The notes under the pieces are model-generated. The model searched no databases. It was not told where the DNA came from and saw only the letters and a program-made list of their open reading frames with translations. This document shows, piece after piece, positions 1 through 64,000 of a DNA stretch of 64,000 bases. This DNA is from an uncultured Flavobacteriaceae bacterium. GTDB lineage: Bacteria > Bacteroidota > Bacteroidia > Flavobacteriales > Flavobacteriaceae. The stretch is taken from positions 62,001 to 126,000 of the forward strand of contig CANLXN010000005.1 in the NCBI GenBank assembly GCA_947495135.1, written 5' to 3'. The translations under genes and the position numbers were made by a program. Within the stretch, counting starts at the first letter, position 1. Each line of letters opens with the position of its first letter.

Positions 1-210
1 TTCCACTTCCTATGCTTTTGTACTTCACAAGATGTTTAGACTCGCCTCCCGAGTCATCACCGCTATACCTTTTTTTGACAGCAAAATAACAACATTCACT
101 CTTGGACGACGGCATAAACCAGGCTCGTGTCTCGCTCTTTTTTATACGTCTTACCAAGCTTGAATATTGAACTCCACCAAGCAACAAAAAAAGGTAACAG
201 TGACGGCTCT

Positions 211-354
211 ATGGGAAGTAAATCTAAAATGAATCTTATGAAATCTTACAAAAACATCAAAAAGGAAGCGGAACAAAAGTTAAAAAAACAACAAAAGGAA
301 AACGCTCTGGATATAATAAGTAAATCAATAATTCAAACAAATATTAATCTTTAA
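211..354 (+). CDS. Possible small basic protein before ssb (uncertain)
   Basis: This is a 47-residue reading frame starting at ATG 211 and ending 10 bp before ssb. It is very rich in Lys and Gln (MGSKSKMNLMKSYKNIKKEA...), with a predicted helical, charged middle. The frame could be extended upstream to a GTG at 127, but that part looks unlike protein. I do not recognise it. The short spacing to ssb would fit a co-transcribed ICE gene, but low-complexity A-rich DNA can also give such a frame by chance. The 210 bases before it show no gene; an inverted repeat (GACTCG, 5-nt loop, CGAGTC) lies at 39-55. Confidence 0.3.
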   Translation: MGSKSKMNLMKSYKNIKKEAEQKLKKQQKENALDIISKSIIQTNINL

Positions 355-364
355 ATCTTTTATT

Positions 365-718
365 ATGAGTACGCTAAAAAACAAAGTACAGTTAATCGGA
401 AACGTAGGAAACGAACCCGAAGTTAAATCGTTAGAAAGTGGTAAAAAAGTGGCTAATTTTTCAATGGCTACGAATGAAACTTACAAGAATTCTAATGGGG
501 AGAAAGTGCAAAATACCCAATGGCATAATATCGTTGCTTGGGGTAAGATTGCTGAAATTATCGAGAAGTATGTCGGTAAAGGAAAAGAGGTGGCAATTGA
601 AGGAAAATTAACTTCAAGAAGTTACGAAACCGAGGCAGGAGAAAAACGATATGTTACTGAAGTGGTAGCAAATGAAATCCTGCTATTGGGTATCAAAGGC
701 GAAGAAAATGGCGAGTAG
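365..718 (+). CDS. ssb: Single-stranded DNA-binding protein
   Basis: This 117-residue protein is one SSB-type OB fold. Family landmarks are visible: the start MSTLKNKVQLIGNVG, then FSMATNETYKN, then TQWHNIVAWGKIAEI and VEVAIEGKLTSRSY-like strands. It coats single-stranded DNA, and on a conjugative element probably protects the transferred strand during entry and second-strand synthesis. It is shorter than chromosomal SSBs and ends EENGE, without the DDDIPF-type tip that recruits repair and replication partners, which is usual for element-borne copies. A strong hairpin terminator follows directly. The family call is secure; the role in transfer is inferred from context. Confidence 0.93.
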   Translation: MSTLKNKVQLIGNVGNEPEVKSLESGKKVANFSMATNETYKNSNGEKVQNTQWHNIVAWGKIAEIIEKYVGKGKEVAIEGKLTSRSYETEAGEKRYVTEVVANEILLLGIKGEENGE

Positions 719-730
719 TTAAAAAGATAA

Positions 731-766
731 AGAGGGCGCACCTGTGGAAAGTTTCGCCCTCTTTTT
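731..766 (+). terminator. Intrinsic terminator after ssb
   Basis: An 8-bp perfect stem, AGAGGGCG (731-738) with CGCCCTCT (755-762), is followed by a T run. It sits 12 bp after the ssb stop and before the RadC-like gene. Confidence 0.8.
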
Positions 767-794
767 CATTTATAATCACGTTAAGTTAATTACA

Positions 795-1244
795 ATGAGA
801 AACAAAGTTAATGAAATAAAAATAAGTTACGAGGGTGGTATCAAATCCAAAAATTGGGTACAAGTATCTACCTCGGCACAAGCTGCAGAAGTGCTTTTTG
901 AACATTGGGATAAAAGGACGATGCAATTGCAAGAGACATTTAAAATTGTACTCTTAAACAACAGCAATAAAGTAAAAGGCATTTGTCAAATTTCACAGGG
1001 AGGAATTGCAGGAACTTTGGTTGATGTGCGCATCCTTTTTGCAACGGTTTTAAAATCACTTTCCGTAGGTTTAATATTAGCACATAACCATCCAAGCGGA
1101 AAATTAGAACCGAGTGAAGCGGATATAAAATTGACCAAAAAAATCAAGAAAGCAGCATCCGTTTTTGACATCCGATTATTAGACCATTTAATCTTTGCAC
1201 CCGATGGCGATTATTACAGTTTTGCCGACGATGGGCGACTTTAA
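795..1244 (+). CDS. radC: RadC-like JAB-domain protein
   Basis: This 149-residue protein consists of the RadC/JAB1-MPN fold alone, without the N-terminal helix-hairpin-helix region of chromosomal RadC (about 225 residues). The metal-binding signature is clear near residues 95-110: AHNHPSG, then Ser and Asp in PSEADIKLT. The start MRNKVNEIKISYEGG at 795 was preferred over an earlier in-frame codon at 744, because the upstream residues overlap the terminator hairpin of ssb. Truncated RadC proteins are common on Bacteroidota plasmids and ICEs, but their biochemical job is not settled; a DNA processing or anti-restriction role is often suggested. The stop is 11 bp before the next small gene. Confidence 0.9.
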   Translation: MRNKVNEIKISYEGGIKSKNWVQVSTSAQAAEVLFEHWDKRTMQLQETFKIVLLNNSNKVKGICQISQGGIAGTLVDVRILFATVLKSLSVGLILAHNHPSGKLEPSEADIKLTKKIKKAASVFDIRLLDHLIFAPDGDYYSFADDGRL

Positions 1245-1255
1245 ATCTTGATACT

Positions 1256-1453
1256 ATGGTCTATATAAATTTTACAAATCTCGATAATGAGACGCAACAA
1301 AAACTGTTGTCTGATTCCAAGGAAGATGTTAAGCGGAAATTTGGAAATCAATTGAAACGATATGCCCAAGAAAATCATATTAGTTATGATACACTTTTGG
1401 AAGAAGAAGCGATGCGAAATTTATATTCTTACAATTTCGTTTTTAATATTTAG
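1256..1453 (+). CDS. Small hypothetical protein
   Basis: This 65-residue protein (MVYINFTNLDNETQQKLL...) starts 11 bp after the RadC-like gene and is followed by a strong terminator, so the two are probably one transcript. It is mixed charged and helical with no signal peptide, membrane segment or recognised motif. Position and codon use support a real gene. I do not recognise the family, though small proteins of this sort are typical between radC-like and mobilization genes of flavobacterial elements. Confidence 0.65.
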   Translation: MVYINFTNLDNETQQKLLSDSKEDVKRKFGNQLKRYAQENHISYDTLLEEEAMRNLYSYNFVFNI

Positions 1454-1474
1454 AACGGACTATTTTAACCTAAC

Positions 1475-1505
1475 AGACCTTTGAAATTTCAAGGGTCTTT
1501 TTTTG
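1475..1505 (+). terminator. Intrinsic terminator
   Basis: A 12-bp stem with one G-U pair, AGACCTTTGAAA with TTTCAAGGGTCT (1475-1498), is followed by seven Ts. It ends the radC-like/small-gene transcript and isolates the non-coding region that follows. Confidence 0.85.
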
Positions 1506-1842
1506 TTTCATTTTGAAATTCGTAATGAAATTTCCAATCCGTTAGAAATTGTTTTAAAATACCATTTTTCACTTCTTAAAAAATAGAGTTTTCTTTTTAA
1601 GCAGATAAAAAGCCATTACATTTTTGGATGTAATGGTACTTGTTTTTTGTCCCGCGTGCGGGACGAAAAGGAATAGCAAGAGGGTAACACGCTAGCGCGA
1701 TGTTTCATTTTTTCCTTTTCTCCGAAACCCTTATAAATAGGGCTTTTTGAGCCATTACTTGTTTTGAATTTTGATTTTTAAGCTCGGTTTTTTCTGAAAA
1801 AACGCCGTCAGCCCAATAAAATCAAGCAATTTTTTCTGAAAA
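1506..1842. other. Non-coding region with inverted repeats; candidate oriT
   Basis: No gene is visible here. It carries three dyads: CCATTACAT (1613-1621) with ATGTAATGG (1628-1636), 6-nt loop; GTCCCGC (1649-1655) with GCGGGAC (1658-1664), 2-nt loop; and the palindrome CGCTAGCG (1690-1697). It lies directly upstream of the mobilization accessory and relaxase genes, the usual place for an origin of transfer. The dyads would give the relaxase and its accessory protein their landmarks. The nic site cannot be assigned from sequence alone. Confidence 0.45.
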
Positions 1843-2241
1843 ATGGATAGAGGTTATGAAAAAGAACGATTTGAAAAGTTAGGAATTAAGGTTTCTGTGG
1901 CGCAGAAATTTAGACAATTCTGTAAAAAAATGTCACTATCTCAATCGATGACATTGCTATTAATGATTGAGTTTTTTGAAGAAAATAGCATTTCTCCACA
2001 CGAGTCTATTGGACCCAAAATGCAGACACTAGAATCTTTAATCAAGAAACGAATTAATGGTGTGATTGCCATTATGAAGGACATCGAGAAGAACCAAACC
2101 AAACCTACGGTTGCGATGATACAATCGCTATTTCAACAGGCAGAACCAGAACAAAAAAAGCTGCTTTTGGAAAAGGAAATTCCCAAAGAAAAGAACACCA
2201 TACGCTTTCGGGAAAAGCTAGAAACAGACAATGAATTGTAA
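1843..2241 (+). CDS. BtgA/BfmA-like mobilization accessory protein
   Basis: This 132-residue protein begins MDRGYEKERFEKLGIKVSV and is mostly helical, with a basic C-terminal half. It resembles the BfmA/BtgA family of Bacteroides mobilizable elements, small DNA-binding proteins that accompany the relaxase at oriT. The residues around KVSVAQKFRQFCKKMSLSQ suggest a ribbon-helix-helix-like DNA-binding start. It is 12 bp upstream of the relaxase and directly downstream of the candidate oriT, which supports a relaxosome role. Family assignment is from memory of the motif pattern and gene order. Confidence 0.72.
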   Translation: MDRGYEKERFEKLGIKVSVAQKFRQFCKKMSLSQSMTLLLMIEFFEENSISPHESIGPKMQTLESLIKKRINGVIAIMKDIEKNQTKPTVAMIQSLFQQAEPEQKKLLLEKEIPKEKNTIRFREKLETDNEL

Positions 2242-2253
2242 AATAAAACAGCT

Positions 2254-3282
2254 ATGTATATCACAATTACAGCTCAAAAAATAGGCGTAAATTACTCGCA
2301 AAGTTCAAGTGATTTTGTGGCGTATCTGGAGAAAGAAAATCAAGGATTGGAACAAGAAAAAATAGAACATTTTTTCAATCAATACGGTGATGAAATTGGA
2401 GCTGCAGAAGTGGTAAAAGATATTGATAGTAACACCGCAAAACTCAAAAAGAAAGAGCCCAAATTTTACTCAATTACTGTAAGTCCCAGTAAATATGAAT
2501 TGCGAAAATTAGAGAACAATCGAGAGGATTTAAAACGCTATACAAGAGAAATAATGAAGGACTATGCTGCATCCTTTAATCGTGAAATAAATGGTCGAAA
2601 AGTGACCGTGGATGACATTAAATATTATGCAAAAATAGAACACAAACGAACCTTTAAAGGAACAGATAAGCAGGTGCGAGAGAACCAACCTTATGCCACA
2701 AAAATTCTAAAATTAAAACAAGAAATACGCAAGATTGAACAGGGACAAGAAAATGGGAATGTGGAACGCTTAAAATTGAAAATAGGCAAATTGGAAAAAG
2801 AAGCTCCGCATCAACAGAATGGTATCAGAATAGTTCAAGGAATGAAAAAGGCAGGTAACCAAAGTCATATTCATATTATCGTCAGCAGAAAAGATATGTC
2901 TAATTCTGTAAGTCTATCACCAGGAAGCAAGTACAAAGCATCAGAGGTAATTATGAATGGTAAAATGGTGAAGCGTGGTTTTGACAGGGATTCTTTTTTC
3001 GCGAAAGCGGAACAAACATTTGATACCACATTTGGTTACAAACGAAACTATGCGGAATCGTACAAATCAAAGAAAGATTTCATTAAGAATCCAAAGCTCT
3101 ATTTCTCAACCTTACTTGGATTGCCAGCAAATGAAAAGGCGGTTGCTTTTAAAATTTTAGGAAAAGCTGGAGTGCCTATAGCCAGCATCCCAACTACTAA
3201 AGTACAACTCGCCTTAAAGACGATTAAGTATTTGAAACGAGGTGTAGATGTGGCAATAAAGGCTGGTTCAATCGGTATCTAG
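2254..3282 (+). CDS. Relaxase (BtgB/DUF5712-like)
   Basis: This 342-residue protein is expected to nick oriT and pilot the transferred strand. It shows the start of a Bacteroidota mobilization relaxase (MYITITAQKIGVNYSQSS), a KFYSITVSPSKYELRKLE segment, and the metal-binding HUH-type motif SHIHIIVSRKD near residue 206. A Tyr-rich stretch (DIKYYAKIEHKR, about residue 125) may hold the nucleophile, but I cannot assign it. The C-terminal 60 residues are hydrophobic and basic. It is 2 bp from the coupling protein gene, forming a mobilization operon. The palindrome TTTCGCGAAAGCG falls inside the gene at 2997-3009. Confidence 0.82.
   Translation: MYITITAQKIGVNYSQSSSDFVAYLEKENQGLEQEKIEHFFNQYGDEIGAAEVVKDIDSNTAKLKKKEPKFYSITVSPSKYELRKLENNREDLKRYTREIMKDYAASFNREINGRKVTVDDIKYYAKIEHKRTFKGTDKQVRENQPYATKILKLKQEIRKIEQGQENGNVERLKLKIGKLEKEAPHQQNGIRIVQGMKKAGNQSHIHIIVSRKDMSNSVSLSPGSKYKASEVIMNGKMVKRGFDRDSFFAKAEQTFDTTFGYKRNYAESYKSKKDFIKNPKLYFSTLLGLPANEKAVAFKILGKAGVPIASIPTTKVQLALKTIKYLKRGVDVAIKAGSIGI
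2997..3009. repeat. Dispersed palindrome TTTCGCGAAAGCG
   Basis: This is one of five copies of a TTTCGCGAAA-centred palindrome in the window (also 17674, 27362, 38549 and 41332). This one lies within the relaxase coding region. Confidence 0.7.
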
Positions 3283-3284
3283 TT

Positions 3285-4868
3285 ATGGATGGTTTGATTT
3301 TTAGCATAGCAATGTATACTGGAATGAGCTTAGTATTTTACAGCTTGTTCAGACTGACACGCTATGCTTTTACATTAAATCTGATTTTGATAGTGGGTAG
3401 TTTTGTCTTCTTATTTCATAATGAGTTATTCCTGTCGAGCTTCTTTCATTTTGTGTTGTATTTGGGCTGTCCACTTTTGTTGACCAATACGGTTATGTTG
3501 GTGTATTTGGTTAAGGATAGCAAGCCAAAATCAGGAGATACATTCCAAGTGCATTTTAAAACCAAAGGCGCATCATTTAAGGTAGATAATATCAAACGTG
3601 GGGCTTCAGTAATAGGAGCAGCTGGTAGCGGAAAAACAGAAAGTGTAGTGTACACCTTTCTGTCTCATTTTAGTGCTCATTCTTTTTGTGGAGTCATTCA
3701 CGATTACAAACATTTCGAAATTACCGAAATGGCATTTCCACTCTTTCAAGAGAATGGGGTGGATTTTAAGATTGTATCGTTTGATAGAATTTTTAATCGA
3801 GTGAATCCTGTTGCCCCTCGATATATGCAAACTGAAGAAAGCGTGAACGAAGTAGCTCGTGTCCTGATTGAAAACCTTTTGGAGCAGAAAGAAAGTGGAA
3901 GCACCGGAACGAGCAAATTCTTTAACGATGCTGCCGAAGGTTTAATCGGTGGAATGATTTGGAAGCTACGTACTTCTTATCCCCAATACTGCACCTTACC
4001 GCATCTCATAGCGATTTATCAATTACTTGACACAGATAGTCTCATTGCTTTTTTAAGTTCTAACACGACCTCTAGAGCGATGGCAGATGCTTTTATTAGC
4101 GGGAAAGATTCTGACCGACAAACTGCAGGCGTAAAAAGCACCCTGGCCAATGCGCTCAAAAAGATAAGCACCAAACGTATTTTTATGGTGCTTTCTGCAG
4201 ATGAGACACCTTTGAATGTGAATAGCGGGGAGCGACCTATGGTCGTTTCGGTAGTAAACAATCCACAATTCGAAACTGCGTATTCCCCAATCATTGCAAC
4301 CGTAATTCACACCATTACCAAGCAAATGAGTATTAGAGCTGCGAAACCTTCTTTTTTAATGATGGAAGAAGCACCCACCATTCGACTTTTGAATATGCAT
4401 CGTATTCCCGCGACATTACGGAGCTACAACATTGCTACCATTTATGTGATGCAGGATAAAATCCAAAACGATATGATGTATGGCGACAAGGCAAGTAAAG
4501 CCATTTTAAGCAATCTTTCTTATCAGTTTTTTGGAAAAGTAAACGACCCAGATACTGCCAAATATTACGAACGCTTTTTCGAAATCATTAAAAAGGAAAC
4601 TACCAGTGTAAGTCGCGGACACAATCTCAATTTTGACTCTCGCATTACCACAGGAGAACGTGAAGTTGCTAAAAGACGTGCTGATGTGTTTTTTAGATTA
4701 AAACAAGGTGAGTTTATCACTTTTGCTGATGGCGAGGATAAGAAAATACAGTTTAAACTCCTTAAGATTGTGAAACAATTACCATCTGATGCTATAGATT
4801 ATACTGATGCTGATTTGGATGAAAATTTTGAGCGGATTTATAGTGAGGTGAGGGGGATTTTTAAGTAG
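3285..4868 (+). CDS. VirD4/TraG-type coupling protein
   Basis: This 527-residue ATPase links the relaxosome to the type IV secretion channel. The first ~80 residues hold three hydrophobic segments (for example MDGLIFSIAMYTGMSLVFYS), so it sits in the inner membrane. A P-loop, GAAGSGKTES, lies near residue 110 and a Walker B-like FLMMEEAPT near residue 360. The RSYNIATIYVMQDKIQ stretch matches the sensor region typical of VirD4 and TraD proteins. It follows the relaxase by 2 bp. Downstream, transcription runs into the nuclease-like cargo gene after a 91-bp gap with no visible terminator. The family is clear; the exact subfamily name is not assigned. Confidence 0.9.
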   Translation: MDGLIFSIAMYTGMSLVFYSLFRLTRYAFTLNLILIVGSFVFLFHNELFLSSFFHFVLYLGCPLLLTNTVMLVYLVKDSKPKSGDTFQVHFKTKGASFKVDNIKRGASVIGAAGSGKTESVVYTFLSHFSAHSFCGVIHDYKHFEITEMAFPLFQENGVDFKIVSFDRIFNRVNPVAPRYMQTEESVNEVARVLIENLLEQKESGSTGTSKFFNDAAEGLIGGMIWKLRTSYPQYCTLPHLIAIYQLLDTDSLIAFLSSNTTSRAMADAFISGKDSDRQTAGVKSTLANALKKISTKRIFMVLSADETPLNVNSGERPMVVSVVNNPQFETAYSPIIATVIHTITKQMSIRAAKPSFLMMEEAPTIRLLNMHRIPATLRSYNIATIYVMQDKIQNDMMYGDKASKAILSNLSYQFFGKVNDPDTAKYYERFFEIIKKETTSVSRGHNLNFDSRITTGEREVAKRRADVFFRLKQGEFITFADGEDKKIQFKLLKIVKQLPSDAIDYTDADLDENFERIYSEVRGIFK

Positions 4869-4959
4869 TTAGTAAAAAATTAAAAGTCTTATTGTATTAC
4901 TTTTCTAGTTCATTTTGATATATTATAGGTTTCATTTACACACCAAAAATTCATCAAGA

Positions 4960-7900
4960 TTGAACATTTCTAAACTACATATTTTTGCAAGAAATACCGA
5001 TGCTACGGCTTCCTTACGAGGGTATCATTACCAAGTGTTAAAGACACTTGAAACTCTTATCGATAACTACAACGATGAAAAGGAGGATGAAATTTATTGT
5101 GATTTCGAAGAAGATATTTTCCAAAAAAACGAAATAGATGGCACTACCAAATTCAGGCAAATCAAATTATACTCGCGTAATTTTTCATTTAGCAGCGAAG
5201 AAATACGGAAGTGCTTAGTTCATTTTTTTATGCTTCACGTTAAAACAGATTATACTTTTCTGGAAAAAGAATTTGTTTTTGAAACGAACACAGCTGTAGC
5301 CGGTGTCCGAGGGAATAATGATGCAAAGTTACTACAAGAATGGCATAGTAACCAGGATAGTTTAAGTGATGAATTATCACAAAAGTGTGCTACGAAGGCT
5401 AAACAGATTATTACTGAATATATAGAGAAACAGATTGAATCTCTTAATAAAGACGATGATAACCGACTCGTTGAAGAGGCATATAAAGTTTTTAAAGGGC
5501 TAAAGGATTCAGATTGGATTGAGTTTATTAAAAAGATAAAGTGGGTTTTTAAGAATATAACATCCGACGAAGAATTCGCCACACTAAGGGAAGATATAGA
5601 AGATAAGATTCTTAATCTTCCGTTCCAGATAAATAAAGATAATCTGCCATCCGTTTTTGGCGAACTCCACACTTTAATTTGGGATAAGGCGACCAGTACT
5701 CAAATAGAAGCAAAAAAAATTACTCTTGAAGATATATCTGGAGTTCTTTTAGGGATATCAAATACTCAGGACAAATGGTATTGGGATATATATGAAAGAT
5801 GGAAGGGTGTTGAAAAAATTGAAGTTTTTAACCTCGGGCAGTTTTATGAGGTAATCGATGCAAGTAGACATTGTAGGGTCACTAATTACCTAACCAAACA
5901 TAAGAGCCAGTGGTTGGGACTTCTCAAACTATACATCAACAGTACTGATGATAATTATAAGAGGTTAGCTATTTATGAATATCTATGGCTTCTTTTACGG
6001 CCAATAGATAAACTCGAAGTTCCAGATGGAGATTTGACTGGCGAGGAGGAATACTTTAGGTATTATTTTAAGGATTTTGAGGCATTTAAAACAGCAAGAG
6101 AACTTGAAGATGCGCAAAGTCTGATGAATATTGCTGTCGCTGTTGGATTTATGGGTAAGACCAATCTTGAAGGAAAAGAGATTCAAGGTTGGTTCGACCA
6201 AATGCTCGAAACTTTAAAAAATAGAATTGATACAGAGACTGACCCTAGTAAATTGTGCCACCTACTTGAAAATCTCGCTGGGTATCATCTTTTCTTAAAT
6301 ACTAATAGAGATAAAAAGGATAAGAATGTTCAAGAAATAATTGAGCCATTATACCAAATTTTAGAGTTTCTTGAAAAAGCTGATTTCTATAATGTATCTA
6401 AACTGAGTTGGAGATTGGACGATTCTGTTGAGCTAATGATAGAAACCGGAGCAGAAGATAATATTGAAATTATAGACGCTCTATCAGATTATGGTGAAAA
6501 TCTTGGGCCATTTGTTGAAAAGCGAGATGGTAGTTTCAAGTCAGCAAAAGTTGAACTTAACAAAGGAGTTAAATATCTTAATAGTGATGTGCCGAGACTT
6601 TCGCTAAAAGCACTTGAAAGCTTTCACAAAGCAAAGTCTAAGTTTAAAAATGAAGAAAATTTTGAAGGGTATGTCTTAGCCCTAATCAATATTGCACAGT
6701 TATATTCTGGAATTGGAATGAATATGGCTGCCAAGTATTACGCAATGGGTGCTGCCTGGGTCTGTATTCACAAGGATGATAGAAAATTATTAAAAAGAAT
6801 TGCCGATGCTTTTGGAATAATTTTTTATGCTGATTTTAAGCAAGGTGCTTGGATGAATGCGATGGTGTCTTCAAAAGATTATTTGAGTGCTAGAAACGAG
6901 TTCAAAGGAACGCCACTCGACCCAGAAAAAGAAGAAATGCCTTTTAAGATTATGGCAGATTTGGCTCTGGTATTTCACTTAAGTCCCAGATTAGTTCCAG
7001 CACTTCAGGTAATGGTTAATTACGAAATTGATAGCTTAGGAGAATTAGGAAATGATTTTATTAGACCCGCTCTACTTAAGTTTGGAGAAACTCATCCAAC
7101 ATACCAGACATTAATACCTGCTTTAGAAAGACAGCATACTGATTTACCTCTAAACGACCTTGGACCTATAAGGTGGGTTCGTTTTAATGCTTTGGGAATT
7201 GAGTGGAAAATTTCGTTTCCTAATACCTATGAGTTTACACCGCAAGCTGAAGAGTTTTGTGCAATCGCCCAAATAACAATTGCTGAGATTGCTCTTTCTA
7301 AGTATGATTTTCATTTGATAAAAGGTAATGTAAATATAGAACTTGAAGCCTCGGAAGACTTTAAAGCGCCTGAGCAGCTACCTTCCAATGATACCATTAT
7401 ATGGAAAGCTTGGATAAGGTACTTGGACAGTCAGGATGGTCAGGAGATTGTACTAAATGTAGCGAGTTGTGTTACGGCCGTTAGAGTGGTTCTTAGCCGA
7501 TTGAGTCTTTTGCCTTTCGATGACTATGATGTTCTTTTCGAGACTCTGTTCAAGGAGTCGGATTTAGCTGATAAAACTAAGATTGAAGGGCTGTATCAAA
7601 GAATGTATAGATATGTTTTTAAACAACCTAGTTTTGACAGATTACATCGTGCAAGTTTTAACCCCCTTCCTCCATTTAATGACATTGACTTACCTAAAAC
7701 TAATAAGGTTATGGAATGGGAGAACTCCCTAAGTGAAAAATATGATAAAAAAACTTCGCTGAAGCATATTGAAGGTCGTTTCACCAAGATGAAAAATATA
7801 GGTCATATAACCATTTCTGAGCTAGTTAAAAACAAGAAGTTTATCAAAGTACTACATTCCCTTAGGGATGAAGGCTGGCAAGATTGGCAAATATTTCTTG

Positions 7901-8238
7901 GTATCACCAACTTTATCATTACAGATAAGTTGAAGAGGAAACTAGAAGGAGTGTCATTTGAAAATCAAGACGAGTCAGATGAGGCAGTACGAAATATTCA
8001 AAATCAACTAATGAAAATGGATGAAATCGAAATGATGGTGAAGTATCCAGTCGAGGCTTTCACCTCACAGATTTTTCGATTCCAATTAAACCATAATTTG
8101 ATTTTAATGCTTGATTCTTTTGGGCTTGCCAATCCAGCAAAATACCCGAATTTCAAAGCTGTAAAAGAGTTTTTGGATATTAGGTTCAATGTCGCTAACG
8201 ATGGTTCGGGAGAATTAAATCCATTTAAAGACATTTAG
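4960..8238 (+). CDS. Large protein with N-terminal DUF4297/Cap4-like nuclease module
   Basis: This is a 1092-residue, probably cytosolic protein. Residues 12-115 carry NTDATASLRGYHYQ, an acidic EEDI, FRQIKLYSRNFSFSSEEIRK and FVFETN, the pattern of the DUF4297/Cap4-type PD-(D/E)XK dsDNA nuclease module (acidic residues plus Q-x-K). The rest is long, helical and TPR-like around residues 545-650; I see no P-loop. No ATG is available. TTG 4960 is chosen because it gives MNISKLHIFAR, 11 residues before NTDA, exactly as in the homologous protein starting at 22211; another TTG lies at 4915. GNAT and PLD genes follow closely. A defence effector is inferred, not shown. Confidence 0.7.
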   Translation: MNISKLHIFARNTDATASLRGYHYQVLKTLETLIDNYNDEKEDEIYCDFEEDIFQKNEIDGTTKFRQIKLYSRNFSFSSEEIRKCLVHFFMLHVKTDYTFLEKEFVFETNTAVAGVRGNNDAKLLQEWHSNQDSLSDELSQKCATKAKQIITEYIEKQIESLNKDDDNRLVEEAYKVFKGLKDSDWIEFIKKIKWVFKNITSDEEFATLREDIEDKILNLPFQINKDNLPSVFGELHTLIWDKATSTQIEAKKITLEDISGVLLGISNTQDKWYWDIYERWKGVEKIEVFNLGQFYEVIDASRHCRVTNYLTKHKSQWLGLLKLYINSTDDNYKRLAIYEYLWLLLRPIDKLEVPDGDLTGEEEYFRYYFKDFEAFKTARELEDAQSLMNIAVAVGFMGKTNLEGKEIQGWFDQMLETLKNRIDTETDPSKLCHLLENLAGYHLFLNTNRDKKDKNVQEIIEPLYQILEFLEKADFYNVSKLSWRLDDSVELMIETGAEDNIEIIDALSDYGENLGPFVEKRDGSFKSAKVELNKGVKYLNSDVPRLSLKALESFHKAKSKFKNEENFEGYVLALINIAQLYSGIGMNMAAKYYAMGAAWVCIHKDDRKLLKRIADAFGIIFYADFKQGAWMNAMVSSKDYLSARNEFKGTPLDPEKEEMPFKIMADLALVFHLSPRLVPALQVMVNYEIDSLGELGNDFIRPALLKFGETHPTYQTLIPALERQHTDLPLNDLGPIRWVRFNALGIEWKISFPNTYEFTPQAEEFCAIAQITIAEIALSKYDFHLIKGNVNIELEASEDFKAPEQLPSNDTIIWKAWIRYLDSQDGQEIVLNVASCVTAVRVVLSRLSLLPFDDYDVLFETLFKESDLADKTKIEGLYQRMYRYVFKQPSFDRLHRASFNPLPPFNDIDLPKTNKVMEWENSLSEKYDKKTSLKHIEGRFTKMKNIGHITISELVKNKKFIKVLHSLRDEGWQDWQIFLGITNFIITDKLKRKLEGVSFENQDESDEAVRNIQNQLMKMDEIEMMVKYPVEAFTSQIFRFQLNHNLILMLDSFGLANPAKYPNFKAVKEFLDIRFNVANDGSGELNPFKDI

Positions 8239-8241
8239 AAT

Positions 8242-8745
8242 ATGACTATTCAATATATTTTGAAACCTCCCCTGCAGTTTTCAGATACCGAAAAAGAAGA
8301 CTTTGAATACTTGTTGGATAAGCAAGGACAGATAGATAAGGTTGAAGGAAAACTGGAGCGATGCTATAAAGTATGTCTTGTAAAACTAAACGGGGACTCT
8401 ATCGGAATTGGTGCTTTAAAGCAGGTATACAAATCACCTTTTGAATATTCTGGTGTATCTGAGATACAGCACAACTACAACTACGAAATAGGCTATCTGT
8501 TTGTTGACAATGAATCTATTAACAAAGATTACGGAAGCTTGGGTGTTGGTAAATATATTACACGCTTACTATTAAGCCAAGTAACTGGAGAAAATGTATT
8601 TGCTACTACGGAGTCCAATGATGAAAATCGAATGCTTTACATATTGAAATCTTTTGGTTTCAAGGTTTCGGGAAGTCCATACCTAGGTAGGACGACTAAA
8701 AAAAATATTGTTTTAATGACATTGGACAGAAAAAAGATAATGTAA
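8242..8745 (+). CDS. GNAT-family N-acetyltransferase
   Basis: This 167-residue protein has the GNAT fold. The core strand GIGALKQV is followed by YEIGYLFVDNES, the acetyl-CoA loop region GSLGVGKYITRLLLSQV (a Q/R-x-x-G-x-G/A variant), then FATTESNDENRMLYILKSFGFKVSG, the typical N-terminal-to-C-terminal arm of the family. It starts 3 bp after the large nuclease-like gene, so the two are likely co-translated. The substrate is unknown. GNAT proteins occur as toxins, as modifiers of partner proteins and as antibiotic-modifying enzymes; here an accessory or regulatory role in the cargo cluster is plausible but unproven. Confidence 0.8.
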   Translation: MTIQYILKPPLQFSDTEKEDFEYLLDKQGQIDKVEGKLERCYKVCLVKLNGDSIGIGALKQVYKSPFEYSGVSEIQHNYNYEIGYLFVDNESINKDYGSLGVGKYITRLLLSQVTGENVFATTESNDENRMLYILKSFGFKVSGSPYLGRTTKKNIVLMTLDRKKIM

Positions 8746-8770
8746 AAAAAACAAACTCGATTTTACATAG

Positions 8771-9847
8771 ATGAATTTTGAAATAATAAATAACCTTACC
8801 CGAGAAAACCATTTTAAAAAGCTGATTGAAAACTTTAAAGTTTCAGATGAGATTATAATTATTAGCCCTTTTATTTCTGCGGATGAGAATTTTTTTCCTT
8901 GGCGAGATTTTACTTGCCTGAAAAAGATAAAGCTTGTGACTACCTTAAAACCAAAAAGCTTAGACCAATATAACAAAGTACCATTTTTTAAATATTTGTG
9001 TGATTTCTGTAAAACAAATTCTATCGAGCTTGAAATTTTAATTGAAAACTCTTTACACGGTAAAATTTATATTTCAAAAAGTCAAGAAAAGTATACTAGT
9101 GCAATAATTACTTCTGCCAATTTTACAAAGAATGGTCTACGTTTAAATAATGAGTGGGGCACTGTAATCAAGGATAAGATTCAGATAGAGCAATTAGAAT
9201 TTAATGTTATAGATAAGGTTGTTCTTCAGGCCTTATCTGAGAAACAAATTGATGACTTTATACAGGTTCTCAAAAAGAATCCATTACCTAAAGAAAGAAA
9301 TCCTATAAATATTAATCTGTCTAAACATCTTCTTTATAAAACGAATCCACTTAAAGTTCTCGGCAAGGTCAATTATTGGTTAAAACCAATAGGTGTAAGT
9401 GGAGATTTTATTTCTTTTGACCAGGTTTTCGATGAGATTGATAGTAATTTACATTTTTCGAAGACAAGACCAACAGGAGTTATGGTCAATGACATTCTTA
9501 TTGCCTATGCAGTAGGTCATAAAAATATTCTGTCCATTTACCGTGTTAAATCAGAAGTGAAAACTACTCAAATAAAAAATGATAGATGGCCTTATTTTGT
9601 TGTAGGTGAAAACCTCACGCCATTTTATGGCCAAGAATGGAGTAGTTATAACATCGGTATATCAAACCAAAGAGATGAAGTAGTAAAAAATAGGCTCTTT
9701 GACGTGACACCAAGTGGTAAGAATAGTTATGGGAGTTTGATGAGAGGAGCAGATAAATTAAGAGTTACTCCTGAATTTGGACAATACCTTATTGATAAAA
9801 TTGTTAAAATAGATACAGAAATAAGAACTCAATCTAATATTAACTAA
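8771..9847 (+). CDS. PLD-fold nuclease-like protein, possible EVE/PUA-like C-terminal half
   Basis: In this 358-residue protein, residues 1-150 form a phospholipase-D-like domain with one HKD-type motif: LHGKIYIS near residue 96, then TSANFTKNGLRLNNEWG with the Asn/Glu partners seen in PLD nucleases such as BfiI and NgoFVII. Residues about 195-305 contain VNYWLKPIG, GVMVNDILIAYAVGHKN and KNDRWPYFVV, which resemble EVE/PUA-type readers of modified bases (strands, then a W-P-Y segment). If right, it would be a modification-sensing restriction-like enzyme dimerising through the PLD fold. It is the last gene of the + strand cargo cluster and runs convergent to the tra operon. PLD is fairly sure; EVE is tentative. 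Confidence 0.7.
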   Translation: MNFEIINNLTRENHFKKLIENFKVSDEIIIISPFISADENFFPWRDFTCLKKIKLVTTLKPKSLDQYNKVPFFKYLCDFCKTNSIELEILIENSLHGKIYISKSQEKYTSAIITSANFTKNGLRLNNEWGTVIKDKIQIEQLEFNVIDKVVLQALSEKQIDDFIQVLKKNPLPKERNPININLSKHLLYKTNPLKVLGKVNYWLKPIGVSGDFISFDQVFDEIDSNLHFSKTRPTGVMVNDILIAYAVGHKNILSIYRVKSEVKTTQIKNDRWPYFVVGENLTPFYGQEWSSYNIGISNQRDEVVKNRLFDVTPSGKNSYGSLMRGADKLRVTPEFGQYLIDKIVKIDTEIRTQSNIN

Positions 9848-9915
9848 GTGTCTAGCAGAGTGTTTTTGCCTTAACCTATGTAGTCTAAGAGCCATACAGT
9901 TTATGTTGAGCAATC

Positions 9916-10284
9916 CTAAAAAGGAGAAACCTCACGCCTCCCTTTCTCAGTTACCTTCCATTGTCCATCTTCATTGACTAGCTTGAAAATTTCAGGAGTT
10001 TCTTCATACGAGGTTGAGAATTGTACCCAGGCAATGTCGCCATCTACAGTTTCCTGTAATACTTTAAAATTTGATGCTCCTGCAGCTGGGTCACCGGGAG
10101 CCATCACCGCTTGAATGGACATAAAGGCAGCATAGCTTTCCTCGGTCGTATGTTTCTTTAGTTTGCTATTGTCCTTTTGGTAGAAACTTTCTACGACAAC
10201 CTTGGCCGTATCGGTATGAGACAGTTGACCTTGACTGCAAGAAAGCACAGCCAAGGTCAGGAGATAAAATGCTATTTTTTTCAT
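9916..10284 (-). CDS. Small lipoprotein at the end of the tra operon
   Basis: This 122-residue protein has a lipoprotein signal, MKKIAFYLLTLAVLSCSQ (lipobox LSC, Cys 16). The mature part resembles DUF4878/NTF2-like small lipoproteins: TAKVVVESFYQKDNSKLKKH, then a C-terminal strand FKLVNEDGQWKVTEKGR. It is 7 bp after traN and probably the last tra transcript gene. It would sit on the periplasmic face of a membrane; an entry-exclusion or stabilising role is possible but only from position. Confidence 0.7.
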   Translation of the reverse strand: MKKIAFYLLTLAVLSCSQGQLSHTDTAKVVVESFYQKDNSKLKKHTTEESYAAFMSIQAVMAPGDPAAGASNFKVLQETVDGDIAWVQFSTSYEETPEIFKLVNEDGQWKVTEKGRREVSPF

Positions 10285-10291
10285 AATACTA

Positions 10292-11161
10292 TCAATTAGG
10301 ATGATTTATAAAATGTTCTGCTATAAACAGCACCAAATTACGTTCGCCATTGGTCTCATTTAATTCTAATACCACTCTTCGTTCGTTGCTTATAGAAAAT
10401 TTAGGTAGTACAAAGACCATTCTAGCCGATGTGTCTTTCTTTATTTTAGTGGGCTTTTTATGAACATAACTCGGTGTTTGATATAGCTTCTGCAAAGACT
10501 TCTTTTTTCCTTTTTTACGAGTGGTAATCGAGAAGTCCATAAAATTGATGTCGTAGTCTAACGACGACCTATTATCGACTTGTACAACGAAGTACAATTC
10601 TTCCTTATCAAAAACAATATTCTCAACGGTCATAACAATACCGCTTTGTCTTGTTTTTATCCTTCCGATGCGCTGTTTTCGCTTTATCAGATACGAGCAA
10701 AATCGCTCATAGTATGCCCATTTATCAAAGCGTGGCGCAGGTAATGTATCAAGGTTAGTTAGTAGGTCTTTCTTTGGCTTTTCATTGCCAATTGCCGTCG
10801 AAAGCGGTATAAAGTAGTTGTACCGTTTTAAGTGGTTTTTATACTTTACAATATACGAAAAAATATCACCATTATTGTTGATTATCAGTAAATTACTTTC
10901 CTTTCCAGGCTTGGCTTGAAGCAGTCCAAAATGCTGTTCTTTTTCACGGTTATATGTAAATACGAAGTGATTTGCTCCAGTAATTCCCTGGCGTATAGGA
11001 TTAGGGAAAAACAGAGCTACGTTCTTATCATCATTGGCATAAATAGTATCCAAAACTTCAGTAGTGTGTTTGGCGGTTTGCGCTGCAGCTTGTGCCGAGC
11101 ATAGTCGAGGTGCGAAAGCGGTACATAGTAAAAGACCACTCAATAGGATTAGCTTTTTCAT
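10292..11161 (-). CDS. traN: Conjugative transposon protein TraN
   Basis: This 289-residue exported protein has signal peptide MKKLILLSGLLLCTAFAPR. The mature part is beta-rich and matches the TraN (DUF4138) family of CTnDOT-like elements, thought to be an outer-membrane-associated, VirB9-like part of the mating channel. The C-terminal region RRVVLELNETNGERNLVLF is characteristic. A REP-like sequence (11094-11110) is embedded in the signal peptide region and supplies RLCSAQ, which looks like an in-frame insertion. It lies 32 bp after traM and 7 bp before the lipoprotein. Confidence 0.82.
   Translation of the reverse strand: MKKLILLSGLLLCTAFAPRLCSAQAAAQTAKHTTEVLDTIYANDDKNVALFFPNPIRQGITGANHFVFTYNREKEQHFGLLQAKPGKESNLLIINNNGDIFSYIVKYKNHLKRYNYFIPLSTAIGNEKPKKDLLTNLDTLPAPRFDKWAYYERFCSYLIKRKQRIGRIKTRQSGIVMTVENIVFDKEELYFVVQVDNRSSLDYDINFMDFSITTRKKGKKKSLQKLYQTPSYVHKKPTKIKKDTSARMVFVLPKFSISNERRVVLELNETNGERNLVLFIAEHFINHPN
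11094..11110. repeat. REP-like imperfect palindrome in traN
   Basis: GCCGAGCATAGTCGAGG resembles the 20-nt repeat in pglX at 58675-58694 (GGTCGAGCGCAGTCGAGACC). It lies in frame in the traN signal peptide region. Confidence 0.4.
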
Positions 11162-11193
11162 ATCATATAAATTTTAATACCCTTGAGGGGCGA

Positions 11194-12120
11194 TTATTCT
11201 TGTTTTAAAATCAGTTTGTAATTATTGACTATGGTAGCTTTTACATTGCGATTACTACGTTGGAAGAGTTGTTTTATACCACTAACTTGGGGCACACCAC
11301 TAATATTGATATCGTTTACGACATCTTCTACAATTTCACGTCTGGCATCAGCCCGAAAGCTATTTTCTACATAAATACCCTCGCTACCATCCTCATAATC
11401 GAAAGCTGTTAGATTTACTGATGTATTCTGAATATTTTCAATCTCAATTAAAACACGATTAGGCTGAAAGCTTATAAAGCCAAACACAGGTGTATTTTTT
11501 GGGATGAGCCTGTTATTGATTATGGCATCCTTATAAAGTCGCATACGCAATCTGAAGTCTGCTTTAACGGTCTGGTTACCGTCTACAGCTACATATATCT
11601 GATTGTCAGTTTTCACATTGGCAGATAGTTCGTTTTCAAGAGGATTGGAAGCAAAAAATAATTGATGTTCTAAGCCTAGTTCTTTGGCTTCAATAGTTGG
11701 GTCAACTTCTAGAACGATGCTATCTTTTTTGGGAGTAATAGGTTTTGCTTTGATTTTCGGAGCTGTATTCCGATATCGATTTTCTTTGTAGTCAATTTTT
11801 CCAAGTCGGTAAATGCTGTCTACAATGCGCTCCTTTTCTTTGATGGCATTTTCTGGGTCATAGTAGCCAAGAGAGTCCAAAAGGCTTTCGTCATAGATAC
11901 TAGGAGCATTGGTTTCACGAACTTCCTTCAAGTCGTTAATGGCATCTAATTTTGAAATGTAATCTTCCTGCTCTTGTTCTAATTCAGGTACAAGGGTTTG
12001 CTTTAGGTTTTCGGCATCAGCTTCGTCATCTCCTAAAGCAATGAATGAGTAGGAAATCAAGAAAATGACAACCACGGCTATGATTCCCCCAAAGACTAAT
12101 TTATTCTTTTCAATTTTCAT
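11194..12120 (-). CDS. traM: Conjugative transposon protein TraM
   Basis: In this 308-residue protein a cytoplasmic start is followed by one membrane segment (KLVFGGIIAVVVIFLISYSF, residues 7-26). A charged Glu/Gln-rich coiled region comes next (residues 30-110). A periplasmic beta domain holds VDGNQTVKADFRLRMRLYKDAII and NTPVFGFISFQPNRVLIEIENI. This arrangement is that of the TraM family of Bacteroidota ICEs, comparable to VirB10 of other type IV systems and spanning the envelope. It is 24 bp after traK and 32 bp before traN. Confidence 0.85.
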   Translation of the reverse strand: MKIEKNKLVFGGIIAVVVIFLISYSFIALGDDEADAENLKQTLVPELEQEQEDYISKLDAINDLKEVRETNAPSIYDESLLDSLGYYDPENAIKEKERIVDSIYRLGKIDYKENRYRNTAPKIKAKPITPKKDSIVLEVDPTIEAKELGLEHQLFFASNPLENELSANVKTDNQIYVAVDGNQTVKADFRLRMRLYKDAIINNRLIPKNTPVFGFISFQPNRVLIEIENIQNTSVNLTAFDYEDGSEGIYVENSFRADARREIVEDVVNDINISGVPQVSGIKQLFQRSNRNVKATIVNNYKLILKQE

Positions 12121-12144
12121 AATTAAGTGTTTTAAGCCCTATTG

Positions 12145-12762
12145 CTAGGGGTTAGTATTTTCAATTTTTTTCAAGCTATTCTCAAAGTAATTTGTGATAA
12201 GCAGTCCGTGCGTATTGTGGGGAAAGTTGCGATTCACATTGATTAAGTTTCCTGTGGAAACCAATTCGTAAGTATCGACCACAGTACCACGATTAATTTC
12301 AAAAACAGTGGTGGTTCTAAAAGCAAAGGATTCAGCATTAAGGTCGAGTTGGGTTTCAATGCTCAGTACTTTTTGTACTAGAGAATATTGGAGCAGTCTG
12401 TTATAAACACCATCTGCTTTTTTCTGTCGATATAGATTATCCACAGAACTATTACCCAGCCACAATGCTTTCTCCAAGTTTTTCTCGTAATTACTTGCAT
12501 CGATATTGTAGAAGTAGGTGTGAAATAACTCCAAATGTGCGAGTGCTTCTACTTGAAAATTTTCCTTTTGCGCTACCCATTTCAAGGGTATGACTGTACC
12601 ATCTGTATTAATGGCGAAGGAGCTGTTTAATGCTTCGGTGTGGATTTTGTGAATTAGAAACCCACAAAACCCACTTGTCCCCAAAGCACACACAACAACC
12701 GATAACACGATAAAACGATTGATTTGTAATACAGCATATATGTTTTTATAAGACGTTTTCAT
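12145..12762 (-). CDS. traK: Conjugative transposon protein TraK
   Basis: This 205-residue protein has a single membrane segment near residues 14-36 (FIVLSVVVCALGTSGFCGFL) and a periplasmic domain typical of TraK, the VirB8-like assembly factor of CTnDOT-type systems. ATG 12762 (MKTSYKNIYAVLQINRF) is chosen over an upstream in-frame codon at 12798, because it leaves 1 bp to the traJ stop and matches family starts. The C-terminal VVDTYELVSTGNLINVNRNFP fits the family end. It lies between traJ and traM in the canonical order. Confidence 0.85.
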   Translation of the reverse strand: MKTSYKNIYAVLQINRFIVLSVVVCALGTSGFCGFLIHKIHTEALNSSFAINTDGTVIPLKWVAQKENFQVEALAHLELFHTYFYNIDASNYEKNLEKALWLGNSSVDNLYRQKKADGVYNRLLQYSLVQKVLSIETQLDLNAESFAFRTTTVFEINRGTVVDTYELVSTGNLINVNRNFPHNTHGLLITNYFENSLKKIENTNP

Positions 12763-12763
12763 T

Positions 12764-13603
12764 TTAAGTGAAGAGTTTAAATGTGAAGGTGGTGGCACGT
12801 TTGTATAGCTTGAATTTTAGGAACACAATGAAAATGATAGACCCAAGTTCCACCACAGGAGCAAAGAAGTTGCTGCCAACGTCTGTACCAAACAAGTCCA
12901 CCCAAAAGGTTGTATTGATTTCCGTATAAATGGCATTGATAAAAACATTGACCAAAAAGAACGCTGGAACGAGCATATACACAGCGGCATATAACTTGAA
13001 GAAGTTATAGGCCATAGACCTGAACTTTTCAAAAACTGCAAGACTCAATACCAAGGGAAAAAAGGCCTGCATTATACCTAATAAGAAATAACGCTCGGCA
13101 AGAAACAATGGATAGATAAAAAGGTCCAAAATCCATAGTCCTAAACTGATGATGAACGATATAATTTTCCAACCAAACAAAGGTGTAACCAAAGCATCAT
13201 AGAGCAGCGCCATTGCCTTTTTGGCGGCTTCCAATGCGCCCACATCCTCTTCAATAGGAATATCCTGCAATTGTAGTGGAAGGAGCGCAGGAGCCGTGTT
13301 TCTGTATTGTCCCTCGATGGCTACTAAAATGCCGTCGAAAAAACCGAGGACTTGTGTGGAGAAGATAACCAGGAGAACTACCGCAAAGTTTTTGGCAAGT
13401 TCTCCCGGACTCAATCCCCAAGTATAACCATCCTTGTTTGCAATACCTTCATTGTACTTCTTTAGAATATTGACCAAGAAAAACAGCACCGCAAGGGTTT
13501 TCATTCCTGCAATGGTATACTGCGAGAAGTCACTGTTTTTTATCACTTGAAAAACAGCATCGATATACTCTAGTCCTATTCCTAAAAAGATATTTGCTGT
13601 CAT
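12764..13603 (-). CDS. traJ: Conjugative transposon protein TraJ
   Basis: This 279-residue polytopic inner-membrane protein has hydrophobic segments near residues 30-46, 73-92, 140-165, 170-200 and 205-230, and an AGMKTLAVLFFLVNILKKYNEG segment typical of TraJ, a VirB6-like channel component. It starts 2 bp after traI and ends 1 bp before traK, indicating tight translational coupling. Confidence 0.85.
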   Translation of the reverse strand: MTANIFLGIGLEYIDAVFQVIKNSDFSQYTIAGMKTLAVLFFLVNILKKYNEGIANKDGYTWGLSPGELAKNFAVVLLVIFSTQVLGFFDGILVAIEGQYRNTAPALLPLQLQDIPIEEDVGALEAAKKAMALLYDALVTPLFGWKIISFIISLGLWILDLFIYPLFLAERYFLLGIMQAFFPLVLSLAVFEKFRSMAYNFFKLYAAVYMLVPAFFLVNVFINAIYTEINTTFWVDLFGTDVGSNFFAPVVELGSIIFIVFLKFKLYKRATTFTFKLFT

Positions 13604-13605
13604 CT

Positions 13606-14193
13606 TTAATATGATGTTGCGCGATTATTAATTTTATCCTGCATTTTTCTGAAGGAGATAATGTCTTGATAGCGTTTTGTCTTTTGGTTGATTTCGGCAA
13701 CCATTTCAGCAGACTCACGTTCTTTTGCTTTCAGAATTTCGGCACGCTCTGCATCTGTCATTTTTAAATAATCGCTCGATAGAATTTCGTCAATAAAATC
13801 TACGGTGTCCAGTGAGCTTTCCACGATAGTATTAAAAGAATTGGTAATGGCGTTTACTTCCTCTACTTTGATGTATGGGGAGCTTAAAATATCATTGAGG
13901 TCGTTTTGCAATACATTGAACAGCTGTTGATGATTGTTGGCTATTTCCTGTACAGCTTTTAACTGTCTCACAACGTTTGTTACTTTCTCGATGCTCTCCT
14001 TGGCGTCTTTCATAAACTGAACAGTCTTTAATAACTGTGAAGTTTGCTTTGCAGATTCTATAAGCGACTTAGCGAGGCTTATAAAATTGGTGTTGTCATA
14101 TACTGGCATTCCTTGGGCGGTAGCACCGCCAGGCAATAAAAGGGCTATTGTAAGTGCTAACCCGAATACTATTGTTTTGATTTTCTGTTTCAT
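13606..14193 (-). CDS. traI: Conjugative transposon protein TraI (DUF4141)
   Basis: This 195-residue exported protein has a clear signal peptide (MKQKIKTIVFGLALTIALLL, cleavage near ATAQG). The mature part is a long helical coiled coil (QTSQLLKTVQFMKDAKESIE), like VirB5-type or TraI proteins of Bacteroidota ICEs. It lies 12 bp after traG and 2 bp before traJ. It is not related to the F-plasmid TraI relaxase despite the name. Confidence 0.83.
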   Translation of the reverse strand: MKQKIKTIVFGLALTIALLLPGGATAQGMPVYDNTNFISLAKSLIESAKQTSQLLKTVQFMKDAKESIEKVTNVVRQLKAVQEIANNHQQLFNVLQNDLNDILSSPYIKVEEVNAITNSFNTIVESSLDTVDFIDEILSSDYLKMTDAERAEILKAKERESAEMVAEINQKTKRYQDIISFRKMQDKINNRATSY

Positions 14194-14205
14194 AGTGTTT
14201 TTATT

Positions 14206-16602
14206 TTAAGATGAATATTCTGTGATGGCTTTCTCCATATCTTTATGTTTTTCGAAAAGCCGCATTATTTCTTCGTTTTCTTCGCCGTCTGTGAGATATG
14301 CAGCAAAGACTTTTTTGGGAACTTCTAACCGGAAGATGTTACTCTCCTTTCCAATTTTGATGAACATTTCGGTGTACTTTCGAGTTCCAGTGAGGTTGTT
14401 CTTGATGGATTTTAGTTGGTTCAGGTCGTGACTAGAAAGGTTGAGCCGCTTTTGTAATTCGTCATAACCTTTTTCATTATTCAGACTGTAAATGACTTGC
14501 GTATTTTCTAGTATACTTGCCGAAGTTGAATTATTGGGTAACTGATTAATCGACTGTAAAATGATACCAATGGCACCGTTCTGTTTTCTAATCGCTTGAT
14601 AGTAGAATTCCACACTTTCCAGTACGTTATCGAACTTCAATTGTTTGGCAAACTCATCGAAAAGGATAATGCCTTTTTCAGCACGGTTTCTCCAAATGGT
14701 CCGTTGAATGGCAGACTTAATGAGCTTCAGCATTACGGAAAGGATTTCCTTGTTATCTTTTACTTCATCTAACTCAAAAACGATTAAGCGTTTGTCTTCA
14801 ATTTTGTAAGTCTGGTCTTCGCTTACTTCAAAAAGGAAACTGTATAATCCGTCACCAACATACTCCGACATTATGTGTAAGAAGTTGGTAGTGTTGAAAT
14901 AGTCCTCGTGTATTTTAAGTTGCTGCAGTAGCTGTCCTTGATTAGCTTCGATAAAGGCGTAGAAGTTGTTTAAAGAATGACCCAATTTGGTTTGCTTGTA
15001 GTAATGACGCAAAATCTTTTTTACTGAAACCGATTGCGCTTTGGTCACTTTTAAATCTGAAGCAAACAACTCGAATAGAAACACAGAAAGGTCTTCTAAT
15101 CGCTCTGGTGTGATATCCTTTTGATTGCTGATGTAAAACGGATTGATACCAAGGTTCTTTCCGCTTTCATACCGAAGCACTGTGTATTGCTCAGGATAGA
15201 GTTTAGCAAACTTGGTATACGAACCACCTAAATCGATGATAACGAGGCGCACACCACTTTCAAAATATTGACGTAGGATGTTGTTGGCTAAAAAGGACTT
15301 TCCTTCACCCGTTGGTGCGAAAATGGCAAAGTTCCGAGCTTTGATGCGTTTCTTTCGTTCGTCCCAAACATCCTTGAGAACCGGGATGTTATGTTCACGG
15401 TCATTGAAGATGATGCCTGTTTTATCCGATTTATAATTACTGTTGTTAATCAGCAAGCATAAGGCGTGTTTCAAATCGGTTACGTACACATCCTCATTCG
15501 AAAAATTTGAAGAATGGCAGAAGTAACTATTTAAGAAATAGTTCTTGCGTTCTTCGCCACGAGGATAATAAGGGATGATATCTAGTTCCTTAAACTCGGT
15601 TTTGATTTTGGATGCTATACGGTTGAGTTGTTCAGGATTTGTATGCCAGTAAATAATATTCAAATGCCCTCTAATAACACGAGCACGGTCATCGGCATTA
15701 ATTTGGTCTAAGATGTGTTGTATTTTTCCAAGGACGACTTTGTTCTGTGAACCGAAGTTGGAACTCTTGTTAAGTTCTTCAACTTTCTTATCGAGTAGCT
15801 TGCGCCACTTTTGCTTGTCATCTAGATAGATGATTTGATTGACAATATGATTCTCATTTAAAGTCAATCCCAGACCATCAATAAACCCTTGATGAAATAC
15901 AAAATCGTCTGAAGTAAACTTGTCATTCGTTTTACTCGTTTGTACGCTTTCGCCAAAGCACAATTCGCTATTTACGGCAAGGGCATCAAAGTAATGCTCA
16001 CCGATATTGGCATTGGATTTATCTAGAATAATATCTGTATCAAGACCATTGTTAAAGCCGTTAAAATAGTTGCTGGTAAGCGTATGGATTTCCTTTTCTG
16101 TTAAGGGCAAGAATTCCATTTTTCGACTGTTATTGATAAATGAAACCGAATCACCCACCGCACCAACAAAAGCGTTCACATTATCATCCATTTCCCGAAT
16201 TGATTTTTCAGAAACTTTGCGAAACGGATTTACATATTTGCTGTTATTTAATGCATTGTTTTTGGTGAGAATAAAGAACAGATACGATTGATGTTCCATA
16301 TACTCTCGACCTTTAAAATGTGCGTGTGTTGCTTTTTCAAGAAAGGTTTTGTTAGGTAGTTGCTCCCCTTCATAGTTTTGTTTTATGTACACATCTTGCT
16401 TTTGAACAACACAGCCAGTAGGCAATGATTTTAGTGCCTGAAACCAGGAACCGTGCATATCTTCAAAGTCTTTTTCAGATAAGGAATAGATTTCGGGCAA
16501 ACTGCCTTTATAGCATAGCACCACATTGCCATTGTTGGCAAATACTACATTGTTTTGAATGTCAATGATGGGATGATATGCAGCAAGATTTATTTTATTC
16601 AT
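14206..16602 (-). CDS. traG: TraG, VirB4-type conjugation ATPase
   Basis: This 798-residue protein powers pilus assembly and substrate transport. The start MNKINLAAYHPIIDIQNN (ATG 16602) is the family start; a longer frame to 16743 overlaps traF and was rejected. A P-loop FAPTGEGKSFL lies near residue 440 and Walker B KGIILFDEFAKQL near 640. The downstream segment AIRKQNGAIGIILQSINQLP matches VirB4-like ATPases. It overlaps the traF stop by 8 bp. The N-terminal third is the VirB4-specific region that contacts the membrane complex. Confidence 0.93.
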   Translation of the reverse strand: MNKINLAAYHPIIDIQNNVVFANNGNVVLCYKGSLPEIYSLSEKDFEDMHGSWFQALKSLPTGCVVQKQDVYIKQNYEGEQLPNKTFLEKATHAHFKGREYMEHQSYLFFILTKNNALNNSKYVNPFRKVSEKSIREMDDNVNAFVGAVGDSVSFINNSRKMEFLPLTEKEIHTLTSNYFNGFNNGLDTDIILDKSNANIGEHYFDALAVNSELCFGESVQTSKTNDKFTSDDFVFHQGFIDGLGLTLNENHIVNQIIYLDDKQKWRKLLDKKVEELNKSSNFGSQNKVVLGKIQHILDQINADDRARVIRGHLNIIYWHTNPEQLNRIASKIKTEFKELDIIPYYPRGEERKNYFLNSYFCHSSNFSNEDVYVTDLKHALCLLINNSNYKSDKTGIIFNDREHNIPVLKDVWDERKKRIKARNFAIFAPTGEGKSFLANNILRQYFESGVRLVIIDLGGSYTKFAKLYPEQYTVLRYESGKNLGINPFYISNQKDITPERLEDLSVFLFELFASDLKVTKAQSVSVKKILRHYYKQTKLGHSLNNFYAFIEANQGQLLQQLKIHEDYFNTTNFLHIMSEYVGDGLYSFLFEVSEDQTYKIEDKRLIVFELDEVKDNKEILSVMLKLIKSAIQRTIWRNRAEKGIILFDEFAKQLKFDNVLESVEFYYQAIRKQNGAIGIILQSINQLPNNSTSASILENTQVIYSLNNEKGYDELQKRLNLSSHDLNQLKSIKNNLTGTRKYTEMFIKIGKESNIFRLEVPKKVFAAYLTDGEENEEIMRLFEKHKDMEKAITEYSS

Positions 16603-16873
16603 AATACAAGGCAGATGATTTTTTGTTACTGATAATTCTTGGGAAAACCTTTGCAAATTGAAGTAGCTGCGGATTGAGAGCAAATCGGGTAAGACCGATA
16701 TAAAGCCCTGCATTGAATACAAGTACGCCAATGATAATACCAAAGCTGAATGAGAAGATGATGACTAAAAGTGATGCAATGACAGCTACCATCATTAGAG
16801 CAAACAGGGACACGGGCAATCCAAAAATCATTGCCCGCTTCCGTATGTTTTTATAGACCTCGAATTTCTTCAT
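16595..16873 (-). CDS. traF: TraF (DUF4133), VirB3-like membrane protein
   Basis: This 92-residue protein has two adjacent membrane segments (residues 15-60: FGLPVSLFALMMVAVIASLL, then GIIIGVLVFNAGLYIGL), like VirB3. The gene starts inside the traE stop (TAATG overlap) and ends 8 bp inside traG, showing translational coupling. Confidence 0.85.
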   Translation of the reverse strand: MKKFEVYKNIRKRAMIFGLPVSLFALMMVAVIASLLVIIFSFSFGIIIGVLVFNAGLYIGLTRFALNPQLLQFAKVFPRIISNKKSSALYYE

Positions 16874-17160
16874 TACACAACGATGCCTATTAAGTAAGTA
16901 AAGATGCCTACCACGGCTCCTGCGATAAGTACAAACACCAATACTCTGGTAATTCCTTTCTTCAGGTCAGCATTCTCGCCAAAGAAATGTCCTGCATTAA
17001 ACAGAAAACCGACAAGGAAGATGACACCCAAGAGAATCGGGAAGATGGCTCTTATGGTATCGCCAACATCGTTTACGGAGTCTTCAATACCACCAATTTG
17101 CGCGAAGCTAGGAGCAGTTACAAAGAGTAAAGCCAATAGCATAAGAATTGATTTTTTCAT
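16873..17160 (-). CDS. traE: TraE (DUF4134), VirB2-like
   Basis: This 95-residue protein has a signal peptide (MKKSILMLLALLFVTAPSFA) and two further membrane segments (residues 38-57 and 70-93), the layout of VirB2-like pilin candidates in CTnDOT-type elements. It is the first gene of the tra operon visible here; traA-D-like genes are not upstream, where a divergent amidase gene lies instead. The 172-bp intergenic region should hold the operon promoter. Confidence 0.85.
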   Translation of the reverse strand: MKKSILMLLALLFVTAPSFAQIGGIEDSVNDVGDTIRAIFPILLGVIFLVGFLFNAGHFFGENADLKKGITRVLVFVLIAGAVVGIFTYLIGIVV

Positions 17161-17244
17161 AATGATTTCGATTTAGCCTTACGGCGTGATTATTAGAATT
17201 TTGCGAAATCTATTATGAGAGGATGATTATGTAGAAAATCCCCT

Positions 17245-17274
17245 AAAATTTAACGTAGAGGGCTGTTAAATTTT
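17245..17274. promoter_or_regulatory. 10-bp perfect inverted repeat, candidate operator
   Basis: AAAATTTAAC (17245-17254) and GTTAAATTTT (17265-17274) are perfect inverted arms with a 10-nt spacer, so their centres are two helical turns apart. The site lies between the divergent traE and amidase genes, 85 bp from traE and 58 bp from the amidase ATG, as expected for a dimeric regulator controlling both. Confidence 0.5.
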
Positions 17275-17332
17275 GGAAGATTCCTATGGAAAGAATGAAA
17301 TCATTGCATTTTGTGTAAAACAGAATTTAAAA

Positions 17333-17974
17333 ATGAGAGTTCATCTGCTTGCTATATTTAGTCTAATTACTTGTCTGCTGGTTACGCCAATCCATAGCCA
17401 AAGATTACTGACAAAGCCAATAGTGCTTATTGACCCTGGACACGGTGGAACAGACTATGGAGCAGTTAGCGGTAGCCGTATCAAGGAGAAGGATATCGTA
17501 CTGAACATTGCCTTGAAGATACAGCAATTTAATACACTCGTTTTTGAGAATCGATTTGAAATATATCTTACCAGACATAGAGATACCTTGATATCTCTAG
17601 GCGATAGAAGCAAGTTAGCGCAGGTCTTAAAGGCAGACGTTTTTGTTTCCCTGCATTGCAATCAAGCGGATAACGCTTTCGCGAAAGGACTAGAGGTGTA
17701 TGTTTTTAATAATGGGATTTACAAAAGGAGCTCGACGTACCTAGCCTATCAAATCCAAGCAGAAGCCAAAGAGAAATTAGGCTTTAAAACGAGAGGTATC
17801 AAGCAAGCCAATTTTCAGGTGTTGCGAGAAACTAAATTAGTATGTCCTGCGGTTCTGGTAGAGCTTGGTTTTTTGTCCGCTACGGATGAAGCGGATTATT
17901 TAGAACAGAGTTATAAGCAGGATGCATTGGCTTTGGTGGTTCTGCAATCACTTATTAAATATTTGGAGTTATGA
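17333..17974 (+). CDS. N-acetylmuramoyl-L-alanine amidase (Amidase_3)
   Basis: This 213-residue exported peptidoglycan hydrolase cuts the bond between muramic acid and L-Ala. A signal peptide is present (MRVHLLAIFSLITCLLVTP). Zn-binding and catalytic residues are visible: His in DPGHGGTDYGA, Glu in IKEKDI, His in SLHCNQADN and Glu in VELGFLS. ATG 17333 was chosen over TTG 17273 because it begins the signal peptide. It is divergent from traE, so it likely serves as the wall-opening enzyme for conjugation; many related ICEs use a lysozyme-like protein instead. A palindrome copy (17674-17687) lies inside the gene. Confidence 0.9.
   Translation: MRVHLLAIFSLITCLLVTPIHSQRLLTKPIVLIDPGHGGTDYGAVSGSRIKEKDIVLNIALKIQQFNTLVFENRFEIYLTRHRDTLISLGDRSKLAQVLKADVFVSLHCNQADNAFAKGLEVYVFNNGIYKRSSTYLAYQIQAEAKEKLGFKTRGIKQANFQVLRETKLVCPAVLVELGFLSATDEADYLEQSYKQDALALVVLQSLIKYLEL
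17674..17687. repeat. Dispersed palindrome CGCTTTCGCGAAAG
   Basis: This copy of the TTTCGCGAAA palindrome lies inside the amidase gene and encodes in frame NAFAKG. Confidence 0.65.
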
Positions 17975-18051
17975 AGGAAATATTTTTAGCAATTATAGAG
18001 AGTTTGAAGGAACTGATTGTCCTTTTATTAAAAAGTAAAAAGAAACATTAG
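17971..18051 (+). CDS. Candidate 26-residue peptide coupled to the amidase
   Basis: An ATG overlaps the amidase stop (ATGA at 17971-17974) and opens a 26-residue frame, MKEIFLAIIESLKELIVLLL followed by KSKKKH. The peptide is an amphipathic or hydrophobic helix with a strongly basic tail, the look of a small membrane peptide. Its stop overlaps the 3' end of the convergent 18048-19346 gene by 4 bp. Coupling and composition make it more than noise, but there is no family support. Confidence 0.35.
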   Translation: MKEIFLAIIESLKELIVLLLKSKKKH

Positions 18052-19346
18052 TTATTCCTAAACTGTAAAAATTCTAGATTCATTATATCTGTATCTTGGT
18101 TTATGGGATTAGGATTTTTTAGTCTTAGCTCGTTATTTATCTCTGCTATTAAATCGTTATCAGTAACATTTACTAATAGTAAAGGTTTTATCCATTTTGA
18201 TTTAAATTCATCAAGTTTTTTAAGTCTTTCAATATCATCTATAAACAGCCCATAGTATTTCTTTATTTTGTTTTTAAGCTTCCTTTTGGAGGTATTTAAT
18301 TTAAACATTTTGGCTTCCACAACATAAGTAACAGGGATATTGTCTAATAAAGCATCATATATACAATCAATTTCTATATTACCAAGAAATTTTTTGTTCA
18401 GTTGATATTCAAATCCATATGATTCTAGCTTATTTGCTAAAGCATTAAGTAACAACCCATCCTTCTCCTTTACTATATTGTAAATCTCATTATCGAGTTC
18501 ATAAGGTATAAAATAGGTGAGTTCTCCTGAACATACGGGACATTTTAAGTCTTTCAATTTTTTAGGATTAATCTTTAGTTGAAAGACGCCTCTGTACGTT
18601 CCCGGCTCGCAATTTGAGCATTCTATGAATGCATCCTCCTTACTCGGGAGAATTATTTTTCCATCATACAAAAGCCTAAATAGTTTTAACCTTGACTCAA
18701 AGTTATCTTCACTATTTAATGTGTTAACTAGAACTTGATTTGTATTGTAAAGTCTCCTATAAGAATTATTTACATATTGCTCTTTGATGAATTTTATCCC
18801 CTCAAAGAAGGTATATATGTTTTGTTCATTGACCAATTCATTACTCTTTTTAGGTAAGAGTTGACCTTCAACATAATCTCCAACTTGTTTAAAACTATTT
18901 AAATGCTTACCAATGAAGCCATATTCTTGTAGAAGTTCTATAAGTTTTTGTTCTGAGGTTTCTTCATTAACGAATAACTTTAGTACTTTAAAAATTAATC
19001 TCCATCCTTTTTTATCGAAATCATCGACAAGTTTATCCAAAGGTTTCTTTAAATGCTTTTCAAAAAAATTCTCAAATATTGGTTTGAAATGCTCTATTCT
19101 GTCTTCAATTGAAATATCTAACTCCCTTGTGTAATGTTCATTTCTGTATTTAATAGCATCAAATTCATTATCATTACTATCTTGAATATTAGATATAATA
19201 ATTCTATTTGAAGTATAACTGTAGGGAGACGTCTCTATTCCAAAGTCTATGGTTTCTAGGAGTTCTTCTTTTGATAAGAGGAATAAATTTCTACACGATT
19301 GATTTTCCCAAAAAATATTATAGAAGTTATCTTTTATAAGACTCAT
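18048..19346 (-). CDS. Zinc-ribbon PD-(D/E)XK nuclease-like protein (third gene of cargo operon)
   Basis: In this 432-residue protein the first ~240 residues are helical and of unknown fold. A zinc ribbon follows (CSNC near 244, CPVC near 270). The C-terminal part carries a restriction-endonuclease-like signature: FLGNIEIDCIYDA with Asp, then VTYVVEAKMF with the E-x-K pair, 14-15 residues apart as in PD-(D/E)XK enzymes. It starts 3 bp after the STAND gene and is surely co-transcribed with it. A nuclease partner or second effector is inferred; no family name is assigned. Confidence 0.62.
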   Translation of the reverse strand: MSLIKDNFYNIFWENQSCRNLFLLSKEELLETIDFGIETSPYSYTSNRIIISNIQDSNDNEFDAIKYRNEHYTRELDISIEDRIEHFKPIFENFFEKHLKKPLDKLVDDFDKKGWRLIFKVLKLFVNEETSEQKLIELLQEYGFIGKHLNSFKQVGDYVEGQLLPKKSNELVNEQNIYTFFEGIKFIKEQYVNNSYRRLYNTNQVLVNTLNSEDNFESRLKLFRLLYDGKIILPSKEDAFIECSNCEPGTYRGVFQLKINPKKLKDLKCPVCSGELTYFIPYELDNEIYNIVKEKDGLLLNALANKLESYGFEYQLNKKFLGNIEIDCIYDALLDNIPVTYVVEAKMFKLNTSKRKLKNKIKKYYGLFIDDIERLKKLDEFKSKWIKPLLLVNVTDNDLIAEINNELRLKNPNPINQDTDIMNLEFLQFRNN

Positions 19347-19349
19347 ATT

Positions 19350-22211
19350 TTAGGATTGATTAGCTTTAAACAGTTTAATTTTCTCTTTCATCTCATTTTC
19401 TTTTTTGCTTTTACCAAGATATAGGTATAATGTTTTTGAAATCTCATACATAGTCAATAAGTAACTACTATTGTTTAATGCCATATTTTCAAGAATTTGT
19501 ATTCCAATTTCTTGATTTTTAATGGCGGCATCAGCATTATCTGATATTACATATAGATTGGATAGTTCGTTGTAATATGCAGCTAAGTAAAAATCATTTC
19601 TATTTTTCAGGCTGAGAGACTTATGAAGTTCTATGCCAGATTCTAACAGCTTGATTGCTTGCTCATAAGAACCCGCTATGGCATAAGACTTAGATAGTAT
19701 TCTGTACTCAATACTAAGTTGTTGGTCATCATATAAATTATGTTCCTTTCTAATCTTCTGAACTTTTTTAAAGTTGCTTATCGTACTTAAGAGGTCTTTT
19801 TCTAATAAATATATATTGGATAAATTATTCAGAGTTGTTATAGTCAAATTCAAGATGTCTTTATTATTTTTTTCATATTGACTTAAGGCTTTTTTAAAAT
19901 AATTTATGGCAAGACTATTTTCATTGTTTTCTGCGTAGCACAGAGCGAGGTTATTATAAATAACTCCAAGACTGTTTTTATTTAACTCAGAATAATTTTC
20001 AGCTCTTTTTGCTAAGTCAATTAGTTTATCAAGGTTAGACTTTGCTCCTAAATAAAATCTTTGAGCATACAAAAATTCATTTTCCAAAAGTATTAAGGGT
20101 TGATATAAGCTACTTCTGTATTCTTCTTTAATAGAACTCAATATTGATTCTGCATACTTTAGGTATCTAAATGAGTTTTTGGGAGCATTATACCCTTCCT
20201 CAATTCTTGCTGTTAGCCAGGTTATAAACAACATATTTGAAACAAATGGATTTAATTCTTTCCTTTGATTGTATATGATAACCTCTCTAACAATTTTATG
20301 GATATGTATTCTCTTCCTATCATTACTTATAGCTATTAAACCTTTTTTATCAAGAGAATTGACGACATTGGTAATATGGATTTTGTTCTCATCATAATGA
20401 CTTAAACCATTTATAAGAATAATATCTTCAATACCTATATTATTTGAAGGTAGGATGGATAAGAACTTTAGGTAGTTTATTTCCTTTTCTTCCAAAATTG
20501 GAAGGCTAAACTTTTCAATTAAGTAATTGAAAAGTTTAATAGAATGCGATGCATCATTAATGTCGATTTCAACTTCTAAATCAGCTTTATCCAGTTCCTG
20601 TTCTTTAATAGCATTAAGTACATTAGAAAGTGATAAATCGAAACTGTTTTGTATTGTTTTTGCTATCAGTTCAATAACTAAAATATTATAATCGATTGCT
20701 TCAAATAAAGAGTGGAATAAATGGTCTTGAACTGAATCTCGGTCACAAAAATTCAGATAAACTTGCTTAGCGTCTTGAAAACTTAGAGTAGGTAATTTGA
20801 GACTAGGAATAGTTTTTAAATGACTTCTCGTTAATATTAATTTTTGCCAATTCGATGCTAGTTTTAAAGCTCTAATTTCATTTAATTCATCTGCGGAATT
20901 TTGTATATCTATTATGATAAGGTTCTCTCCATTGATTTTGTTCAATTCGGCAATTAGTAACTCATATGAATCTTTTAAATCAATAATATTAGATGGAGAC
21001 GTTACCTTCAAATTATCTTTTAAAACGTAATCCAGAAGTAATGATGAAAGGATTGAATTATCAACATTTAACCATATTATATGGTCGTACTTCTGAAATG
21101 TTTTCAGATATTTTTTACCAAAAGATGTTTTGCCCATACCCCCTTCAGAGTAAATTGAAAGAATCTTTTTTTCAGATAAAGTAGAATTAACATCTTTTAA
21201 AAAGTCATTCCAACCTAGAACTTCCAAAGAATGAAAATCTGGGGGTAGGTTTATGTATTTTGGTATGTGATTGGAGGGTTTTTGCACCTCACTTTTTAAT
21301 AAATATATTTCATTAGAATGAGCTTTTTGAGTTTCCCTTAGAGCCCTTATGTCTAATTTTAGAGATTCAATTTCAATGTTAAATAGTCTTGTTAATTTAG
21401 TGTTTACTGATTGGAATAACTCATCATCAGTTTGCGTGATAATAGAATTTAAAATTTCATTGTTCAGTTTTCTGTCGGAACTATTTTCTCTCTGGGAGCT
21501 TTTATATATTTCAGAAATCAAAACTTTAAAGAGTAATGAACTAGGTCTTTCGTTAAATTTTATATGCCCTAAAAGTATATGAATTTCTTTTGTAAGCAAT
21601 TCAATGCTCTCTTCTGGTGAAAGTTCATTAAACTCCCAAAAAATACTTTTTACAAAAGGTTCAATGTTGTTTTTTTCTAAGGAGTTTTTAAAATCATCAC
21701 TGATTCTGTTTAGAGTTTCTTTCTCAAACTCTGAAAGCCCCTTTTGTAAAAGCTTAATTCTTCTTTCTTTTACTTCTTTGATAAGAATTTCTTTTACTTT
21801 TTTAATGCATAAATCGAGGAGTTCGCAATCGTTTAATTCTAAGTTTTGAGTCCATTGTTGCAGCAGTTTTTCCCTTTTGGATATTCGAGAATTTGTAGAA
21901 AAACAAAAAGATAATTTTTCGTTTAGGTATTGGTATTTTAAATAAAGTATGAAAAAATTAAAAATAGACTTCTTTATTTCCCTGGAGTTAAGACTAAAAG
22001 AAGAAGTGTAGCATTTAACTTGGGTAAAAACGATTTTATTACCCACTTCCTTAATATCATCCTCTACTTCGGTTAGGGTAATGACATCTTTTTCATCTAT
22101 GAAATTTTCAATCCATTTTTTAAGCACTAAAAGATATTGATAGTAGAACCCCCTATTAGTTGCAATTGCATCGGTATTTACTTCGAATAATTTTATAAAT
22201 TCTTCATTCAT
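19350..22211 (-). CDS. STAND NTPase with N-terminal DUF4297/Cap4-like nuclease and TPRs
   Basis: This 953-residue protein has three parts. Residues 1-115 are a nuclease module (NTDAIATNRGFYYQ, EVEDDI, FTQVKCY, SLNSREIKKS, CFSTN) aligning with the module at 4960-8238. Residues about 325-640 are an NB-ARC/STAND core: P-loop EGGMGKTSFGKK, Walker B-like NLIIIDIQN, sensor KLILTRSH, then a winged-helix region. Residues about 690-945 are TPRs (GVIYNNLALCYAENNENSLA and similar units). Nuclease-STAND-repeat proteins of this plan (Avs and related) sense phage proteins and then cut DNA. Its neighbours are an unknown 696-residue protein and a PD-(D/E)XK protein. The architecture is confident; the defence role is inferred. 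Confidence 0.75.
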   Translation of the reverse strand: MNEEFIKLFEVNTDAIATNRGFYYQYLLVLKKWIENFIDEKDVITLTEVEDDIKEVGNKIVFTQVKCYTSSFSLNSREIKKSIFNFFILYLKYQYLNEKLSFCFSTNSRISKREKLLQQWTQNLELNDCELLDLCIKKVKEILIKEVKERRIKLLQKGLSEFEKETLNRISDDFKNSLEKNNIEPFVKSIFWEFNELSPEESIELLTKEIHILLGHIKFNERPSSLLFKVLISEIYKSSQRENSSDRKLNNEILNSIITQTDDELFQSVNTKLTRLFNIEIESLKLDIRALRETQKAHSNEIYLLKSEVQKPSNHIPKYINLPPDFHSLEVLGWNDFLKDVNSTLSEKKILSIYSEGGMGKTSFGKKYLKTFQKYDHIIWLNVDNSILSSLLLDYVLKDNLKVTSPSNIIDLKDSYELLIAELNKINGENLIIIDIQNSADELNEIRALKLASNWQKLILTRSHLKTIPSLKLPTLSFQDAKQVYLNFCDRDSVQDHLFHSLFEAIDYNILVIELIAKTIQNSFDLSLSNVLNAIKEQELDKADLEVEIDINDASHSIKLFNYLIEKFSLPILEEKEINYLKFLSILPSNNIGIEDIILINGLSHYDENKIHITNVVNSLDKKGLIAISNDRKRIHIHKIVREVIIYNQRKELNPFVSNMLFITWLTARIEEGYNAPKNSFRYLKYAESILSSIKEEYRSSLYQPLILLENEFLYAQRFYLGAKSNLDKLIDLAKRAENYSELNKNSLGVIYNNLALCYAENNENSLAINYFKKALSQYEKNNKDILNLTITTLNNLSNIYLLEKDLLSTISNFKKVQKIRKEHNLYDDQQLSIEYRILSKSYAIAGSYEQAIKLLESGIELHKSLSLKNRNDFYLAAYYNELSNLYVISDNADAAIKNQEIGIQILENMALNNSSYLLTMYEISKTLYLYLGKSKKENEMKEKIKLFKANQS

Positions 22212-22235
22212 TTAATTAGCTCTTCTGTCAAGTAC

Positions 22236-24326
22236 TTAATAAATAGGTTTATCCGACCAATAAAAATTTAGACCACTTATTTTTTCTACAATGGTATGTA
22301 TGTCATCATCTAAAAACTTAGAAAATGGGCTATCTATGTAATTCATACCTGTTTTACTGCAGGTTGCTTTTTCTATTATGTATGACATAATAGGCTTGAT
22401 TTTTCCCTCAATTATATCGTAATATTTTTCAGCTTCATTTTCGGGTATTACGAATTCACAAATTAGCGTATTGTTTTCGTCTCTTGGTGTTGGTTGGAAT
22501 TTATCATCTAGCATTATTCGTTTCAAAAATAAGACTCCATCAAATTGAGCAATACTATTGACAGATGGTTTATCAATAGTTTCATTGAAATTGGAATTTA
22601 AATATTCTCTTTGATTTTCTAACCACTTCCTAAATAAGGTGCGGGTAACGGGTATCTTTTGAAAACTTGAAAGCCATTTATAAAGATTTGTAATATGTCC
22701 ATAGCAGCTTATTCTTACTTCTTTATCTCTCATATTCCAAGCCAATGTAAATGATACAATTGAGTTAAGATTTCTTTCAATCATTTTAAAAAAAATAGAT
22801 TTCAGAGCTCTAACAGTAATCTCTACATCTCCTTCTGGGTTTTCATCACTATGGAAAATGCAAGGTATATTCCAATATTCATCTTTAAAACTGCAGAATA
22901 AGACATCTTCCATTATATTAAGATTTTTACCCTGCCGTTCTATTGCTTTTTTTACTTCAATTATATTAGCTTCTATACAGGAGTGTTTAACATTATTAAC
23001 GGACATAATATCGTAAATAGAAACACTATGACTTTCGTTTGAGAAACCTTCATTTTTATTATGATAGGATACGAGAAGTCTAATTCCATCTTCTTTATCC
23101 ATACTGTGCGGAACTAATTTTTCTAATAAAGTCTTATCTATCTTTTTCTTTTCAAATTGTGATTCAGGTTTATTTATGTTAAAGTACTCGTATATGAGAG
23201 GATTCCCCTGCATATATTTTGTTATTAGATTTTTCCAATCATTTAATGCCAGAGTTCCATCAATTCTAAATAGTTTTTTATAATCACTTTTTCTCCCGAA
23301 ATCAGTCATATTTTTGTCTATTCTGTCAAAATATAATTCAGGTGTATACCCTCTAATAGCACCATCAAAATGAATAAATGTATTCTCCTGTGTGTCATAT
23401 AATGAATGGATATACCTGCATCCAAAAAAGTCTTTTATAGTTGGAGCATTATTTTCTCTAAGTTCTTCTAATTCAAATTCTTTTAGGTGTTTATTATTCT
23501 TCCAGTAAAATTCTGTCGATGAAATCTCATAGTATCCTTTTTCAAAATCGCTACATATATGTTTTGTGAGACCAGGGTTGATTTTTGAAATATCATCATC
23601 ATATTTTGGACCAAACCAATATTCAAATTCTAGGGTTTGTAAAAAATCTGGTGCATAGCCAATCATATCCCAATCTATTGCAAGTTTAAGAGTCACTTTA
23701 TCATTGTTTTTGTGAGTCATAAATTCATCTAAAAACAAATGATGAAAGTTATTATGTCTCGATAATGATTTTCTGAAATAGCTGTGTGAATAGATACAAA
23801 GCGGTAACTTATTGTGTATGAATACACCGTGATATTTATATGTAAAATCTTTTTCTAAATCTTTGACATTTATTAATCCAGCTTTGTCTTTATTTTTTAA
23901 TATAACAAGTTCCGGAAAATAGGCTCCTACAATGTTCTTATCGAAAATAGCTAATGTGCCTGCAGATATGTATTTGTGGTTTTTTGATAAACTACTTTCT
24001 AATATTTTAAAAAGTTCTCCATTGTTTTTATCTAAATCCTCTTTAATGTGTTTAGCCTGACTATATCGCTTAAGATGTAGAATCTGTTCGGATTCTTCAT
24101 CAGTTTCTGGAAGTAATGAAAGTCCTATACTTCTGACAAGTTTTGGTTCAAAATATAAGGCATATGGAATCATACAGCCTATAGGTCTATGCATATCGTG
24201 ACCAATATGCATTGGGACTCCCTCAGTTGCTTTCATCCACATCATATCCTCCATAACAGGAAGAGGAATTAAATAATTATACTTATTTATTCGGTCTGAA
24301 TTTAATACAGAAAATGATTTAAGCAC
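22236..24326 (-). CDS. Protein of unknown family, first gene of cargo operon
   Basis: This 696-residue protein starts at GTG 24326 (the next Met is 25 codons in). I do not recognise it. It is soluble, mixed alpha/beta, rich in aromatic residues, and has no P-loop or membrane segment. Landmarks are GVPMHIGHDMHRPIGCMIP near residue 35, FDGAIRGYTPE near 325 and HSMDKEDGIRLLVSYHNKNE near 410. The GHDMHRPIG stretch weakly recalls the His motif of HK97-type prohead proteases, but I would not call it a protease. It is the promoter-proximal gene, 24 bp before the STAND NTPase, and is isolated upstream by a terminator, so it is an obligate part of the three-gene unit. Confidence 0.6.
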   Translation of the reverse strand: MLKSFSVLNSDRINKYNYLIPLPVMEDMMWMKATEGVPMHIGHDMHRPIGCMIPYALYFEPKLVRSIGLSLLPETDEESEQILHLKRYSQAKHIKEDLDKNNGELFKILESSLSKNHKYISAGTLAIFDKNIVGAYFPELVILKNKDKAGLINVKDLEKDFTYKYHGVFIHNKLPLCIYSHSYFRKSLSRHNNFHHLFLDEFMTHKNNDKVTLKLAIDWDMIGYAPDFLQTLEFEYWFGPKYDDDISKINPGLTKHICSDFEKGYYEISSTEFYWKNNKHLKEFELEELRENNAPTIKDFFGCRYIHSLYDTQENTFIHFDGAIRGYTPELYFDRIDKNMTDFGRKSDYKKLFRIDGTLALNDWKNLITKYMQGNPLIYEYFNINKPESQFEKKKIDKTLLEKLVPHSMDKEDGIRLLVSYHNKNEGFSNESHSVSIYDIMSVNNVKHSCIEANIIEVKKAIERQGKNLNIMEDVLFCSFKDEYWNIPCIFHSDENPEGDVEITVRALKSIFFKMIERNLNSIVSFTLAWNMRDKEVRISCYGHITNLYKWLSSFQKIPVTRTLFRKWLENQREYLNSNFNETIDKPSVNSIAQFDGVLFLKRIMLDDKFQPTPRDENNTLICEFVIPENEAEKYYDIIEGKIKPIMSYIIEKATCSKTGMNYIDSPFSKFLDDDIHTIVEKISGLNFYWSDKPIY

Positions 24327-24369
24327 TTAATGAAATTTAATTTAAAGTTTATAAAACCGATGTTGAGTC

Positions 24370-24402
24370 CAACAAAAAAAGCTGATGAAAATCCATCAGC
24401 TT
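24370..24402 (-). terminator. Intrinsic terminator between phosphatase-family gene and cargo operon
   Basis: A stem of AAGCTGATG (24379-24387) with CATCAGCTT (24394-24402) is followed on the - strand by seven Ts. It ends transcription from the 24487-25602 gene, so the three-gene operon downstream needs its own promoter in the ~50 bp before GTG 24326. Confidence 0.75.
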
Positions 24403-24486
24403 TTGTGAAAATCTATGTCTGGTTTAATCGTCTTAAAGATAGAAAATTAACTGCTATTTTTATTACGGATTCCCATAATTTGTATT

Positions 24487-25602
24487 CTAAATATCTATCT
24501 TCCCCCAAACCACAGGATGCTCACTAGCTGCCACAGTTTTATTGGTAATGCTTTTGTAAATAGTCCATTGCGGGCGTTTTACTGGCCAAACCGCTTTGCG
24601 ATTAAGGCCACTGTCTGTCATCTTTTTGTAAAGTGCTGGCGACAGCAACATATAGTCTTTTTGTTTTATGTTTACGCCTAATCGATATGCGCCTAATCTA
24701 AAGTAGGTGGCATCATCTCCTTCATCAATATCTACTTCAAAAGAGAGGTGTTTTGTAATGTCTTTTACATCGGTTTGCTGTACTAATGGTGACAACGAAT
24801 CGCAATAAGATGGTGCATTAAATGTTCCAGTGATGATGATATTTTTCTTTCCTTCTGATATTAGCTTTTCATAGATGGATGCAATATTCTTAACCTGACT
24901 TTTTCGAATAACATCTGCGGTTTTTATATCTACATCTTGTTTTGCAAGATAAATACCCATTATCCATATCTTTTGAGAAGTGGGTGTGGTGATTTCAAAT
25001 TCAAGTAAATGCTGAAAGGCATCGCTATAACCACCTATCAAATGTGTTTTTACACTTTGTAACTTATAGCTATCTCGTAATAGAATTGCCGTTTCCAATC
25101 CTTTCATATCATTGCTTTGTATGACGAAAGATTGGGTATATGGCTTGCATTTTAGCTCGGGTAGGATTATCTGATTAAACTCTTCAAGAGAGGAACGGTC
25201 TTCCACTTCGTGTAGTAATAAGATATCGGCATTTACATCGGCAATGACTTGGGCTTTATGTTTGGTAGCTAATGGTTTTATGGGTAGTGTTTGTAATGCA
25301 ATCCAACCGTTCCAATTAGTGAGCTCGCTGGCTTTTGTTTCAACGGAGTGGTGTATGCCTTTCATATATAGTAATCCTGCTTTTCTTCGCATTACGGCAT
25401 AGGGTCTTTGGCTTGTTTTTTCAAACCCAATCAAGAAGGATAATTCTCGTATACGGTCTTGTTCCGGCACATTGGTATTTGGTTTTCGCATAAGCGTATC
25501 AAGTTCGGTTATCCAATCGCTCATTGATTTACTTATGGATTTCTTCATAAGGCTCTTATCTCTATGGAAGAGGTTCTGAATATTGTACGTGGCTATTTTC
25601 AT
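24487..25602 (-). CDS. Endonuclease/exonuclease/phosphatase-family protein, degenerate catalytic motifs
   Basis: This 371-residue protein has the EEP fold: start MKIATYNIQNLF (catalytic Asn), LLLHEVEDRSS (Glu), IMGIYLAK, then IITGTFNAPSY and SEHPVVWG. In active members the last two are GDFN and SDHxP; here the Asp of GDFN is Thr and the Asp of SDH is Glu, so activity may be changed or lost. There is no signal peptide. It is 2 bp after the DnaC-like ATPase gene and appears to be a backbone ICE gene. Its substrate (DNA, RNA or phosphoester) is unknown. Confidence 0.75.
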   Translation of the reverse strand: MKIATYNIQNLFHRDKSLMKKSISKSMSDWITELDTLMRKPNTNVPEQDRIRELSFLIGFEKTSQRPYAVMRRKAGLLYMKGIHHSVETKASELTNWNGWIALQTLPIKPLATKHKAQVIADVNADILLLHEVEDRSSLEEFNQIILPELKCKPYTQSFVIQSNDMKGLETAILLRDSYKLQSVKTHLIGGYSDAFQHLLEFEITTPTSQKIWIMGIYLAKQDVDIKTADVIRKSQVKNIASIYEKLISEGKKNIIITGTFNAPSYCDSLSPLVQQTDVKDITKHLSFEVDIDEGDDATYFRLGAYRLGVNIKQKDYMLLSPALYKKMTDSGLNRKAVWPVKRPQWTIYKSITNKTVAASEHPVVWGKIDI

Positions 25603-25604
25603 AA

Positions 25605-26261
25605 TTACTTTCTTTTATCATTCGCATTTTTGTGGAATGCGATGAGATTGAACAATTGGCGCATACGGCTTCGCACCCGATTTCCATAGAGGTCTTCCAG
25701 TTCTTGCGCATTAAGGTTTGTGGTGGCGTGGGTTTTTATATTGGTTGAGATGAACAGTTCGTAGCGAGAGAGAATGACTTCGCCCATCACATTACAATCT
25801 TTACCGTAATGCCTGCCTATGGGTTCTACACCCAAATCGTCAAAACAGAAAAATGAGCCATTGCCGTAATCTTCAATGGTCTTATAACCAAGGTGGTTGA
25901 AGGCAAAGACGATGTTTCTGGACGGAATGACGCTATATGGTCGTTGGAGTGGTACTAGATTCTTCAAAAGTTGCATTAGGCTCGTTTTACCGCATCCAAC
26001 AGGCCCAGAAAGTAAAATACCTTTGTCTAGCTCTATTTCGTTTGCTTCACAGGCCTTTTTGTCTCTTACGAAATAGTTACAAAGCTTCAGAATGATATCA
26101 CGGTCGTCATCATAAATTTTAAAGTGCTTACCAAAAAGCAACTTGCCTTTAGCATCCAGATAGACAAGGATTTTTTGGAAATCGTACTCTACACTTTTCC
26201 CATCAAATGTTCCTATTGAATATTCAATGCCACCTTCGGTTATTTTAGAGGGGTTGACCAT
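25605..26261 (-). CDS. DnaC/IstB-like AAA+ ATPase
   Basis: This 218-residue AAA+ protein has P-loop LLSGPVGCGKTSLMQ near residue 70, Walker B GSFFCFDDLG near 125 and arginine-finger-like YGNRVRSRMRQLF near the C-terminus. It is in the size range of helicase loaders (DnaC) or IstB. It overlaps by 17 bp the upstream gene for a DnaD-like protein, so the pair probably loads the host replicative helicase on the excised, circular element. There is no transposase partner, which argues against IstB. Confidence 0.82.
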   Translation of the reverse strand: MVNPSKITEGGIEYSIGTFDGKSVEYDFQKILVYLDAKGKLLFGKHFKIYDDDRDIILKLCNYFVRDKKACEANEIELDKGILLSGPVGCGKTSLMQLLKNLVPLQRPYSVIPSRNIVFAFNHLGYKTIEDYGNGSFFCFDDLGVEPIGRHYGKDCNVMGEVILSRYELFISTNIKTHATTNLNAQELEDLYGNRVRSRMRQLFNLIAFHKNANDKRK

Positions 26262-26892
26262 AATCTTTCACTTTAGTAGTTCTTAAGTTGTCCTTATTTT
26301 GAGACAGTTCTTTTTCGTTTTCAATGGCATCGGCTTTTAGTACCCAATTGCCTGCTGACGCTCGCCAATCCACAATTTTTATTTTGCCACCAATTTTCCA
26401 ACCGATGGCTTGGTAGTGGTTATAAAATTTCAAGGCTTCTGTAGCCGACCATTCTTTCGATTTAAAAAAATCAATGACTTCCATTTCATTTTTTGGTAGC
26501 TTAGTTTGTTTACTGTTTTCTATAGTTTGATTATTGTTTGTATTAGATACTTGTGCTTGTTCATCACTTGTTTCGTACTGGTGTAGCGCTTGTTCAGAGG
26601 TTGTATCAAAAATGAGCATCTTAATTTGGCTACCTTTAAATGGGTTGTGTGAGGGCAAGTATTTTATGTACTCCCAAGTATCTAATTGTTGTAAGCAGCG
26701 ATGGTATGTAGCTTTTGAACCAATTTTTGAAAGCTGCATTACTTCTTGACGATTGATGTAGAAACAGTCTGTAAAACGGCTGATATTCCAGAATTGAAAT
26801 AGCGCAACATATAGACTGACGTGCGTCGGGTTGAGCCTTGAATCCTGTATGAATTTCTGGAAAGTGGCGTTGAGATGTTTTATGTAATTCAT
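26245..26892 (-). CDS. Winged-helix/DnaD-like replication protein
   Basis: This 215-residue protein has a winged-helix N-terminal half (FYINRQEVMQLSKIGSKATY, CLQQLDTWEYIKYLP). After a Gln/Asn-rich linker (residues 115-140) comes a C-terminal segment typical of DnaD/DnaB2-like domains (ALKFYNHYQAIGWKIGG then KIVDWRASAGNWVLKA). Such proteins bind DNA and recruit a helicase loader, and the DnaC-like ATPase gene overlaps its 3' end. It lies 6 bp after the excisionase-like gene. A replication role for the ICE circle is inferred. Confidence 0.75.
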   Translation of the reverse strand: MNYIKHLNATFQKFIQDSRLNPTHVSLYVALFQFWNISRFTDCFYINRQEVMQLSKIGSKATYHRCLQQLDTWEYIKYLPSHNPFKGSQIKMLIFDTTSEQALHQYETSDEQAQVSNTNNNQTIENSKQTKLPKNEMEVIDFFKSKEWSATEALKFYNHYQAIGWKIGGKIKIVDWRASAGNWVLKADAIENEKELSQNKDNLRTTKVKDYGQPL

Positions 26893-26898
26893 ACATCT

Positions 26899-27180
26899 TT
26901 AATCGATTTTATGTTGAACACGATTAGCCGTCATTACCTTTTGGATTTCATCGGCCTCGTAGTAGATAATACCGCCCATTTTTGTGTAGGGTAGTGTGCC
27001 ATTAATACGGAGATTTTGAAGTGTGCCGGGACTAATCTGCAGCAAGTCCATCACCTCTGAGGATTTCAGATATTTTTTGAGTCCGCTATTGGAATGCTTT
27101 TGGAGTAGCTTCTTTATTTCATTGAGCAAATCCAGTTTAAAATCAATGAGGTCGTCGGTGGTGATAATACTTGTTGGCAT
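26899..27180 (-). CDS. Excisionase-like helix-turn-helix protein
   Basis: This 93-residue protein has an HTH_17/MerR-type DNA-binding part (residues 40-85: KYLKSSEVMDLLQISPGTLQ, then NLRINGTLPYTKMGG and YYEADEIQKVM), preceded by a short helical tail. This is the usual excisionase or regulator placed upstream of the replication genes in CTnDOT-like ICEs. It is the first gene of the operon reading to 24487. The ~260 bp upstream (27181-27439) holds its promoter and one dispersed palindrome, but no other gene. Confidence 0.8.
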   Translation of the reverse strand: MPTSIITTDDLIDFKLDLLNEIKKLLQKHSNSGLKKYLKSSEVMDLLQISPGTLQNLRINGTLPYTKMGGIIYYEADEIQKVMTANRVQHKID

Positions 27181-27361
27181 AATCGAACGTGTTTATTATT
27201 AAGTAAATAGCACTTATGGCTAGTTGATGCGTTTTGCATATTGTTCGACAAAATTGAGGGTGTTTGACAAGATTTATTCACAAGATGTACCTGACTGCGG
27301 TGAAAATTTAACATCTTGAATTTTGGTGTATTTTGATAGAATTTGCTAGGGAATAGTATGT

Positions 27362-27374
27362 TTTCGCGAAAGCG
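27362..27374. repeat. Dispersed palindrome TTTCGCGAAAGCG (intergenic)
   Basis: This is the only intergenic copy of the palindrome, in the region between rteC and the excisionase-like gene. A second dyad, AACCCGA-G-TCGGGTT, follows at 27416-27430 just beyond the rteC stop. Confidence 0.65.
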
Positions 27375-27439
27375 GAATACGAAAAACTGATGGAAAAACT
27401 AAAAAGCAGGAGGTGAACCCGAGTCGGGTTAAAATGTAA

Positions 27440-28300
27440 CTATTCTTCGGAGTTGTTCATCTGAGTGATAAGACCAGCAGATAGGTCGTCTAGGAATTTG
27501 GTACGACTGATTTTTCGAGATTTAATCTCGGAGTAGATTTTATAGAAGTCCCCTAAATCGAATTGAATTACTTTTTGAAGAGAGGCAACTATCTCTTTGA
27601 TTTCTACGTTACCGTTATTGATAACGCGGTTGCAATGTAAAGCGTAAATCAGTTCGGTAAGACCTGTTTTTGAAGCTGTCCATTTTAAAGATTTATTAGC
27701 CCCATTGTGATGACTATTTATGTGACCGTTTTTCGGTTGCTCCAACCGCTCTTGAAGATACTGCACAAGCATTTTATTAGCTTTCACTTTACCAAGAAGC
27801 ATATCTCTGGGTGTCGTAAATTCGGGGTCTTGAAAATAAAAATCTGACGAAGTAATATGATAGAAGTCTAGAAAATTCCTCGTGTAAAATTGCAAGTCAA
27901 AATGCGTTAGACCATTATCTACATACTGAACAAAGTCCAAATTATGAGTAAAAAAACGATTCAGCTTTCTCATTTTTGTACCCACAAATTTCTCTTGAGT
28001 TTTACGATTCACCTTTGGGAATTGAAGCTCAAATGAGCGTATTTCGGAATAGTAAATTAAAGGGATTAATGGTATTTGTTTAGTATCCTTAAAGAAATGG
28101 ATTTCGTCATCTGTTTCTTTAAAGTCATTTTTCAGAATGCACTTCTTGAATGTGTTGAGAATATTCCTGGAGCGTATGATGATTTTATTGGCACAATCGA
28201 GAATACTAGCGCTACTTTGCTCTATGTTAGAAACGTCAGTTTTATAACTGTCTATTATTTGTTCGAAATCCAAAACCATCCTATCAATCAGTATAGCCAA
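27440..28300 (-). CDS. rteC: RteC-family regulator
   Basis: This 286-residue protein matches the RteC family: a long helical N-terminal half (ILNTFKKCILKNDFKETDDE, IHFFKDTKQIPLIPLIYYSE) and a C-terminal winged-helix part (KSLKWTASKTGLTELIYALH). In CTnDOT, RteC activates excision genes. Here it lies 260 bp upstream of, and reads towards, the excisionase-like gene. No RteA/RteB two-component pair is next to it; the two-component genes at 36.7-38.6 kb belong to the envelope cluster. RteC proteins on flavobacterial ICEs are commonly stand-alone like this. Confidence 0.82.
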   Translation of the reverse strand: MAILIDRMVLDFEQIIDSYKTDVSNIEQSSASILDCANKIIIRSRNILNTFKKCILKNDFKETDDEIHFFKDTKQIPLIPLIYYSEIRSFELQFPKVNRKTQEKFVGTKMRKLNRFFTHNLDFVQYVDNGLTHFDLQFYTRNFLDFYHITSSDFYFQDPEFTTPRDMLLGKVKANKMLVQYLQERLEQPKNGHINSHHNGANKSLKWTASKTGLTELIYALHCNRVINNGNVEIKEIVASLQKVIQFDLGDFYKIYSEIKSRKISRTKFLDDLSAGLITQMNNSEE

Positions 28301-28510
28301 CTGTAGTGGAGGTCAATTAAGAAGTTGTTAAAAGTTGCGTCAATTCAAATCCAAAATCACAGTAGGTTAGGAATATCTAATTCCTCTTTTTATAGCACTT
28401 CGATTACCGCTATGGTTATCGATACGTAAATGTAACTTATTGAGAATAAATTAACAGGAAAACACAGCGTATTTACGTACGGATTGAGTGGTAATAGTCT
28501 TTTCTGAGTT

Positions 28511-29422
28511 TTATTTTGCTCCAAAACGCTTCGTGAATTGAGTCCTATTTTTAACTCCGGTCTTTTTAAAAATGTTAGAAGCGTGTTTTGATACGGTACT
28601 TTCGGCTATATACAAATCTTCTGCGATGCGTTTATAACTCAACTTACTTAGTATTGAGACAGCGATTTCTATTTCACGTCTAGTTAAGTTTCCATTAATG
28701 ACTTGTGACTCATTGATGCCTTCGGTTTTTCCTTTGTTGAAAAGAAAAACTTCATACAATTTGTTCTTGTTTTCTAGAAAGAATAAATGCCTATCTGCTT
28801 CAATAATGCTTATGGCATAGAAGGCAATATTCATAACCGTAAATGTCATCCATTGGTAATCACCGATAACCGTGCATATAGGTAATAGCGCTATTGCTGT
28901 TACGCTGAGAATAGAAAGTTTATTTCTTCTTACAATAAATGAATTTGGATTTTTAGGATGCGCAATGCGTTTGTAAAATATTCCTAGAAAAATAAAAGCC
29001 ACTATCGAGATGGGTACTGTGTAAAGTAGTCGAGCAGTGTTGAGAGAGGTTGTGAAAAAGTAAGGGATAAGGTACAGCAAAATGAAGCCGCCAAAAGCTA
29101 CAAAAGTTAAATTCCGTATGGAACTACGGAAGTCTAGTACCACAAAATCATATTCTTTATATAAGTAATAAACAATGTAAACACATAAGGTAATGGCAAC
29201 GCCATACGTAATGATGTATTGAATAATTAATGGTCCAGGAAAGCTGTCTGTAGGTAAAAAACCACCTGAAGCATTATAAGCAATGAAAAGTAATCCGAGA
29301 TATAAAAACCTTTTAAGGTTGTTGCGGTTTAATTTTTTAGACTGGTAAAATGCAAACAATACAATGACCGTATCTATTAAAAGATAGAAGAAGGTTGTCC
29401 AATGTATTTCGGTGCCAAACAT
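28511..29422 (-). CDS. Seven-transmembrane LuxR-type regulator
   Basis: In this 303-residue protein residues 1-210 contain about seven hydrophobic helices (for example TTFFYLLIDTVIVLFAFYQ and LSILSVTAIALLPICTVI). The C-terminal 65 residues form a LuxR/GerE HTH (NLTRREIEIAVSILSKLSYK then AEDLYIAESTVSKHASNIFK). It is a membrane-anchored one-component transcription factor. It starts 5 bp from the asparaginase-like gene stop, in the same direction, so they share a transcript. The ligand is unknown. The 210 bp to rteC show no gene. Confidence 0.82.
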   Translation of the reverse strand: MFGTEIHWTTFFYLLIDTVIVLFAFYQSKKLNRNNLKRFLYLGLLFIAYNASGGFLPTDSFPGPLIIQYIITYGVAITLCVYIVYYLYKEYDFVVLDFRSSIRNLTFVAFGGFILLYLIPYFFTTSLNTARLLYTVPISIVAFIFLGIFYKRIAHPKNPNSFIVRRNKLSILSVTAIALLPICTVIGDYQWMTFTVMNIAFYAISIIEADRHLFFLENKNKLYEVFLFNKGKTEGINESQVINGNLTRREIEIAVSILSKLSYKRIAEDLYIAESTVSKHASNIFKKTGVKNRTQFTKRFGAK

Positions 29423-29427
29423 TATTA

Positions 29428-29916
29428 CTATTCATCTTTCTGCTCAAATGTGTTGGTTTCTAAATTTTTTGTAACGTTACTCCAATGAAAAACTTTACCA
29501 TTCATTGCAATATATACATCTGGCTCTAGAAATTGTAATGAGCTTATTGCATAACCTAGGTTAAATGGGGCATCGGTATTTTTCTCAGAACCTAAAATGA
29601 AGGAGCCTACCAGAACGATAGCCTTTTTTAATTTTAACTTTCCGATATATCTTGCGGTATCTTCCATTGTAAAAGTACCGTGTGTAATCAAAACTTTGGT
29701 CGCCTCGGTTTCTGTAATCTTACGGGCAAGCAATTTTCTGTCTTCTTTAGTGATAGCTCTGCTATCTTTTTTAAAGACATTTTCAATATCAAAATCTATA
29801 GTAATATTAGCAGCTTTTAAAAAGTCTAGCATAGAAACATCAGACTCTTTTATGCCTTCATCGTTTACATAATCCAGTCCTTCAATAGTGCCTCCTGTAG
29901 TAAAAATTTTAAGCAT
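29428..29916 (-). CDS. Half-length asparaginase-domain protein
   Basis: This 162-residue protein holds only the N-terminal domain of the L-asparaginase fold. The nucleophile loop TTGGTIEG (residues 7-14) and the second catalytic motif LITHGTFTMEDTA (about 78-90; HGTDTM in canonical enzymes, Asp replaced by Phe) are both visible. Full enzymes are ~330 residues. Short versions recur in Bacteroidota, so this is probably a family trait rather than a truncation. The changed HGT-x-TM position makes asparagine hydrolysis doubtful. It is co-transcribed with the 7TM-LuxR gene. Confidence 0.75.
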   Translation of the reverse strand: MLKIFTTGGTIEGLDYVNDEGIKESDVSMLDFLKAANITIDFDIENVFKKDSRAITKEDRKLLARKITETEATKVLITHGTFTMEDTARYIGKLKLKKAIVLVGSFILGSEKNTDAPFNLGYAISSLQFLEPDVYIAMNGKVFHWSNVTKNLETNTFEQKDE

Positions 29917-30069
29917 TAGAGATTGATTTTGAGAATTCGTCTAGGTGCATATTTTTTTCTTTATAAAGTTAACATAAGTTTTTGATTATTAGGTCATTTG
30001 CTGTACGTGGTATGATGGAGTAGCTATTAATATAGCTCGTAGTAAAATTGAATAGACCTATTACTGCAT

Positions 30070-30109
30070 AAAAAAGCCAGTCGTTAGTTTATAAAACCAA
30101 CGACTGGCT
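30070..30109 (-). terminator. Intrinsic terminator after small lipoprotein gene
   Basis: An 11-bp perfect stem, AGCCAGTCGTT (30075-30085) with AACGACTGGCT (30099-30109), is followed on the - strand by six Ts. It lies ~64 bp after the stop of the 30173-30655 gene. Confidence 0.8.
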
Positions 30110-30172
30110 GCTATTAATCAATCTGGGACAAATTTTGGGGGACTTAATTAATAGAACACTTTTTCTTCTTCA

Positions 30173-30655
30173 TTAATTTTTTTCAAAAGTCAATCTATCT
30201 GTACCGCCATTACCACCGCTAACATCGATAAGTTCAATTCTTGTTGCTGATGTAGAAACAACATCCCAATCATCATTTAAATCTTCAAAATCATTACTGT
30301 CGGGTACTGGAAAGAAAATATTAAAATCTATATCGTCGTCATCACTACTACTGCTACTGCTGCTATCGTCAGTTACTGACCAAGTACCAGTCATCGTATT
30401 AGAGCCATTAGTAGCAACTAATGAACCGTCATTATTAAAGCTAAAGTCATAGCCATTAAAATCTGAAGTTTCATCTTGCCCAGAATCATTGAAATTTGTG
30501 ATGCGCCAAGTTCCTGATTGAGCTGTACTCTCAATTTCTACTATTTGTTGACTGTTATCGTTTGGGCTTCCATCATCATCGTCACTTGAACAAGTAGTTG
30601 ACATCAATGAGAAACTCAACATTATAAGCATACTGAAATAAAATCCTTTTTTCAT
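30173..30655 (-). CDS. Lipocalin-like repeat lipoprotein, single domain
   Basis: This 160-residue lipoprotein has signal and lipobox MSTTCSSDDDD (Cys 22), with an acidic tether that may act as a surface-export signal in Bacteroidota. The single beta domain (GTWRITNFNDSGQDETSDFN, then YDFSFNNDGSLVATNGSN, ending in WDVVSTSATRIELIDVSGG) matches the three repeats of the larger lipoprotein just upstream. It is a likely surface or outer-membrane protein, and the two genes are co-transcribed (31 bp apart). A Ser/Asp run is inserted mid-domain. The function is unknown. Confidence 0.75.
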   Translation of the reverse strand: MKKGFYFSMLIMLSFSLMSTTCSSDDDDGSPNDNSQQIVEIESTAQSGTWRITNFNDSGQDETSDFNGYDFSFNNDGSLVATNGSNTMTGTWSVTDDSSSSSSSDDDDIDFNIFFPVPDSNDFEDLNDDWDVVSTSATRIELIDVSGGNGGTDRLTFEKN

Positions 30656-30686
30656 AATTTCTTATATTTAAATAATTAGGTGGTTG

Positions 30687-32471
30687 TTATATTTTTTGAA
30701 GGGTTAGCGTGTCTGTTCCGCCGCCTCCGCCGCTAACATCTTGAATTGTAACTTCTGTGTCCGATACTGAAATCACATCCCAATCATCATCATTAAATTC
30801 TTCAAAAGGCATAGCTGTACCAAAATCTAGAGCCATTTGATTACCCGAACTAAATACATTCCAAGTACCATTGTTTGTGTTTGTGCCATTGGAAGCTGAA
30901 ACTGAGCCGTCCATATTAAAATCTAATTCATAACCCGTATAGTTGGCTGTTTGGTCATTACCATCTTCGTCATAAGAAGCTACAATCCAAAGGCCATCTG
31001 TTAAAATCGTTTCTAAATCATCATTTCCATTGCCTCCATCAAAAGGCGTTCGTTCGAAAGTTAAGAAGTCTTCTGAGCCATCTCCGCCACTAATGTCTTT
31101 AAGTCTAATGATATCATTTGTTACTTCAAGAACATCCCAGTCATCGGCTAACTCATCAAGAGGAATACCTGTTCCGAAATTCAAGTTTAATCCTAATTCA
31201 GTATCGTCTCCAGATGTTGTAGACCAAGAACCGTTTGTAGTTCCGCTCATATCTGTTGCAGTTGCCGTATTATCTGATGCGAAATTGAAAACATAGTCTG
31301 AGAAGTCGGCTGTCTCATCGGTATCATCAAAGAAGTATGTGACATACCAATCTCCATTTGTCAATGCATTAACTAAAGCGGTATCATCAATAGTTCCACC
31401 AGAGGTACAATCACTTTCAAAACGTAGACGGTCATCGCCTAGTCTTAAATCAACTTTTACTTCTCCTGGTTCTTCCTCTATCTCGTGTAAGTTCCAAGTA
31501 TCGTTAAAATCTGATAATCCGGTTACATTAATCGCTACTGAGATACCGTTGCCTGAGCCAGTTGCTGCCCAAGTACCATTAAAAGTATTTGAAGCTTGAG
31601 TTACTAGAATTGTTCCGTCACTGTTAAACTCAAAAGTATAGCCAACATAGTTGTCTTCGAGGTCATTGTCATTACGTTCTAATTTATCTACGGTCCATTC
31701 TGTGCAATCTGCAAAAACGGTATCAAGGTCATTCGTTGTACAGTCATTACAGTCGTCGTCGTCAAAATCATTATCATCATCTTCATCACAAGTATCATCT
31801 GCCATTTCAATAGCATTTTCTAGCTCTTGAATACTATTTATGGTTTGTGTTGTACCATCAGCTAAAATCACCGTAATTGGGAAGTTAATTGTAACTGCTG
31901 CAAATTCATCTAAGTCATCAATAAAATCATACATATCGTTGTCATTATTGATGGTAATAGAATTGATTAAATCGTTGTTTTCATCAAAAATCGAAGCTGT
32001 AATAGGATATTGAAAATCTATACATTCTATATCGTCATCATCTTCGTTGTCATTTGGACAACTAGCTGCCAATGCTGCTAACTCGGTATCAGAATTAACT
32101 ACAACCGTTGAAAAATCGGCAAGTATTACTGTTATTGGGTATGAAATCACTACAGAGTCTACATCATCATCAAATAAATCAATAATGTCTTCAATTTCTT
32201 CATAACCATCTTCATCATTTATTTCAAGTTCAATACCATTAACAGTAACCGTAACGGGTAGTTGAACGCTTAAACAACTTGCGCTGTCTATAATATTATC
32301 AAAAGAGCCATCATTTGATGCAGTTCTACTCATCAAATTAGCGATTGTGGAGTTGGCTGCAATTGTTTCTTCTACGGGTGGGTCAATTGCTAAGTCATCT
32401 TCAGTTCTACAAGATGTCATAGTAAGCACAACACCAAGAACGAGCAGTAAGATTGGTTTAAATGTTTTCAT
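30687..32471 (-). CDS. Multi-repeat acidic lipoprotein
   Basis: This 594-residue lipoprotein has signal peptide MKTFKPILLLVLGVVLTMTS and a Cys at 21. Residues 60-240 hold two copies of a strand-rich unit with PITVILAD and a following TINSIQELENAI-like part. Residues 245-594 hold three copies of the same lipocalin-like domain as the neighbouring single-domain lipoprotein (NGTW, then NDTWNL/DDWDVL, then DISGGDGSEDFLTFE). It is very rich in Asp. It diverges from an ECF sigma factor gene, whose receptor or regulon it may join. Five internal repeat units point to growth by duplication. Confidence 0.75.
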   Translation of the reverse strand: MKTFKPILLLVLGVVLTMTSCRTEDDLAIDPPVEETIAANSTIANLMSRTASNDGSFDNIIDSASCLSVQLPVTVTVNGIELEINDEDGYEEIEDIIDLFDDDVDSVVISYPITVILADFSTVVVNSDTELAALAASCPNDNEDDDDIECIDFQYPITASIFDENNDLINSITINNDNDMYDFIDDLDEFAAVTINFPITVILADGTTQTINSIQELENAIEMADDTCDEDDDNDFDDDDCNDCTTNDLDTVFADCTEWTVDKLERNDNDLEDNYVGYTFEFNSDGTILVTQASNTFNGTWAATGSGNGISVAINVTGLSDFNDTWNLHEIEEEPGEVKVDLRLGDDRLRFESDCTSGGTIDDTALVNALTNGDWYVTYFFDDTDETADFSDYVFNFASDNTATATDMSGTTNGSWSTTSGDDTELGLNLNFGTGIPLDELADDWDVLEVTNDIIRLKDISGGDGSEDFLTFERTPFDGGNGNDDLETILTDGLWIVASYDEDGNDQTANYTGYELDFNMDGSVSASNGTNTNNGTWNVFSSGNQMALDFGTAMPFEEFNDDDWDVISVSDTEVTIQDVSGGGGGTDTLTLQKI

Positions 32472-32617
32472 AATGAGATTTTTAAATAATTTCTTTTTTT
32501 TGATTGGCTAATAAATAGCCGCTTTATTCTTAAAACAACTCATCAAAAAGTTATCCCAAGAAAAAATAGATTTTTTTTTATTTATCTTACTTTCCTATAA
32601 ATCAAACTAATCAATCT

Positions 32618-33142
32618 TTGCCAAAATCATTACATCAAGATATATGTGACAAGATTCGCTTTTCAAAGCTTTATGAAAAGTATGCACAATCGTTGAGCAA
32701 TATTCTTTTTTATAAGTATGGCGAACTTTTAAATCCTTCGGATAAAGTACAAGAGGCATTTATTAAACTATGGGAGAATTGTGCTAAGATAAAACCCGAA
32801 GCTGCTAAATCTTATTTGTACACCACGGCAAATAATATGATGCTTAATGCCGTAAAACATCAAAAGGTAGTTTTAAAATACCAACAGGTAAAACCAAAGG
32901 ATTATACCAACGAGTCTCCCGAATTTGTGCTACGCAAAAAAGAATTTTTAAAGCGGTTTGAACGAGCACTGTCTCAGCTAAAAGAAGAAGAGCGAGCTGC
33001 ATTCTTATTGAGCAAGGTTGATGGAAAAACACATAAGGAAATCGCAGAAATTTTGGGTATTACAAAAAAAGTGGCTGAACATAGAATTTATGCAGCTTTA
33101 AATAAACTTAAGAATGAACTTGAAGAACTCAATCGAAAATAA
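32618..33142 (+). CDS. ECF sigma factor
   Basis: This 174-residue sigma-70 family protein has sigma-2 in residues 15-85 (LFYKYGELLNPSDKVQEAFI, KLWENCAKIKPEAAKSYLYT) and sigma-4 in 115-165 (LSQLKEEERAAFLLSKVDG, KTHKEIAEILGITKKVAEHR). The start is TTG 32618; no ATG is available near the N-terminus. It is followed by a FecR-type anti-sigma and a TonB-dependent receptor, the cell-surface signalling arrangement common in Bacteroidota. The 146-bp divergent region to the lipoprotein gene holds a small dyad (GGCTA-ATAAA-TAGCC, 32506-32520). Confidence 0.85.
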   Translation: MPKSLHQDICDKIRFSKLYEKYAQSLSNILFYKYGELLNPSDKVQEAFIKLWENCAKIKPEAAKSYLYTTANNMMLNAVKHQKVVLKYQQVKPKDYTNESPEFVLRKKEFLKRFERALSQLKEEERAAFLLSKVDGKTHKEIAEILGITKKVAEHRIYAALNKLKNELEELNRK

Positions 33143-33191
33143 TTCTGGGACAATTATAATTTAGGTTGTTTTAAATGTATAACAGTATCTA

Positions 33192-34088
33192 ATGGAGAAA
33201 GAGTACTTAGTAAAAAAGTGGTTAAATAATGACCTGACCGATGCAGAGTCAAAGGCTTTCAATGCGTTGGAAGATGCGGAGCTGTACCAGGAAATTATTG
33301 AAGAATCTCAACGTTTTAATGGAAATATTAATGCTGAAGTGGCGTCTTTTAAAACATTAGACGAGAAATTAGTTTCCAAAGAAAATACTTCTATACATTG
33401 GTTAAAGCTTGTTTCTGGTTTAGCGGCTGTTTTGGTAATAGGTTTTACATTATTTAAACTGACAAATAAAGACCAAATAAACTCCTTTACAACGACTTTG
33501 GCTCAAAACGAAACTATTACACTACCCGATAATTCCATTGTTAATCTAAATGAGTTGTCGGAGTTAGAATTTGATAGTTCCAATTGGGATGATAATAGGT
33601 TATTAGACTTAAAGGGGGAAGCTTTTTTTGATGTAGAAAAAGGAAAAAGATTTGATGTGACTACTGACTTTGGAAAAGTTAGTGTGCTAGGTACAGAATT
33701 TAATGTACTATCAAGAGACAGTATTTTTAAAGTATCCTGTTATGAAGGATTAGTGCAGGTGGCGTATAATGATAATGAAGTTAAGTTGCCAGCTGGTACA
33801 GAGCTTGTTTTGTCATCAGGAAAGGCCTTAAAGTCAAACATTGTAGTTGCAGAGCCTTACTGGCTTAAAGAAATGAGTGTTTTTGAAAATACTCCTTTTG
33901 CAACCGTAATAAAAGAACTAGAAAAGCAATACAATATCAAGGTAACATATCCATCTGATTTAAAAATGAATTTCACAGGTGCTTTTGTACATAATAACCT
34001 TGAAAATGCCCTAATATCTATCTCAAAACCCCTTAAATTGACCTATGCAATACAGAGTACAAACGAGGTCATTATAAGGAATGAGTAG
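33192..34088 (+). CDS. FecR-type anti-sigma factor
   Basis: This 298-residue inner-membrane regulator has a cytoplasmic part (residues 1-70) that binds the sigma factor, one membrane segment (LVSGLAAVLVIGFTLFKLT, about 75-93), and a periplasmic FecR domain (ETITLPDNSIVNLNELSELE, LKGEAFFDVEKGKRFDV, VLGTEFNVLSRD). It ends with a DUF4974-type C-terminal domain (TPFATVIKELEKQYNIKVTY). It overlaps the receptor gene by 8 bp. It should transmit the signal from the receptor to the sigma factor. Confidence 0.87.
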   Translation: MEKEYLVKKWLNNDLTDAESKAFNALEDAELYQEIIEESQRFNGNINAEVASFKTLDEKLVSKENTSIHWLKLVSGLAAVLVIGFTLFKLTNKDQINSFTTTLAQNETITLPDNSIVNLNELSELEFDSSNWDDNRLLDLKGEAFFDVEKGKRFDVTTDFGKVSVLGTEFNVLSRDSIFKVSCYEGLVQVAYNDNEVKLPAGTELVLSSGKALKSNIVVAEPYWLKEMSVFENTPFATVIKELEKQYNIKVTYPSDLKMNFTGAFVHNNLENALISISKPLKLTYAIQSTNEVIIRNE

Positions 34089-36585
34089 CATTAAATTTCA
34101 TATAATTTTTATCCTCTGTCTATTTTCAGGACTTCAATTACAAGGGCAAAACTCAAAACAGAAAGTTCCAGTTTCTGAGGTACTGGAGCAAATCAAGCAA
34201 GTACATTCTATTATTTTTAATTACGAGAGTAGCCTTTTAAAAGACATTACTGTAATACCGCCGCCACAAGATATTGGTCTTTCAGCAAAGATTAAGAATC
34301 TTGAAAAACAAACAAATCTAGTATTTCAGAAGGTTGGCGATTTAGTATATACTATCTCAAAAACGATACAATTGTGTGGTTACATCAAGGGTTCCGAATT
34401 CCAGGAGCCACTTATAGGAGCGACCATTGTAAGTGAGTTTACTAATACGGTGACTGATGAGAACGGTTATTTTGAAATCGAATTGAAATCTCAAAATGAG
34501 ATATTAATTATTCGACATATTGGGTTCAAGACTATTGAACGCCGTATAGACTATTTTAATTTAGAAAGTTGTGGAACAATAACAATGTTGGTACAGCGAG
34601 AAGTTATTGCTCCAGTGCTTGTTGAGGGTTATCTTATTAAGGGTATCGATAAAAGACAAGATTGGTCTACCTCAATTGATTACAAAAGGTTTACACTGTT
34701 GCCAGGTCTCATAGAATCTGATGTGTTGCAAACCGTACAGGCATTGCCAAGTATTTTAAGTGTTGATGAAACAGTTTCTAACATAAACATTAGAGGAGGT
34801 TCTAACGACCAAAACTTGATTCTTTGGGACGATATAAAAATGTATCAGACAGGACACTTTTTTGGTCTAATATCAAGTTTTAACCCTCTAATGACCCAAA
34901 CGGCTAATGTCATTAATAATGGCTCGGATGTATCGCTGACTGATGGAGTCTCTGGAACGATACATATGCAGACGGACAAACAAGTTGACTCAAAATTTAA
35001 TGGTGTTTTTGGGCTTAATTTTTTGAATGCAGAATTGTTTTCAAACATTCCCATAGGTGATAAATCGTCTCTACAAATTGCCTCCAGAAAATCTTTAGAT
35101 GATTTTGTTAGAACCCCAACGTATCAAGTTTATTTTGATAGAATAACCCAAGATACAGAAGCGGAAAACAACGTAGCAAACGTTACTAATTCAAATCAAG
35201 AATTTGATTTTTATGACGCCTCGATTCGATGGTTATATGAACCATCTGATAAAGACCAAATTCGGTTAAATTTTATCCTTATAAACAATGATTTAGGCTT
35301 CAATGAAACTGCTGATTTTAATGGCGTGTCAAGAACAAGACGTAGTAATATATCTCAAAACAGTCTCGCTATTGGGCTTAACTATAAAAGACATTGGAAT
35401 GACAAATTTTCTTCGACTTTTAATGTTTACAATAACGAATATAAGCTTGAAGCTTTAAATGCAGATGTATTAAGCAACCAGTTACAATTGCAAGAAAACG
35501 TTGTCTCAGAAACAAGTGTCACACTAAACAATCGATATGAACAAAACCAATGGCGTTTTAACTTCGGTTATCAATTTACAGAAACAGAGGTTATTAATTT
35601 AAACGATATTGATTTACCTCGATTTGTAAGACGTGATGAAGAAATTTTAAGAGAGCACGCAGCTTTTAGTCAAGCTTGGTATAGAAATGATACTAATGAC
35701 TTTTCGGTTAGAGGTGGCGTAAGAGCGAATTACTTAACGCGTTTTGAAAAATTAATTATCGAGCCAAGATTGAGTGTAAGAAAATCTATTGGAGAATCTA
35801 TCGAAATAGAAGCACAGGGCGAATTTAAACACCAAAGCACATCACAGATTGTCAATTTTCAGAATGACTTCTTAGGAATAGAGAAAAGACGTTGGCAGTT
35901 AACGGATAATGATAGTATTCCCGTTGTTCAGAGCAAACAAGCCTCACTAGGAATTGTCTACAAAAAGAACGGATGGTTACTGGATGCAAAGGGATATTAT
36001 AAAAACGTAAATGGCATAACCACCCAAAGTCAAAGCCTTACTACCAAATATGAGTTTGCTAAAGAAAGTGGGAGTTATGACGCTCTCGGTTTTGAGTTTT
36101 TATGTAGAAAGAAATTAAACAACTTCAACAGTTGGTTGGGATATTCTTATATAAACAATACGTATACTTTTGAAACGCTAGAAGAAATCGAGTTTCCTAG
36201 CAATTTTGATATAACCCATTCAGTTACGCTGGGAACAACCTTCAGTACTGCATCTTGGAATATTTCAGCAGGAGTAAATTACAGAACAGGAAAGCCCACT
36301 TCCATTCCTTTAATAAATAATGAGATAGTTGATGATGATGTTAATTTCGACAGAGCAAATAATGAACGATTATTCGATTATTTAAGAGTTGATGCTTCTG
36401 CAATTTATAAGTTCAAATTAAGCGACACTTTCCGGTCAGAAATTGGAGCATCTGTATGGAATGTATCAAATAGAGAAAATGCCATTAACAATTATTACAG
36501 AGTGAATGAGGTTGATACTGTAGATAAATTTTCAAGATTCTCCTTAGGTTTAACCACTAATGCTGTGGTTAGGTTGTATTTTTAA
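34081..36585 (+). CDS. TonB-dependent receptor with STN-like and carboxypeptidase-regulatory domains
   Basis: This 834-residue outer-membrane protein has signal peptide MSSIKFHIIFILCLFSGLQL. An STN-like secretin/TonB signalling domain occupies residues 30-95. A CarboxypepD_reg-like domain follows at 98-180 (PLIGATIVSEF, DENGYFEIEL). The plug is at about 185-300 (VNIRGGSNDQNLILWDDI-like pattern), then a 22-strand barrel ending in Phe. With its own ECF sigma and FecR it forms a ligand-sensing transducer. The ligand is unknown and no SusD-like partner is adjacent, so it may take up a siderophore or small molecule rather than a glycan. Confidence 0.85.
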   Translation: MSSIKFHIIFILCLFSGLQLQGQNSKQKVPVSEVLEQIKQVHSIIFNYESSLLKDITVIPPPQDIGLSAKIKNLEKQTNLVFQKVGDLVYTISKTIQLCGYIKGSEFQEPLIGATIVSEFTNTVTDENGYFEIELKSQNEILIIRHIGFKTIERRIDYFNLESCGTITMLVQREVIAPVLVEGYLIKGIDKRQDWSTSIDYKRFTLLPGLIESDVLQTVQALPSILSVDETVSNINIRGGSNDQNLILWDDIKMYQTGHFFGLISSFNPLMTQTANVINNGSDVSLTDGVSGTIHMQTDKQVDSKFNGVFGLNFLNAELFSNIPIGDKSSLQIASRKSLDDFVRTPTYQVYFDRITQDTEAENNVANVTNSNQEFDFYDASIRWLYEPSDKDQIRLNFILINNDLGFNETADFNGVSRTRRSNISQNSLAIGLNYKRHWNDKFSSTFNVYNNEYKLEALNADVLSNQLQLQENVVSETSVTLNNRYEQNQWRFNFGYQFTETEVINLNDIDLPRFVRRDEEILREHAAFSQAWYRNDTNDFSVRGGVRANYLTRFEKLIIEPRLSVRKSIGESIEIEAQGEFKHQSTSQIVNFQNDFLGIEKRRWQLTDNDSIPVVQSKQASLGIVYKKNGWLLDAKGYYKNVNGITTQSQSLTTKYEFAKESGSYDALGFEFLCRKKLNNFNSWLGYSYINNTYTFETLEEIEFPSNFDITHSVTLGTTFSTASWNISAGVNYRTGKPTSIPLINNEIVDDDVNFDRANNERLFDYLRVDASAIYKFKLSDTFRSEIGASVWNVSNRENAINNYYRVNEVDTVDKFSRFSLGLTTNAVVRLYF

Positions 36586-36614
36586 AGTTTGCCCCTAACT
36601 TCGCATAACACCCA

Positions 36615-36649
36615 CTTTAAATTTTCCTTAGAATTAAAATGTAAATTGC
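36615..36649 (+). promoter_or_regulatory. Shared regulon promoter upstream of the response regulator
   Basis: Element CTTTAAATTTTCCTTAGAAT (36615-36634), then a 7-nt gap, then a TAnnTTTG-like box TAAATTGC (36642-36649), 15 nt before the start codon. The same layout recurs at 39637 and 42681. The CTTTAAA/CCTTAGAAT halves have an 11-bp period, as in OmpR-family direct-repeat sites. Confidence 0.5.
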
Positions 36650-36664
36650 TTTAATTTTAAGACT

Positions 36665-37339
36665 ATGAAAATACTCATTGCCGAAGATGAAATTGCACTG
36701 CAACGTTCTATCCAAGTGTACTTGGAACGTGATGGCAATGTGTGCGAGGTAGCTTCAGACTTTAATGAAGCTCAGGAAAAAGTCGCCCTTTACGACTATG
36801 ACATTATTATCCTCGATATTAATCTGGAAACAGGAAGTGGTCTCGATGTATTGCGCACCATCAAGAAAGCTCAAAAGAAGGTAGGCATTGTCATTATCTC
36901 AGCAAACAGCTCGTTAGAAGATAAGCTCGAGGGCTTAGACTTAGGGGCAGACGATTATATTACAAAACCTTTCCATCTTGCAGAATTAAATTCGCGTATA
37001 AAAGCAGTGCTGCGTCGTGGCAAATTTGGAGGTAACGACACCATAGAATTTCAAGAAATTAGAGTAGATACTAGGTCTAGAACTGCTTATGTAGATGATG
37101 TGGCAATTACGCTCACGCGAAAGGAATACGACTTACTTTTATTCTTTATTTCTAACAAAGGGCGTGTGCTGTCTAAAGAAATTATTGCTGAGCATTTATG
37201 GGGCGATAATAGCGATTTGCTTGACAACTTTGATTTTATATACGTACACATTAATAATTTGAGGAAAAAACTCAAAAATGCAGGCGCACGCTATATTAAA
37301 ACAGCCTATGGAAGCGGCTATAAATTCATTTCAGAATAA
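36665..37339 (+). CDS. OmpR-family response regulator
   Basis: In this 224-residue protein the receiver domain spans residues 1-118, with acidic pair EDE near the start, phospho-acceptor Asp in IIILDINLETGSG (about residue 51), Ser/Thr in VIISAN and Lys in YITKPF. The winged-helix output domain spans 128-224 (TLTRKEYDLLLFFISNKGRV ... YGSGYKFI). It is followed without a gap by its sensor kinase. A 20-nt promoter element upstream is shared with two envelope operons, so it probably autoregulates and controls them. It resembles PmrA/QseB-type regulators of lipid A modification, by context only. Confidence 0.88.
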   Translation: MKILIAEDEIALQRSIQVYLERDGNVCEVASDFNEAQEKVALYDYDIIILDINLETGSGLDVLRTIKKAQKKVGIVIISANSSLEDKLEGLDLGADDYITKPFHLAELNSRIKAVLRRGKFGGNDTIEFQEIRVDTRSRTAYVDDVAITLTRKEYDLLLFFISNKGRVLSKEIIAEHLWGDNSDLLDNFDFIYVHINNLRKKLKNAGARYIKTAYGSGYKFISE

Positions 37340-38602
37340 ATGGCACAACAAAAAACATCAAGGCTACTCCGCAAGGCATCCATTAATTTTCTTTTAATGA
37401 GTGCCGCATTGCTCATACTTACGGCAGCAGCACTTTTCATTTACACGAGGACACTTCTTGATAATGAGATTGAAGAAGAGTTGTACTCTCAAGTGGCATT
37501 TATAGAGAAAAATATACAGGAAGGTAATCAACCAAAGTCCATAGAGCCTATCCTTTCTATTAAGCGTATTTCAGCAGAACGCCTTACTACAGTTAGAGAT
37601 ACTTTGATGTATGACCCTAGACAGGACGAGGTAGAACTGTTCAAGGAATTGTCCAAATCGGCAAATACTACAAACGGGGTTTATGAGATTAAAGTACGCA
37701 CCTTAATTATTGAATCCGAAGATATTTTTGTCGGAATCATTGTTTCATTTTTATCCATCTTAGCTATTGCATTCCTTATTGTATTCTTTATTAATAAGTC
37801 TAGAAATGAGAGAATGTGGAAACCATTTTTCACAAGTTTAGATAAACTCAGAACCTTTTCATTTGACACTAAAGAACCCATCGTTTTTGAATCTTCAAAT
37901 ATTCAAGAATTCAATGACCTAAACATAGGGTTGAATGAGCTGGTTACAAAAATTAGAGGTGATTACAATAACTTAAAACAGTTTACTGAAGATGTGTCGC
38001 ACGAGGCGCAAACACCACTCGCGATAATGCAAGCTAAGATTGAAAATATTATCAATCAAAACGGTATTTCAGACACCCAATACGAAGAACTCAATTCCAT
38101 TCAAAAGGATATAAAACGACTTACTCAGTTGAATAAGCGTCTCATTTTATTGGCCAAAATTGATAACGACCAATTTGCCAATGCTCAGTTTATAGACTTA
38201 GAGTCTCTTATTAAAGAGCGCGTTGTAGATTTTAAAGACCTCTCCGAGAATACATTTTCGGTCGAAGTTAAGCCTAATTCAAAAATTAAAATTGACACCT
38301 ATTTGGCTGAGATTTTAGTGAACAACTTGTTGAGTAATGCCATAAAGTATAGTGTGCCTAAGAGTACCATTCACATAAAGGCTAGTAGCTTAATGATTGA
38401 AGTTTCAAATACAGGAAACGCTACATTAAAAAATCCAGAGAAGATTTTTGAACGTTTTTATAAAGAAGGCGCAAGTAAAAAAGCCACAGGTTTAGGGCTG
38501 TCTATCGTAAACAAAATTTGTACATACTATAAGTTTAAACCCTCATATCGCTTTCGCGAAAGCGAACACTTGCATCAATTTAGAATAGATTTTTCTGGAT
38601 AA
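37340..38602 (+). CDS. Sensor histidine kinase
   Basis: This 420-residue inner-membrane kinase has membrane segments at about residues 13-34 and 128-152 flanking a ~95-residue periplasmic sensor. The HisKA phospho-acceptor is in EDVSHEAQTPLAIMQ (about 225). The HATPase part shows N-box NNLLSNAIKYS and G2 box TGLGLSIVNKI. It starts directly after the response regulator stop and ends 1 bp before the convergent epimerase gene. The stimulus is unknown; its link to envelope genes suggests a membrane stress or cationic peptide. A perfect 16-bp palindrome lies in its 3' end. Confidence 0.88.
   Translation: MAQQKTSRLLRKASINFLLMSAALLILTAAALFIYTRTLLDNEIEEELYSQVAFIEKNIQEGNQPKSIEPILSIKRISAERLTTVRDTLMYDPRQDEVELFKELSKSANTTNGVYEIKVRTLIIESEDIFVGIIVSFLSILAIAFLIVFFINKSRNERMWKPFFTSLDKLRTFSFDTKEPIVFESSNIQEFNDLNIGLNELVTKIRGDYNNLKQFTEDVSHEAQTPLAIMQAKIENIINQNGISDTQYEELNSIQKDIKRLTQLNKRLILLAKIDNDQFANAQFIDLESLIKERVVDFKDLSENTFSVEVKPNSKIKIDTYLAEILVNNLLSNAIKYSVPKSTIHIKASSLMIEVSNTGNATLKNPEKIFERFYKEGASKKATGLGLSIVNKICTYYKFKPSYRFRESEHLHQFRIDFSG
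38549..38564. repeat. Perfect 16-bp palindrome CGCTTTCGCGAAAGCG
   Basis: This is the longest, fully symmetric copy of the dispersed palindrome. It lies inside the kinase gene and encodes in frame RFRESE. Confidence 0.75.
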
Positions 38603-38603
38603 T

Positions 38604-39551
38604 CTATAGCGTTTTGAGTAATGATTTTGCCCATAAAATCTGCTCTTGTACACCTTTTTCTAGCGTAACAATAGGATTATAACCTAATAGTTTTCTTGCC
38701 TTGTCAATCACGGCAAGCGTTCGGTCTTGGTCTCCACTTCTGGCTGGCAGTTTTTTAATATCAATAGTAGTATTTAGTAAACGTTCTACTGCGTCTATTC
38801 CCTCTTTTGTGGTGTACTCTCTATCAATACCTAGATTGATTATTTGACCGTCACATTTGGCTTCCTTTCCGATACAAGCGACAATACCATCTATAATATC
38901 ATTGATGTGTGTAAAACTACGTTTGTGAGAAAGGCTTCCTTCAAACAATGGGAACGGTTCATTTTTTAACCCACAATGTATGAGTTTTGTAAAAAGCTTG
39001 TCTGGGCGCTCTCGTGAGCCATATACCGAGTAAAGTCGTAACGAACAAGCCTTAAACTCCTTTGCTCTTGAACCTGCAAGAACCAGTTGTTCTGCAGCCA
39101 ACTTTGTTACGCCATAATTAGATATTGGTTGTGCTATCTTTTCCTCGTTACAAGAAACATCTTTGCCGTAAATAGAAGATGTACCAATATTTACAAACAA
39201 TTCTAAGTTCAAAAATTGCTGTGCAAAATCTACTAGATTTTCAGTAGCAATGACATTGTTTTTAAGGTAGCTGTCAAAACTAGAAGTAGCAGCAATACCT
39301 GGTTGTGCAGCACAATGAAAGATGTAGTCAAAATCTACAGGTAAAGACATTACTAGGTCTGGTAAGCTCAAATCCCGTTCTACCATCTTAACACCAGCAT
39401 CTTTTAATACGCGAGCGTTTTCTCTTTTAAGTGTAGGTGAGTAATAGCTATTAAAGTTGTCTAAACCTACAACTGTATGCTCCATCTTTGCAAGTCTTTC
39501 GGCAAGATGAGAGCCTATAAAACCAGCAGCTCCAGTGACTAAAATTTTCAA
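38604..39551 (-). CDS. NAD-dependent sugar-nucleotide epimerase
   Basis: This 315-residue short-chain dehydrogenase-type protein has Rossmann motif VTGAAGFIGSHLAERL (residues 4-19), catalytic Ser/Thr in NIGTSSIYG and the Tyr-x3-Lys pair in SNYGVTKLAAEQ. Its substrate part resembles UDP-glucuronate or UDP-glucose 4-epimerases (RLYSVYGSRERPDKLF). It would supply an activated sugar for the glycolipid cluster on the other strand. It diverges from the GT2 gene; the shared 140-bp region carries the conserved 20-nt element. Confidence 0.85.
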   Translation of the reverse strand: MKILVTGAAGFIGSHLAERLAKMEHTVVGLDNFNSYYSPTLKRENARVLKDAGVKMVERDLSLPDLVMSLPVDFDYIFHCAAQPGIAATSSFDSYLKNNVIATENLVDFAQQFLNLELFVNIGTSSIYGKDVSCNEEKIAQPISNYGVTKLAAEQLVLAGSRAKEFKACSLRLYSVYGSRERPDKLFTKLIHCGLKNEPFPLFEGSLSHKRSFTHINDIIDGIVACIGKEAKCDGQIINLGIDREYTTKEGIDAVERLLNTTIDIKKLPARSGDQDRTLAVIDKARKLLGYNPIVTLEKGVQEQILWAKSLLKTL

Positions 39552-39636
39552 GTTAAAAAGGGATTTAATTTATAAAGAAAAACACTTTATAACATCAAAA
39601 AAAACTTTCTACACTTTATTTTAAAAAACCTCAAAA

Positions 39637-39671
39637 CTTAAAAGTTTCTTTAGAATTGGGTCTTACTATTG
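39637..39671 (+). promoter_or_regulatory. Shared regulon promoter upstream of the GT2 operon
   Basis: CTTAAAAGTTTCTTTAGAAT (39637-39656), then 7 nt, then TACTATTG (39664-39671), a one-mismatch TAnnTTTG box. The start codon (TTG 39692) is 21 nt further on. The layout is the same as at 36615 and 42681. Confidence 0.5.
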
Positions 39672-39691
39672 TGAGTTAAATTGCATATTTT

Positions 39692-40411
39692 TTGAAGACA
39701 ACAAACGACCTAACTATCATTGTTCCAGTATATAATGAACAGGATAACCTTGCTAGGGTTCAGAAAGAATTACAGGCATATATAGACATTGCAAAAGTAC
39801 CCACACAAGTGCTATTTGTCAATGATGGCTCTAAAGATGAGAGCCAGCAAATGATAGAGGAAATTTGTTTCTCCTATTCAGATTTTCATTACATCTCGTT
39901 CGATAAAAACTATGGGTTAAGTGCTGCCATAAAAGCAGGATTTGACCACGTAGAAACTTCGTTAACGGGTTATATCGATGCAGACCTTCAGACCGCTCCT
40001 AAAGACTTTAATTTGCTCCTGGAGCATATTGAGGATTACGATTTGGTTACAGGTGTACGAGCAGCCCGAAAAGATTCTTTTGTAAAGAATACCTCTTCTA
40101 AAGTAGCCAATAGTATCCGTCGTGCGTTTACAAAAGACGGGATGGATGATACAGGCTGTCCGTTAAAAATTATTAAGACAGATTATGCAAAGCGCATTCC
40201 TATGTTTAGAGGTTTGCACCGTTTTCTTCCTGCTATGATTCTTTTGCAAAAAGGTACGGTAAAGCAAGTGCCTGTAAGCCATTTTGAACGTATCGCTGGT
40301 ACGGCAAATTTTGGATTATGGAATAGATTGCTTGGCCCGTTAATGGACTGTTTTGCATATCTCTGGATGAAGAAAAAGTACATCAATTATAGAGTAGGCA
40401 AGCAAGGATGA
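39692..40411 (+). CDS. Family 2 glycosyltransferase (ArnC/DPM-like)
   Basis: This 239-residue GT-A fold enzyme has NDLTIIVPVYNEQDNL at the start, FVNDGSKDES (first DxD-like acidic motif) and YIDADLQTAP (DxD). DPM1- and ArnC-type enzymes link a sugar to polyprenyl phosphate; this one has no C-terminal membrane hairpin, only an amphipathic tail (CFAYLWMKKKYINYRVG). It starts at TTG, at the expected distance from the -7 box. It overlaps the LAB-N gene by 4 bp. It would supply the lipid-linked sugar used by the GT39 enzyme downstream. Confidence 0.85.
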   Translation: MKTTNDLTIIVPVYNEQDNLARVQKELQAYIDIAKVPTQVLFVNDGSKDESQQMIEEICFSYSDFHYISFDKNYGLSAAIKAGFDHVETSLTGYIDADLQTAPKDFNLLLEHIEDYDLVTGVRAARKDSFVKNTSSKVANSIRRAFTKDGMDDTGCPLKIIKTDYAKRIPMFRGLHRFLPAMILLQKGTVKQVPVSHFERIAGTANFGLWNRLLGPLMDCFAYLWMKKKYINYRVGKQG

Positions 40412-41028
40412 GCAACTGGATAATTCTTGTTATTGGTTTTACCGCACAAATCCTGTTTTCTGCACGCTCTGTTATGCAATGGATAGTGTCAGAAAAGCAA
40501 AAGAAAGTACTTACGCCTATTCTGTTTTGGCAACTCAGTTTGTTGGCGTCATTTCTGCTTTTTGTCTACGGCTATTTACGCGATGATTTTGCCATAATGT
40601 TAGGTCAGTCCCTTACCTATTTCATTTACATCAGAAATATGCAGCTGCAAAAACAATGGCATTTACTCCCAAAATTGGTGCGGTGGTTTTTGTATGTTTT
40701 CCCAGCAATTATCCTATTTGTCGGTTACAACAATTCAGTCTATGATAGAGAAGTACTGTTTAGAAATGAGGACATACCATTATGGTTATTACTCTTGGGT
40801 GTAACGGCTCAAATCATTTTTACACTGCGTTTTGTGTACCAGTGGTTTTATTCAGAAAAGCGAAAGGAGTCTTCATTGCCAATGGGGTTCTGGTTACTTA
40901 GCCTCACTGGGTCATTACTCATCTTAACGTATGCAGTAATTCGTAAAGACCTTGTGCTATTGTCAGGGCATCTTTTAGGTTCATTTCTGTATACACGCAA
41001 TATAATCATCTTAAAACGTCAGCAATGA
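40408..41028 (+). CDS. Tandem-duplicated LAB-N (lipid A biosynthesis N-terminal) membrane protein
   Basis: This 206-residue protein is two copies of the LAB-N domain: residues 1-85 (GFTAQILFSARSVMQWIVSE, KQKKVLTPILFWQLSLLASF) and 115-206 (GVTAQIIFTLRFVYQWFYSE, KRKESSLPMGFWLLSLTGSL). Each has about three membrane helices. LAB-N single domains usually precede LpxB or pair with GT2 enzymes. The overlap with GT2 (ATGA) and with the GT39 gene (4 bp) makes a tight three-gene unit for lipid-linked sugar transfer. The exact biochemical role of LAB-N is not established. Confidence 0.85.
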   Translation: MSNWIILVIGFTAQILFSARSVMQWIVSEKQKKVLTPILFWQLSLLASFLLFVYGYLRDDFAIMLGQSLTYFIYIRNMQLQKQWHLLPKLVRWFLYVFPAIILFVGYNNSVYDREVLFRNEDIPLWLLLLGVTAQIIFTLRFVYQWFYSEKRKESSLPMGFWLLSLTGSLLILTYAVIRKDLVLLSGHLLGSFLYTRNIIILKRQQ

Positions 41029-42656
41029 GAAACTTTATAGAGAAACATCCATATCTCACTATTGTCATTGTTTGGCTTGGTATTTTCTGTTTACATCTTA
41101 GTGTCTTAGACCCTAATATTATGGAGGCGCGTAACTTTGTTACCGCTAGGGAAATGCTTACTGACGGCAACTGGTTACTCACGACAATGGATGGCTTTCC
41201 ACGTTATGAAAAACCACCACTACCTACTTGGCTTGTCGCTATTTCAGGAAGTATTTTTGGACTCGATAGCATTTGGGCATTACGACTACCATCGGCATTG
41301 GTTACGTTACTATTGATGTTGTTGTTGTTTACGCTTTCGCGAAAGCTCACACAACATAAAACCTACGCACTCATTGCAACACTTATTTTAGGTACTTCGT
41401 TTTTTGTCATTTTCGCAGGACGTAACGGGACGTGGGATATTTTTGCACATAGTTTTATGCTTTGCGGCATCTATTACTTATTTCAATTTTTTGAAAATCA
41501 CGATAAACGTTATCGCTATGCACTACTTGCAGGACTATTTATAGGCTTATCTTTTATGAGCAAAGGTCCAGTCTCTCATTATGGATTGATGCTTCCGTTT
41601 TTAATTGCCTATGGTTTTGTGTATAGGTTTAAAGGTTTCAAAAGTAAATGGCTAGCACTCATTTTAATGCTTATAATCATCGGTGCGCTGTCCTCGTGGT
41701 GGGCATATTACATTTATACACACGACATTACTGATGCCACACGTATTGCCGAAAAAGAATCAAGTAGATGGTTAGGCTATGAAGTAAAGCCATTCTATTA
41801 CTATTGGAGTTTCTTTACACAATCTGGAGTCTGGACGATTCCTGCTTTTGTATCATTGTTATATCCGTACTTAAAGTCGAGAGTGTTTCATAAAAAAGCC
41901 TATAGATTTGCGCTGTTTTGGACATTGGCTTCGGTGGTTTTATTATCATTAATACCTACAAAAAAATCACGCTATTTATTGCCCGTACTTATTCCATTAG
42001 CATTAACAACTGGTTTTTACATCGAATATCTTTTTAGGGCTTTTAGTACAAAAATTTCTAAGTGGGAAAAGCTGCCAGTCTATTTTAATTATGGACTCAT
42101 TGCTACGATTGGACTTATATTTCCCATTGGGGCTTATTTGTTTTTCGGGGCAAAACTAGAAGGACAATACGCGAGTTATATTCTCACGTCTATACTCTTA
42201 TTTACAACTGGAGTTTTCATTTGGAGCCAACTCATAAAGCGCAATTTTCCATATGTGTTTTTGGGTACAATAGCCTTTATCTTTTTTGTAGTGAGTGCTG
42301 GGTTTCCTTTAGCAAATGCAATTGTTGGGAATCCAACGTATAATTCCATTTCAAAACTCAACGAAAGTTCAATTCCCGTGTATACACTTCACGGTATTGC
42401 ACCAGAGTTGCTTTGGGATTACGGTAGAAAAACCACCCGCATTTCTAAAGCCGAATTACAATTGAAAGACCTTGGTGGAGAATTTGGAGTGATTGCCGCA
42501 ACAAGTGAAGATAAAGATGTACTGCAATTTTTAGATAAGTCGTACAAAGTCGAGTTTAGAGAAACCTTTGACTTAAATCCTGTAGATAGCACAAAAAGAG
42601 GACATAAGGGGCGTCTTAAAACGGATTACTACATCGTAAAAAAACTAGAAAAGTAA
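41025..42656 (+). CDS. GT39/ArnT-like membrane glycosyltransferase
   Basis: This 543-residue polytopic enzyme has about 11 membrane segments. Its N-terminal periplasmic loop carries acidic residues (LDPNIMEARNFVTAREM with Asp/Glu, then GFPRYEKPPLPTWL), the ArnT/PMT family signature. It transfers a sugar from polyprenyl phosphate to lipid A or another acceptor at the periplasmic face. A palindrome copy lies at 41332-41346. It is downstream of GT2 and LAB-N in one operon. The sugar cannot be read from sequence. Confidence 0.87.
   Translation: MRNFIEKHPYLTIVIVWLGIFCLHLSVLDPNIMEARNFVTAREMLTDGNWLLTTMDGFPRYEKPPLPTWLVAISGSIFGLDSIWALRLPSALVTLLLMLLLFTLSRKLTQHKTYALIATLILGTSFFVIFAGRNGTWDIFAHSFMLCGIYYLFQFFENHDKRYRYALLAGLFIGLSFMSKGPVSHYGLMLPFLIAYGFVYRFKGFKSKWLALILMLIIIGALSSWWAYYIYTHDITDATRIAEKESSRWLGYEVKPFYYYWSFFTQSGVWTIPAFVSLLYPYLKSRVFHKKAYRFALFWTLASVVLLSLIPTKKSRYLLPVLIPLALTTGFYIEYLFRAFSTKISKWEKLPVYFNYGLIATIGLIFPIGAYLFFGAKLEGQYASYILTSILLFTTGVFIWSQLIKRNFPYVFLGTIAFIFFVVSAGFPLANAIVGNPTYNSISKLNESSIPVYTLHGIAPELLWDYGRKTTRISKAELQLKDLGGEFGVIAATSEDKDVLQFLDKSYKVEFRETFDLNPVDSTKRGHKGRLKTDYYIVKKLEK
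41332..41346. repeat. Dispersed palindrome CGCTTTCGCGAAAGC
   Basis: This copy of the TTTCGCGAAA palindrome lies inside the GT39 gene and encodes in frame TLSRKL. Confidence 0.65.
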
Positions 42657-42665
42657 ATCTTTAGA

Positions 42666-42715
42666 TTTCCTTTAGAATGTCTTAAAATTTCATTTAGAAT
42701 CAGGTAGCATATTTG
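42666..42715 (+). promoter_or_regulatory. Shared regulon promoter with extra half-site upstream of the PAP2 operon
   Basis: CTTAAAATTTCATTTAGAAT (42681-42700), 7 nt, then CATATTTG (42708-42715). A second TTTCCTTTAGAAT at 42666-42678 lies exactly 22 bp upstream of TTTCATTTAGAAT (42688-42700), two helical turns. The PAP2 start codon is at 42779. Confidence 0.55.
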
Positions 42716-42778
42716 CAGGGTAACTTAAAAACAGCTCCGCTTATACAGAACATTTACCTTATCCTTTAAATGAAATAA

Positions 42779-43366
42779 ATGTTTGACAATCTGTCTAAGT
42801 TTTCCCCATTACGCATTACGCTGGCCGTAGTGTTTTCACTTTCTATTTATACAACATCTTACGCCCAAGATACGAGTGAGACCCAACCCCAAGTGGGCAC
42901 TACCCAAAAGGTGGGCGATGTGGTTTTGTTTGCACTTCCAGCAGCTACGCTTGCAACCTCATTTATTGTAGGCGATGAAAAAGGTGCGTGGCAATTTACC
43001 AAAGGGTTAGCACTCACCGTAGGAGTTACGTATGGATTAAAATTTGCTATCAATAAACCGCGTCCTGATATGAGTAATGACAACTCATTTCCTTCTGGCC
43101 ATACATCCACCGTATTTCATAGTGCTGGGTATGTACATAGGCGCTACGGATTTAAATATGCCATTGGTTCCTATGCGCTAGCCGGCTTTACAGCTGCAAG
43201 CAGAATAGACTCAAACAAACACGATTTACTTGATATAGTCGCAGGTGCTGCCATAGGTTTAGGGAGCAATTTACTTTTTACAACAGAGTATCAACAAGAA
43301 CATATGGAGCTTACGTACAGCAGTGAGGATGGTAACCATATGATAGGTTTCAAATATAAATTTTAA
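42779..43366 (+). CDS. PAP2-family lipid phosphatase
   Basis: This 195-residue protein starts with an N-terminal signal or anchor (ITLAVVFSLSIYTTSYAQ). The three PAP2 motifs are complete: KFAINKPRP (K-x6-RP), SFPSGHTS (PSGH) and SRIDSNKHDLLD (SR-x5-H-x3-D). It removes a phosphate from a lipid such as lipid A, undecaprenyl diphosphate or phosphatidylglycerol phosphate, on the periplasmic side. It is first in a five-gene operon and has its own copy of the shared promoter. Confidence 0.88.
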   Translation: MFDNLSKFSPLRITLAVVFSLSIYTTSYAQDTSETQPQVGTTQKVGDVVLFALPAATLATSFIVGDEKGAWQFTKGLALTVGVTYGLKFAINKPRPDMSNDNSFPSGHTSTVFHSAGYVHRRYGFKYAIGSYALAGFTAASRIDSNKHDLLDIVAGAAIGLGSNLLFTTEYQQEHMELTYSSEDGNHMIGFKYKF

Positions 43367-43369
43367 ACA

Positions 43370-44110
43370 ATGGCTTTACAAAACGAAATGCAATCACAAG
43401 GAAACTGGCTTTTTAGAAACAGAAGTTATTTGCCGCTAATATTTTTAGTCTTTGGACTTGGTGTCTATCTCTACGGAGAACAAAATGAGATTGAAGGACC
43501 TGAAAATTTCATTGCAGAAAACTTTGAGTTTATTTGCCTTGCAATATGTCTCATTGGGTTTTTTATACGTGTTCATATTGTAGGACATACACCACCAAAA
43601 ACTTCAGGAAGAAATACTAAAGTGGGTCAAGTAGCTGAAGAGCTAAATACTACTGGATTATACTCACTGGTGCGACATCCCTTGTATGTAGGTAACTTTT
43701 TTATGTGGTTAGGTATTGCTATGCTCACGGAAAATCTTTGGTTTACAATCGCATTTGTACTTCTGTATACTGTATATTACGAGCGCATTATGTATGCAGA
43801 AGAACAGTTTTTAATAGATAAATTCGGAAACCAATACACAGATTGGTCGAAAACGACTCCTGCATTTATTCCCAATTTTAAGAAGTATAAGAAACCTAAA
43901 TACGGGTTTAATCTCAAGAAAGTCATTAAAAAAGAGAAGAATGGTCTAGTTGCCATCTTTGCTTTATTCTGGTTGTTTGAATGGGCAAGTGATGCGCTTG
44001 AAAATGGTATTACCTATTTCGAGTTGAGTGGTTGGTTTTATGCGGCAATATTAACAGCAGTATTGTATTTCATATTAAAGATAATGAAGAAACGTAAAAT
44101 GCTTGATTAA
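43370..44110 (+). CDS. ICMT/PEMT-like membrane methyltransferase
   Basis: This 246-residue protein has about five membrane segments and the ICMT/PEMT signature GLYSLVRHPLYVGNFFMWLG (RHPxYxG) with ERIMYAEEQFLIDKFGNQY further on. The family methylates prenylcysteine, phospholipid or, in Leptospira LmtA, the lipid A 1-phosphate. Sitting between two PAP2 genes in an envelope operon, a lipid phosphate or lipid A substrate is the most natural guess. It is 3 bp after the first PAP2 and overlaps the second by one base (TAATG). Confidence 0.82.
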   Translation: MALQNEMQSQGNWLFRNRSYLPLIFLVFGLGVYLYGEQNEIEGPENFIAENFEFICLAICLIGFFIRVHIVGHTPPKTSGRNTKVGQVAEELNTTGLYSLVRHPLYVGNFFMWLGIAMLTENLWFTIAFVLLYTVYYERIMYAEEQFLIDKFGNQYTDWSKTTPAFIPNFKKYKKPKYGFNLKKVIKKEKNGLVAIFALFWLFEWASDALENGITYFELSGWFYAAILTAVLYFILKIMKKRKMLD

Positions 44111-44850
44111 TGAATGTAATTTGGAAAAACATATGGGTCGTAGTGTTCGTTTTTGGAGCAAGTTTCAATATCATTGCTCAAAATGATAGCATACCAAAGT
44201 CTAAGAATTCGACCAGTCTCTTAAAAAAGGCTATTGTGCCATCAGTGCTTATAGGTTCTTCACTAATAATTACCAACAGTGATTTTGAAATGCGGTTACG
44301 TCGTGATGTTCGTAATGGAGTAGGTGAAGATTTTAGTACATCGATTGATGATTACACACGTTTTGTTCCACTCGCGCAAATGTACGCAGCAGATATTGTA
44401 GGTGTAGAATCTAGAAGTCATTGGTTTGACCAAACAAAGAATGCTGCTATCTCATTATTACTCACAGACCTCGTAACGACACGATTGAAACGAAGTATTG
44501 ACAAGACACGTCCTAGCGGAGCTAATAATAACGCCTTTCCATCTGCGCATACTGCCTATGCTTTTACATCTGCAACGGTACTTTTTGAAGAATTTAAAGA
44601 CACAAGTCCTATACTTGCTTATAGCGGATATGCCTTTGCAGTTACAACGGGTTATTTACGAATGGCTAAGGACGCACATTGGTTCTCCGATGTATTATTA
44701 GGAGCGGGTATTGGTATTGCGATAACAAAATTGGTGTATCATTTTGACTATCTTTTTGCTTGGAATCCATTTAAGAACAAAGACAATGTAATGATAGCAC
44801 CGATGTATGATAGCGAAGGATTCGGTGTGGCAGGAATTATACGTTTTTAA
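44110..44850 (+). CDS. Second PAP2-family lipid phosphatase
   Basis: This 246-residue protein has a signal peptide-like start (IWKNIWVVVFVFGASFNIIA). PAP2 motifs are KRSIDKTRPS, AFPSAHTAYA (PSAH) and a weakened third motif GYLRMAKDAHWFSDV (R-x5-H-x3-D present). It is more distant from the first PAP2 than a recent duplicate would be, so the two probably act on different positions or lipids. It starts within the methyltransferase stop and is followed 4 bp later by the HD gene. Confidence 0.85.
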   Translation: MNVIWKNIWVVVFVFGASFNIIAQNDSIPKSKNSTSLLKKAIVPSVLIGSSLIITNSDFEMRLRRDVRNGVGEDFSTSIDDYTRFVPLAQMYAADIVGVESRSHWFDQTKNAAISLLLTDLVTTRLKRSIDKTRPSGANNNAFPSAHTAYAFTSATVLFEEFKDTSPILAYSGYAFAVTTGYLRMAKDAHWFSDVLLGAGIGIAITKLVYHFDYLFAWNPFKNKDNVMIAPMYDSEGFGVAGIIRF

Positions 44851-44854
44851 GGAA

Positions 44855-45490
44855 ATGAAAACTCAACTCACAAAGAAAGCAAAAGCATATTGTAAAGAGC
44901 TTTTAAAAGCCAGTCGATGTAATGATTTTCAATTCCATAACTGGAAGCATACAAGGGATGTCGTTCGTAATGCGATATTTATAGGTAAAAATGAAGGAGT
45001 CTCAAATGACACTTTAGAAGAATTGATAATCGCTGCCTACTTTCACGATTTGGGTAATATTAAGTCTGTTACTGGACACGAAATGTTGAGCTGTTATTAT
45101 GCGAAAGAATTTCTCTTGTCAGAATCATTTCCAGAAGATAGGATTACCAATGTGGTGGATATTATTAAAGCCACCCAAATGCCCCAACAACCTATTACCG
45201 TTGCTCAGAAAGTAATTTGCGATGCAGACCTGGCTCACTTAGGAAGGAAAAACTTCATTTCTAAAAACGAACTTTTGCGCAAAGAATGGTGCGAGCAGTG
45301 CGATATGACATTTACTGATGAACAATGGTTGGTGATGAACATTAAATTTCTGAAAGAACATTCGTTTCATACAGCCTTCGCACAGAGACATTACAATGAA
45401 CAAAAGATAGAGAATTTAGTGATTCTTGAAAGGGCTGTTGCCGCTCAAAAGTTTACCACACTATCGAGAGCTTCATCTGCATCTTTGTGA
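44855..45490 (+). CDS. HD-domain phosphohydrolase
   Basis: This 211-residue protein has metal ligands in FHNWKHTRDVV (His), AAYFHDLGNI (HD) and CDADLAHLG (Asp). It belongs to the HD hydrolases that act on nucleotides or phosphodiesters. ATG 44855 was chosen over a longer frame because it sits 4 bp after the PAP2 stop. The last 46 bp overlap the 3' end of the convergent integrase gene, so the C-terminus (TTLSRASSASL) may be partly set by the ICE end. The substrate is unknown. Confidence 0.8.
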   Translation: MKTQLTKKAKAYCKELLKASRCNDFQFHNWKHTRDVVRNAIFIGKNEGVSNDTLEELIIAAYFHDLGNIKSVTGHEMLSCYYAKEFLLSESFPEDRITNVVDIIKATQMPQQPITVAQKVICDADLAHLGRKNFISKNELLRKEWCEQCDMTFTDEQWLVMNIKFLKEHSFHTAFAQRHYNEQKIENLVILERAVAAQKFTTLSRASSASL

Positions 45491-46776
45491 ATAAAATTAG
45501 CTTGGTAATTCAGTGTGGTTTTTAAATCGCTATGGCGATAGAGTTTTTGTAACATTAGGGGATGAATCCTGTCTCCTGCGATATTCCCAAAAGTATGTCG
45601 CGCAATGTGATTAGATAGGTTTTTATCAATTTCACACATACTAGCAATCCGTTTCAAATACTTATTAAAAAGTTTGGTGGCATTTCTGATTTTTCTGAAT
45701 AAGTCTTCTTCGTCAAATGGACTCACATCTTTAAGAAAGGGAAAGACATAGCCATTGTTTTCAGATTTTTGAGACTTATAGTTTTCTAAAATTTTTGCAG
45801 CTTTTTCAGAAATTTTTAGACTTACTGGCTTTTCATTTTTATTCATAGTGTACAATAGTCTGCCGTCCTTAATTTCAGTCCATTTCAATTGTACGGCATC
45901 AGATATCCGGATTCCGGCAAAATAAAAAGCTGTGAGCCACACATTTTTAGTATGCCATATACTCGTTTGTTCTTCTAATTTAAGAGACTCTATACGCTCT
46001 ACTTCATTAGAAATAAGACCAATTTTATGACTAGAACCTATTTTGATTTTTTCATTATCACCAGCAAATGGATAAAAAGTTGCATCTACAACACCTTCCT
46101 TTATAGCACTATTAAATAAGGTTCGAATGAAAATGAGTTGGTTCGTAACTGTTCTTGTTTTGTGTTCAAGGTGTGCACTGCAAAAGACTTTGTAATTTTT
46201 AATAAACGTATCTGAAATATCTTGGAAATGAAGTTTTTTATTTTTCTTGAAATCCGCAATAGCATCCTTTAAATGGAGTTCGTTCTTTCTTGCTTTACTG
46301 ATTCTTTTCTTTCGTTTTTTCTTAATTTCAAGTCTTGATTGTTCCAGAGTCAAGGTGTCGTCTTTGGACAAAAACTCCGAAAGGTTATAAAGGATAGACA
46401 TCTCAGATTTAGCAACCGAGTATACCTTTTTATTAAACTTTCGTTCAACTCGTTTAGCTGCAAATTCGAAAAATGATTGTGTGCCACCTGGTCCTTTTAG
46501 TTTTTCTTTTGCTTGCTTTGTAGAAATAGCAACATTAGAAGTTAAATATAAATCATTGGCTTCAGTTAATCTCTTCCTTAAATAATTGTTGAGTTTTTTA
46601 GCATTAAGATGTGACCTTTTTACAAGTCCAGCATCCTTATTCCAATCTTTCTCAAGAACGTATTGACTAATGAAGACATAGTTAGTTTTGTAATCCTTAC
46701 TAATACGAATAGCGAGTGGGGCAGTACCGTCTTTCCTCTGCTTATTCTTTCTGCGTACAATCTTAACACTTGCCAT
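45445..46776 (-). CDS. Tyrosine recombinase (ICE integrase)
   Basis: This 443-residue protein has an N-terminal Arm-binding region (MASVKIVRRKNKQRKDGTAP), a SAM-like core-binding domain (residues 100-225), and a catalytic domain with Arg in FAGIRISDAVQLKW, H-x-x-R in NHIARHTFGN, His in LYRHSDLKTT and the nucleophile in LNYQ. ATG 46776 was chosen; an upstream frame to 46857 lacks family character. It resembles flavobacterial ICE/XerC-like integrases. Its start faces a tRNA 3' fragment 157 bp away, the usual int-att arrangement, so it probably catalysed integration of the element lying to its left. Confidence 0.88.
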   Translation of the reverse strand: MASVKIVRRKNKQRKDGTAPLAIRISKDYKTNYVFISQYVLEKDWNKDAGLVKRSHLNAKKLNNYLRKRLTEANDLYLTSNVAISTKQAKEKLKGPGGTQSFFEFAAKRVERKFNKKVYSVAKSEMSILYNLSEFLSKDDTLTLEQSRLEIKKKRKKRISKARKNELHLKDAIADFKKNKKLHFQDISDTFIKNYKVFCSAHLEHKTRTVTNQLIFIRTLFNSAIKEGVVDATFYPFAGDNEKIKIGSSHKIGLISNEVERIESLKLEEQTSIWHTKNVWLTAFYFAGIRISDAVQLKWTEIKDGRLLYTMNKNEKPVSLKISEKAAKILENYKSQKSENNGYVFPFLKDVSPFDEEDLFRKIRNATKLFNKYLKRIASMCEIDKNLSNHIARHTFGNIAGDRIHPLMLQKLYRHSDLKTTLNYQANFIHKDADEALDSVVNF

Positions 46777-46932
46777 AGTGTAAAGATAATAAAATTTAAA
46801 ATGAAAGGGTACAGAATAGGTACAGAATAAGATGACTTTAAAAGCTATAATCTGCAATCAAAGTTTATATAGATTCCTATAAATCATAGTATTTGTAAGG
46901 TTTTATTTGAAATTGACTTTTGTGTGATTCAA

Positions 46933-46975
46933 GCTCATAACCCGAAGGTCACTGGTTCGAGTCCAGTTCCCGCTA
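46933..46975 (+). other. 3' fragment of a CAU-anticodon tRNA; probable attachment site
   Basis: The sequence reads as canonical tRNA from the anticodon loop (anticodon CAT at 46936-46938) to the discriminator base. Anticodon 3' stem is CCCGA, the T arm is ACTGG-TTCGAGT-CCAGT (46951-46967), and acceptor strand TCCCGCT (46968-46974) precedes A. The 5' half is absent: bases before 46933 do not restore the anticodon stem and no D arm is present. It is therefore the duplicated 3' end left by integration into a tRNA gene (tRNA-Met or tRNA-Ile2 by anticodon). Confidence 0.78.
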
Positions 46976-48581
46976 CTAGAGAAGACAAGTCAGCATTTTT
47001 GCTGACTTTCTTCGTTTTAGTACCTTTCGTATCCCTTGCTATACTTGCTTTTAGCTCAAATAAACGATTTACTTTCTTGGTTAGATATTGCCTTTTTTCG
47101 GAGTTCACGACTAAACCCTCTGGAAATACTAGTTCTTGTACCTTTCTTTTTATCTCATAGGCTCCAGACTCCCAGTAAACATTGATATTTTGAGATAAGT
47201 CTACACAATCATCAATCATTTTTTCGAGGTTAGATATTTTTTTAGCGTCAATGTTAAGTTCGCCATTTATCTCCGCCAATTCCTTTTCTAGACTAACTTT
47301 TCTACGTTTATATTCTTCAGAATTTATAAGTTCATCTATTAACGCATCAGTAAGTTTATCAATCTTATTTTGAACGCTTTTCTTACGTTTTAAAAGAGCT
47401 TCTTGAAGTTCATACTCTTCATTACTACTGTCCTTGATTACTCGCTTTAATTGCTCTTTAAATGGAGCAATAAGCTTGTCTTCTAGCTTGTAAGTGAGCA
47501 TCAGGTCAGTAAGCATATTATGTGCGCCAGCTTTAATAGATTTTTTCGAGCTGTTAGCATTAAGGGTTACTCCTTTGCAAGATTGACATTTATAATAGTG
47601 TAACCCTTTTTTCTTAATGCTATAGCTAGTTAGCTTCCTATTACACTCACTACAAAATATAAATCCAGTTAAAGGTCTATCTATGTTAGTTTTTTCTACT
47701 TTGTAACCACTGCTTCTCGTGCTACCAGCCAATACTTCCTGTACTTTTTTGAAATCTGATATTGAAACAATAGGTTTCCAGTTCCCTTTTATTGGTTTAT
47801 CTAAAAACTTGTTTGTAGAGATACCACAATAGGTTGCTTTCATCCACATTGCACTCATTTTTTGCTTAGACATCTTTAAACCTCTCTTTTCAAGAAAAGC
47901 ACGTATGATATAATCACGTTCTCCATTGGCTTTCATTTTCCACGCTTTCATTAAAAGCTTGCCATCTTCATTTATCTCAATTCTTTGCTCTGTAGCTCTA
48001 TTACTAAAGTCTCGTACTTTGGTTCCATATAAACTATAGCCTACTGGAGCTTTACCTAAATAATTACCTTCTTCTAAGAACTTTTTTAGACCAGGTAAAG
48101 TATGCTCTAGGCGTTCCATATTTTCCTTTCTTGCCTTCAGTAATTTTTTCCATATTTGATATTCGCCTTCTTCAGTTACCGTTGAGATACCAGATTTAGT
48201 TTCTACGAGATGAACTCCATATTTATTAACTAATTCTTGAGCTAGGGCGATTCCTTTCCCTCCACTTCTTGAAAAGCGATTCATCTTATAGATTAGGATA
48301 GCAAATGGTTTTTTTCTTGCTTTTTTGACCCTGTCTAAAAGCTTGGTAAACTCCTTTCTTGTGAAATCACCTTTAGCACTCTCAAATGTATTACCGAACT
48401 CTTCGGTTATGACATATTTTTTCTTTTTGGCATACTTTTGAGCATACTCTTTCTGGTAGCTCAAGCTTTTATTCGATTTCTGGTCTTTGCTAGATACTCT
48501 AGTGTAAGACCATACATTATTATTTATTTTTTTGTCGATGGGATTGGTTCCCATATATTGATTGAAATATTCTAATCCCAT
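46935..48581 (-). CDS. Large serine recombinase (island integrase)
   Basis: In this 548-residue protein the resolvase-type catalytic domain spans residues 22-160 (nucleophile Ser in YTRVSSKDQ; MNRFSRSGG with the catalytic Args). The recombinase domain spans 165-270 (PVGYSLYG, KATYCGISTNKFL). Next is a Zn-ribbon (FCSECNRKL, YYKCQSC, about 320-345), then a coiled-coil motif region (about 385-460). The final residues, LVAGTGLEPVTFGL, are translated antisense from the tRNA fragment and the preceding ones from its hairpin, so the C-terminus is supplied by the att site. It probably integrated the BREX-bearing element to its right. Confidence 0.85.
   Translation of the reverse strand: MGLEYFNQYMGTNPIDKKINNNVWSYTRVSSKDQKSNKSLSYQKEYAQKYAKKKKYVITEEFGNTFESAKGDFTRKEFTKLLDRVKKARKKPFAILIYKMNRFSRSGGKGIALAQELVNKYGVHLVETKSGISTVTEEGEYQIWKKLLKARKENMERLEHTLPGLKKFLEEGNYLGKAPVGYSLYGTKVRDFSNRATEQRIEINEDGKLLMKAWKMKANGERDYIIRAFLEKRGLKMSKQKMSAMWMKATYCGISTNKFLDKPIKGNWKPIVSISDFKKVQEVLAGSTRSSGYKVEKTNIDRPLTGFIFCSECNRKLTSYSIKKKGLHYYKCQSCKGVTLNANSSKKSIKAGAHNMLTDLMLTYKLEDKLIAPFKEQLKRVIKDSSNEEYELQEALLKRKKSVQNKIDKLTDALIDELINSEEYKRRKVSLEKELAEINGELNIDAKKISNLEKMIDDCVDLSQNINVYWESGAYEIKRKVQELVFPEGLVVNSEKRQYLTKKVNRLFELKASIARDTKGTKTKKVSKNADLSSLVAGTGLEPVTFGL
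46987..47016 (+). terminator. Hairpin after the tRNA fragment
   Basis: AAGTCAGCA (46987-46995), TTTT loop, TGCTGACTT (47000-47008), followed by a T-rich tract. It looks like the tRNA's own terminator, and it lies inside the 3' end of the serine recombinase gene on the other strand. Confidence 0.55.
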
Positions 48582-48584
48582 TTT

Positions 48585-48752
48585 TTAATTATTATAAAAT
48601 TCTACATTTATCATAGCTAATTTATAAAGCCCGTCTATGATTTCAAGGGCCTCTTCGTCACTTAATTTTTCTAAACCGTCATATTTTCTTAGTTCTTCAA
48701 TAGTGAGTTTGTTGGCATTACTGTCATTGTAAGCACAATTCTCATTAAACAT
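48585..48752 (-). CDS. Small acidic protein upstream of the serine recombinase
   Basis: This 55-residue protein (MFNENCAYNDSNANKLTIEE, LRKYDGLEKLSDEEALEIID) ends 3 bp before the recombinase start on the same strand, so the two are translationally linked. The helical, acidic C-terminal half carries a repeated Leu pattern. No family is recognised; a recombination directionality factor or a partner of the recombinase is possible but such factors are usually basic. Confidence 0.6.
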   Translation of the reverse strand: MFNENCAYNDSNANKLTIEELRKYDGLEKLSDEEALEIIDGLYKLAMINVEFYNN

Positions 48753-48772
48753 TATTTAAAAGGTTAATAAAG

Positions 48773-48792
48773 CCTCACTGTATACAGTAAGG
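48773..48792. promoter_or_regulatory. Palindrome upstream of the recombinase operon
   Basis: ACTGTATACAGT (48777-48788) is a perfect 12-bp palindrome, extended to CCTnACTGTATACAGTnAGG with one mismatched pair. It lies 20 bp upstream of the 55-residue gene's ATG on the - strand, a good position for an autoregulatory operator. Confidence 0.45.
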
Positions 48793-49476
48793 TTATTCTT
48801 TTAAAGTCTCCTGCGGTGCTAAATTCTTATGCGATGCAAGCTCGACTTAGGAAATCTATTTGAAATCGGACAAAAGAAATCCTTTCCGCATTTCCAATAG
48901 GATATGGGTAGTTTTAAATAATAATAGATAATTTATAAACTAGAGATGAAATAGGTTTTCAACCCTATTAGCATCTGAGCAACCGATGAGGTATCAGTTG
49001 AGATAATGACCAGAAAAAAGCTTTTCTTTTGTATCTAAGGCAATTGTAGTAAAAAAAAGAATACAGTGCCAACCTGAAATTGATATTTTTTTCTAAAAAA
49101 GTTGGAATAGTAATTTTAAGTCATTTAAAATAAATTTATCCTGATAGTTTTTTTAATAAGGTTGAAGGTGTTAATTCTTACTTCAATAGCTAATTGAATT
49201 TATGATGGTTGAGGTTGCCTAAGCAACCAACCTCATTAAATTCATATTCTAATAAAATAGTAATTCCAACTATTTATTAAATAGCTTATGTATTAAGGTG
49301 GTTTTTTCAGGATACTATTGTTCTGTTCGTCAGGACATCAAAGTTTTAGATTTTTCTATTTCAAAAAAATATTTGGAAAAATACTTGACGACAAAGCTTT
49401 TTTTTACTCTTATTGCAGTAACTGGATGAGTGTCCAGTATTTACAAATAACGAAAAGAAAATTATGAAAAAGTAAA
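48793..49476. other. Long non-coding region with nested inverted repeats
   Basis: No coding frame is convincing here. Between 49101 and 49320 there are nested dyads: GTTGGAAT (49101-49108) with ATTCCAAC (49263-49270); TATCCTGA near 49138 with TCAGGATA near 49310; and GAGGTTGC-CTAA-GCAACC near 49211. ATAGTAATT is repeated directly at 49107 and 49257. Close to the next gene, ACTGGA/TCCAGT form a 6-bp dyad (49421-49438). It could hold an origin, an attachment site or a structured leader for the winged-helix gene. Confidence 0.4.
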
Positions 49477-50283
49477 ATGACTAAAAATTTAAAAAATGGA
49501 ATAATAATCAAAAGAGATTTACAAGGAGGCAGATTTATACAAACCTCTACAGCAATAATAAAAGATAAAAGGTTAACCGATTCTGCTTTACGTTTACTTC
49601 AATTGCTAGGTGATGCTATGGATGGAACAAAAATTAGCCTTACCTATTACAGGAAGCTTTTGGGGTGGTCAAAAGACAAAATGAGCAACGCTTCCAATAA
49701 CTTAAGACAGAATGGATATTTGGATTTAACCAAAAAACCAAAAGGTGGGAAAAATGGTTTTTCGTATTACTATACGATTTCTGAATATGGAAACTTGAAG
49801 GTTGAAAAAGATGAGAATGGAAACCTAAAAAAGCTACCCTACACCTCTCACACAAAAAAGAATCAAGCCAAATCTGAAACCAATGATGTCGATTCTGGTA
49901 ATTCAATACAGTTACTCACTTCTAAAGAATATGAAGAAAAATCGGTAGTAATTCTTCAAACGGTACCAGCATTATTGTTAGAAGCGAAGCTTGCTGAAAT
50001 CATTAAAATTAAATCTGTAGATACTGATATTGAGCGATTTGACAAGGAAATTAAGAAATTTGTACTGGATTATAAAAAAGAATGCTACAAATTCTGTGTT
50101 ACCCAAACTAAAGGTTTAGCTGGAGAAGTTACTCGTATACAAAATGCCTATAAAGACTGGTTAAAAGAAGAGATATTTGATAAGAATAATCTTAACCCAA
50201 AATACGATGTCAAATGGAGTCATATCAAACTTCAAATGAAACCAAGAAGGACTGATTACGAAACATCTTTGCTTAGAGATTAA
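49477..50283 (+). CDS. Winged-helix DNA-binding protein, possible replication initiator
   Basis: In this 268-residue protein residues 1-110 contain a winged-helix fold typical of plasmid/phage replication or primosome proteins (KRLTDSALRLLQLLGDAMDG, then YYRKLLGWSKDKMSNASNNL and GYLDLTKK). The C-terminal half is helical and charged (DIERFDKEIKKFVLDYKKEC). It lies between two structured non-coding regions on the BREX island, the setting of a Rep protein next to its origin. Family assignment is tentative; a transcriptional regulator is the alternative. Confidence 0.6.
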   Translation: MTKNLKNGIIIKRDLQGGRFIQTSTAIIKDKRLTDSALRLLQLLGDAMDGTKISLTYYRKLLGWSKDKMSNASNNLRQNGYLDLTKKPKGGKNGFSYYYTISEYGNLKVEKDENGNLKKLPYTSHTKKNQAKSETNDVDSGNSIQLLTSKEYEEKSVVILQTVPALLLEAKLAEIIKIKSVDTDIERFDKEIKKFVLDYKKECYKFCVTQTKGLAGEVTRIQNAYKDWLKEEIFDKNNLNPKYDVKWSHIKLQMKPRRTDYETSLLRD

Positions 50284-50285
50284 GT

Positions 50286-50377
50286 AATATCGTGTTGCAG
50301 GTAAATACACTATTTGAGCAATTTTATTTATCAAAATAGTTTTCTCCCTGAGTGTATTTACCTAAAACAGCGATATT
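50286..50377. repeat. Large imperfect inverted repeat between Rep-like and small genes
   Basis: AATATCG (50286-50292) plus AGGTAAATACACT (50299-50311) are mirrored by AGTGTATTTACCT (50351-50363) plus CGATATT (50371-50377), with a ~39-nt centre that can fold further. TTGCAGGTA recurs directly near 50413. It may be a strong bidirectional terminator, an origin or a recombination site. Confidence 0.55.
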
Positions 50378-50520
50378 GATACCACTAGAGCAGTTTTATA
50401 CCTTATTGCAGGTATTCTTTACCCGTGCGTAAAAAATTGCACACAAATTAATTACAACATTGTAGGCATGCATTAGAGCTTTTAAGTACCGCTTTGGTAA
50501 GAGCGGTGATGCAAACTATA

Positions 50521-50739
50521 CTACACCCCATAATTAAATTCCAATCTCAACGGTGAGTCCATACACTCAGTTTTATGTAATTCACTTAGTAAGTTATTTC
50601 TATTTAAGTAGTGATACTCTTGTACCAATGAATGCTTAGAATAATCGGCATCTTCGCCATAGTGAATTCCTTTAAATATGATTAATTGTTGCTTTAGCAA
50701 TGGCATAAAGTCTATCGTTTCCAAAGTTACTTCGTACAT
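50521..50739 (-). CDS. Small hypothetical protein
   Basis: This 72-residue protein starts at ATG 50739 (MYEVTLETIDFMPLLKQQLI). A longer frame to 50811 overlaps the upstream HTH gene. It is mixed, with an acidic HYGEDADYSKHSL segment and no membrane part or known motif. It lies 11 bp after the HTH gene on the same strand, so it probably shares its transcript. I do not recognise it. Confidence 0.5.
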   Translation of the reverse strand: MYEVTLETIDFMPLLKQQLIIFKGIHYGEDADYSKHSLVQEYHYLNRNNLLSELHKTECMDSPLRLEFNYGV

Positions 50740-50750
50740 AATTTTAGGTT

Positions 50751-50954
50751 TTAATTTTTGTGATTTCTTTTCGGAGCAAATTGCTCGATTATTGAGTTGT
50801 GGATTTTCCACTTTTTGTTTTGTTTAGACAAGATTGTAGGTCTACCCTTGTACTTATCTACTAGTTCAACTAAGCGGTACCTGATGGTTCTCTCGCTTAT
50901 GTCATACAGCTCCATTATATCTGCGGTGCTGTAATAGGTTTTAAATTTTCTCAT
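50751..50954 (-). CDS. Small helix-turn-helix protein
   Basis: This 67-residue protein has a MerR/HTH_17-like helix-turn-helix (YYSTADIMELYDISERTIRY, then RLVELVDKYKGRPTIL) and a basic tail. It is divergent from the Cro/CI-type gene that heads the BREX operon, with 126 bp between their starts, so it may help control that region or act as an excisionase for the island. Confidence 0.65.
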   Translation of the reverse strand: MRKFKTYYSTADIMELYDISERTIRYRLVELVDKYKGRPTILSKQNKKWKIHNSIIEQFAPKRNHKN

Positions 50955-51080
50955 AATAATTACTGTTTATTATAAATATGCACGTGAACCAAAAAAGTCG
51001 TTTTTTAAAGAAAAAAAAGTGAAACAAGTCGTAAAGTCTTTTATCTTTACTGAAGTCAAACTTTAATTTTTTTTAAATAG

Positions 51081-51257
51081 ATGCTGAAAGATATCATAAA
51101 ATCCAAAGGACTAAAACAATCGTATCTCGCACAACGTATGGGTGTTAGCGTGGTTACAATGTCAAATTGGGTGAAGGAAAAATCTACGCCAAGTAAAAAG
51201 AATTTAGAAAAATTGAGCGAACTCCTAGAAGTTCCTATAAAAGACCTTGTGCATTAG
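51081..51257 (+). CDS. Cro/CI-type small regulator heading the BREX operon
   Basis: This 58-residue protein is almost only a Cro/CI HTH domain: KGLKQSYLAQRMGVSVVTMS then NWVKEKSTPSKKNLEKLSEL. Its stop TAG is followed immediately by the brxA ATG at 51258, with no spacer, so it is co-transcribed and probably translationally coupled with BREX. It likely autoregulates the operon; known BREX regulators of other hosts (BrxR) are larger WYL-type proteins. A TAnnTTTA box (51042-51049) lies upstream. Confidence 0.75.
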   Translation: MLKDIIKSKGLKQSYLAQRMGVSVVTMSNWVKEKSTPSKKNLEKLSELLEVPIKDLVH

Positions 51258-51851
51258 ATGGTGATAGAAAGTACATACGATTTTTCATTTACTGGTTTCT
51301 CATTACGTTTTAAAGAAATGGTAAAAGTTGCTACAGCTAGAACTCAATCTATAGAGTTCAATGCTGTGCAAGAAATAGGTAATGGTAATACTTCAACAAC
51401 TAAAAAGTTCTTGAACGAAATAAATAAACGTCTAAGTAGCCTTACTCAAGAGCAAATTGATTTATTTATCAATAGCGACTTACAGACTCAAAGGCAAATA
51501 GCATTCCTTTCGGTTTGTAAAGTACACGGCTATATAAGGGATTTTGTTATTGAGGTACTGCGTGAGAAGGTTCTTATTTATGATTATGAAATTTCAGAAG
51601 GTGAATATTTGTCTTTTCATAGAAGAAAGCTTGAGGTGCATTCAAAAATGAATGACTTTTCAGATTCTACCCACAAAAAAATCCGTCAAGTGTTATTTAA
51701 AATATTAGAACAATCTGGAATTATTGACGATACTAAGAACAGGCAGATTCAACCACAAATTTTAGATAACCACCTTATGAAGGTTATAGCAAATGATGAT
51801 AAAGAATGGCTCAAAATATTTTTTGTTAGTGATATGGATATTAATGGATAG
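51258..51851 (+). CDS. brxA: BREX protein BrxA (DUF1819)
   Basis: This 197-residue protein is mainly helical and matches the BrxA family (STYDFSFTGFSLRFKEMVKV near the start; RRKLEVHSKMNDFSDSTHKK and QPQILDNHLMKVIANDDKEW near the end). BrxA is a small DNA-binding-type core protein of type 1 BREX. It starts directly after the HTH gene and overlaps brxB by 8 bp. Confidence 0.88.
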   Translation: MVIESTYDFSFTGFSLRFKEMVKVATARTQSIEFNAVQEIGNGNTSTTKKFLNEINKRLSSLTQEQIDLFINSDLQTQRQIAFLSVCKVHGYIRDFVIEVLREKVLIYDYEISEGEYLSFHRRKLEVHSKMNDFSDSTHKKIRQVLFKILEQSGIIDDTKNRQIQPQILDNHLMKVIANDDKEWLKIFFVSDMDING

Positions 51852-52428
51852 TATAACCAACAAGTTTAAACACCTCTACGATGTTATATCATCAGATAGG
51901 TTTCTTAGTAAAGAAGCTTTAGGTGGTGAGATTCCGTTCTTTATCGCTGCGTACGAAGCTGAGCATCAACTTCAAGTAGACGATGCTACAAAACGATTGA
52001 TGAAAAAATTAGAGACCTCTGGTGTACCTGTCTTAGAAATCAATCTATACAATATTGCTTGTGAGATTTTGGAACAAGAAATAGGACTTGAAGAATTTTT
52101 TAGTATCGAAAAAGAGATGGATAAAGAAGAGTTCTTAGATGCTATACAATCAGTTTTAGAAATTCATCAGGTGCTTATGCCTAGAATTGACGGTTTGATA
52201 AAAGATTCGGATGCTAAAGTTTACTTTTTGACTGGGATAGGTTTAGTATTCCCTTTTATACGCTCGCATACCATCTTGAATAACTTACAAAGCATAGCAA
52301 AAGAATCACCTACGGTAGCATTTTTCCCTGGTGATTATAATGGTCATTCATTGAACTTATTCGGATTATTAAAGGATGACAACTATTACAGAGCATTTAA
52401 CATTGACAAAATAGAAGCAAAACAATGA
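51844..52428 (+). CDS. brxB: BREX protein BrxB (DUF1788)
   Basis: This 194-residue protein carries BrxB landmarks: GGEIPFFIAAYEAEHQLQVD near residue 28, KVYFLTGIGLVFPFIRSH near 135 and PTVAFFPGDYNGHSLNLFGL near 155. ATG 51844 was chosen because it overlaps the brxA stop by 8 bp; an upstream frame to 51793 lies wholly inside brxA. BrxB is required for phage exclusion, with an unknown mechanism. It overlaps brxC by 4 bp (ATGA). Confidence 0.88.
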   Translation: MDSITNKFKHLYDVISSDRFLSKEALGGEIPFFIAAYEAEHQLQVDDATKRLMKKLETSGVPVLEINLYNIACEILEQEIGLEEFFSIEKEMDKEEFLDAIQSVLEIHQVLMPRIDGLIKDSDAKVYFLTGIGLVFPFIRSHTILNNLQSIAKESPTVAFFPGDYNGHSLNLFGLLKDDNYYRAFNIDKIEAKQ

Positions 52429-55400
52429 TAATAAAAGACTTTTTCGAGAAGGATATCAATAGAAACATTGAAACAGTTATTAAAGCAGATGACCGTGACC
52501 AAATTTCTAATGAAGTAGAAGAATATGTTATTACTAACGAGATTGGAAAAAAAATACGAGACCTTTTCCAATCGTATAACAATTATAGTGGTGTTAATGG
52601 TGTTTGGATATCAGGATTTTTTGGAAGTGGTAAATCGCACTTGCTAAAAATCTTGTCTTACGTTTTTGAAAACAAAGAATTTGATGGTGCTCAAAGCGGT
52701 AAACTTTTTGCCGATAAAATTATCAATGACGAAATGCTTAAAGGTGATGTTTTAGCATCTACCAAAATTCCATCAGAATCTATTTTATTTAATATTGACC
52801 AGCAAGCTCAGATTACGAGTAAGGAAGACCCAAATGCAATATTATCTGTATTCTATAAGGTCTTCTATGACCACTTAGGCTTTTATGGCTCTAAAACTCC
52901 TGTAGCTGAGTTTGAGATGTGGCTAAATAGCGAAAGCAAATGGCAAACTTTTCAAGATACATATCTAGAAAAAAGCGGTAACAACTGGACGGAGGATAGA
53001 AGAAAATATTTTGCTCCAAAAGTAAAGCAGAAACTAGGAGAAGTTTTGGGAGAGCTGTTTGATGATGATGCTTCTAAGTACCAAAACATCATCGATACGA
53101 TGCGAAAAGACAGCACCTCATCTATAGAGGATTTCTGTGAACGTGTAAAGGAGTATATTTCAACCAAACCCAAAGGTTTCCGTTTAAACTTTTTTGTTGA
53201 TGAGGTTGGTCAATACATAAGTGACAACACTAAGTTGATGTTAAATCTTCAAACGGTTGCTGAGACGTTAGCCACCAGAACTAAAGGAAATTCTTGGATA
53301 CTGGTTACTTCTCAAGAAGATATGGAAAAGGTAGTTGGAGATATGAACAAAAGCCAACAAAATGACTTCTCTCGTATCCAAGCAAGATTTGCTATCAAAG
53401 TACCTTTAACTTCAGCAAATGTTGATGAGGTAATTGAAAAAAGACTATTAAGCAAGAATGAAGATGCGCAAAAGCAATTGATTGCTTCTTACAAACAGAC
53501 TAGTGCACAACTGGATACATTGTTATCTTTTTCAGAAGCTGGTGTACAGTTTAAAGGTTTTAATGATGCTTCAGATTTTGGAAATAAATTTCCATTTGTA
53601 CCCTATCAGTTTGACTTATTTCAGCAATGCCGAAGAGCACTTTCTACGCATAATGCTTTTCAAGGTAAACACGCATCTGTTGGTGAACGTTCTATGTTAG
53701 GCGTTTTTCAACAGGTGACCCAAACTATTGAAGATAAAGATGTACAAGCTTTGGTGAGTTTTGACCTAATGTATGAAGGAATTAGAAATGAACTTCGAGG
53801 TGAGATTCAAAGTTCAGTGATTATGGCAGAGCGCAATCTCGATAATCCCTTTGCCATTAAAGTATTGAAAGCTCTCTTTCTGGTGAAATATTTTGGAAAC
53901 TTTAAGACCACAAAAAGAAACGTATCAGTATTGCTTATCGATGATATTCAAGTTGACCTAAATGCTCACAATGAAAAGATTGATGAAGCACTAAATATTT
54001 TAGAAAATCAAAGTTATGTACAGCGTAATGGTGATGTATACGAGTTTTTGACAGATGATGAAAAGGACGTAGAAGAGGAAATTAAAAATACAGATATTGA
54101 TGACCAAGCCATTACACAGCTGCTTAAAGAATTGTTCTTTGATGAAATCATCCGTGATAATAAAATTAAGTTTTTAGACAATAAGCAGGATTACGATTTT
54201 ACGAATAAGATAGACGGTAGTTTACTAGGTAGAGAAAAAGAGTTGTTTATTGAAATCATCACAGAAAACTTTGCTGATTATGATAACGATACGTTTCATC
54301 AATCACAAACGATGGGTGCTACAGGTATGAAGCTTAAACTAGCTTCAAATGCCTTGTTTATGAAAGATTTAAAAATGTATTTGCGTACAAACAAGTATGT
54401 GAAACAAAATCAATCGACGACCAATCGTGTTGAGGTGAAACGCATACTGCAAGAAAAAGCACAACAAAATGCAGAGCGAAGACGCAACCTCATCTTAATG
54501 GCAAATGGTACACTGGCAGAAGCTACCGTGTTTATGAATGGTGGTAAGCACGAAATGGGTCACACTAAAGATGGTAAGACCAAAGTAATTAACGCATTTC
54601 AAGATTTAATAAAGCAGGTCTACCCTAATTTAAAAATGTTGGGTAGTTCATTGATTACAGAAGACGCTATTAGAAATACCATTCGTAGCACGCAAGATGA
54701 TTTATTTGGTACCGATGATAAAACTATTTCTGAAGCAGAGTCCGAAATACTAAGCTTCATAAAAAGACGTAAAAAGCAATCAGATAGAACCTCATTAAAC
54801 GACCTTAAAACGCATTTTACAAGAAAACCTTATGGTTGGTACCAAAATGCAATTTGGACGGTCACAGCTAAGCTTTACAAAAGAGGAAAGGTTGAAGTAA
54901 AACAAAATGCAAGTCTTCTTGAAGATGAGGATGTTCTTGATGCACTTATCAATAGTTCTAATTATGGTTCTACGCTGTTAGAACCGCAAACGGAAGTTGA
55001 CCCAAAACAACTCAAACACTTAAAAGAGTTATATGCAGATGCTTTTGATGAAACCTCTGGTCTTAAAGAAGCAAAAGATGTAGCAGTTGCTTTTAAAGGA
55101 AAAATTAAAGACTTATCAGGTGAGGTAAAGCAGCTGTATTATAGAAAAACTGACTTCCCGTTCTTGTCGGTTTTAGAAGGGTTTAGTGATAGATTACAGC
55201 GATTATCTGATAAAGATTATAAGTACTTCTTAACCAACATAAAGGAGTTTGAAGATGACTTGCTAGACAATAAAGAAGATTTGCTTGACCCTATCAAAAG
55301 TTTTATTAATGGCGAACAAGCTAATATTTATCTAGACATCAAAAAACTAGTTAATAGTAACACGGCAAACATAGATTACATTGATGGTGATGAGTTTGAA

Positions 55401-55922
55401 ACCTTAACCACACTCATCAATAGCAAAACACCCTATAAAGGAAATGCTATCCAGATAGCTAAAGCTGCAAAGGATAGTTTAACTAAAAAAGTAATTGCTG
55501 GAATTGACAACGAGAAGAAACAGTTTGATGAAAAACTAAACTTTATTTTCTCAGATTTAGAAAAAACAGATTCCTTCAAGAAGTTAACATCACCTCAACA
55601 AGATGAAATTAGGGATATCATTATTTCGCTTAAAGCGAAAGTAAAAGCAGAACGCTTCATTGGTAATATTCGTAATGAAATACGAAATGTAGAAGACAAT
55701 TTCTATAACGACCAGCTTAACCATATTGCAAAATTGCTTGCACCAAAAGATGAATCTGGAAAAGCAGCAGAACCAGAGGCGAAATACATACGAAAGAAAT
55801 CCATTCACGTAGATTTTCCAAAGCGTGAGTTAACCTCCGAAGAAGATGTATTAGCTTATACTGAAGCCTTAAAAGAAGCCTTTTTAGAGCGTATCAACCA
55901 GAATTTAAAGATTACCCTGTAA
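52425..55922 (+). CDS. brxC: BREX protein BrxC
   Basis: This 1165-residue ATPase has P-loop WISGFFGSGKSHLLKIL near residue 62 and FNIDQQAQITSKEDPNAILS-type BrxC segments, then FFVDEVGQYISDN (Walker B-like) near 255. The remainder is long and helical, as in other BrxC/PglY proteins. The length matches the family (~1200). It contains the palindrome TTTCGCTTAAAGCGAAA near its 3' end (55624). Its stop is directly followed by the pglX ATG. BrxC is a core ATP-dependent organiser of the complex. Confidence 0.92.
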   Translation: MIIKDFFEKDINRNIETVIKADDRDQISNEVEEYVITNEIGKKIRDLFQSYNNYSGVNGVWISGFFGSGKSHLLKILSYVFENKEFDGAQSGKLFADKIINDEMLKGDVLASTKIPSESILFNIDQQAQITSKEDPNAILSVFYKVFYDHLGFYGSKTPVAEFEMWLNSESKWQTFQDTYLEKSGNNWTEDRRKYFAPKVKQKLGEVLGELFDDDASKYQNIIDTMRKDSTSSIEDFCERVKEYISTKPKGFRLNFFVDEVGQYISDNTKLMLNLQTVAETLATRTKGNSWILVTSQEDMEKVVGDMNKSQQNDFSRIQARFAIKVPLTSANVDEVIEKRLLSKNEDAQKQLIASYKQTSAQLDTLLSFSEAGVQFKGFNDASDFGNKFPFVPYQFDLFQQCRRALSTHNAFQGKHASVGERSMLGVFQQVTQTIEDKDVQALVSFDLMYEGIRNELRGEIQSSVIMAERNLDNPFAIKVLKALFLVKYFGNFKTTKRNVSVLLIDDIQVDLNAHNEKIDEALNILENQSYVQRNGDVYEFLTDDEKDVEEEIKNTDIDDQAITQLLKELFFDEIIRDNKIKFLDNKQDYDFTNKIDGSLLGREKELFIEIITENFADYDNDTFHQSQTMGATGMKLKLASNALFMKDLKMYLRTNKYVKQNQSTTNRVEVKRILQEKAQQNAERRRNLILMANGTLAEATVFMNGGKHEMGHTKDGKTKVINAFQDLIKQVYPNLKMLGSSLITEDAIRNTIRSTQDDLFGTDDKTISEAESEILSFIKRRKKQSDRTSLNDLKTHFTRKPYGWYQNAIWTVTAKLYKRGKVEVKQNASLLEDEDVLDALINSSNYGSTLLEPQTEVDPKQLKHLKELYADAFDETSGLKEAKDVAVAFKGKIKDLSGEVKQLYYRKTDFPFLSVLEGFSDRLQRLSDKDYKYFLTNIKEFEDDLLDNKEDLLDPIKSFINGEQANIYLDIKKLVNSNTANIDYIDGDEFETLTTLINSKTPYKGNAIQIAKAAKDSLTKKVIAGIDNEKKQFDEKLNFIFSDLEKTDSFKKLTSPQQDEIRDIIISLKAKVKAERFIGNIRNEIRNVEDNFYNDQLNHIAKLLAPKDESGKAAEPEAKYIRKKSIHVDFPKRELTSEEDVLAYTEALKEAFLERINQNLKITL
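55624..55640. repeat. Palindrome TTTCGCTTAAAGCGAAA in brxC
   Basis: This 17-nt odd-centred palindrome is repeated exactly in pglZ at 60810-60826. Both are in the same coding frame and give ISLKAK. Confidence 0.6.
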
Positions 55923-58900
55923 ATGAACACAAACGCACTTAAAAAGTTTGCTCAAGAAGCTCGTATAAAAGTTGTTTCTCAAGTCGCTGCGAAGTTAGAT
56001 TATGTGTTAACCACAGACTCTGCGGTATTGCGTGAAAAAGAAGCACAGGTCAAAAAGCTTAAAGCCGAAATACAAAAGACCTCAAAAGCACAAGTTGTAG
56101 ATAAAGTTGCTTACACGTGGTTTAATAGGCTAATGGCGTTGCGTTTTATGGATGTAAATGATTATCAACCCATAAAGCTGATGGTCGTGACACCTAAAGA
56201 TGGCTACACACTACCAGAGTTATTAGACGAAGCCAAGCAAGGCAATATCCCAGACGAGCTACCTGTAGATACCAAACATATTTTTGAGTTACTAGATGGT
56301 ACCATACGTAGTAGCGATGCACAAAACGAAGCCTATAAAGAACTACTTATTGGTGCCTGTAACCACCTCAACACCATTTTTCCTTTTCTGTTTGAAAAGA
56401 TTAACGATTATGCGGAGTTACTCTTACCAGACGATTTAACCTCTGAGTTCTCTATAGTACAAGACATTAGAGAAGGAATGTCTACAGAGGATTGTGCTGA
56501 GGTAGAAATTATAGGTTGGCTCTACCAATTTTATATTTCTGAAGTAAACGAGCAGCTTATTAGCTCAAAAAAGAAATATAGAAAAAAAGATTTAGCACCA
56601 GCATCGCAATTGTTTACACCCAAGTGGATTGTGCAGTATATGGTAGATAATACCTTAGGGCAAGTTTGGGTAGAAATCAATCCTAATACTAAAGTGTTGG
56701 AAACTTTAGAGTATTACATCAAGCCCAGTTATCCTTTACAAGAGCGAGAGCAAAAAAGTATTGAAGATATCAAGTTCTTTGAACCTTGCGTAGGTTCTGG
56801 TCACATTTTGTCTTACGCATTTGATGTATTTTATAAAATGTATGAAGAACAAGGGTACAATCCTTCTGAAATATCGCAACTCATCATTGAGAAGAACCTA
56901 TATGGTGTGGACATAGACCCACGTGCAGCACAACTAGCATCATTTGTTTTAATGATGAAAGGAAGACAAAAGCATAGAAGATTTTTAAGAGCTGTAGAAA
57001 AGAATAATTTGCAAACCAACATCTCATTTTATCAAGACTTTGAGTTTGATGGAAAATTTAGCAACGCTACTGCTTTAGGTTCTCTAATTCATGTAACTGA
57101 AGAGGAAGCAAACGCTTATGAAGTAGATGCAACATCTTTGTTTGGTGACAGACAAAAAGAAGTACAAAAATTATACAAGCTCTTAGGGCAAAAATATGAT
57201 GTGGTGGTTACTAATCCACCATACATAAGTGCTTCAAGGATGGAAGCGAGTTTAAAAGAATATGTGGCTAATAAATATCCAGCAACAAAATCTGACTTAT
57301 TTGCAACATTTATTTTAAGGTGTTTAGAGTTGTCTAATAGCGATGGATTAACGGGTTATATGACACCTTTTGTATGGATGTTTATCTCGAGTTACGAGAA
57401 ATTGAGAGTAGAAATTATAGATAAGCATTTCATTAATAATTTGATACAGCTTGAATACTCTGGATTTGATGGAGCTACTGTCCCTATTTGCACATTTACA
57501 TTAAGAAATCAATTGATTGAAAACGCTGAAGGAAGCTACATCCGATTGAGTGATTTTAAGGGTGCTCAAAATCAAGCACCAAAAACATTAGAAGCTATTC
57601 ATAACAATGATTGTGAGTGGTTTTACACAACAAAACAAGATGATTTACAAAAAATACCAGGAAACCCAATAGGATATTGGGCTACACAAGGTGATTTGAA
57701 TGCGTATAGTAATAACAGTAAAATATCTGATTATGCAGACCCTAGACAAGGACTCGCTACGGGAGATAACAACAGGTTTTTACGTTTTTCATTTGAAGTT
57801 GAAAATAAAGATGTCCTAAATGAGACTAATAAATGGGTACCTTGTTCTAAAGGTGGAAGCTACAGAAAATGGTATGGTAATGTAGATTTAGTTATTAATT
57901 GGAAGAATAATGGTTATGATTTAAAAAACTTTTTAAACTCGGATGGAAAACTGAGGTCAGTATTAAGAAATAAGTCATATTATTTTAAACAAAATGGTAT
58001 GACTTGGTCAACTATCTCCTCAAGTAAGGCTTCTTTTAGATTTTTTGATAAAAATTGGCTTTTTGAATCAAAAGGTTCTGTCTGCTTTCCAAAAAATCCA
58101 GATGATTTTTATCAATTATTAGGTTTTCTAAATTCGTCTCTGGTCAATAGATTTCTAAAAGTATTATCTCCAACATTAGATTTTCACGAAGGGCCAGTGG
58201 GTAGAATTCCTTACTCTCCAGTGAAATTTGCTAATATAGAAGAATCAGTAAAAAAATGTATTTCAGTATCTAAAATAGAATGGAACTCAAGAGAAACCAG
58301 TTGGGATTTTGAGAAAAACGAGTTGCTAAAGCACCAAGCAGATACCCTGGAAGATTCCTTTGACCTATACCAACATTACTGGACAAACAAATTTTTCCAA
58401 CTACATAAAAATGAAGAAGAACTTAACAAGCAATTTATAGACATCTATGGTTTGCAAGATGAACTTACACCAGAGGTGCCACTAGAAGATATTACCATCT
58501 TAAAAGAAGAAACAGACATTATAAATGGTGAGCTAGTTTTTGATGCTAAAGAAGTATTGATACAATTTATAAGCTATGCTGTAGGTTGTATGTTTGGGCG
58601 TTACAGCTTTGATAAAGAAGGTTTAATCTTAGCCAATCAAGGAGAAACGCTAGAAGACTACCTCAAAGCTGTCGGGTCGAGCGCAGTCGAGACCTCATTC
58701 TTGCCAGACGATGACAACATCATTCCAATACTAGATGATGAATGGTTTGAAGATGACATTGTAGGTCGTTTCTACGAGTTCTTAAAAGTCACTTTTGGCG
58801 AAAGCCAGTTTGAAAAAAATCTTGTTTTTGTAGAAGATAGCATTGGTAAAGACATCCGTAAATTCTTTGTAAAAGACTTTTATAACGACCATATAAAACG

Positions 58901-59336
58901 TTATAAAAAACGTCCTATCTACTGGATGTTTTCATCACCCAAAGGAGCGTTCAACGTGCTCGTTTATATGCACCGTTACACACCAGATACCTTGAACCAA
59001 ATTCTTAATGGCTACCTAGTAGAATACAGAGAAAAGCTCAATACACGTATGGAGCACCTAGACCATCTAATTGAGTCTGGTACTTCTAGCGAGCAAACCA
59101 AAGCAGCCAAAGAAAAAGACAAGCTCAAATTAGTACTCATAGAATTGCAAGAATATGAACGTGAGGTATTATATCCTCTCGCTACAGAGCGTATAGCCAT
59201 AGACCTAGATGATGGAGTTTTAGTCAATTACAATAAGTTTGGTAACGCTATTAAAGAAGTAAAAGGCTTAAACGATAAGAAAACAAAAGAAAAGGTGATG
59301 AAGTTTGACTGGATTGATATAACAACAATACGATGA
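55923..59336 (+). CDS. pglX: BREX adenine methyltransferase PglX
   Basis: This 1137-residue class I SAM-dependent N6-adenine DNA methyltransferase has motif I FFEPCVGSGHILSYAFDVF near residue 285, acidic VDIDPRAAQLASFVL and catalytic motif IV VVVTNPPYISASRM near 430. The C-terminal half (target recognition) continues to residue 1137, in the usual length range. It marks the host genome and supplies the specificity of BREX. A REP-like 20-nt sequence (58675-58694) is inserted in frame, giving GSSAVETS. It overlaps pglZ by 4 bp. Confidence 0.93.
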   Translation: MNTNALKKFAQEARIKVVSQVAAKLDYVLTTDSAVLREKEAQVKKLKAEIQKTSKAQVVDKVAYTWFNRLMALRFMDVNDYQPIKLMVVTPKDGYTLPELLDEAKQGNIPDELPVDTKHIFELLDGTIRSSDAQNEAYKELLIGACNHLNTIFPFLFEKINDYAELLLPDDLTSEFSIVQDIREGMSTEDCAEVEIIGWLYQFYISEVNEQLISSKKKYRKKDLAPASQLFTPKWIVQYMVDNTLGQVWVEINPNTKVLETLEYYIKPSYPLQEREQKSIEDIKFFEPCVGSGHILSYAFDVFYKMYEEQGYNPSEISQLIIEKNLYGVDIDPRAAQLASFVLMMKGRQKHRRFLRAVEKNNLQTNISFYQDFEFDGKFSNATALGSLIHVTEEEANAYEVDATSLFGDRQKEVQKLYKLLGQKYDVVVTNPPYISASRMEASLKEYVANKYPATKSDLFATFILRCLELSNSDGLTGYMTPFVWMFISSYEKLRVEIIDKHFINNLIQLEYSGFDGATVPICTFTLRNQLIENAEGSYIRLSDFKGAQNQAPKTLEAIHNNDCEWFYTTKQDDLQKIPGNPIGYWATQGDLNAYSNNSKISDYADPRQGLATGDNNRFLRFSFEVENKDVLNETNKWVPCSKGGSYRKWYGNVDLVINWKNNGYDLKNFLNSDGKLRSVLRNKSYYFKQNGMTWSTISSSKASFRFFDKNWLFESKGSVCFPKNPDDFYQLLGFLNSSLVNRFLKVLSPTLDFHEGPVGRIPYSPVKFANIEESVKKCISVSKIEWNSRETSWDFEKNELLKHQADTLEDSFDLYQHYWTNKFFQLHKNEEELNKQFIDIYGLQDELTPEVPLEDITILKEETDIINGELVFDAKEVLIQFISYAVGCMFGRYSFDKEGLILANQGETLEDYLKAVGSSAVETSFLPDDDNIIPILDDEWFEDDIVGRFYEFLKVTFGESQFEKNLVFVEDSIGKDIRKFFVKDFYNDHIKRYKKRPIYWMFSSPKGAFNVLVYMHRYTPDTLNQILNGYLVEYREKLNTRMEHLDHLIESGTSSEQTKAAKEKDKLKLVLIELQEYEREVLYPLATERIAIDLDDGVLVNYNKFGNAIKEVKGLNDKKTKEKVMKFDWIDITTIR
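58675..58694. repeat. REP-like sequence inside pglX
   Basis: GGTCGAGCGCAGTCGAGACC is an imperfect palindrome and resembles a dispersed repeat I recall from flavobacterial genomes. It lies in frame in the pglX C-terminal region. A related, weaker copy is in traN (11094-11110). Confidence 0.5.
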
Positions 59337-61828
59337 GTAAGGTAGAAGAAGCACTAATAAAACGGTTTCAAGGCCATAGGGTTATTTTCTGGTATGACGA
59401 GAAGAAAGACCTCATCGACCAGTTTACAGCACTTGATTTAGCAGGTGTTGAGAAAATCCACGTTAATCGAAATGAGTTTGAGGTAAAACACATTATTACC
59501 AAGCAACGACCAACGGATAAATTCCTTCTATACTTCTCTGAAAAGAAGGCTAATAACGAAGACAATTGGTTATTAGATATGGAGCTGGCACATCACCTAT
59601 TCCACACAGACCAAGAAGCAATGTTCTTGCAAGAAATAGGTTTAGGTTATCACTTAAAAGAACTGGTAGCAGAGCACATAGAATTCTTTAAAGCTAAAGA
59701 CCGAAGAAACAAACTCAAAGAATTATTGGGAGCAGGTGATGAACACGAAGACATCCGCAGTAAAATGCTTGCGGTGTTGTTTAATACCGACTACGTTAAC
59801 CTTAGTACGTTTATACACTCGCATAGTGCAGCATTTATAGATGGCAATACAAAGTATGACAAAGATTTAGACCGCTTCAGTTTAAAAAGCTATTACTGGG
59901 GAAAAATTAAATATGCCTTTAATTATGTAGCAGAGGAGCCATCTATTTACGACTTTCTTCTGGAGGTTTTTAACCATAGTTTTAGCTTAGGTCATCCTTC
60001 AGAATTGACTAAGGAATCTCGTTTACTCATAGCACTTTGGAAAGACACTATTCAATACCGAGAAAGCTTTGGTACGGTTTCAGATAAAATCGCAGCAGAT
60101 ATAGATGTAGAGTCCAAACTTCAGCAAGCAGAAATAAATGATGTCATAAAGGACGATTTGTTTCGCATAAGCGATAAAAAGATTATCTACGATTTAGTTA
60201 ACCTCATTGCAGAAGAAAGTATTGCTTATGATAAAGTAGTTCAGTTTAAGAAACAAAGAGAAAATAAGTATTGGTTTGCAACATCTGAAGCGTTGTACAA
60301 CGGTTTAGAGTATGGAGCAGAAACGCTACATCTCATTCGTAAGTTTAATCGTGTAACCTACAAGAATTTCGGTGAAGGAATTGAAAACTATGCATCAGAA
60401 CTCTATGAGGTAGACCAAGCCTACAGAAAGTTTGTCTGGAGTTTTAGACAGGCAAAGCAAAATAGAATTTTATCAAGCTTAGCTGAAAAAATAGAAAAAG
60501 TATATGCTAACGACTGGTTGTTAAAATACAATAACAACTGGCAAAAGGTAGTAGATAACTTAAGTGTTTGGCCTACAAAAGAGCCATACAGTCAGCAACG
60601 TTTCTTCGAACAGCACGTCAAGCCGTTTACAACAAAGAAACAGCGTTTGTTTGTTATTATTTCTGATGCATTACGCTATGAAAATGGAGCTGAATTGAGT
60701 AGACGTTTACAATCTGAAAATAGATACGAATCTACCATAGAGCATATGGTGAGTAGTTTACCTTGTTACACACAACTAGGTATGGCTTCACTATTACCAC
60801 ATAAAAGTATTTCGCTTAAAGCGAAAACAGATACAATAATCATTGATGGAATGTCAAGTTCTGGAACCAAAGGGCGTGCAAAAATTCTAGCTTCAAATTC
60901 TGGCGTAAGAGCTACAGCTATAAAGGCTGACGATTTTATGAATATGAATGCTAATAAAGAAGGAAGAGCATTTGTAAAGGAGTACGACCTAATCTACATC
61001 TATCACAACCGTATAGATAAAACTGGAGATGATAAAGCCACAGAAGAACGTGTATTTGACGCTGTAGAACAAGAGTTTGATTTTCTTCTAGATATGATGA
61101 AGAAAATAGCCAATATGAATGGTAACAATATGATGATTACCTCAGACCACGGATATATATATCAGCATAGTGATTTAGATGAAAGTGATTTTGTATCATC
61201 CAGACATTCGGGAACTATCTGGAAAGAGAACAGGCGCTTCGTAATTGGTGAAGACCTTAAAGGAGATGATACTACAAAAGCTTTCAAAGGTTCAGAACTC
61301 CAAATTGATTCTGATGTAGATGTTTTGATACCAAAATCTATCAATAGACTAAGAATAAGCGGTGCAGGTTCACGATTTGTTCACGGTGGAGCAACAATGC
61401 AGGAAATAGTTATTCCGTTGCTTAAAGTGAGTAAAAAACGTCAAGACACCACTTCTCAAGTAGATATCGATATTATAAAATCTACAGATAGAATCACCAC
61501 AAATATTTTAGCGGTGTCCTTCATTCAATCCAATCTTGTTACAGAGCAGGTATTACCGAGAACCATAAGAGCAGCCATCTATGCTGAGGATGGAGAACGC
61601 TTGAGTGATTTATTTACGTACAATTTTGATATAGAAGCAGGAAGTGAACGACAGCGAGAAGTGAAACACCGTTTCCAACTTATGTCTAAAGCTAGTGGAA
61701 AGTACAAAAACCAACGTGTAAAATTAGTTTTAGAAGAACCTGTAGAAGGAACCACCAAGTGGAAAGAATACCAAAGCTTTTTCTATACACTCAACATATC
61801 ATTTACTAACGACTTTGATGACATATAA
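59333..61828 (+). CDS. pglZ: BREX phosphatase-superfamily protein PglZ
   Basis: This 831-residue protein belongs to the alkaline-phosphatase superfamily. The PglZ core spans residues about 435-690: RLFVIISDALRYENGAELS (metal-binding Asp), LPCYTQLGMASLLPHKS (nucleophile region) and MMITSDHGYIYQHSD (SDHG), with a further His in RFVHGGATMQE. The N-terminal half is helical and BREX type 1-specific. Its catalytic substrate is not known. It is 3 bp before brxL and overlaps pglX by ATGA. Confidence 0.92.
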   Translation: MSKVEEALIKRFQGHRVIFWYDEKKDLIDQFTALDLAGVEKIHVNRNEFEVKHIITKQRPTDKFLLYFSEKKANNEDNWLLDMELAHHLFHTDQEAMFLQEIGLGYHLKELVAEHIEFFKAKDRRNKLKELLGAGDEHEDIRSKMLAVLFNTDYVNLSTFIHSHSAAFIDGNTKYDKDLDRFSLKSYYWGKIKYAFNYVAEEPSIYDFLLEVFNHSFSLGHPSELTKESRLLIALWKDTIQYRESFGTVSDKIAADIDVESKLQQAEINDVIKDDLFRISDKKIIYDLVNLIAEESIAYDKVVQFKKQRENKYWFATSEALYNGLEYGAETLHLIRKFNRVTYKNFGEGIENYASELYEVDQAYRKFVWSFRQAKQNRILSSLAEKIEKVYANDWLLKYNNNWQKVVDNLSVWPTKEPYSQQRFFEQHVKPFTTKKQRLFVIISDALRYENGAELSRRLQSENRYESTIEHMVSSLPCYTQLGMASLLPHKSISLKAKTDTIIIDGMSSSGTKGRAKILASNSGVRATAIKADDFMNMNANKEGRAFVKEYDLIYIYHNRIDKTGDDKATEERVFDAVEQEFDFLLDMMKKIANMNGNNMMITSDHGYIYQHSDLDESDFVSSRHSGTIWKENRRFVIGEDLKGDDTTKAFKGSELQIDSDVDVLIPKSINRLRISGAGSRFVHGGATMQEIVIPLLKVSKKRQDTTSQVDIDIIKSTDRITTNILAVSFIQSNLVTEQVLPRTIRAAIYAEDGERLSDLFTYNFDIEAGSERQREVKHRFQLMSKASGKYKNQRVKLVLEEPVEGTTKWKEYQSFFYTLNISFTNDFDDI
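60810..60826. repeat. Palindrome TTTCGCTTAAAGCGAAA in pglZ
   Basis: This is the second exact copy of the 17-nt palindrome in brxC, in the same reading frame. Confidence 0.6.
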
Positions 61829-61831
61829 GCT

Positions 61832-63859
61832 ATGAAGGAATTAGATATAAAACTAAACGAACACTTTGAAGGAAAAGTAGTTAGAAAGGATTTAACGAAA
61901 CTGGTTAAAGGGAATGCTATAGTTCCCACCTATGTATTAGAATACCTTTTAGGACAATATTGCGCTACTGATGATGAGGAGACCATAAATCAAGGCTTAG
62001 AAACAGTCAAGAATATTATATCTAAACACTTTGTCCATCGAGATGAAGCCAACCTCATCAAATCTACAGTACGTGAAAAAGGTTCACATAGAATTATTGA
62101 TAAAGTTTCTGTAAGACTTAATGACGTTAAAGACCAGTATGAAGCATCATTTGCAAATTTAGGTCTCAATCGTATTCCTATTTCTAGCGATGTCATTAAG
62201 GAACATAAAAAACTGCTATCAAGTGGAGTCTGGTGTATTTTAACCTTAGCTTATTACTCTTCAGACGAAAAAGGGACAGTTCCTTGGATAATAGAGAGTA
62301 TTAAACCTATTCAAATATCAAATGTTGATTTAGAAGAATATAAAAATGCCAGAGCACAATTTACTACAAATGAGTGGATGGATGTGCTTATGCAATCTAT
62401 CGGTCTAAATCCTGATGAATTTACTCAACGCTCTAAACTATTACAATTAACAAGATTGGTACCGTTTGTAGAGAACAATTATAACCTTATTGAATTGGGG
62501 CCAAAAGGAACTGGAAAATCACACATCTTTTCAGAACTATCACCACACGGAATGCTTATATCTGGTGGAGAGGTGTCTAAGGCAAAACTATTTGTAAATA
62601 ACAGTACAGGAGAAATAGGCTTGGTAGGATATTGGGATGTGGTAGCTTATGATGAATTTGCTGGAAAGACAAAGAAGTCTGACAGAGGCTTAGTAGACAT
62701 CCTTAAGAACTATATGGCAAATAAGTTCTTCTCCAGAGGAACACAACAGTATGGAGCTTCAGCTTCAATGGTTTTTGTAGGGAATACTGACCACTCAGTT
62801 CCATATATGTTAAAACACAGCGACCTTTTTGAAGCATTACCAAAAGACTATTACGATACTGCTTTTTTAGATAGAATGCACGCTTATCTACCAGGTTGGG
62901 AAGTCCTAAAATTGCGCAATGAGATGTTCAGTTCCGACTATGGATTTATAGTTGACTATCTAGCTGAAATTCTAAGAGAATTGCGTAAGGAGGACAGAAC
63001 CAATGAATATTCACAGTTTTTTGAGTTATCCAATTCTATCACGACAAGGGATAAGACAGCTATAGAAAAGACTTTTGCTGGACTTACAAAAGTTATCTAT
63101 CCACAAGGTGGCTTCGATGAAAATGAAGCTAGAGAGCTTTTAGATTTTGCTATAGAAAATCGTAAGCGTGTAAAGCAACAGCTTGAAAAGATGGATGAAA
63201 CATTTTTAGAGCAACCAGTAGACTTTAGCTACACAATCAAAAGTACTGGTGAAGTAGTGAATATAGAAACCTTGGAAATTATAGAAAATGGTGGAGGTAG
63301 CATTGCATTAAATGATGAGGTTGTGAATTCAGATGTATCAGATGACACTAGTGTTAATGTAGCACCTCAACCGAAATCAATTGAACTATCTGGAGGTCAA
63401 AAAATAATACGAGATAATCAGTCAGGTATTTCTTATGACTTACTGTTTGGAGCATATTTAGTGGGAGCTACCGATGTGAAAGTGATTGACCCTTACGTCC
63501 GCCTTCCTTACCAATTAAGAAACTTTATGGAGTTTGCTAAGTTGCTTTCTGAAAAGAAAGACCCAGATGTTGAGGTAAAGCTTCATCTGGTTACGGCAAA
63601 TAATGAAGATTATATAGAGGATGCAAAGGAAGCCTTCAAACAAATGCAGTACTCACTTGAAGGCATTGGAATCATCTTTACCTACGAGTTTGATGATTTT
63701 ATACACGACCGTTCAATCATTTTAGATAATGGTTGGAAGGTAATCTTAGGACGAGGACTAGATATCTGGCAAAAGACAGGTGGATGGTATGATATTAATG
63801 AATACTTGCAAGAAAAACGTTTATGTAAAGCTTGTGAAGTGACTTTTGTGAAGGGATAG
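61832..63859 (+). CDS. brxL: BrxL-type AAA+ protein with PLD-like (MIT_C-like) C-terminus
   Basis: This 675-residue protein has an N-terminal BrxL DNA-binding-type region (residues 1-200), then an AAA+ core: P-loop NLIELGPKGTGKSHIFSEL near 225, Walker B WDVVAYDEFAGKT near 275 and sensor MVFVGNTDHSVPYML near 320. After an acidic linker (about 470-520), residues 525-675 (YDLLFGAYLVGATDVKVIDPY, then FIHDRSIILDNGWKVILGRG) resemble the MIT_C phospholipase-D-like fold with H-x-x-x-S/D features. Canonical BrxL carries a Lon-like domain here instead. BrxL hexamers bind DNA and are needed for exclusion but not for methylation. The stop is 2 bp before a DUF262 gene. Confidence 0.85.
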   Translation: MKELDIKLNEHFEGKVVRKDLTKLVKGNAIVPTYVLEYLLGQYCATDDEETINQGLETVKNIISKHFVHRDEANLIKSTVREKGSHRIIDKVSVRLNDVKDQYEASFANLGLNRIPISSDVIKEHKKLLSSGVWCILTLAYYSSDEKGTVPWIIESIKPIQISNVDLEEYKNARAQFTTNEWMDVLMQSIGLNPDEFTQRSKLLQLTRLVPFVENNYNLIELGPKGTGKSHIFSELSPHGMLISGGEVSKAKLFVNNSTGEIGLVGYWDVVAYDEFAGKTKKSDRGLVDILKNYMANKFFSRGTQQYGASASMVFVGNTDHSVPYMLKHSDLFEALPKDYYDTAFLDRMHAYLPGWEVLKLRNEMFSSDYGFIVDYLAEILRELRKEDRTNEYSQFFELSNSITTRDKTAIEKTFAGLTKVIYPQGGFDENEARELLDFAIENRKRVKQQLEKMDETFLEQPVDFSYTIKSTGEVVNIETLEIIENGGGSIALNDEVVNSDVSDDTSVNVAPQPKSIELSGGQKIIRDNQSGISYDLLFGAYLVGATDVKVIDPYVRLPYQLRNFMEFAKLLSEKKDPDVEVKLHLVTANNEDYIEDAKEAFKQMQYSLEGIGIIFTYEFDDFIHDRSIILDNGWKVILGRGLDIWQKTGGWYDINEYLQEKRLCKACEVTFVKG

Positions 63860-63861
63860 AT

Positions 63862-64000
63862 ATGGAAAAATTTTCTATAAAAGCTAAAACTTATACTCTT
63901 AAGTATAATCAATCATCTAAAGAGGACAAAGTACTTAACAATTCTGTAAAATACCTAATACCTGTTTACCAAAGACCTTATTCTTGGAATGAAGAACAAA
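63862..64000 (+). CDS. DUF262/GmrS-like protein, cut by the window end
   Basis: ATG 63862, 2 bp after brxL, opens a frame that runs off the window after 46 residues. It includes KYLIPVYQRPYSWNEEQ, the signature of the DUF262 (GmrSD N-terminal, ParB-like nuclease/NTPase) domain, preceded by a short N-terminal extension. Full GmrSD enzymes cut modified phage DNA; the Escherichia BREX-linked BrxU is one. Whether a DUF1524 (GmrD) half follows cannot be seen. Confidence 0.75.
   Translation, partial: MEKFSIKAKTYTLKYNQSSKEDKVLNNSVKYLIPVYQRPYSWNEEQ

Follow-up and report, generated by a model that had tools for sequence, protein, structure and literature searches.

Two adjacent genes of an uncultured Flavobacteriaceae bacterium, here called P1 and P2, are kept side by side in the same order at four Flavobacteriaceae loci, and we explain them, tentatively and at somewhat less than even confidence, as a two-gene abortive-infection module that travels as exchangeable cargo of a Bacteroidota ICE and in which the state of P1 triggers the DNase P2. 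Under this explanation, P1, a free-standing defence-type protein, would meet the infection and either sense it or act on it through a conserved core. P2 would rest as an NLR-like switch, its TPR and NB-ARC-like parts keeping it shut, until it reads a changed P1 (active, occupied or disabled); ATP binding would then lead to P2 assembly, and the clustered Cap4-type domains would cut DNA, stopping the phage and the cell alike. A third gene, P3, would be a locus-specific, nuclease-like extra outside this core.

The three genes lie on the minus strand of the window, i.e., the whole stretch of 64,000 nucleotides that was analysed: P1 (22236-24326; 696 aa, GTG start), P2 (19350-22211; 953 aa) and P3 (18048-19346; 432 aa). 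The ORF coordinates confirm the claim that these are three same-strand genes with gaps of 24 bp (P1-P2) and 3 bp (P2-P3). They occupy a low-GC cargo segment at a swap site of the ICE, with GC of 0.278-0.297 per 1-kb step across 18001-24000, compared to 0.37-0.40 in the flanks. The flanks match a sister ICE that carries other cargo, at 90% identity over 24375-25987 and 88% over 16501-18018, and we therefore place the bounds of the insert at about 18019-24374. On one side the site is bordered by an ICE backbone gene (24487-25602, minus strand) that has no Pfam match; of 239 family genomes, 26, with its own among them, contain a homologue, and we take it to be endonuclease/exonuclease/phosphatase-like. 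The backbone gene at the opposite border (17273-17974, plus strand) is presumably amidase-like, the label that it had also received in the sequence-only reading. That reading saw the operon as isolated by a terminator. An intrinsic terminator with a 12-pair stem is indeed present (24377-24404, minus strand, 3' of the gene at 24487-25602). A scan of 6.8 kb gave five terminator-like sites (shuffle mean, 1.9), of which no other is on the minus strand. However, the DNA of this terminator is common to the sister ICE, and it is therefore assigned to the ICE backbone and not to the cargo.

Two properties of this site argue for a defence module. The cargo has been swapped between flanks of 88-90% identity, and other copies of the site carry ApeA, nSTAND3, E2/E1 or CBASS genes. 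The P1-P2-P3 cargo itself was found in none of the 20 sister stretches fetched.

The association of P1 with P2 was evaluated at the 11 full-length P1 loci in which downstream DNA is visible. P2 is the next gene in four of them (this locus, L002, L004 and L005), which represent three settings and have P1-P2 gaps of 24, 24, 51 and 24 bp, respectively. Among the paired loci, identity is 58-85% for P1 and 50-71% for P2, dS is 1.0-2.9 (one P2 pair was beyond calculation) and pN/pS is 0.14-0.46; both genes are under purifying selection. The maintenance of gene order at such dS, with low pN/pS, supports the module. In the other seven of the 11 loci P2 is missing, and no P2 was detected at E ≤ 1e-10 in any of four P1-only genomes that were searched in full. 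P1 also stands alone in L003, despite the position of this locus within the paired clade. Conversely, two P2 relatives, L040 and L041 (the latter broken), have no P1 in the ~19.5 kb examined, and a viral-contig scan with the P2 alignment found no relative. These solitary occurrences count against the module. They bear out one half of the proposition that the genes occur independently and outside defence islands; the other half does not hold, since the readable settings are those of mobile elements or defence genes.

The domain layout of P2 suggests how such a module may act. A Cap4-type nuclease (residues ~1-215) is followed by an NB-ARC-like STAND ATPase (~326-660), which includes a winged-helix/MHD-like part, and by TPRs (~736-930). 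TPR_12 is matched at E = 4.9e-9; the matches to Cap4_nuclease PF14130 (E = 2.6e-5; 25.0 bits, cut-off 26.2) and NB-ARC (E = 0.0026; 17.5 bits, cut-off 23.5) lie under the Pfam cut-offs, which counts against the module. The motifs are EVEDD...QVK in the nuclease, Walker A SEGGMGKTS, Walker B LIIID, and what we take to be the TR motif and an MHD-like motif, HIHKIV. All of them are kept in the five aligned members (5/5), and this conservation argues for the module. Profile searches and motif reading thus recovered the motifs that had been claimed for the 953- and 432-residue proteins.

P2 shares features with several known defence systems, and differs from each. At E ≤ 1, the only PADLOC model to match P2 was LmuA (PDLC03848; residues 11-406, E = 7.5e-10), the library presumably including Avs models. 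As in Avs (AVAST), an N-terminal nuclease effector precedes a central STAND ATPase and C-terminal repeats; unlike Avs, P2 matches no Avs profile, its ATPase is closest to NB-ARC, its repeat part is short and it has P1 as a partner. The bacterial NLR-related proteins (bNACHT, and NB-ARC/AP-ATPase kin) have the same effector-switch-sensor order with Walker and MHD-like motifs, whereas P2 is NB-ARC-like rather than NACHT and is accompanied by a partner protein. The LmuA-type nuclease recalls Lamassu; P2, however, carries its own STAND and TPR parts, and the LmuB SMC ATPase is missing, with Pfam and PADLOC profiles detecting neither SMC nor LmuB in P1 or P3. DUF4297-HerA is likewise a two-gene unit with the same nuclease family, whereas in P2 the ATPase lies within the nuclease chain, and the same profiles found no HerA in the P1-P2-P3 unit. 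Nor did they find the hallmarks of CBASS Cap4 (the SAVED domain and CD-NTase) in any of the three proteins. The missing profiles and partners rule out filing the locus as Avs, Lamassu, CBASS or HerA-DUF4297 on the features tested. A text-based literature search, which covered few subscription papers and matches words rather than sequences, returned no published system recognisable as P1-P2. DUF4297-HerA and nuclease-bearing Avs are reported to degrade DNA abortively (PMC11291478, PMC12931631), which favours the same outcome for P1-P2; bNACHT25 is reported to bear a PD-(D/E)XK effector as well (PMC12169576).

The resemblance of P2 to Avs and NLR proteins raises the possibility of two independent defences that merely travel together, P2 sensing phage via its own TPRs and P1 being a separate single-gene defence. 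We consider this possible but rather unlikely. Each protein is found without the other, and unrelated defence genes do accumulate at the site; for example, in L002 a CBASS adjoins P1-P2 as a separate, divergent operon. However, gene order and a short gap have been kept at dS of at least 1 in four loci and three settings, and the TPR part is small (~200 aa). Within the paired clade the TPRs and the nuclease are conserved to a similar degree (57, 56 and 48% versus 60, 58 and 51%); the TPRs do not change faster, as those of a phage sensor might, and this counts against the P1-triggered module. Only in the distant L040 do the two parts differ, at 26% for the TPR part versus 49% for the nuclease.

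P1 was described in the sequence-only reading as a protein without recognised motif, and this was upheld: searches of Pfam, NCBIfam, PADLOC and PHROGs gave no meaningful match to its family, which is so far undescribed. P1 consists of an N-terminal domain (~1-110), the conserved core (~110-390) and a C-terminal domain (~395-696) with a Cys motif that is retained in distant members and degenerate in this P1. Full-length members were found at 15 loci, and the core also exists as a free-standing protein of ~345 aa. Both forms, mostly without P2, occur at prophage edges, on plasmids and in ICEs, and the family extends over Bacteroidota, Pseudomonas and Leptospira plasmids, and prophages. The prophage relatives adjoin a tyrosine integrase, and single cases adjoin a patatin gene (L026), a TIR gene (L028, short form) or a divergent HNH-type P-loop gene (L009, short form); such neighbours speak for the defence module. 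It should be noted that the L026 patatin ORF is likely over-long at its start, and our reading of this gene is confined to the patatin match at 225-445.

This distribution is also compatible with a guard arrangement, in which P1 would be a complete first-line defence and P2 its guard, a back-up abortive layer set off once a phage protein has bound or disabled P1. Prophages and L003 have P1 without P2, plasmids carry the core form, and in the P1 tree pairing with P2 is restricted to one clade, requiring two changes. Moreover, the L040 homologue of P2 (37% identical over 905 aa) is tied to another front end, PRTase-CE and NADAR genes in the place of P1, with an OLD-UvrD pair next to the operon. 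Guarding and ordinary triggering, however, look the same in sequence, and we regard this arrangement as unlikely.

An AlphaFold model of P1 built from a 14-row alignment was of fair quality (pLDDT 80.5; an earlier one from 7 rows had pLDDT 51.6 and no usable match). Foldseek found nothing in PDB at E ≤ 0.001, and structural comparison returned a single 181-aa viral protein, with 15% identity at E = 1.3e-6. Residues 13-64 show a weak profile resemblance to the Peptidase_S78 prohead protease (profile versus profile, 34% probability, score 30.6; 400 column shuffles all scored lower, at best 23.1, and the reversed-profile control 15.8). His43, invariant in 11 of 11 aligned rows, aligns with His65 of HK97 gp4, presumably its catalytic His; the conserved catalytic Ser of Peptidase_S78, however, is missing, as no Ser of the N-terminal domain is invariant across these 11 rows. 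PF04586 was matched by one of 11 P1 members (E = 0.084), no better than chance over 11 tests. In 1460 segments, no S78 protein was among the best 40 matches of the P1 profile, and the S78 profile placed only one P1 protein, that of L003, near the top (E = 1.0). The likeness may be taken as a lead. It is distinctly improbable, in our judgement, that P1 is a new mobile anti-phage family with an unmatched fold and an active-site-like core, guarded by an NLR-like DNase in one Flavobacteriaceae lineage, possibly with the N-terminal prohead-protease look-alike serving as capsid-assembly bait.

A genuine three-gene system, with P3 as a required second nuclease, is very unlikely. P3 shares the strand and the low GC of its neighbours, lies 3 bp from P2 and has CxxC at 243 and 269 and a PD-(D/E)XK-like EID...VVEAK motif. 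However, none of the three other P1-P2 loci contains it (0/3), it has no Pfam family at E ≤ 1, and a search of 395 genomes of the order, 218 of the phylum, plasmids, phages and viral contigs yielded no credible relative. A match in G732 (E = 5.7e-4), which covers 79 residues within the tail of an ORF for a TauE-like permease, was dropped as chance. The orphan P3 is probably a local add-on, and the two-nuclease operon is not supported; what stands of the candidate undescribed system is defence-type cargo with an undescribed P1 beside a nuclease-STAND-TPR protein. A non-defence role as an ICE maintenance or addiction cassette, suggested by a nuclease and partner on a mobile element and by HipA-type genes near relatives of P1 or P2, is similarly far-fetched, given the exchangeable cargo, absent from all 20 sister stretches fetched, the immune-switch architecture and the retention of P1 alone on prophages.

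The comparative loci separate a testable P1-P2 core from P3, an accidental neighbour. The P1 family, absent by name from all four libraries searched, is newly brought out here, and P1 alone is a small, clean candidate for defence screens. If P1 protects alone and P2 responds to its fate, the pair would offer a simple model, in bacteria, of how NLRs guard.

We numbered the three minus-strand genes of the cargo segment in the order of transcription: P1 (22236-24326, 696 aa), P2 (19350-22211, 953 aa) and P3 (18048-19346, 432 aa). The sequence-only reading had described the ORFs, the gaps of 24 and 3 bp, the terminator and the motifs correctly; its proposal of a three-gene defence system with two nucleases falls, P3 not being in view at other P1-P2 loci. 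A scan of the species-genome collection, which was seeded by exact 8-residue patterns and thus reached near kin only, produced four P1 relatives (L002, L003, L004 and L005). P2 lies straight behind P1 in L002, L004 and L005 (gaps of 24, 51 and 24 bp, respectively), P1 stands alone with no P2 behind it in L003, and P3 is in view at none of the four. Among the four paired loci, pairwise identity is 58-85% for P1 and 50-71% for P2, and dS is 1.0-2.9 (one P2 pair is beyond calculation); pN/pS, for all pairs with L003 included, is 0.14-0.46, which is indicative of purifying selection on both P1 and P2. The reading of P1-P2 as a two-gene unit, a known kind of executioner with an undescribed partner, is well supported. 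The L004 pair is found near a radC homologue and adjoins an Mrr-nSTAND3 gene; no ICE backbone homologue was detected within the 18 kb of L005. P1 was present in 2 of 249 family genomes and, by profile screen, in at least 8 of 395 phylum genomes (own genome included in both), the latter count being a lower bound because a maximum of two candidates was scored per genome. P3 is an orphan, with no other credible match among 395 order and 218 phylum genomes (overlapping sets); plasmids, phages and viral contigs likewise gave no match. A 79-residue match among the order genomes was dropped as chance. From its EID...VVEAK and CxxC motifs alone, we read P3 as a candidate nuclease.

The P1-P3 segment has a GC content of 28-29%, compared to 37-40% in the flanks, and is bordered by an ICE gene (24487-25602, minus strand) and an amidase-like gene (17273-17974, plus strand). 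Homologues of the 24487 gene occur in 26 of 239 family genomes, own included, at 28 listed places; of the 27 places in other genomes, we compared 20. In 13 of these, the amidase gene can be seen as well, no amidase homologue being in view in the other 7, and at least one ORF of at least 80 aa separates the two genes in 12 of the 13 (none in L101). Homologues of P1, P2 or P3 were found at none of the 20 places (E<=1e-5). Pfam typing of 10 cargo proteins drawn from 9 of these loci gave ApeA (L090), nSTAND3 (L094) and E2 with ThiF (L097) as clear defence types; other matches were SMC/AAA (L092), DUF2326 (L093), AAA_5 (L102) and transposase (L098), and three proteins (the 1061-aa protein of L090, and those of L095 and L096) had no match. 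The sister ICE, L090, matches the window at 90% identity on one side of the cargo and at 88% on the other, with the matches ending at window 24375 and 18018, respectively, and the genes between are quite unlike those of the window. In L002, P1-P2 occupies the same ICE site, with the backbone terminator directly before P1 and a divergent operon (patatin and DncV-like cyclase), by content a CBASS, between P1-P2 and the 24487 homologue. Because of this survey of sister cargo, the L090 flank identity and the L002 content, the site is considered an exchangeable cargo site leaning to defence genes. It should be noted that the 1061-aa protein of L090 (L090:11190-14375) adjoins the ApeA gene. The ICE of the window also carries a second defence-type module (4915-9847, plus strand). 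A 1107-aa protein of this module has a Cap4-type N-terminus (LmuA, E=1e-8) followed by a long, unrelated C-terminus, and relatives of it occur in L042, L043 and L044. The module further encodes a 167-aa protein that we take to be acetyltransferase-like and a nuclease of the NgoFVII/PLD type.

P2 starts with a Cap4-type nuclease (PF14130, E=2.6e-5, slightly below the cut-off; LmuA, E=7.5e-10), and NB-ARC (E=0.0026, below the cut-off) and TPRs were also matched. All five aligned members retain the nuclease motif, Walker A, Walker B, TR and an MHD-like motif. Among 391 order genomes searched by profile (E<=1e-20, two candidates scored per genome), seven matched, own included; two of the six others have whole-length relatives (L040 and L041, the latter split into two ORFs), and the remaining four share only the nuclease part with P2. 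No P1 was detected in the 19.5 kb fetched at L040 or L041. In the co-directional run at L040:3723-12115, OLD-like and UvrD genes are followed by PRTase-CE, NADAR and the P2 relative, a putative executioner of the P2 type behind a different front end. Compared to L040, the nuclease of P2 is best kept (49%) and the TPR part least (26%), as would fit an effector at one end and a sensor at the other. Compared to the three P1-paired members, the TPR (57/56/48%) and nuclease (60/58/51%) parts are about equally kept, which does not favour a phage sensor that changes fast.

P1 had no meaningful match in Pfam (best E=0.22) or NCBIfam (a 37-residue match, E=0.0044, 16.5 bits versus a cut-off of 265), none in PADLOC at E<=1, and none in PHROG at E<=0.01 for P1 and six other members scanned. 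No two of 11 members matched the same Pfam family (E<=0.1), and profile searches of solved structures found none (best E=2 and 0.38). For the second AlphaFold model (14 rows; pLDDT 80.5, pTM 0.65), Foldseek found nothing in PDB at E<=0.001 (best TIPRL, E=0.097), and the only significant match was a 181-aa viral protein in the viral library (BFVD A0A7U3HSL9, E=1.3e-6). An alignment of 11 diverse full-length members has 44 invariant columns, of which 36 fall within 151-390, including D218, E233, T271, W275, E285, E287, E288, R304, H307, H319, D321, R325, R335, K351, R354, D356, W364 and E380. Many lie on successive model strands (268-278, 281-290, 300-311, 316-327 and 348-359), a pattern expected of a ligand or active site; model confidence is low around E233 (under 50 for 227-242). 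Six of the 11 (L023, L026, L047, L048, L049 and L052) carry a C-terminal CxxC...CxC motif; the window, L002, L003, L004 and L022 have a degenerate version. The N-terminus (GxPxxxxHDxxRPxG) resembles prohead proteases, with an hhalign probability of 34%, a score of 30.6 versus a maximum of 23.1 in 400 shuffles, and His43 aligned on His65 of HK97 gp4; however, no Ser of this domain is conserved in the 11-row alignment, and profile-to-sequence searches did not bear the likeness out, so that it is unproven. AVAST and Hachiman offer a precedent for a protease that feeds a nuclease, in the part of PMC12799240 used here; on present evidence P1 cannot be called a protease.

Deeper profiles added L022, L023, L026 and viral contigs L047-L052 and L057 (L050 and L057, with an identical P1 match, are probably the same phage), bringing full-length P1 loci to 15, window included. 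P2 lies behind P1 in 4 of 11 loci with visible downstream DNA (4 of 15 overall), 11 being the fair denominator since this DNA is absent or hardly visible in L047, L049, L051 and L052. Whole-genome searches (E<=1e-10) found P2 in none of four P1-only genomes (G609, G444, G492 and G468) and none of four with the short P1 form (G202, G502, G396 and G424), and recovered the known copy in the ninth, that of L004. A tree built from 14 full-length proteins groups the paired members and L003 as a single starred clade of five, and P1-P2 pairing requires two changes. In L022:8001-11049, two small genes (153 and 162 aa) lie behind the P1 relative in the same direction; the product of the second has a hydrophobic C-terminus, and neither has relatives among ORFs of 26 compared loci. 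P1 directly follows a tyrosine integrase in L049, L050, L051 and L057, near genes that we take to be cI-like and CII-like, and adjoins serine recombinases in L048, beside a presumably DUF262-like gene. For P2-related prophages (phage P2), antiviral gene hotspots near the integrase are described in the portion of PMC9122126 consulted.

The short form (~345 aa) matches P1 at about 110-390. It was found in related ICE cargo (L028:5419-11379, with a HipA pair, a 640-aa unknown protein, the short P1, a small protein and a TIR protein), three P. aeruginosa plasmids that share one protein accession, L009 (where it lies divergent to an HNH-type gene that has a P-loop, by our reading a putative STAND), four near-identical viral contigs (L018-L021), L024, L025, L053 and, as a damaged copy, L027. 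A distant version occurs in four Leptospira plasmid records, one of which was fetched; there it lies within a run of three hypothetical genes (L119:2126-6358). No neighbour qualifies as a fixed partner, because neighbours vary between cases.

DUF4297-HerA degrades host and phage DNA, according to the section of PMC11291478 available to us. By analogy to this system, Avs (PMC12931631) and bNACHT (PMC12169576), each source being drawn on in part, P2 would most likely be an ATP-switched DNase killing or halting the infected cell. P1 may be what P2 listens to, because the pairing is kept at high divergence; triggering of P2 by P1 and guarding of P1 by P2 are indistinguishable by sequence. The interest of the P1-P2 unit lies mainly in P1.
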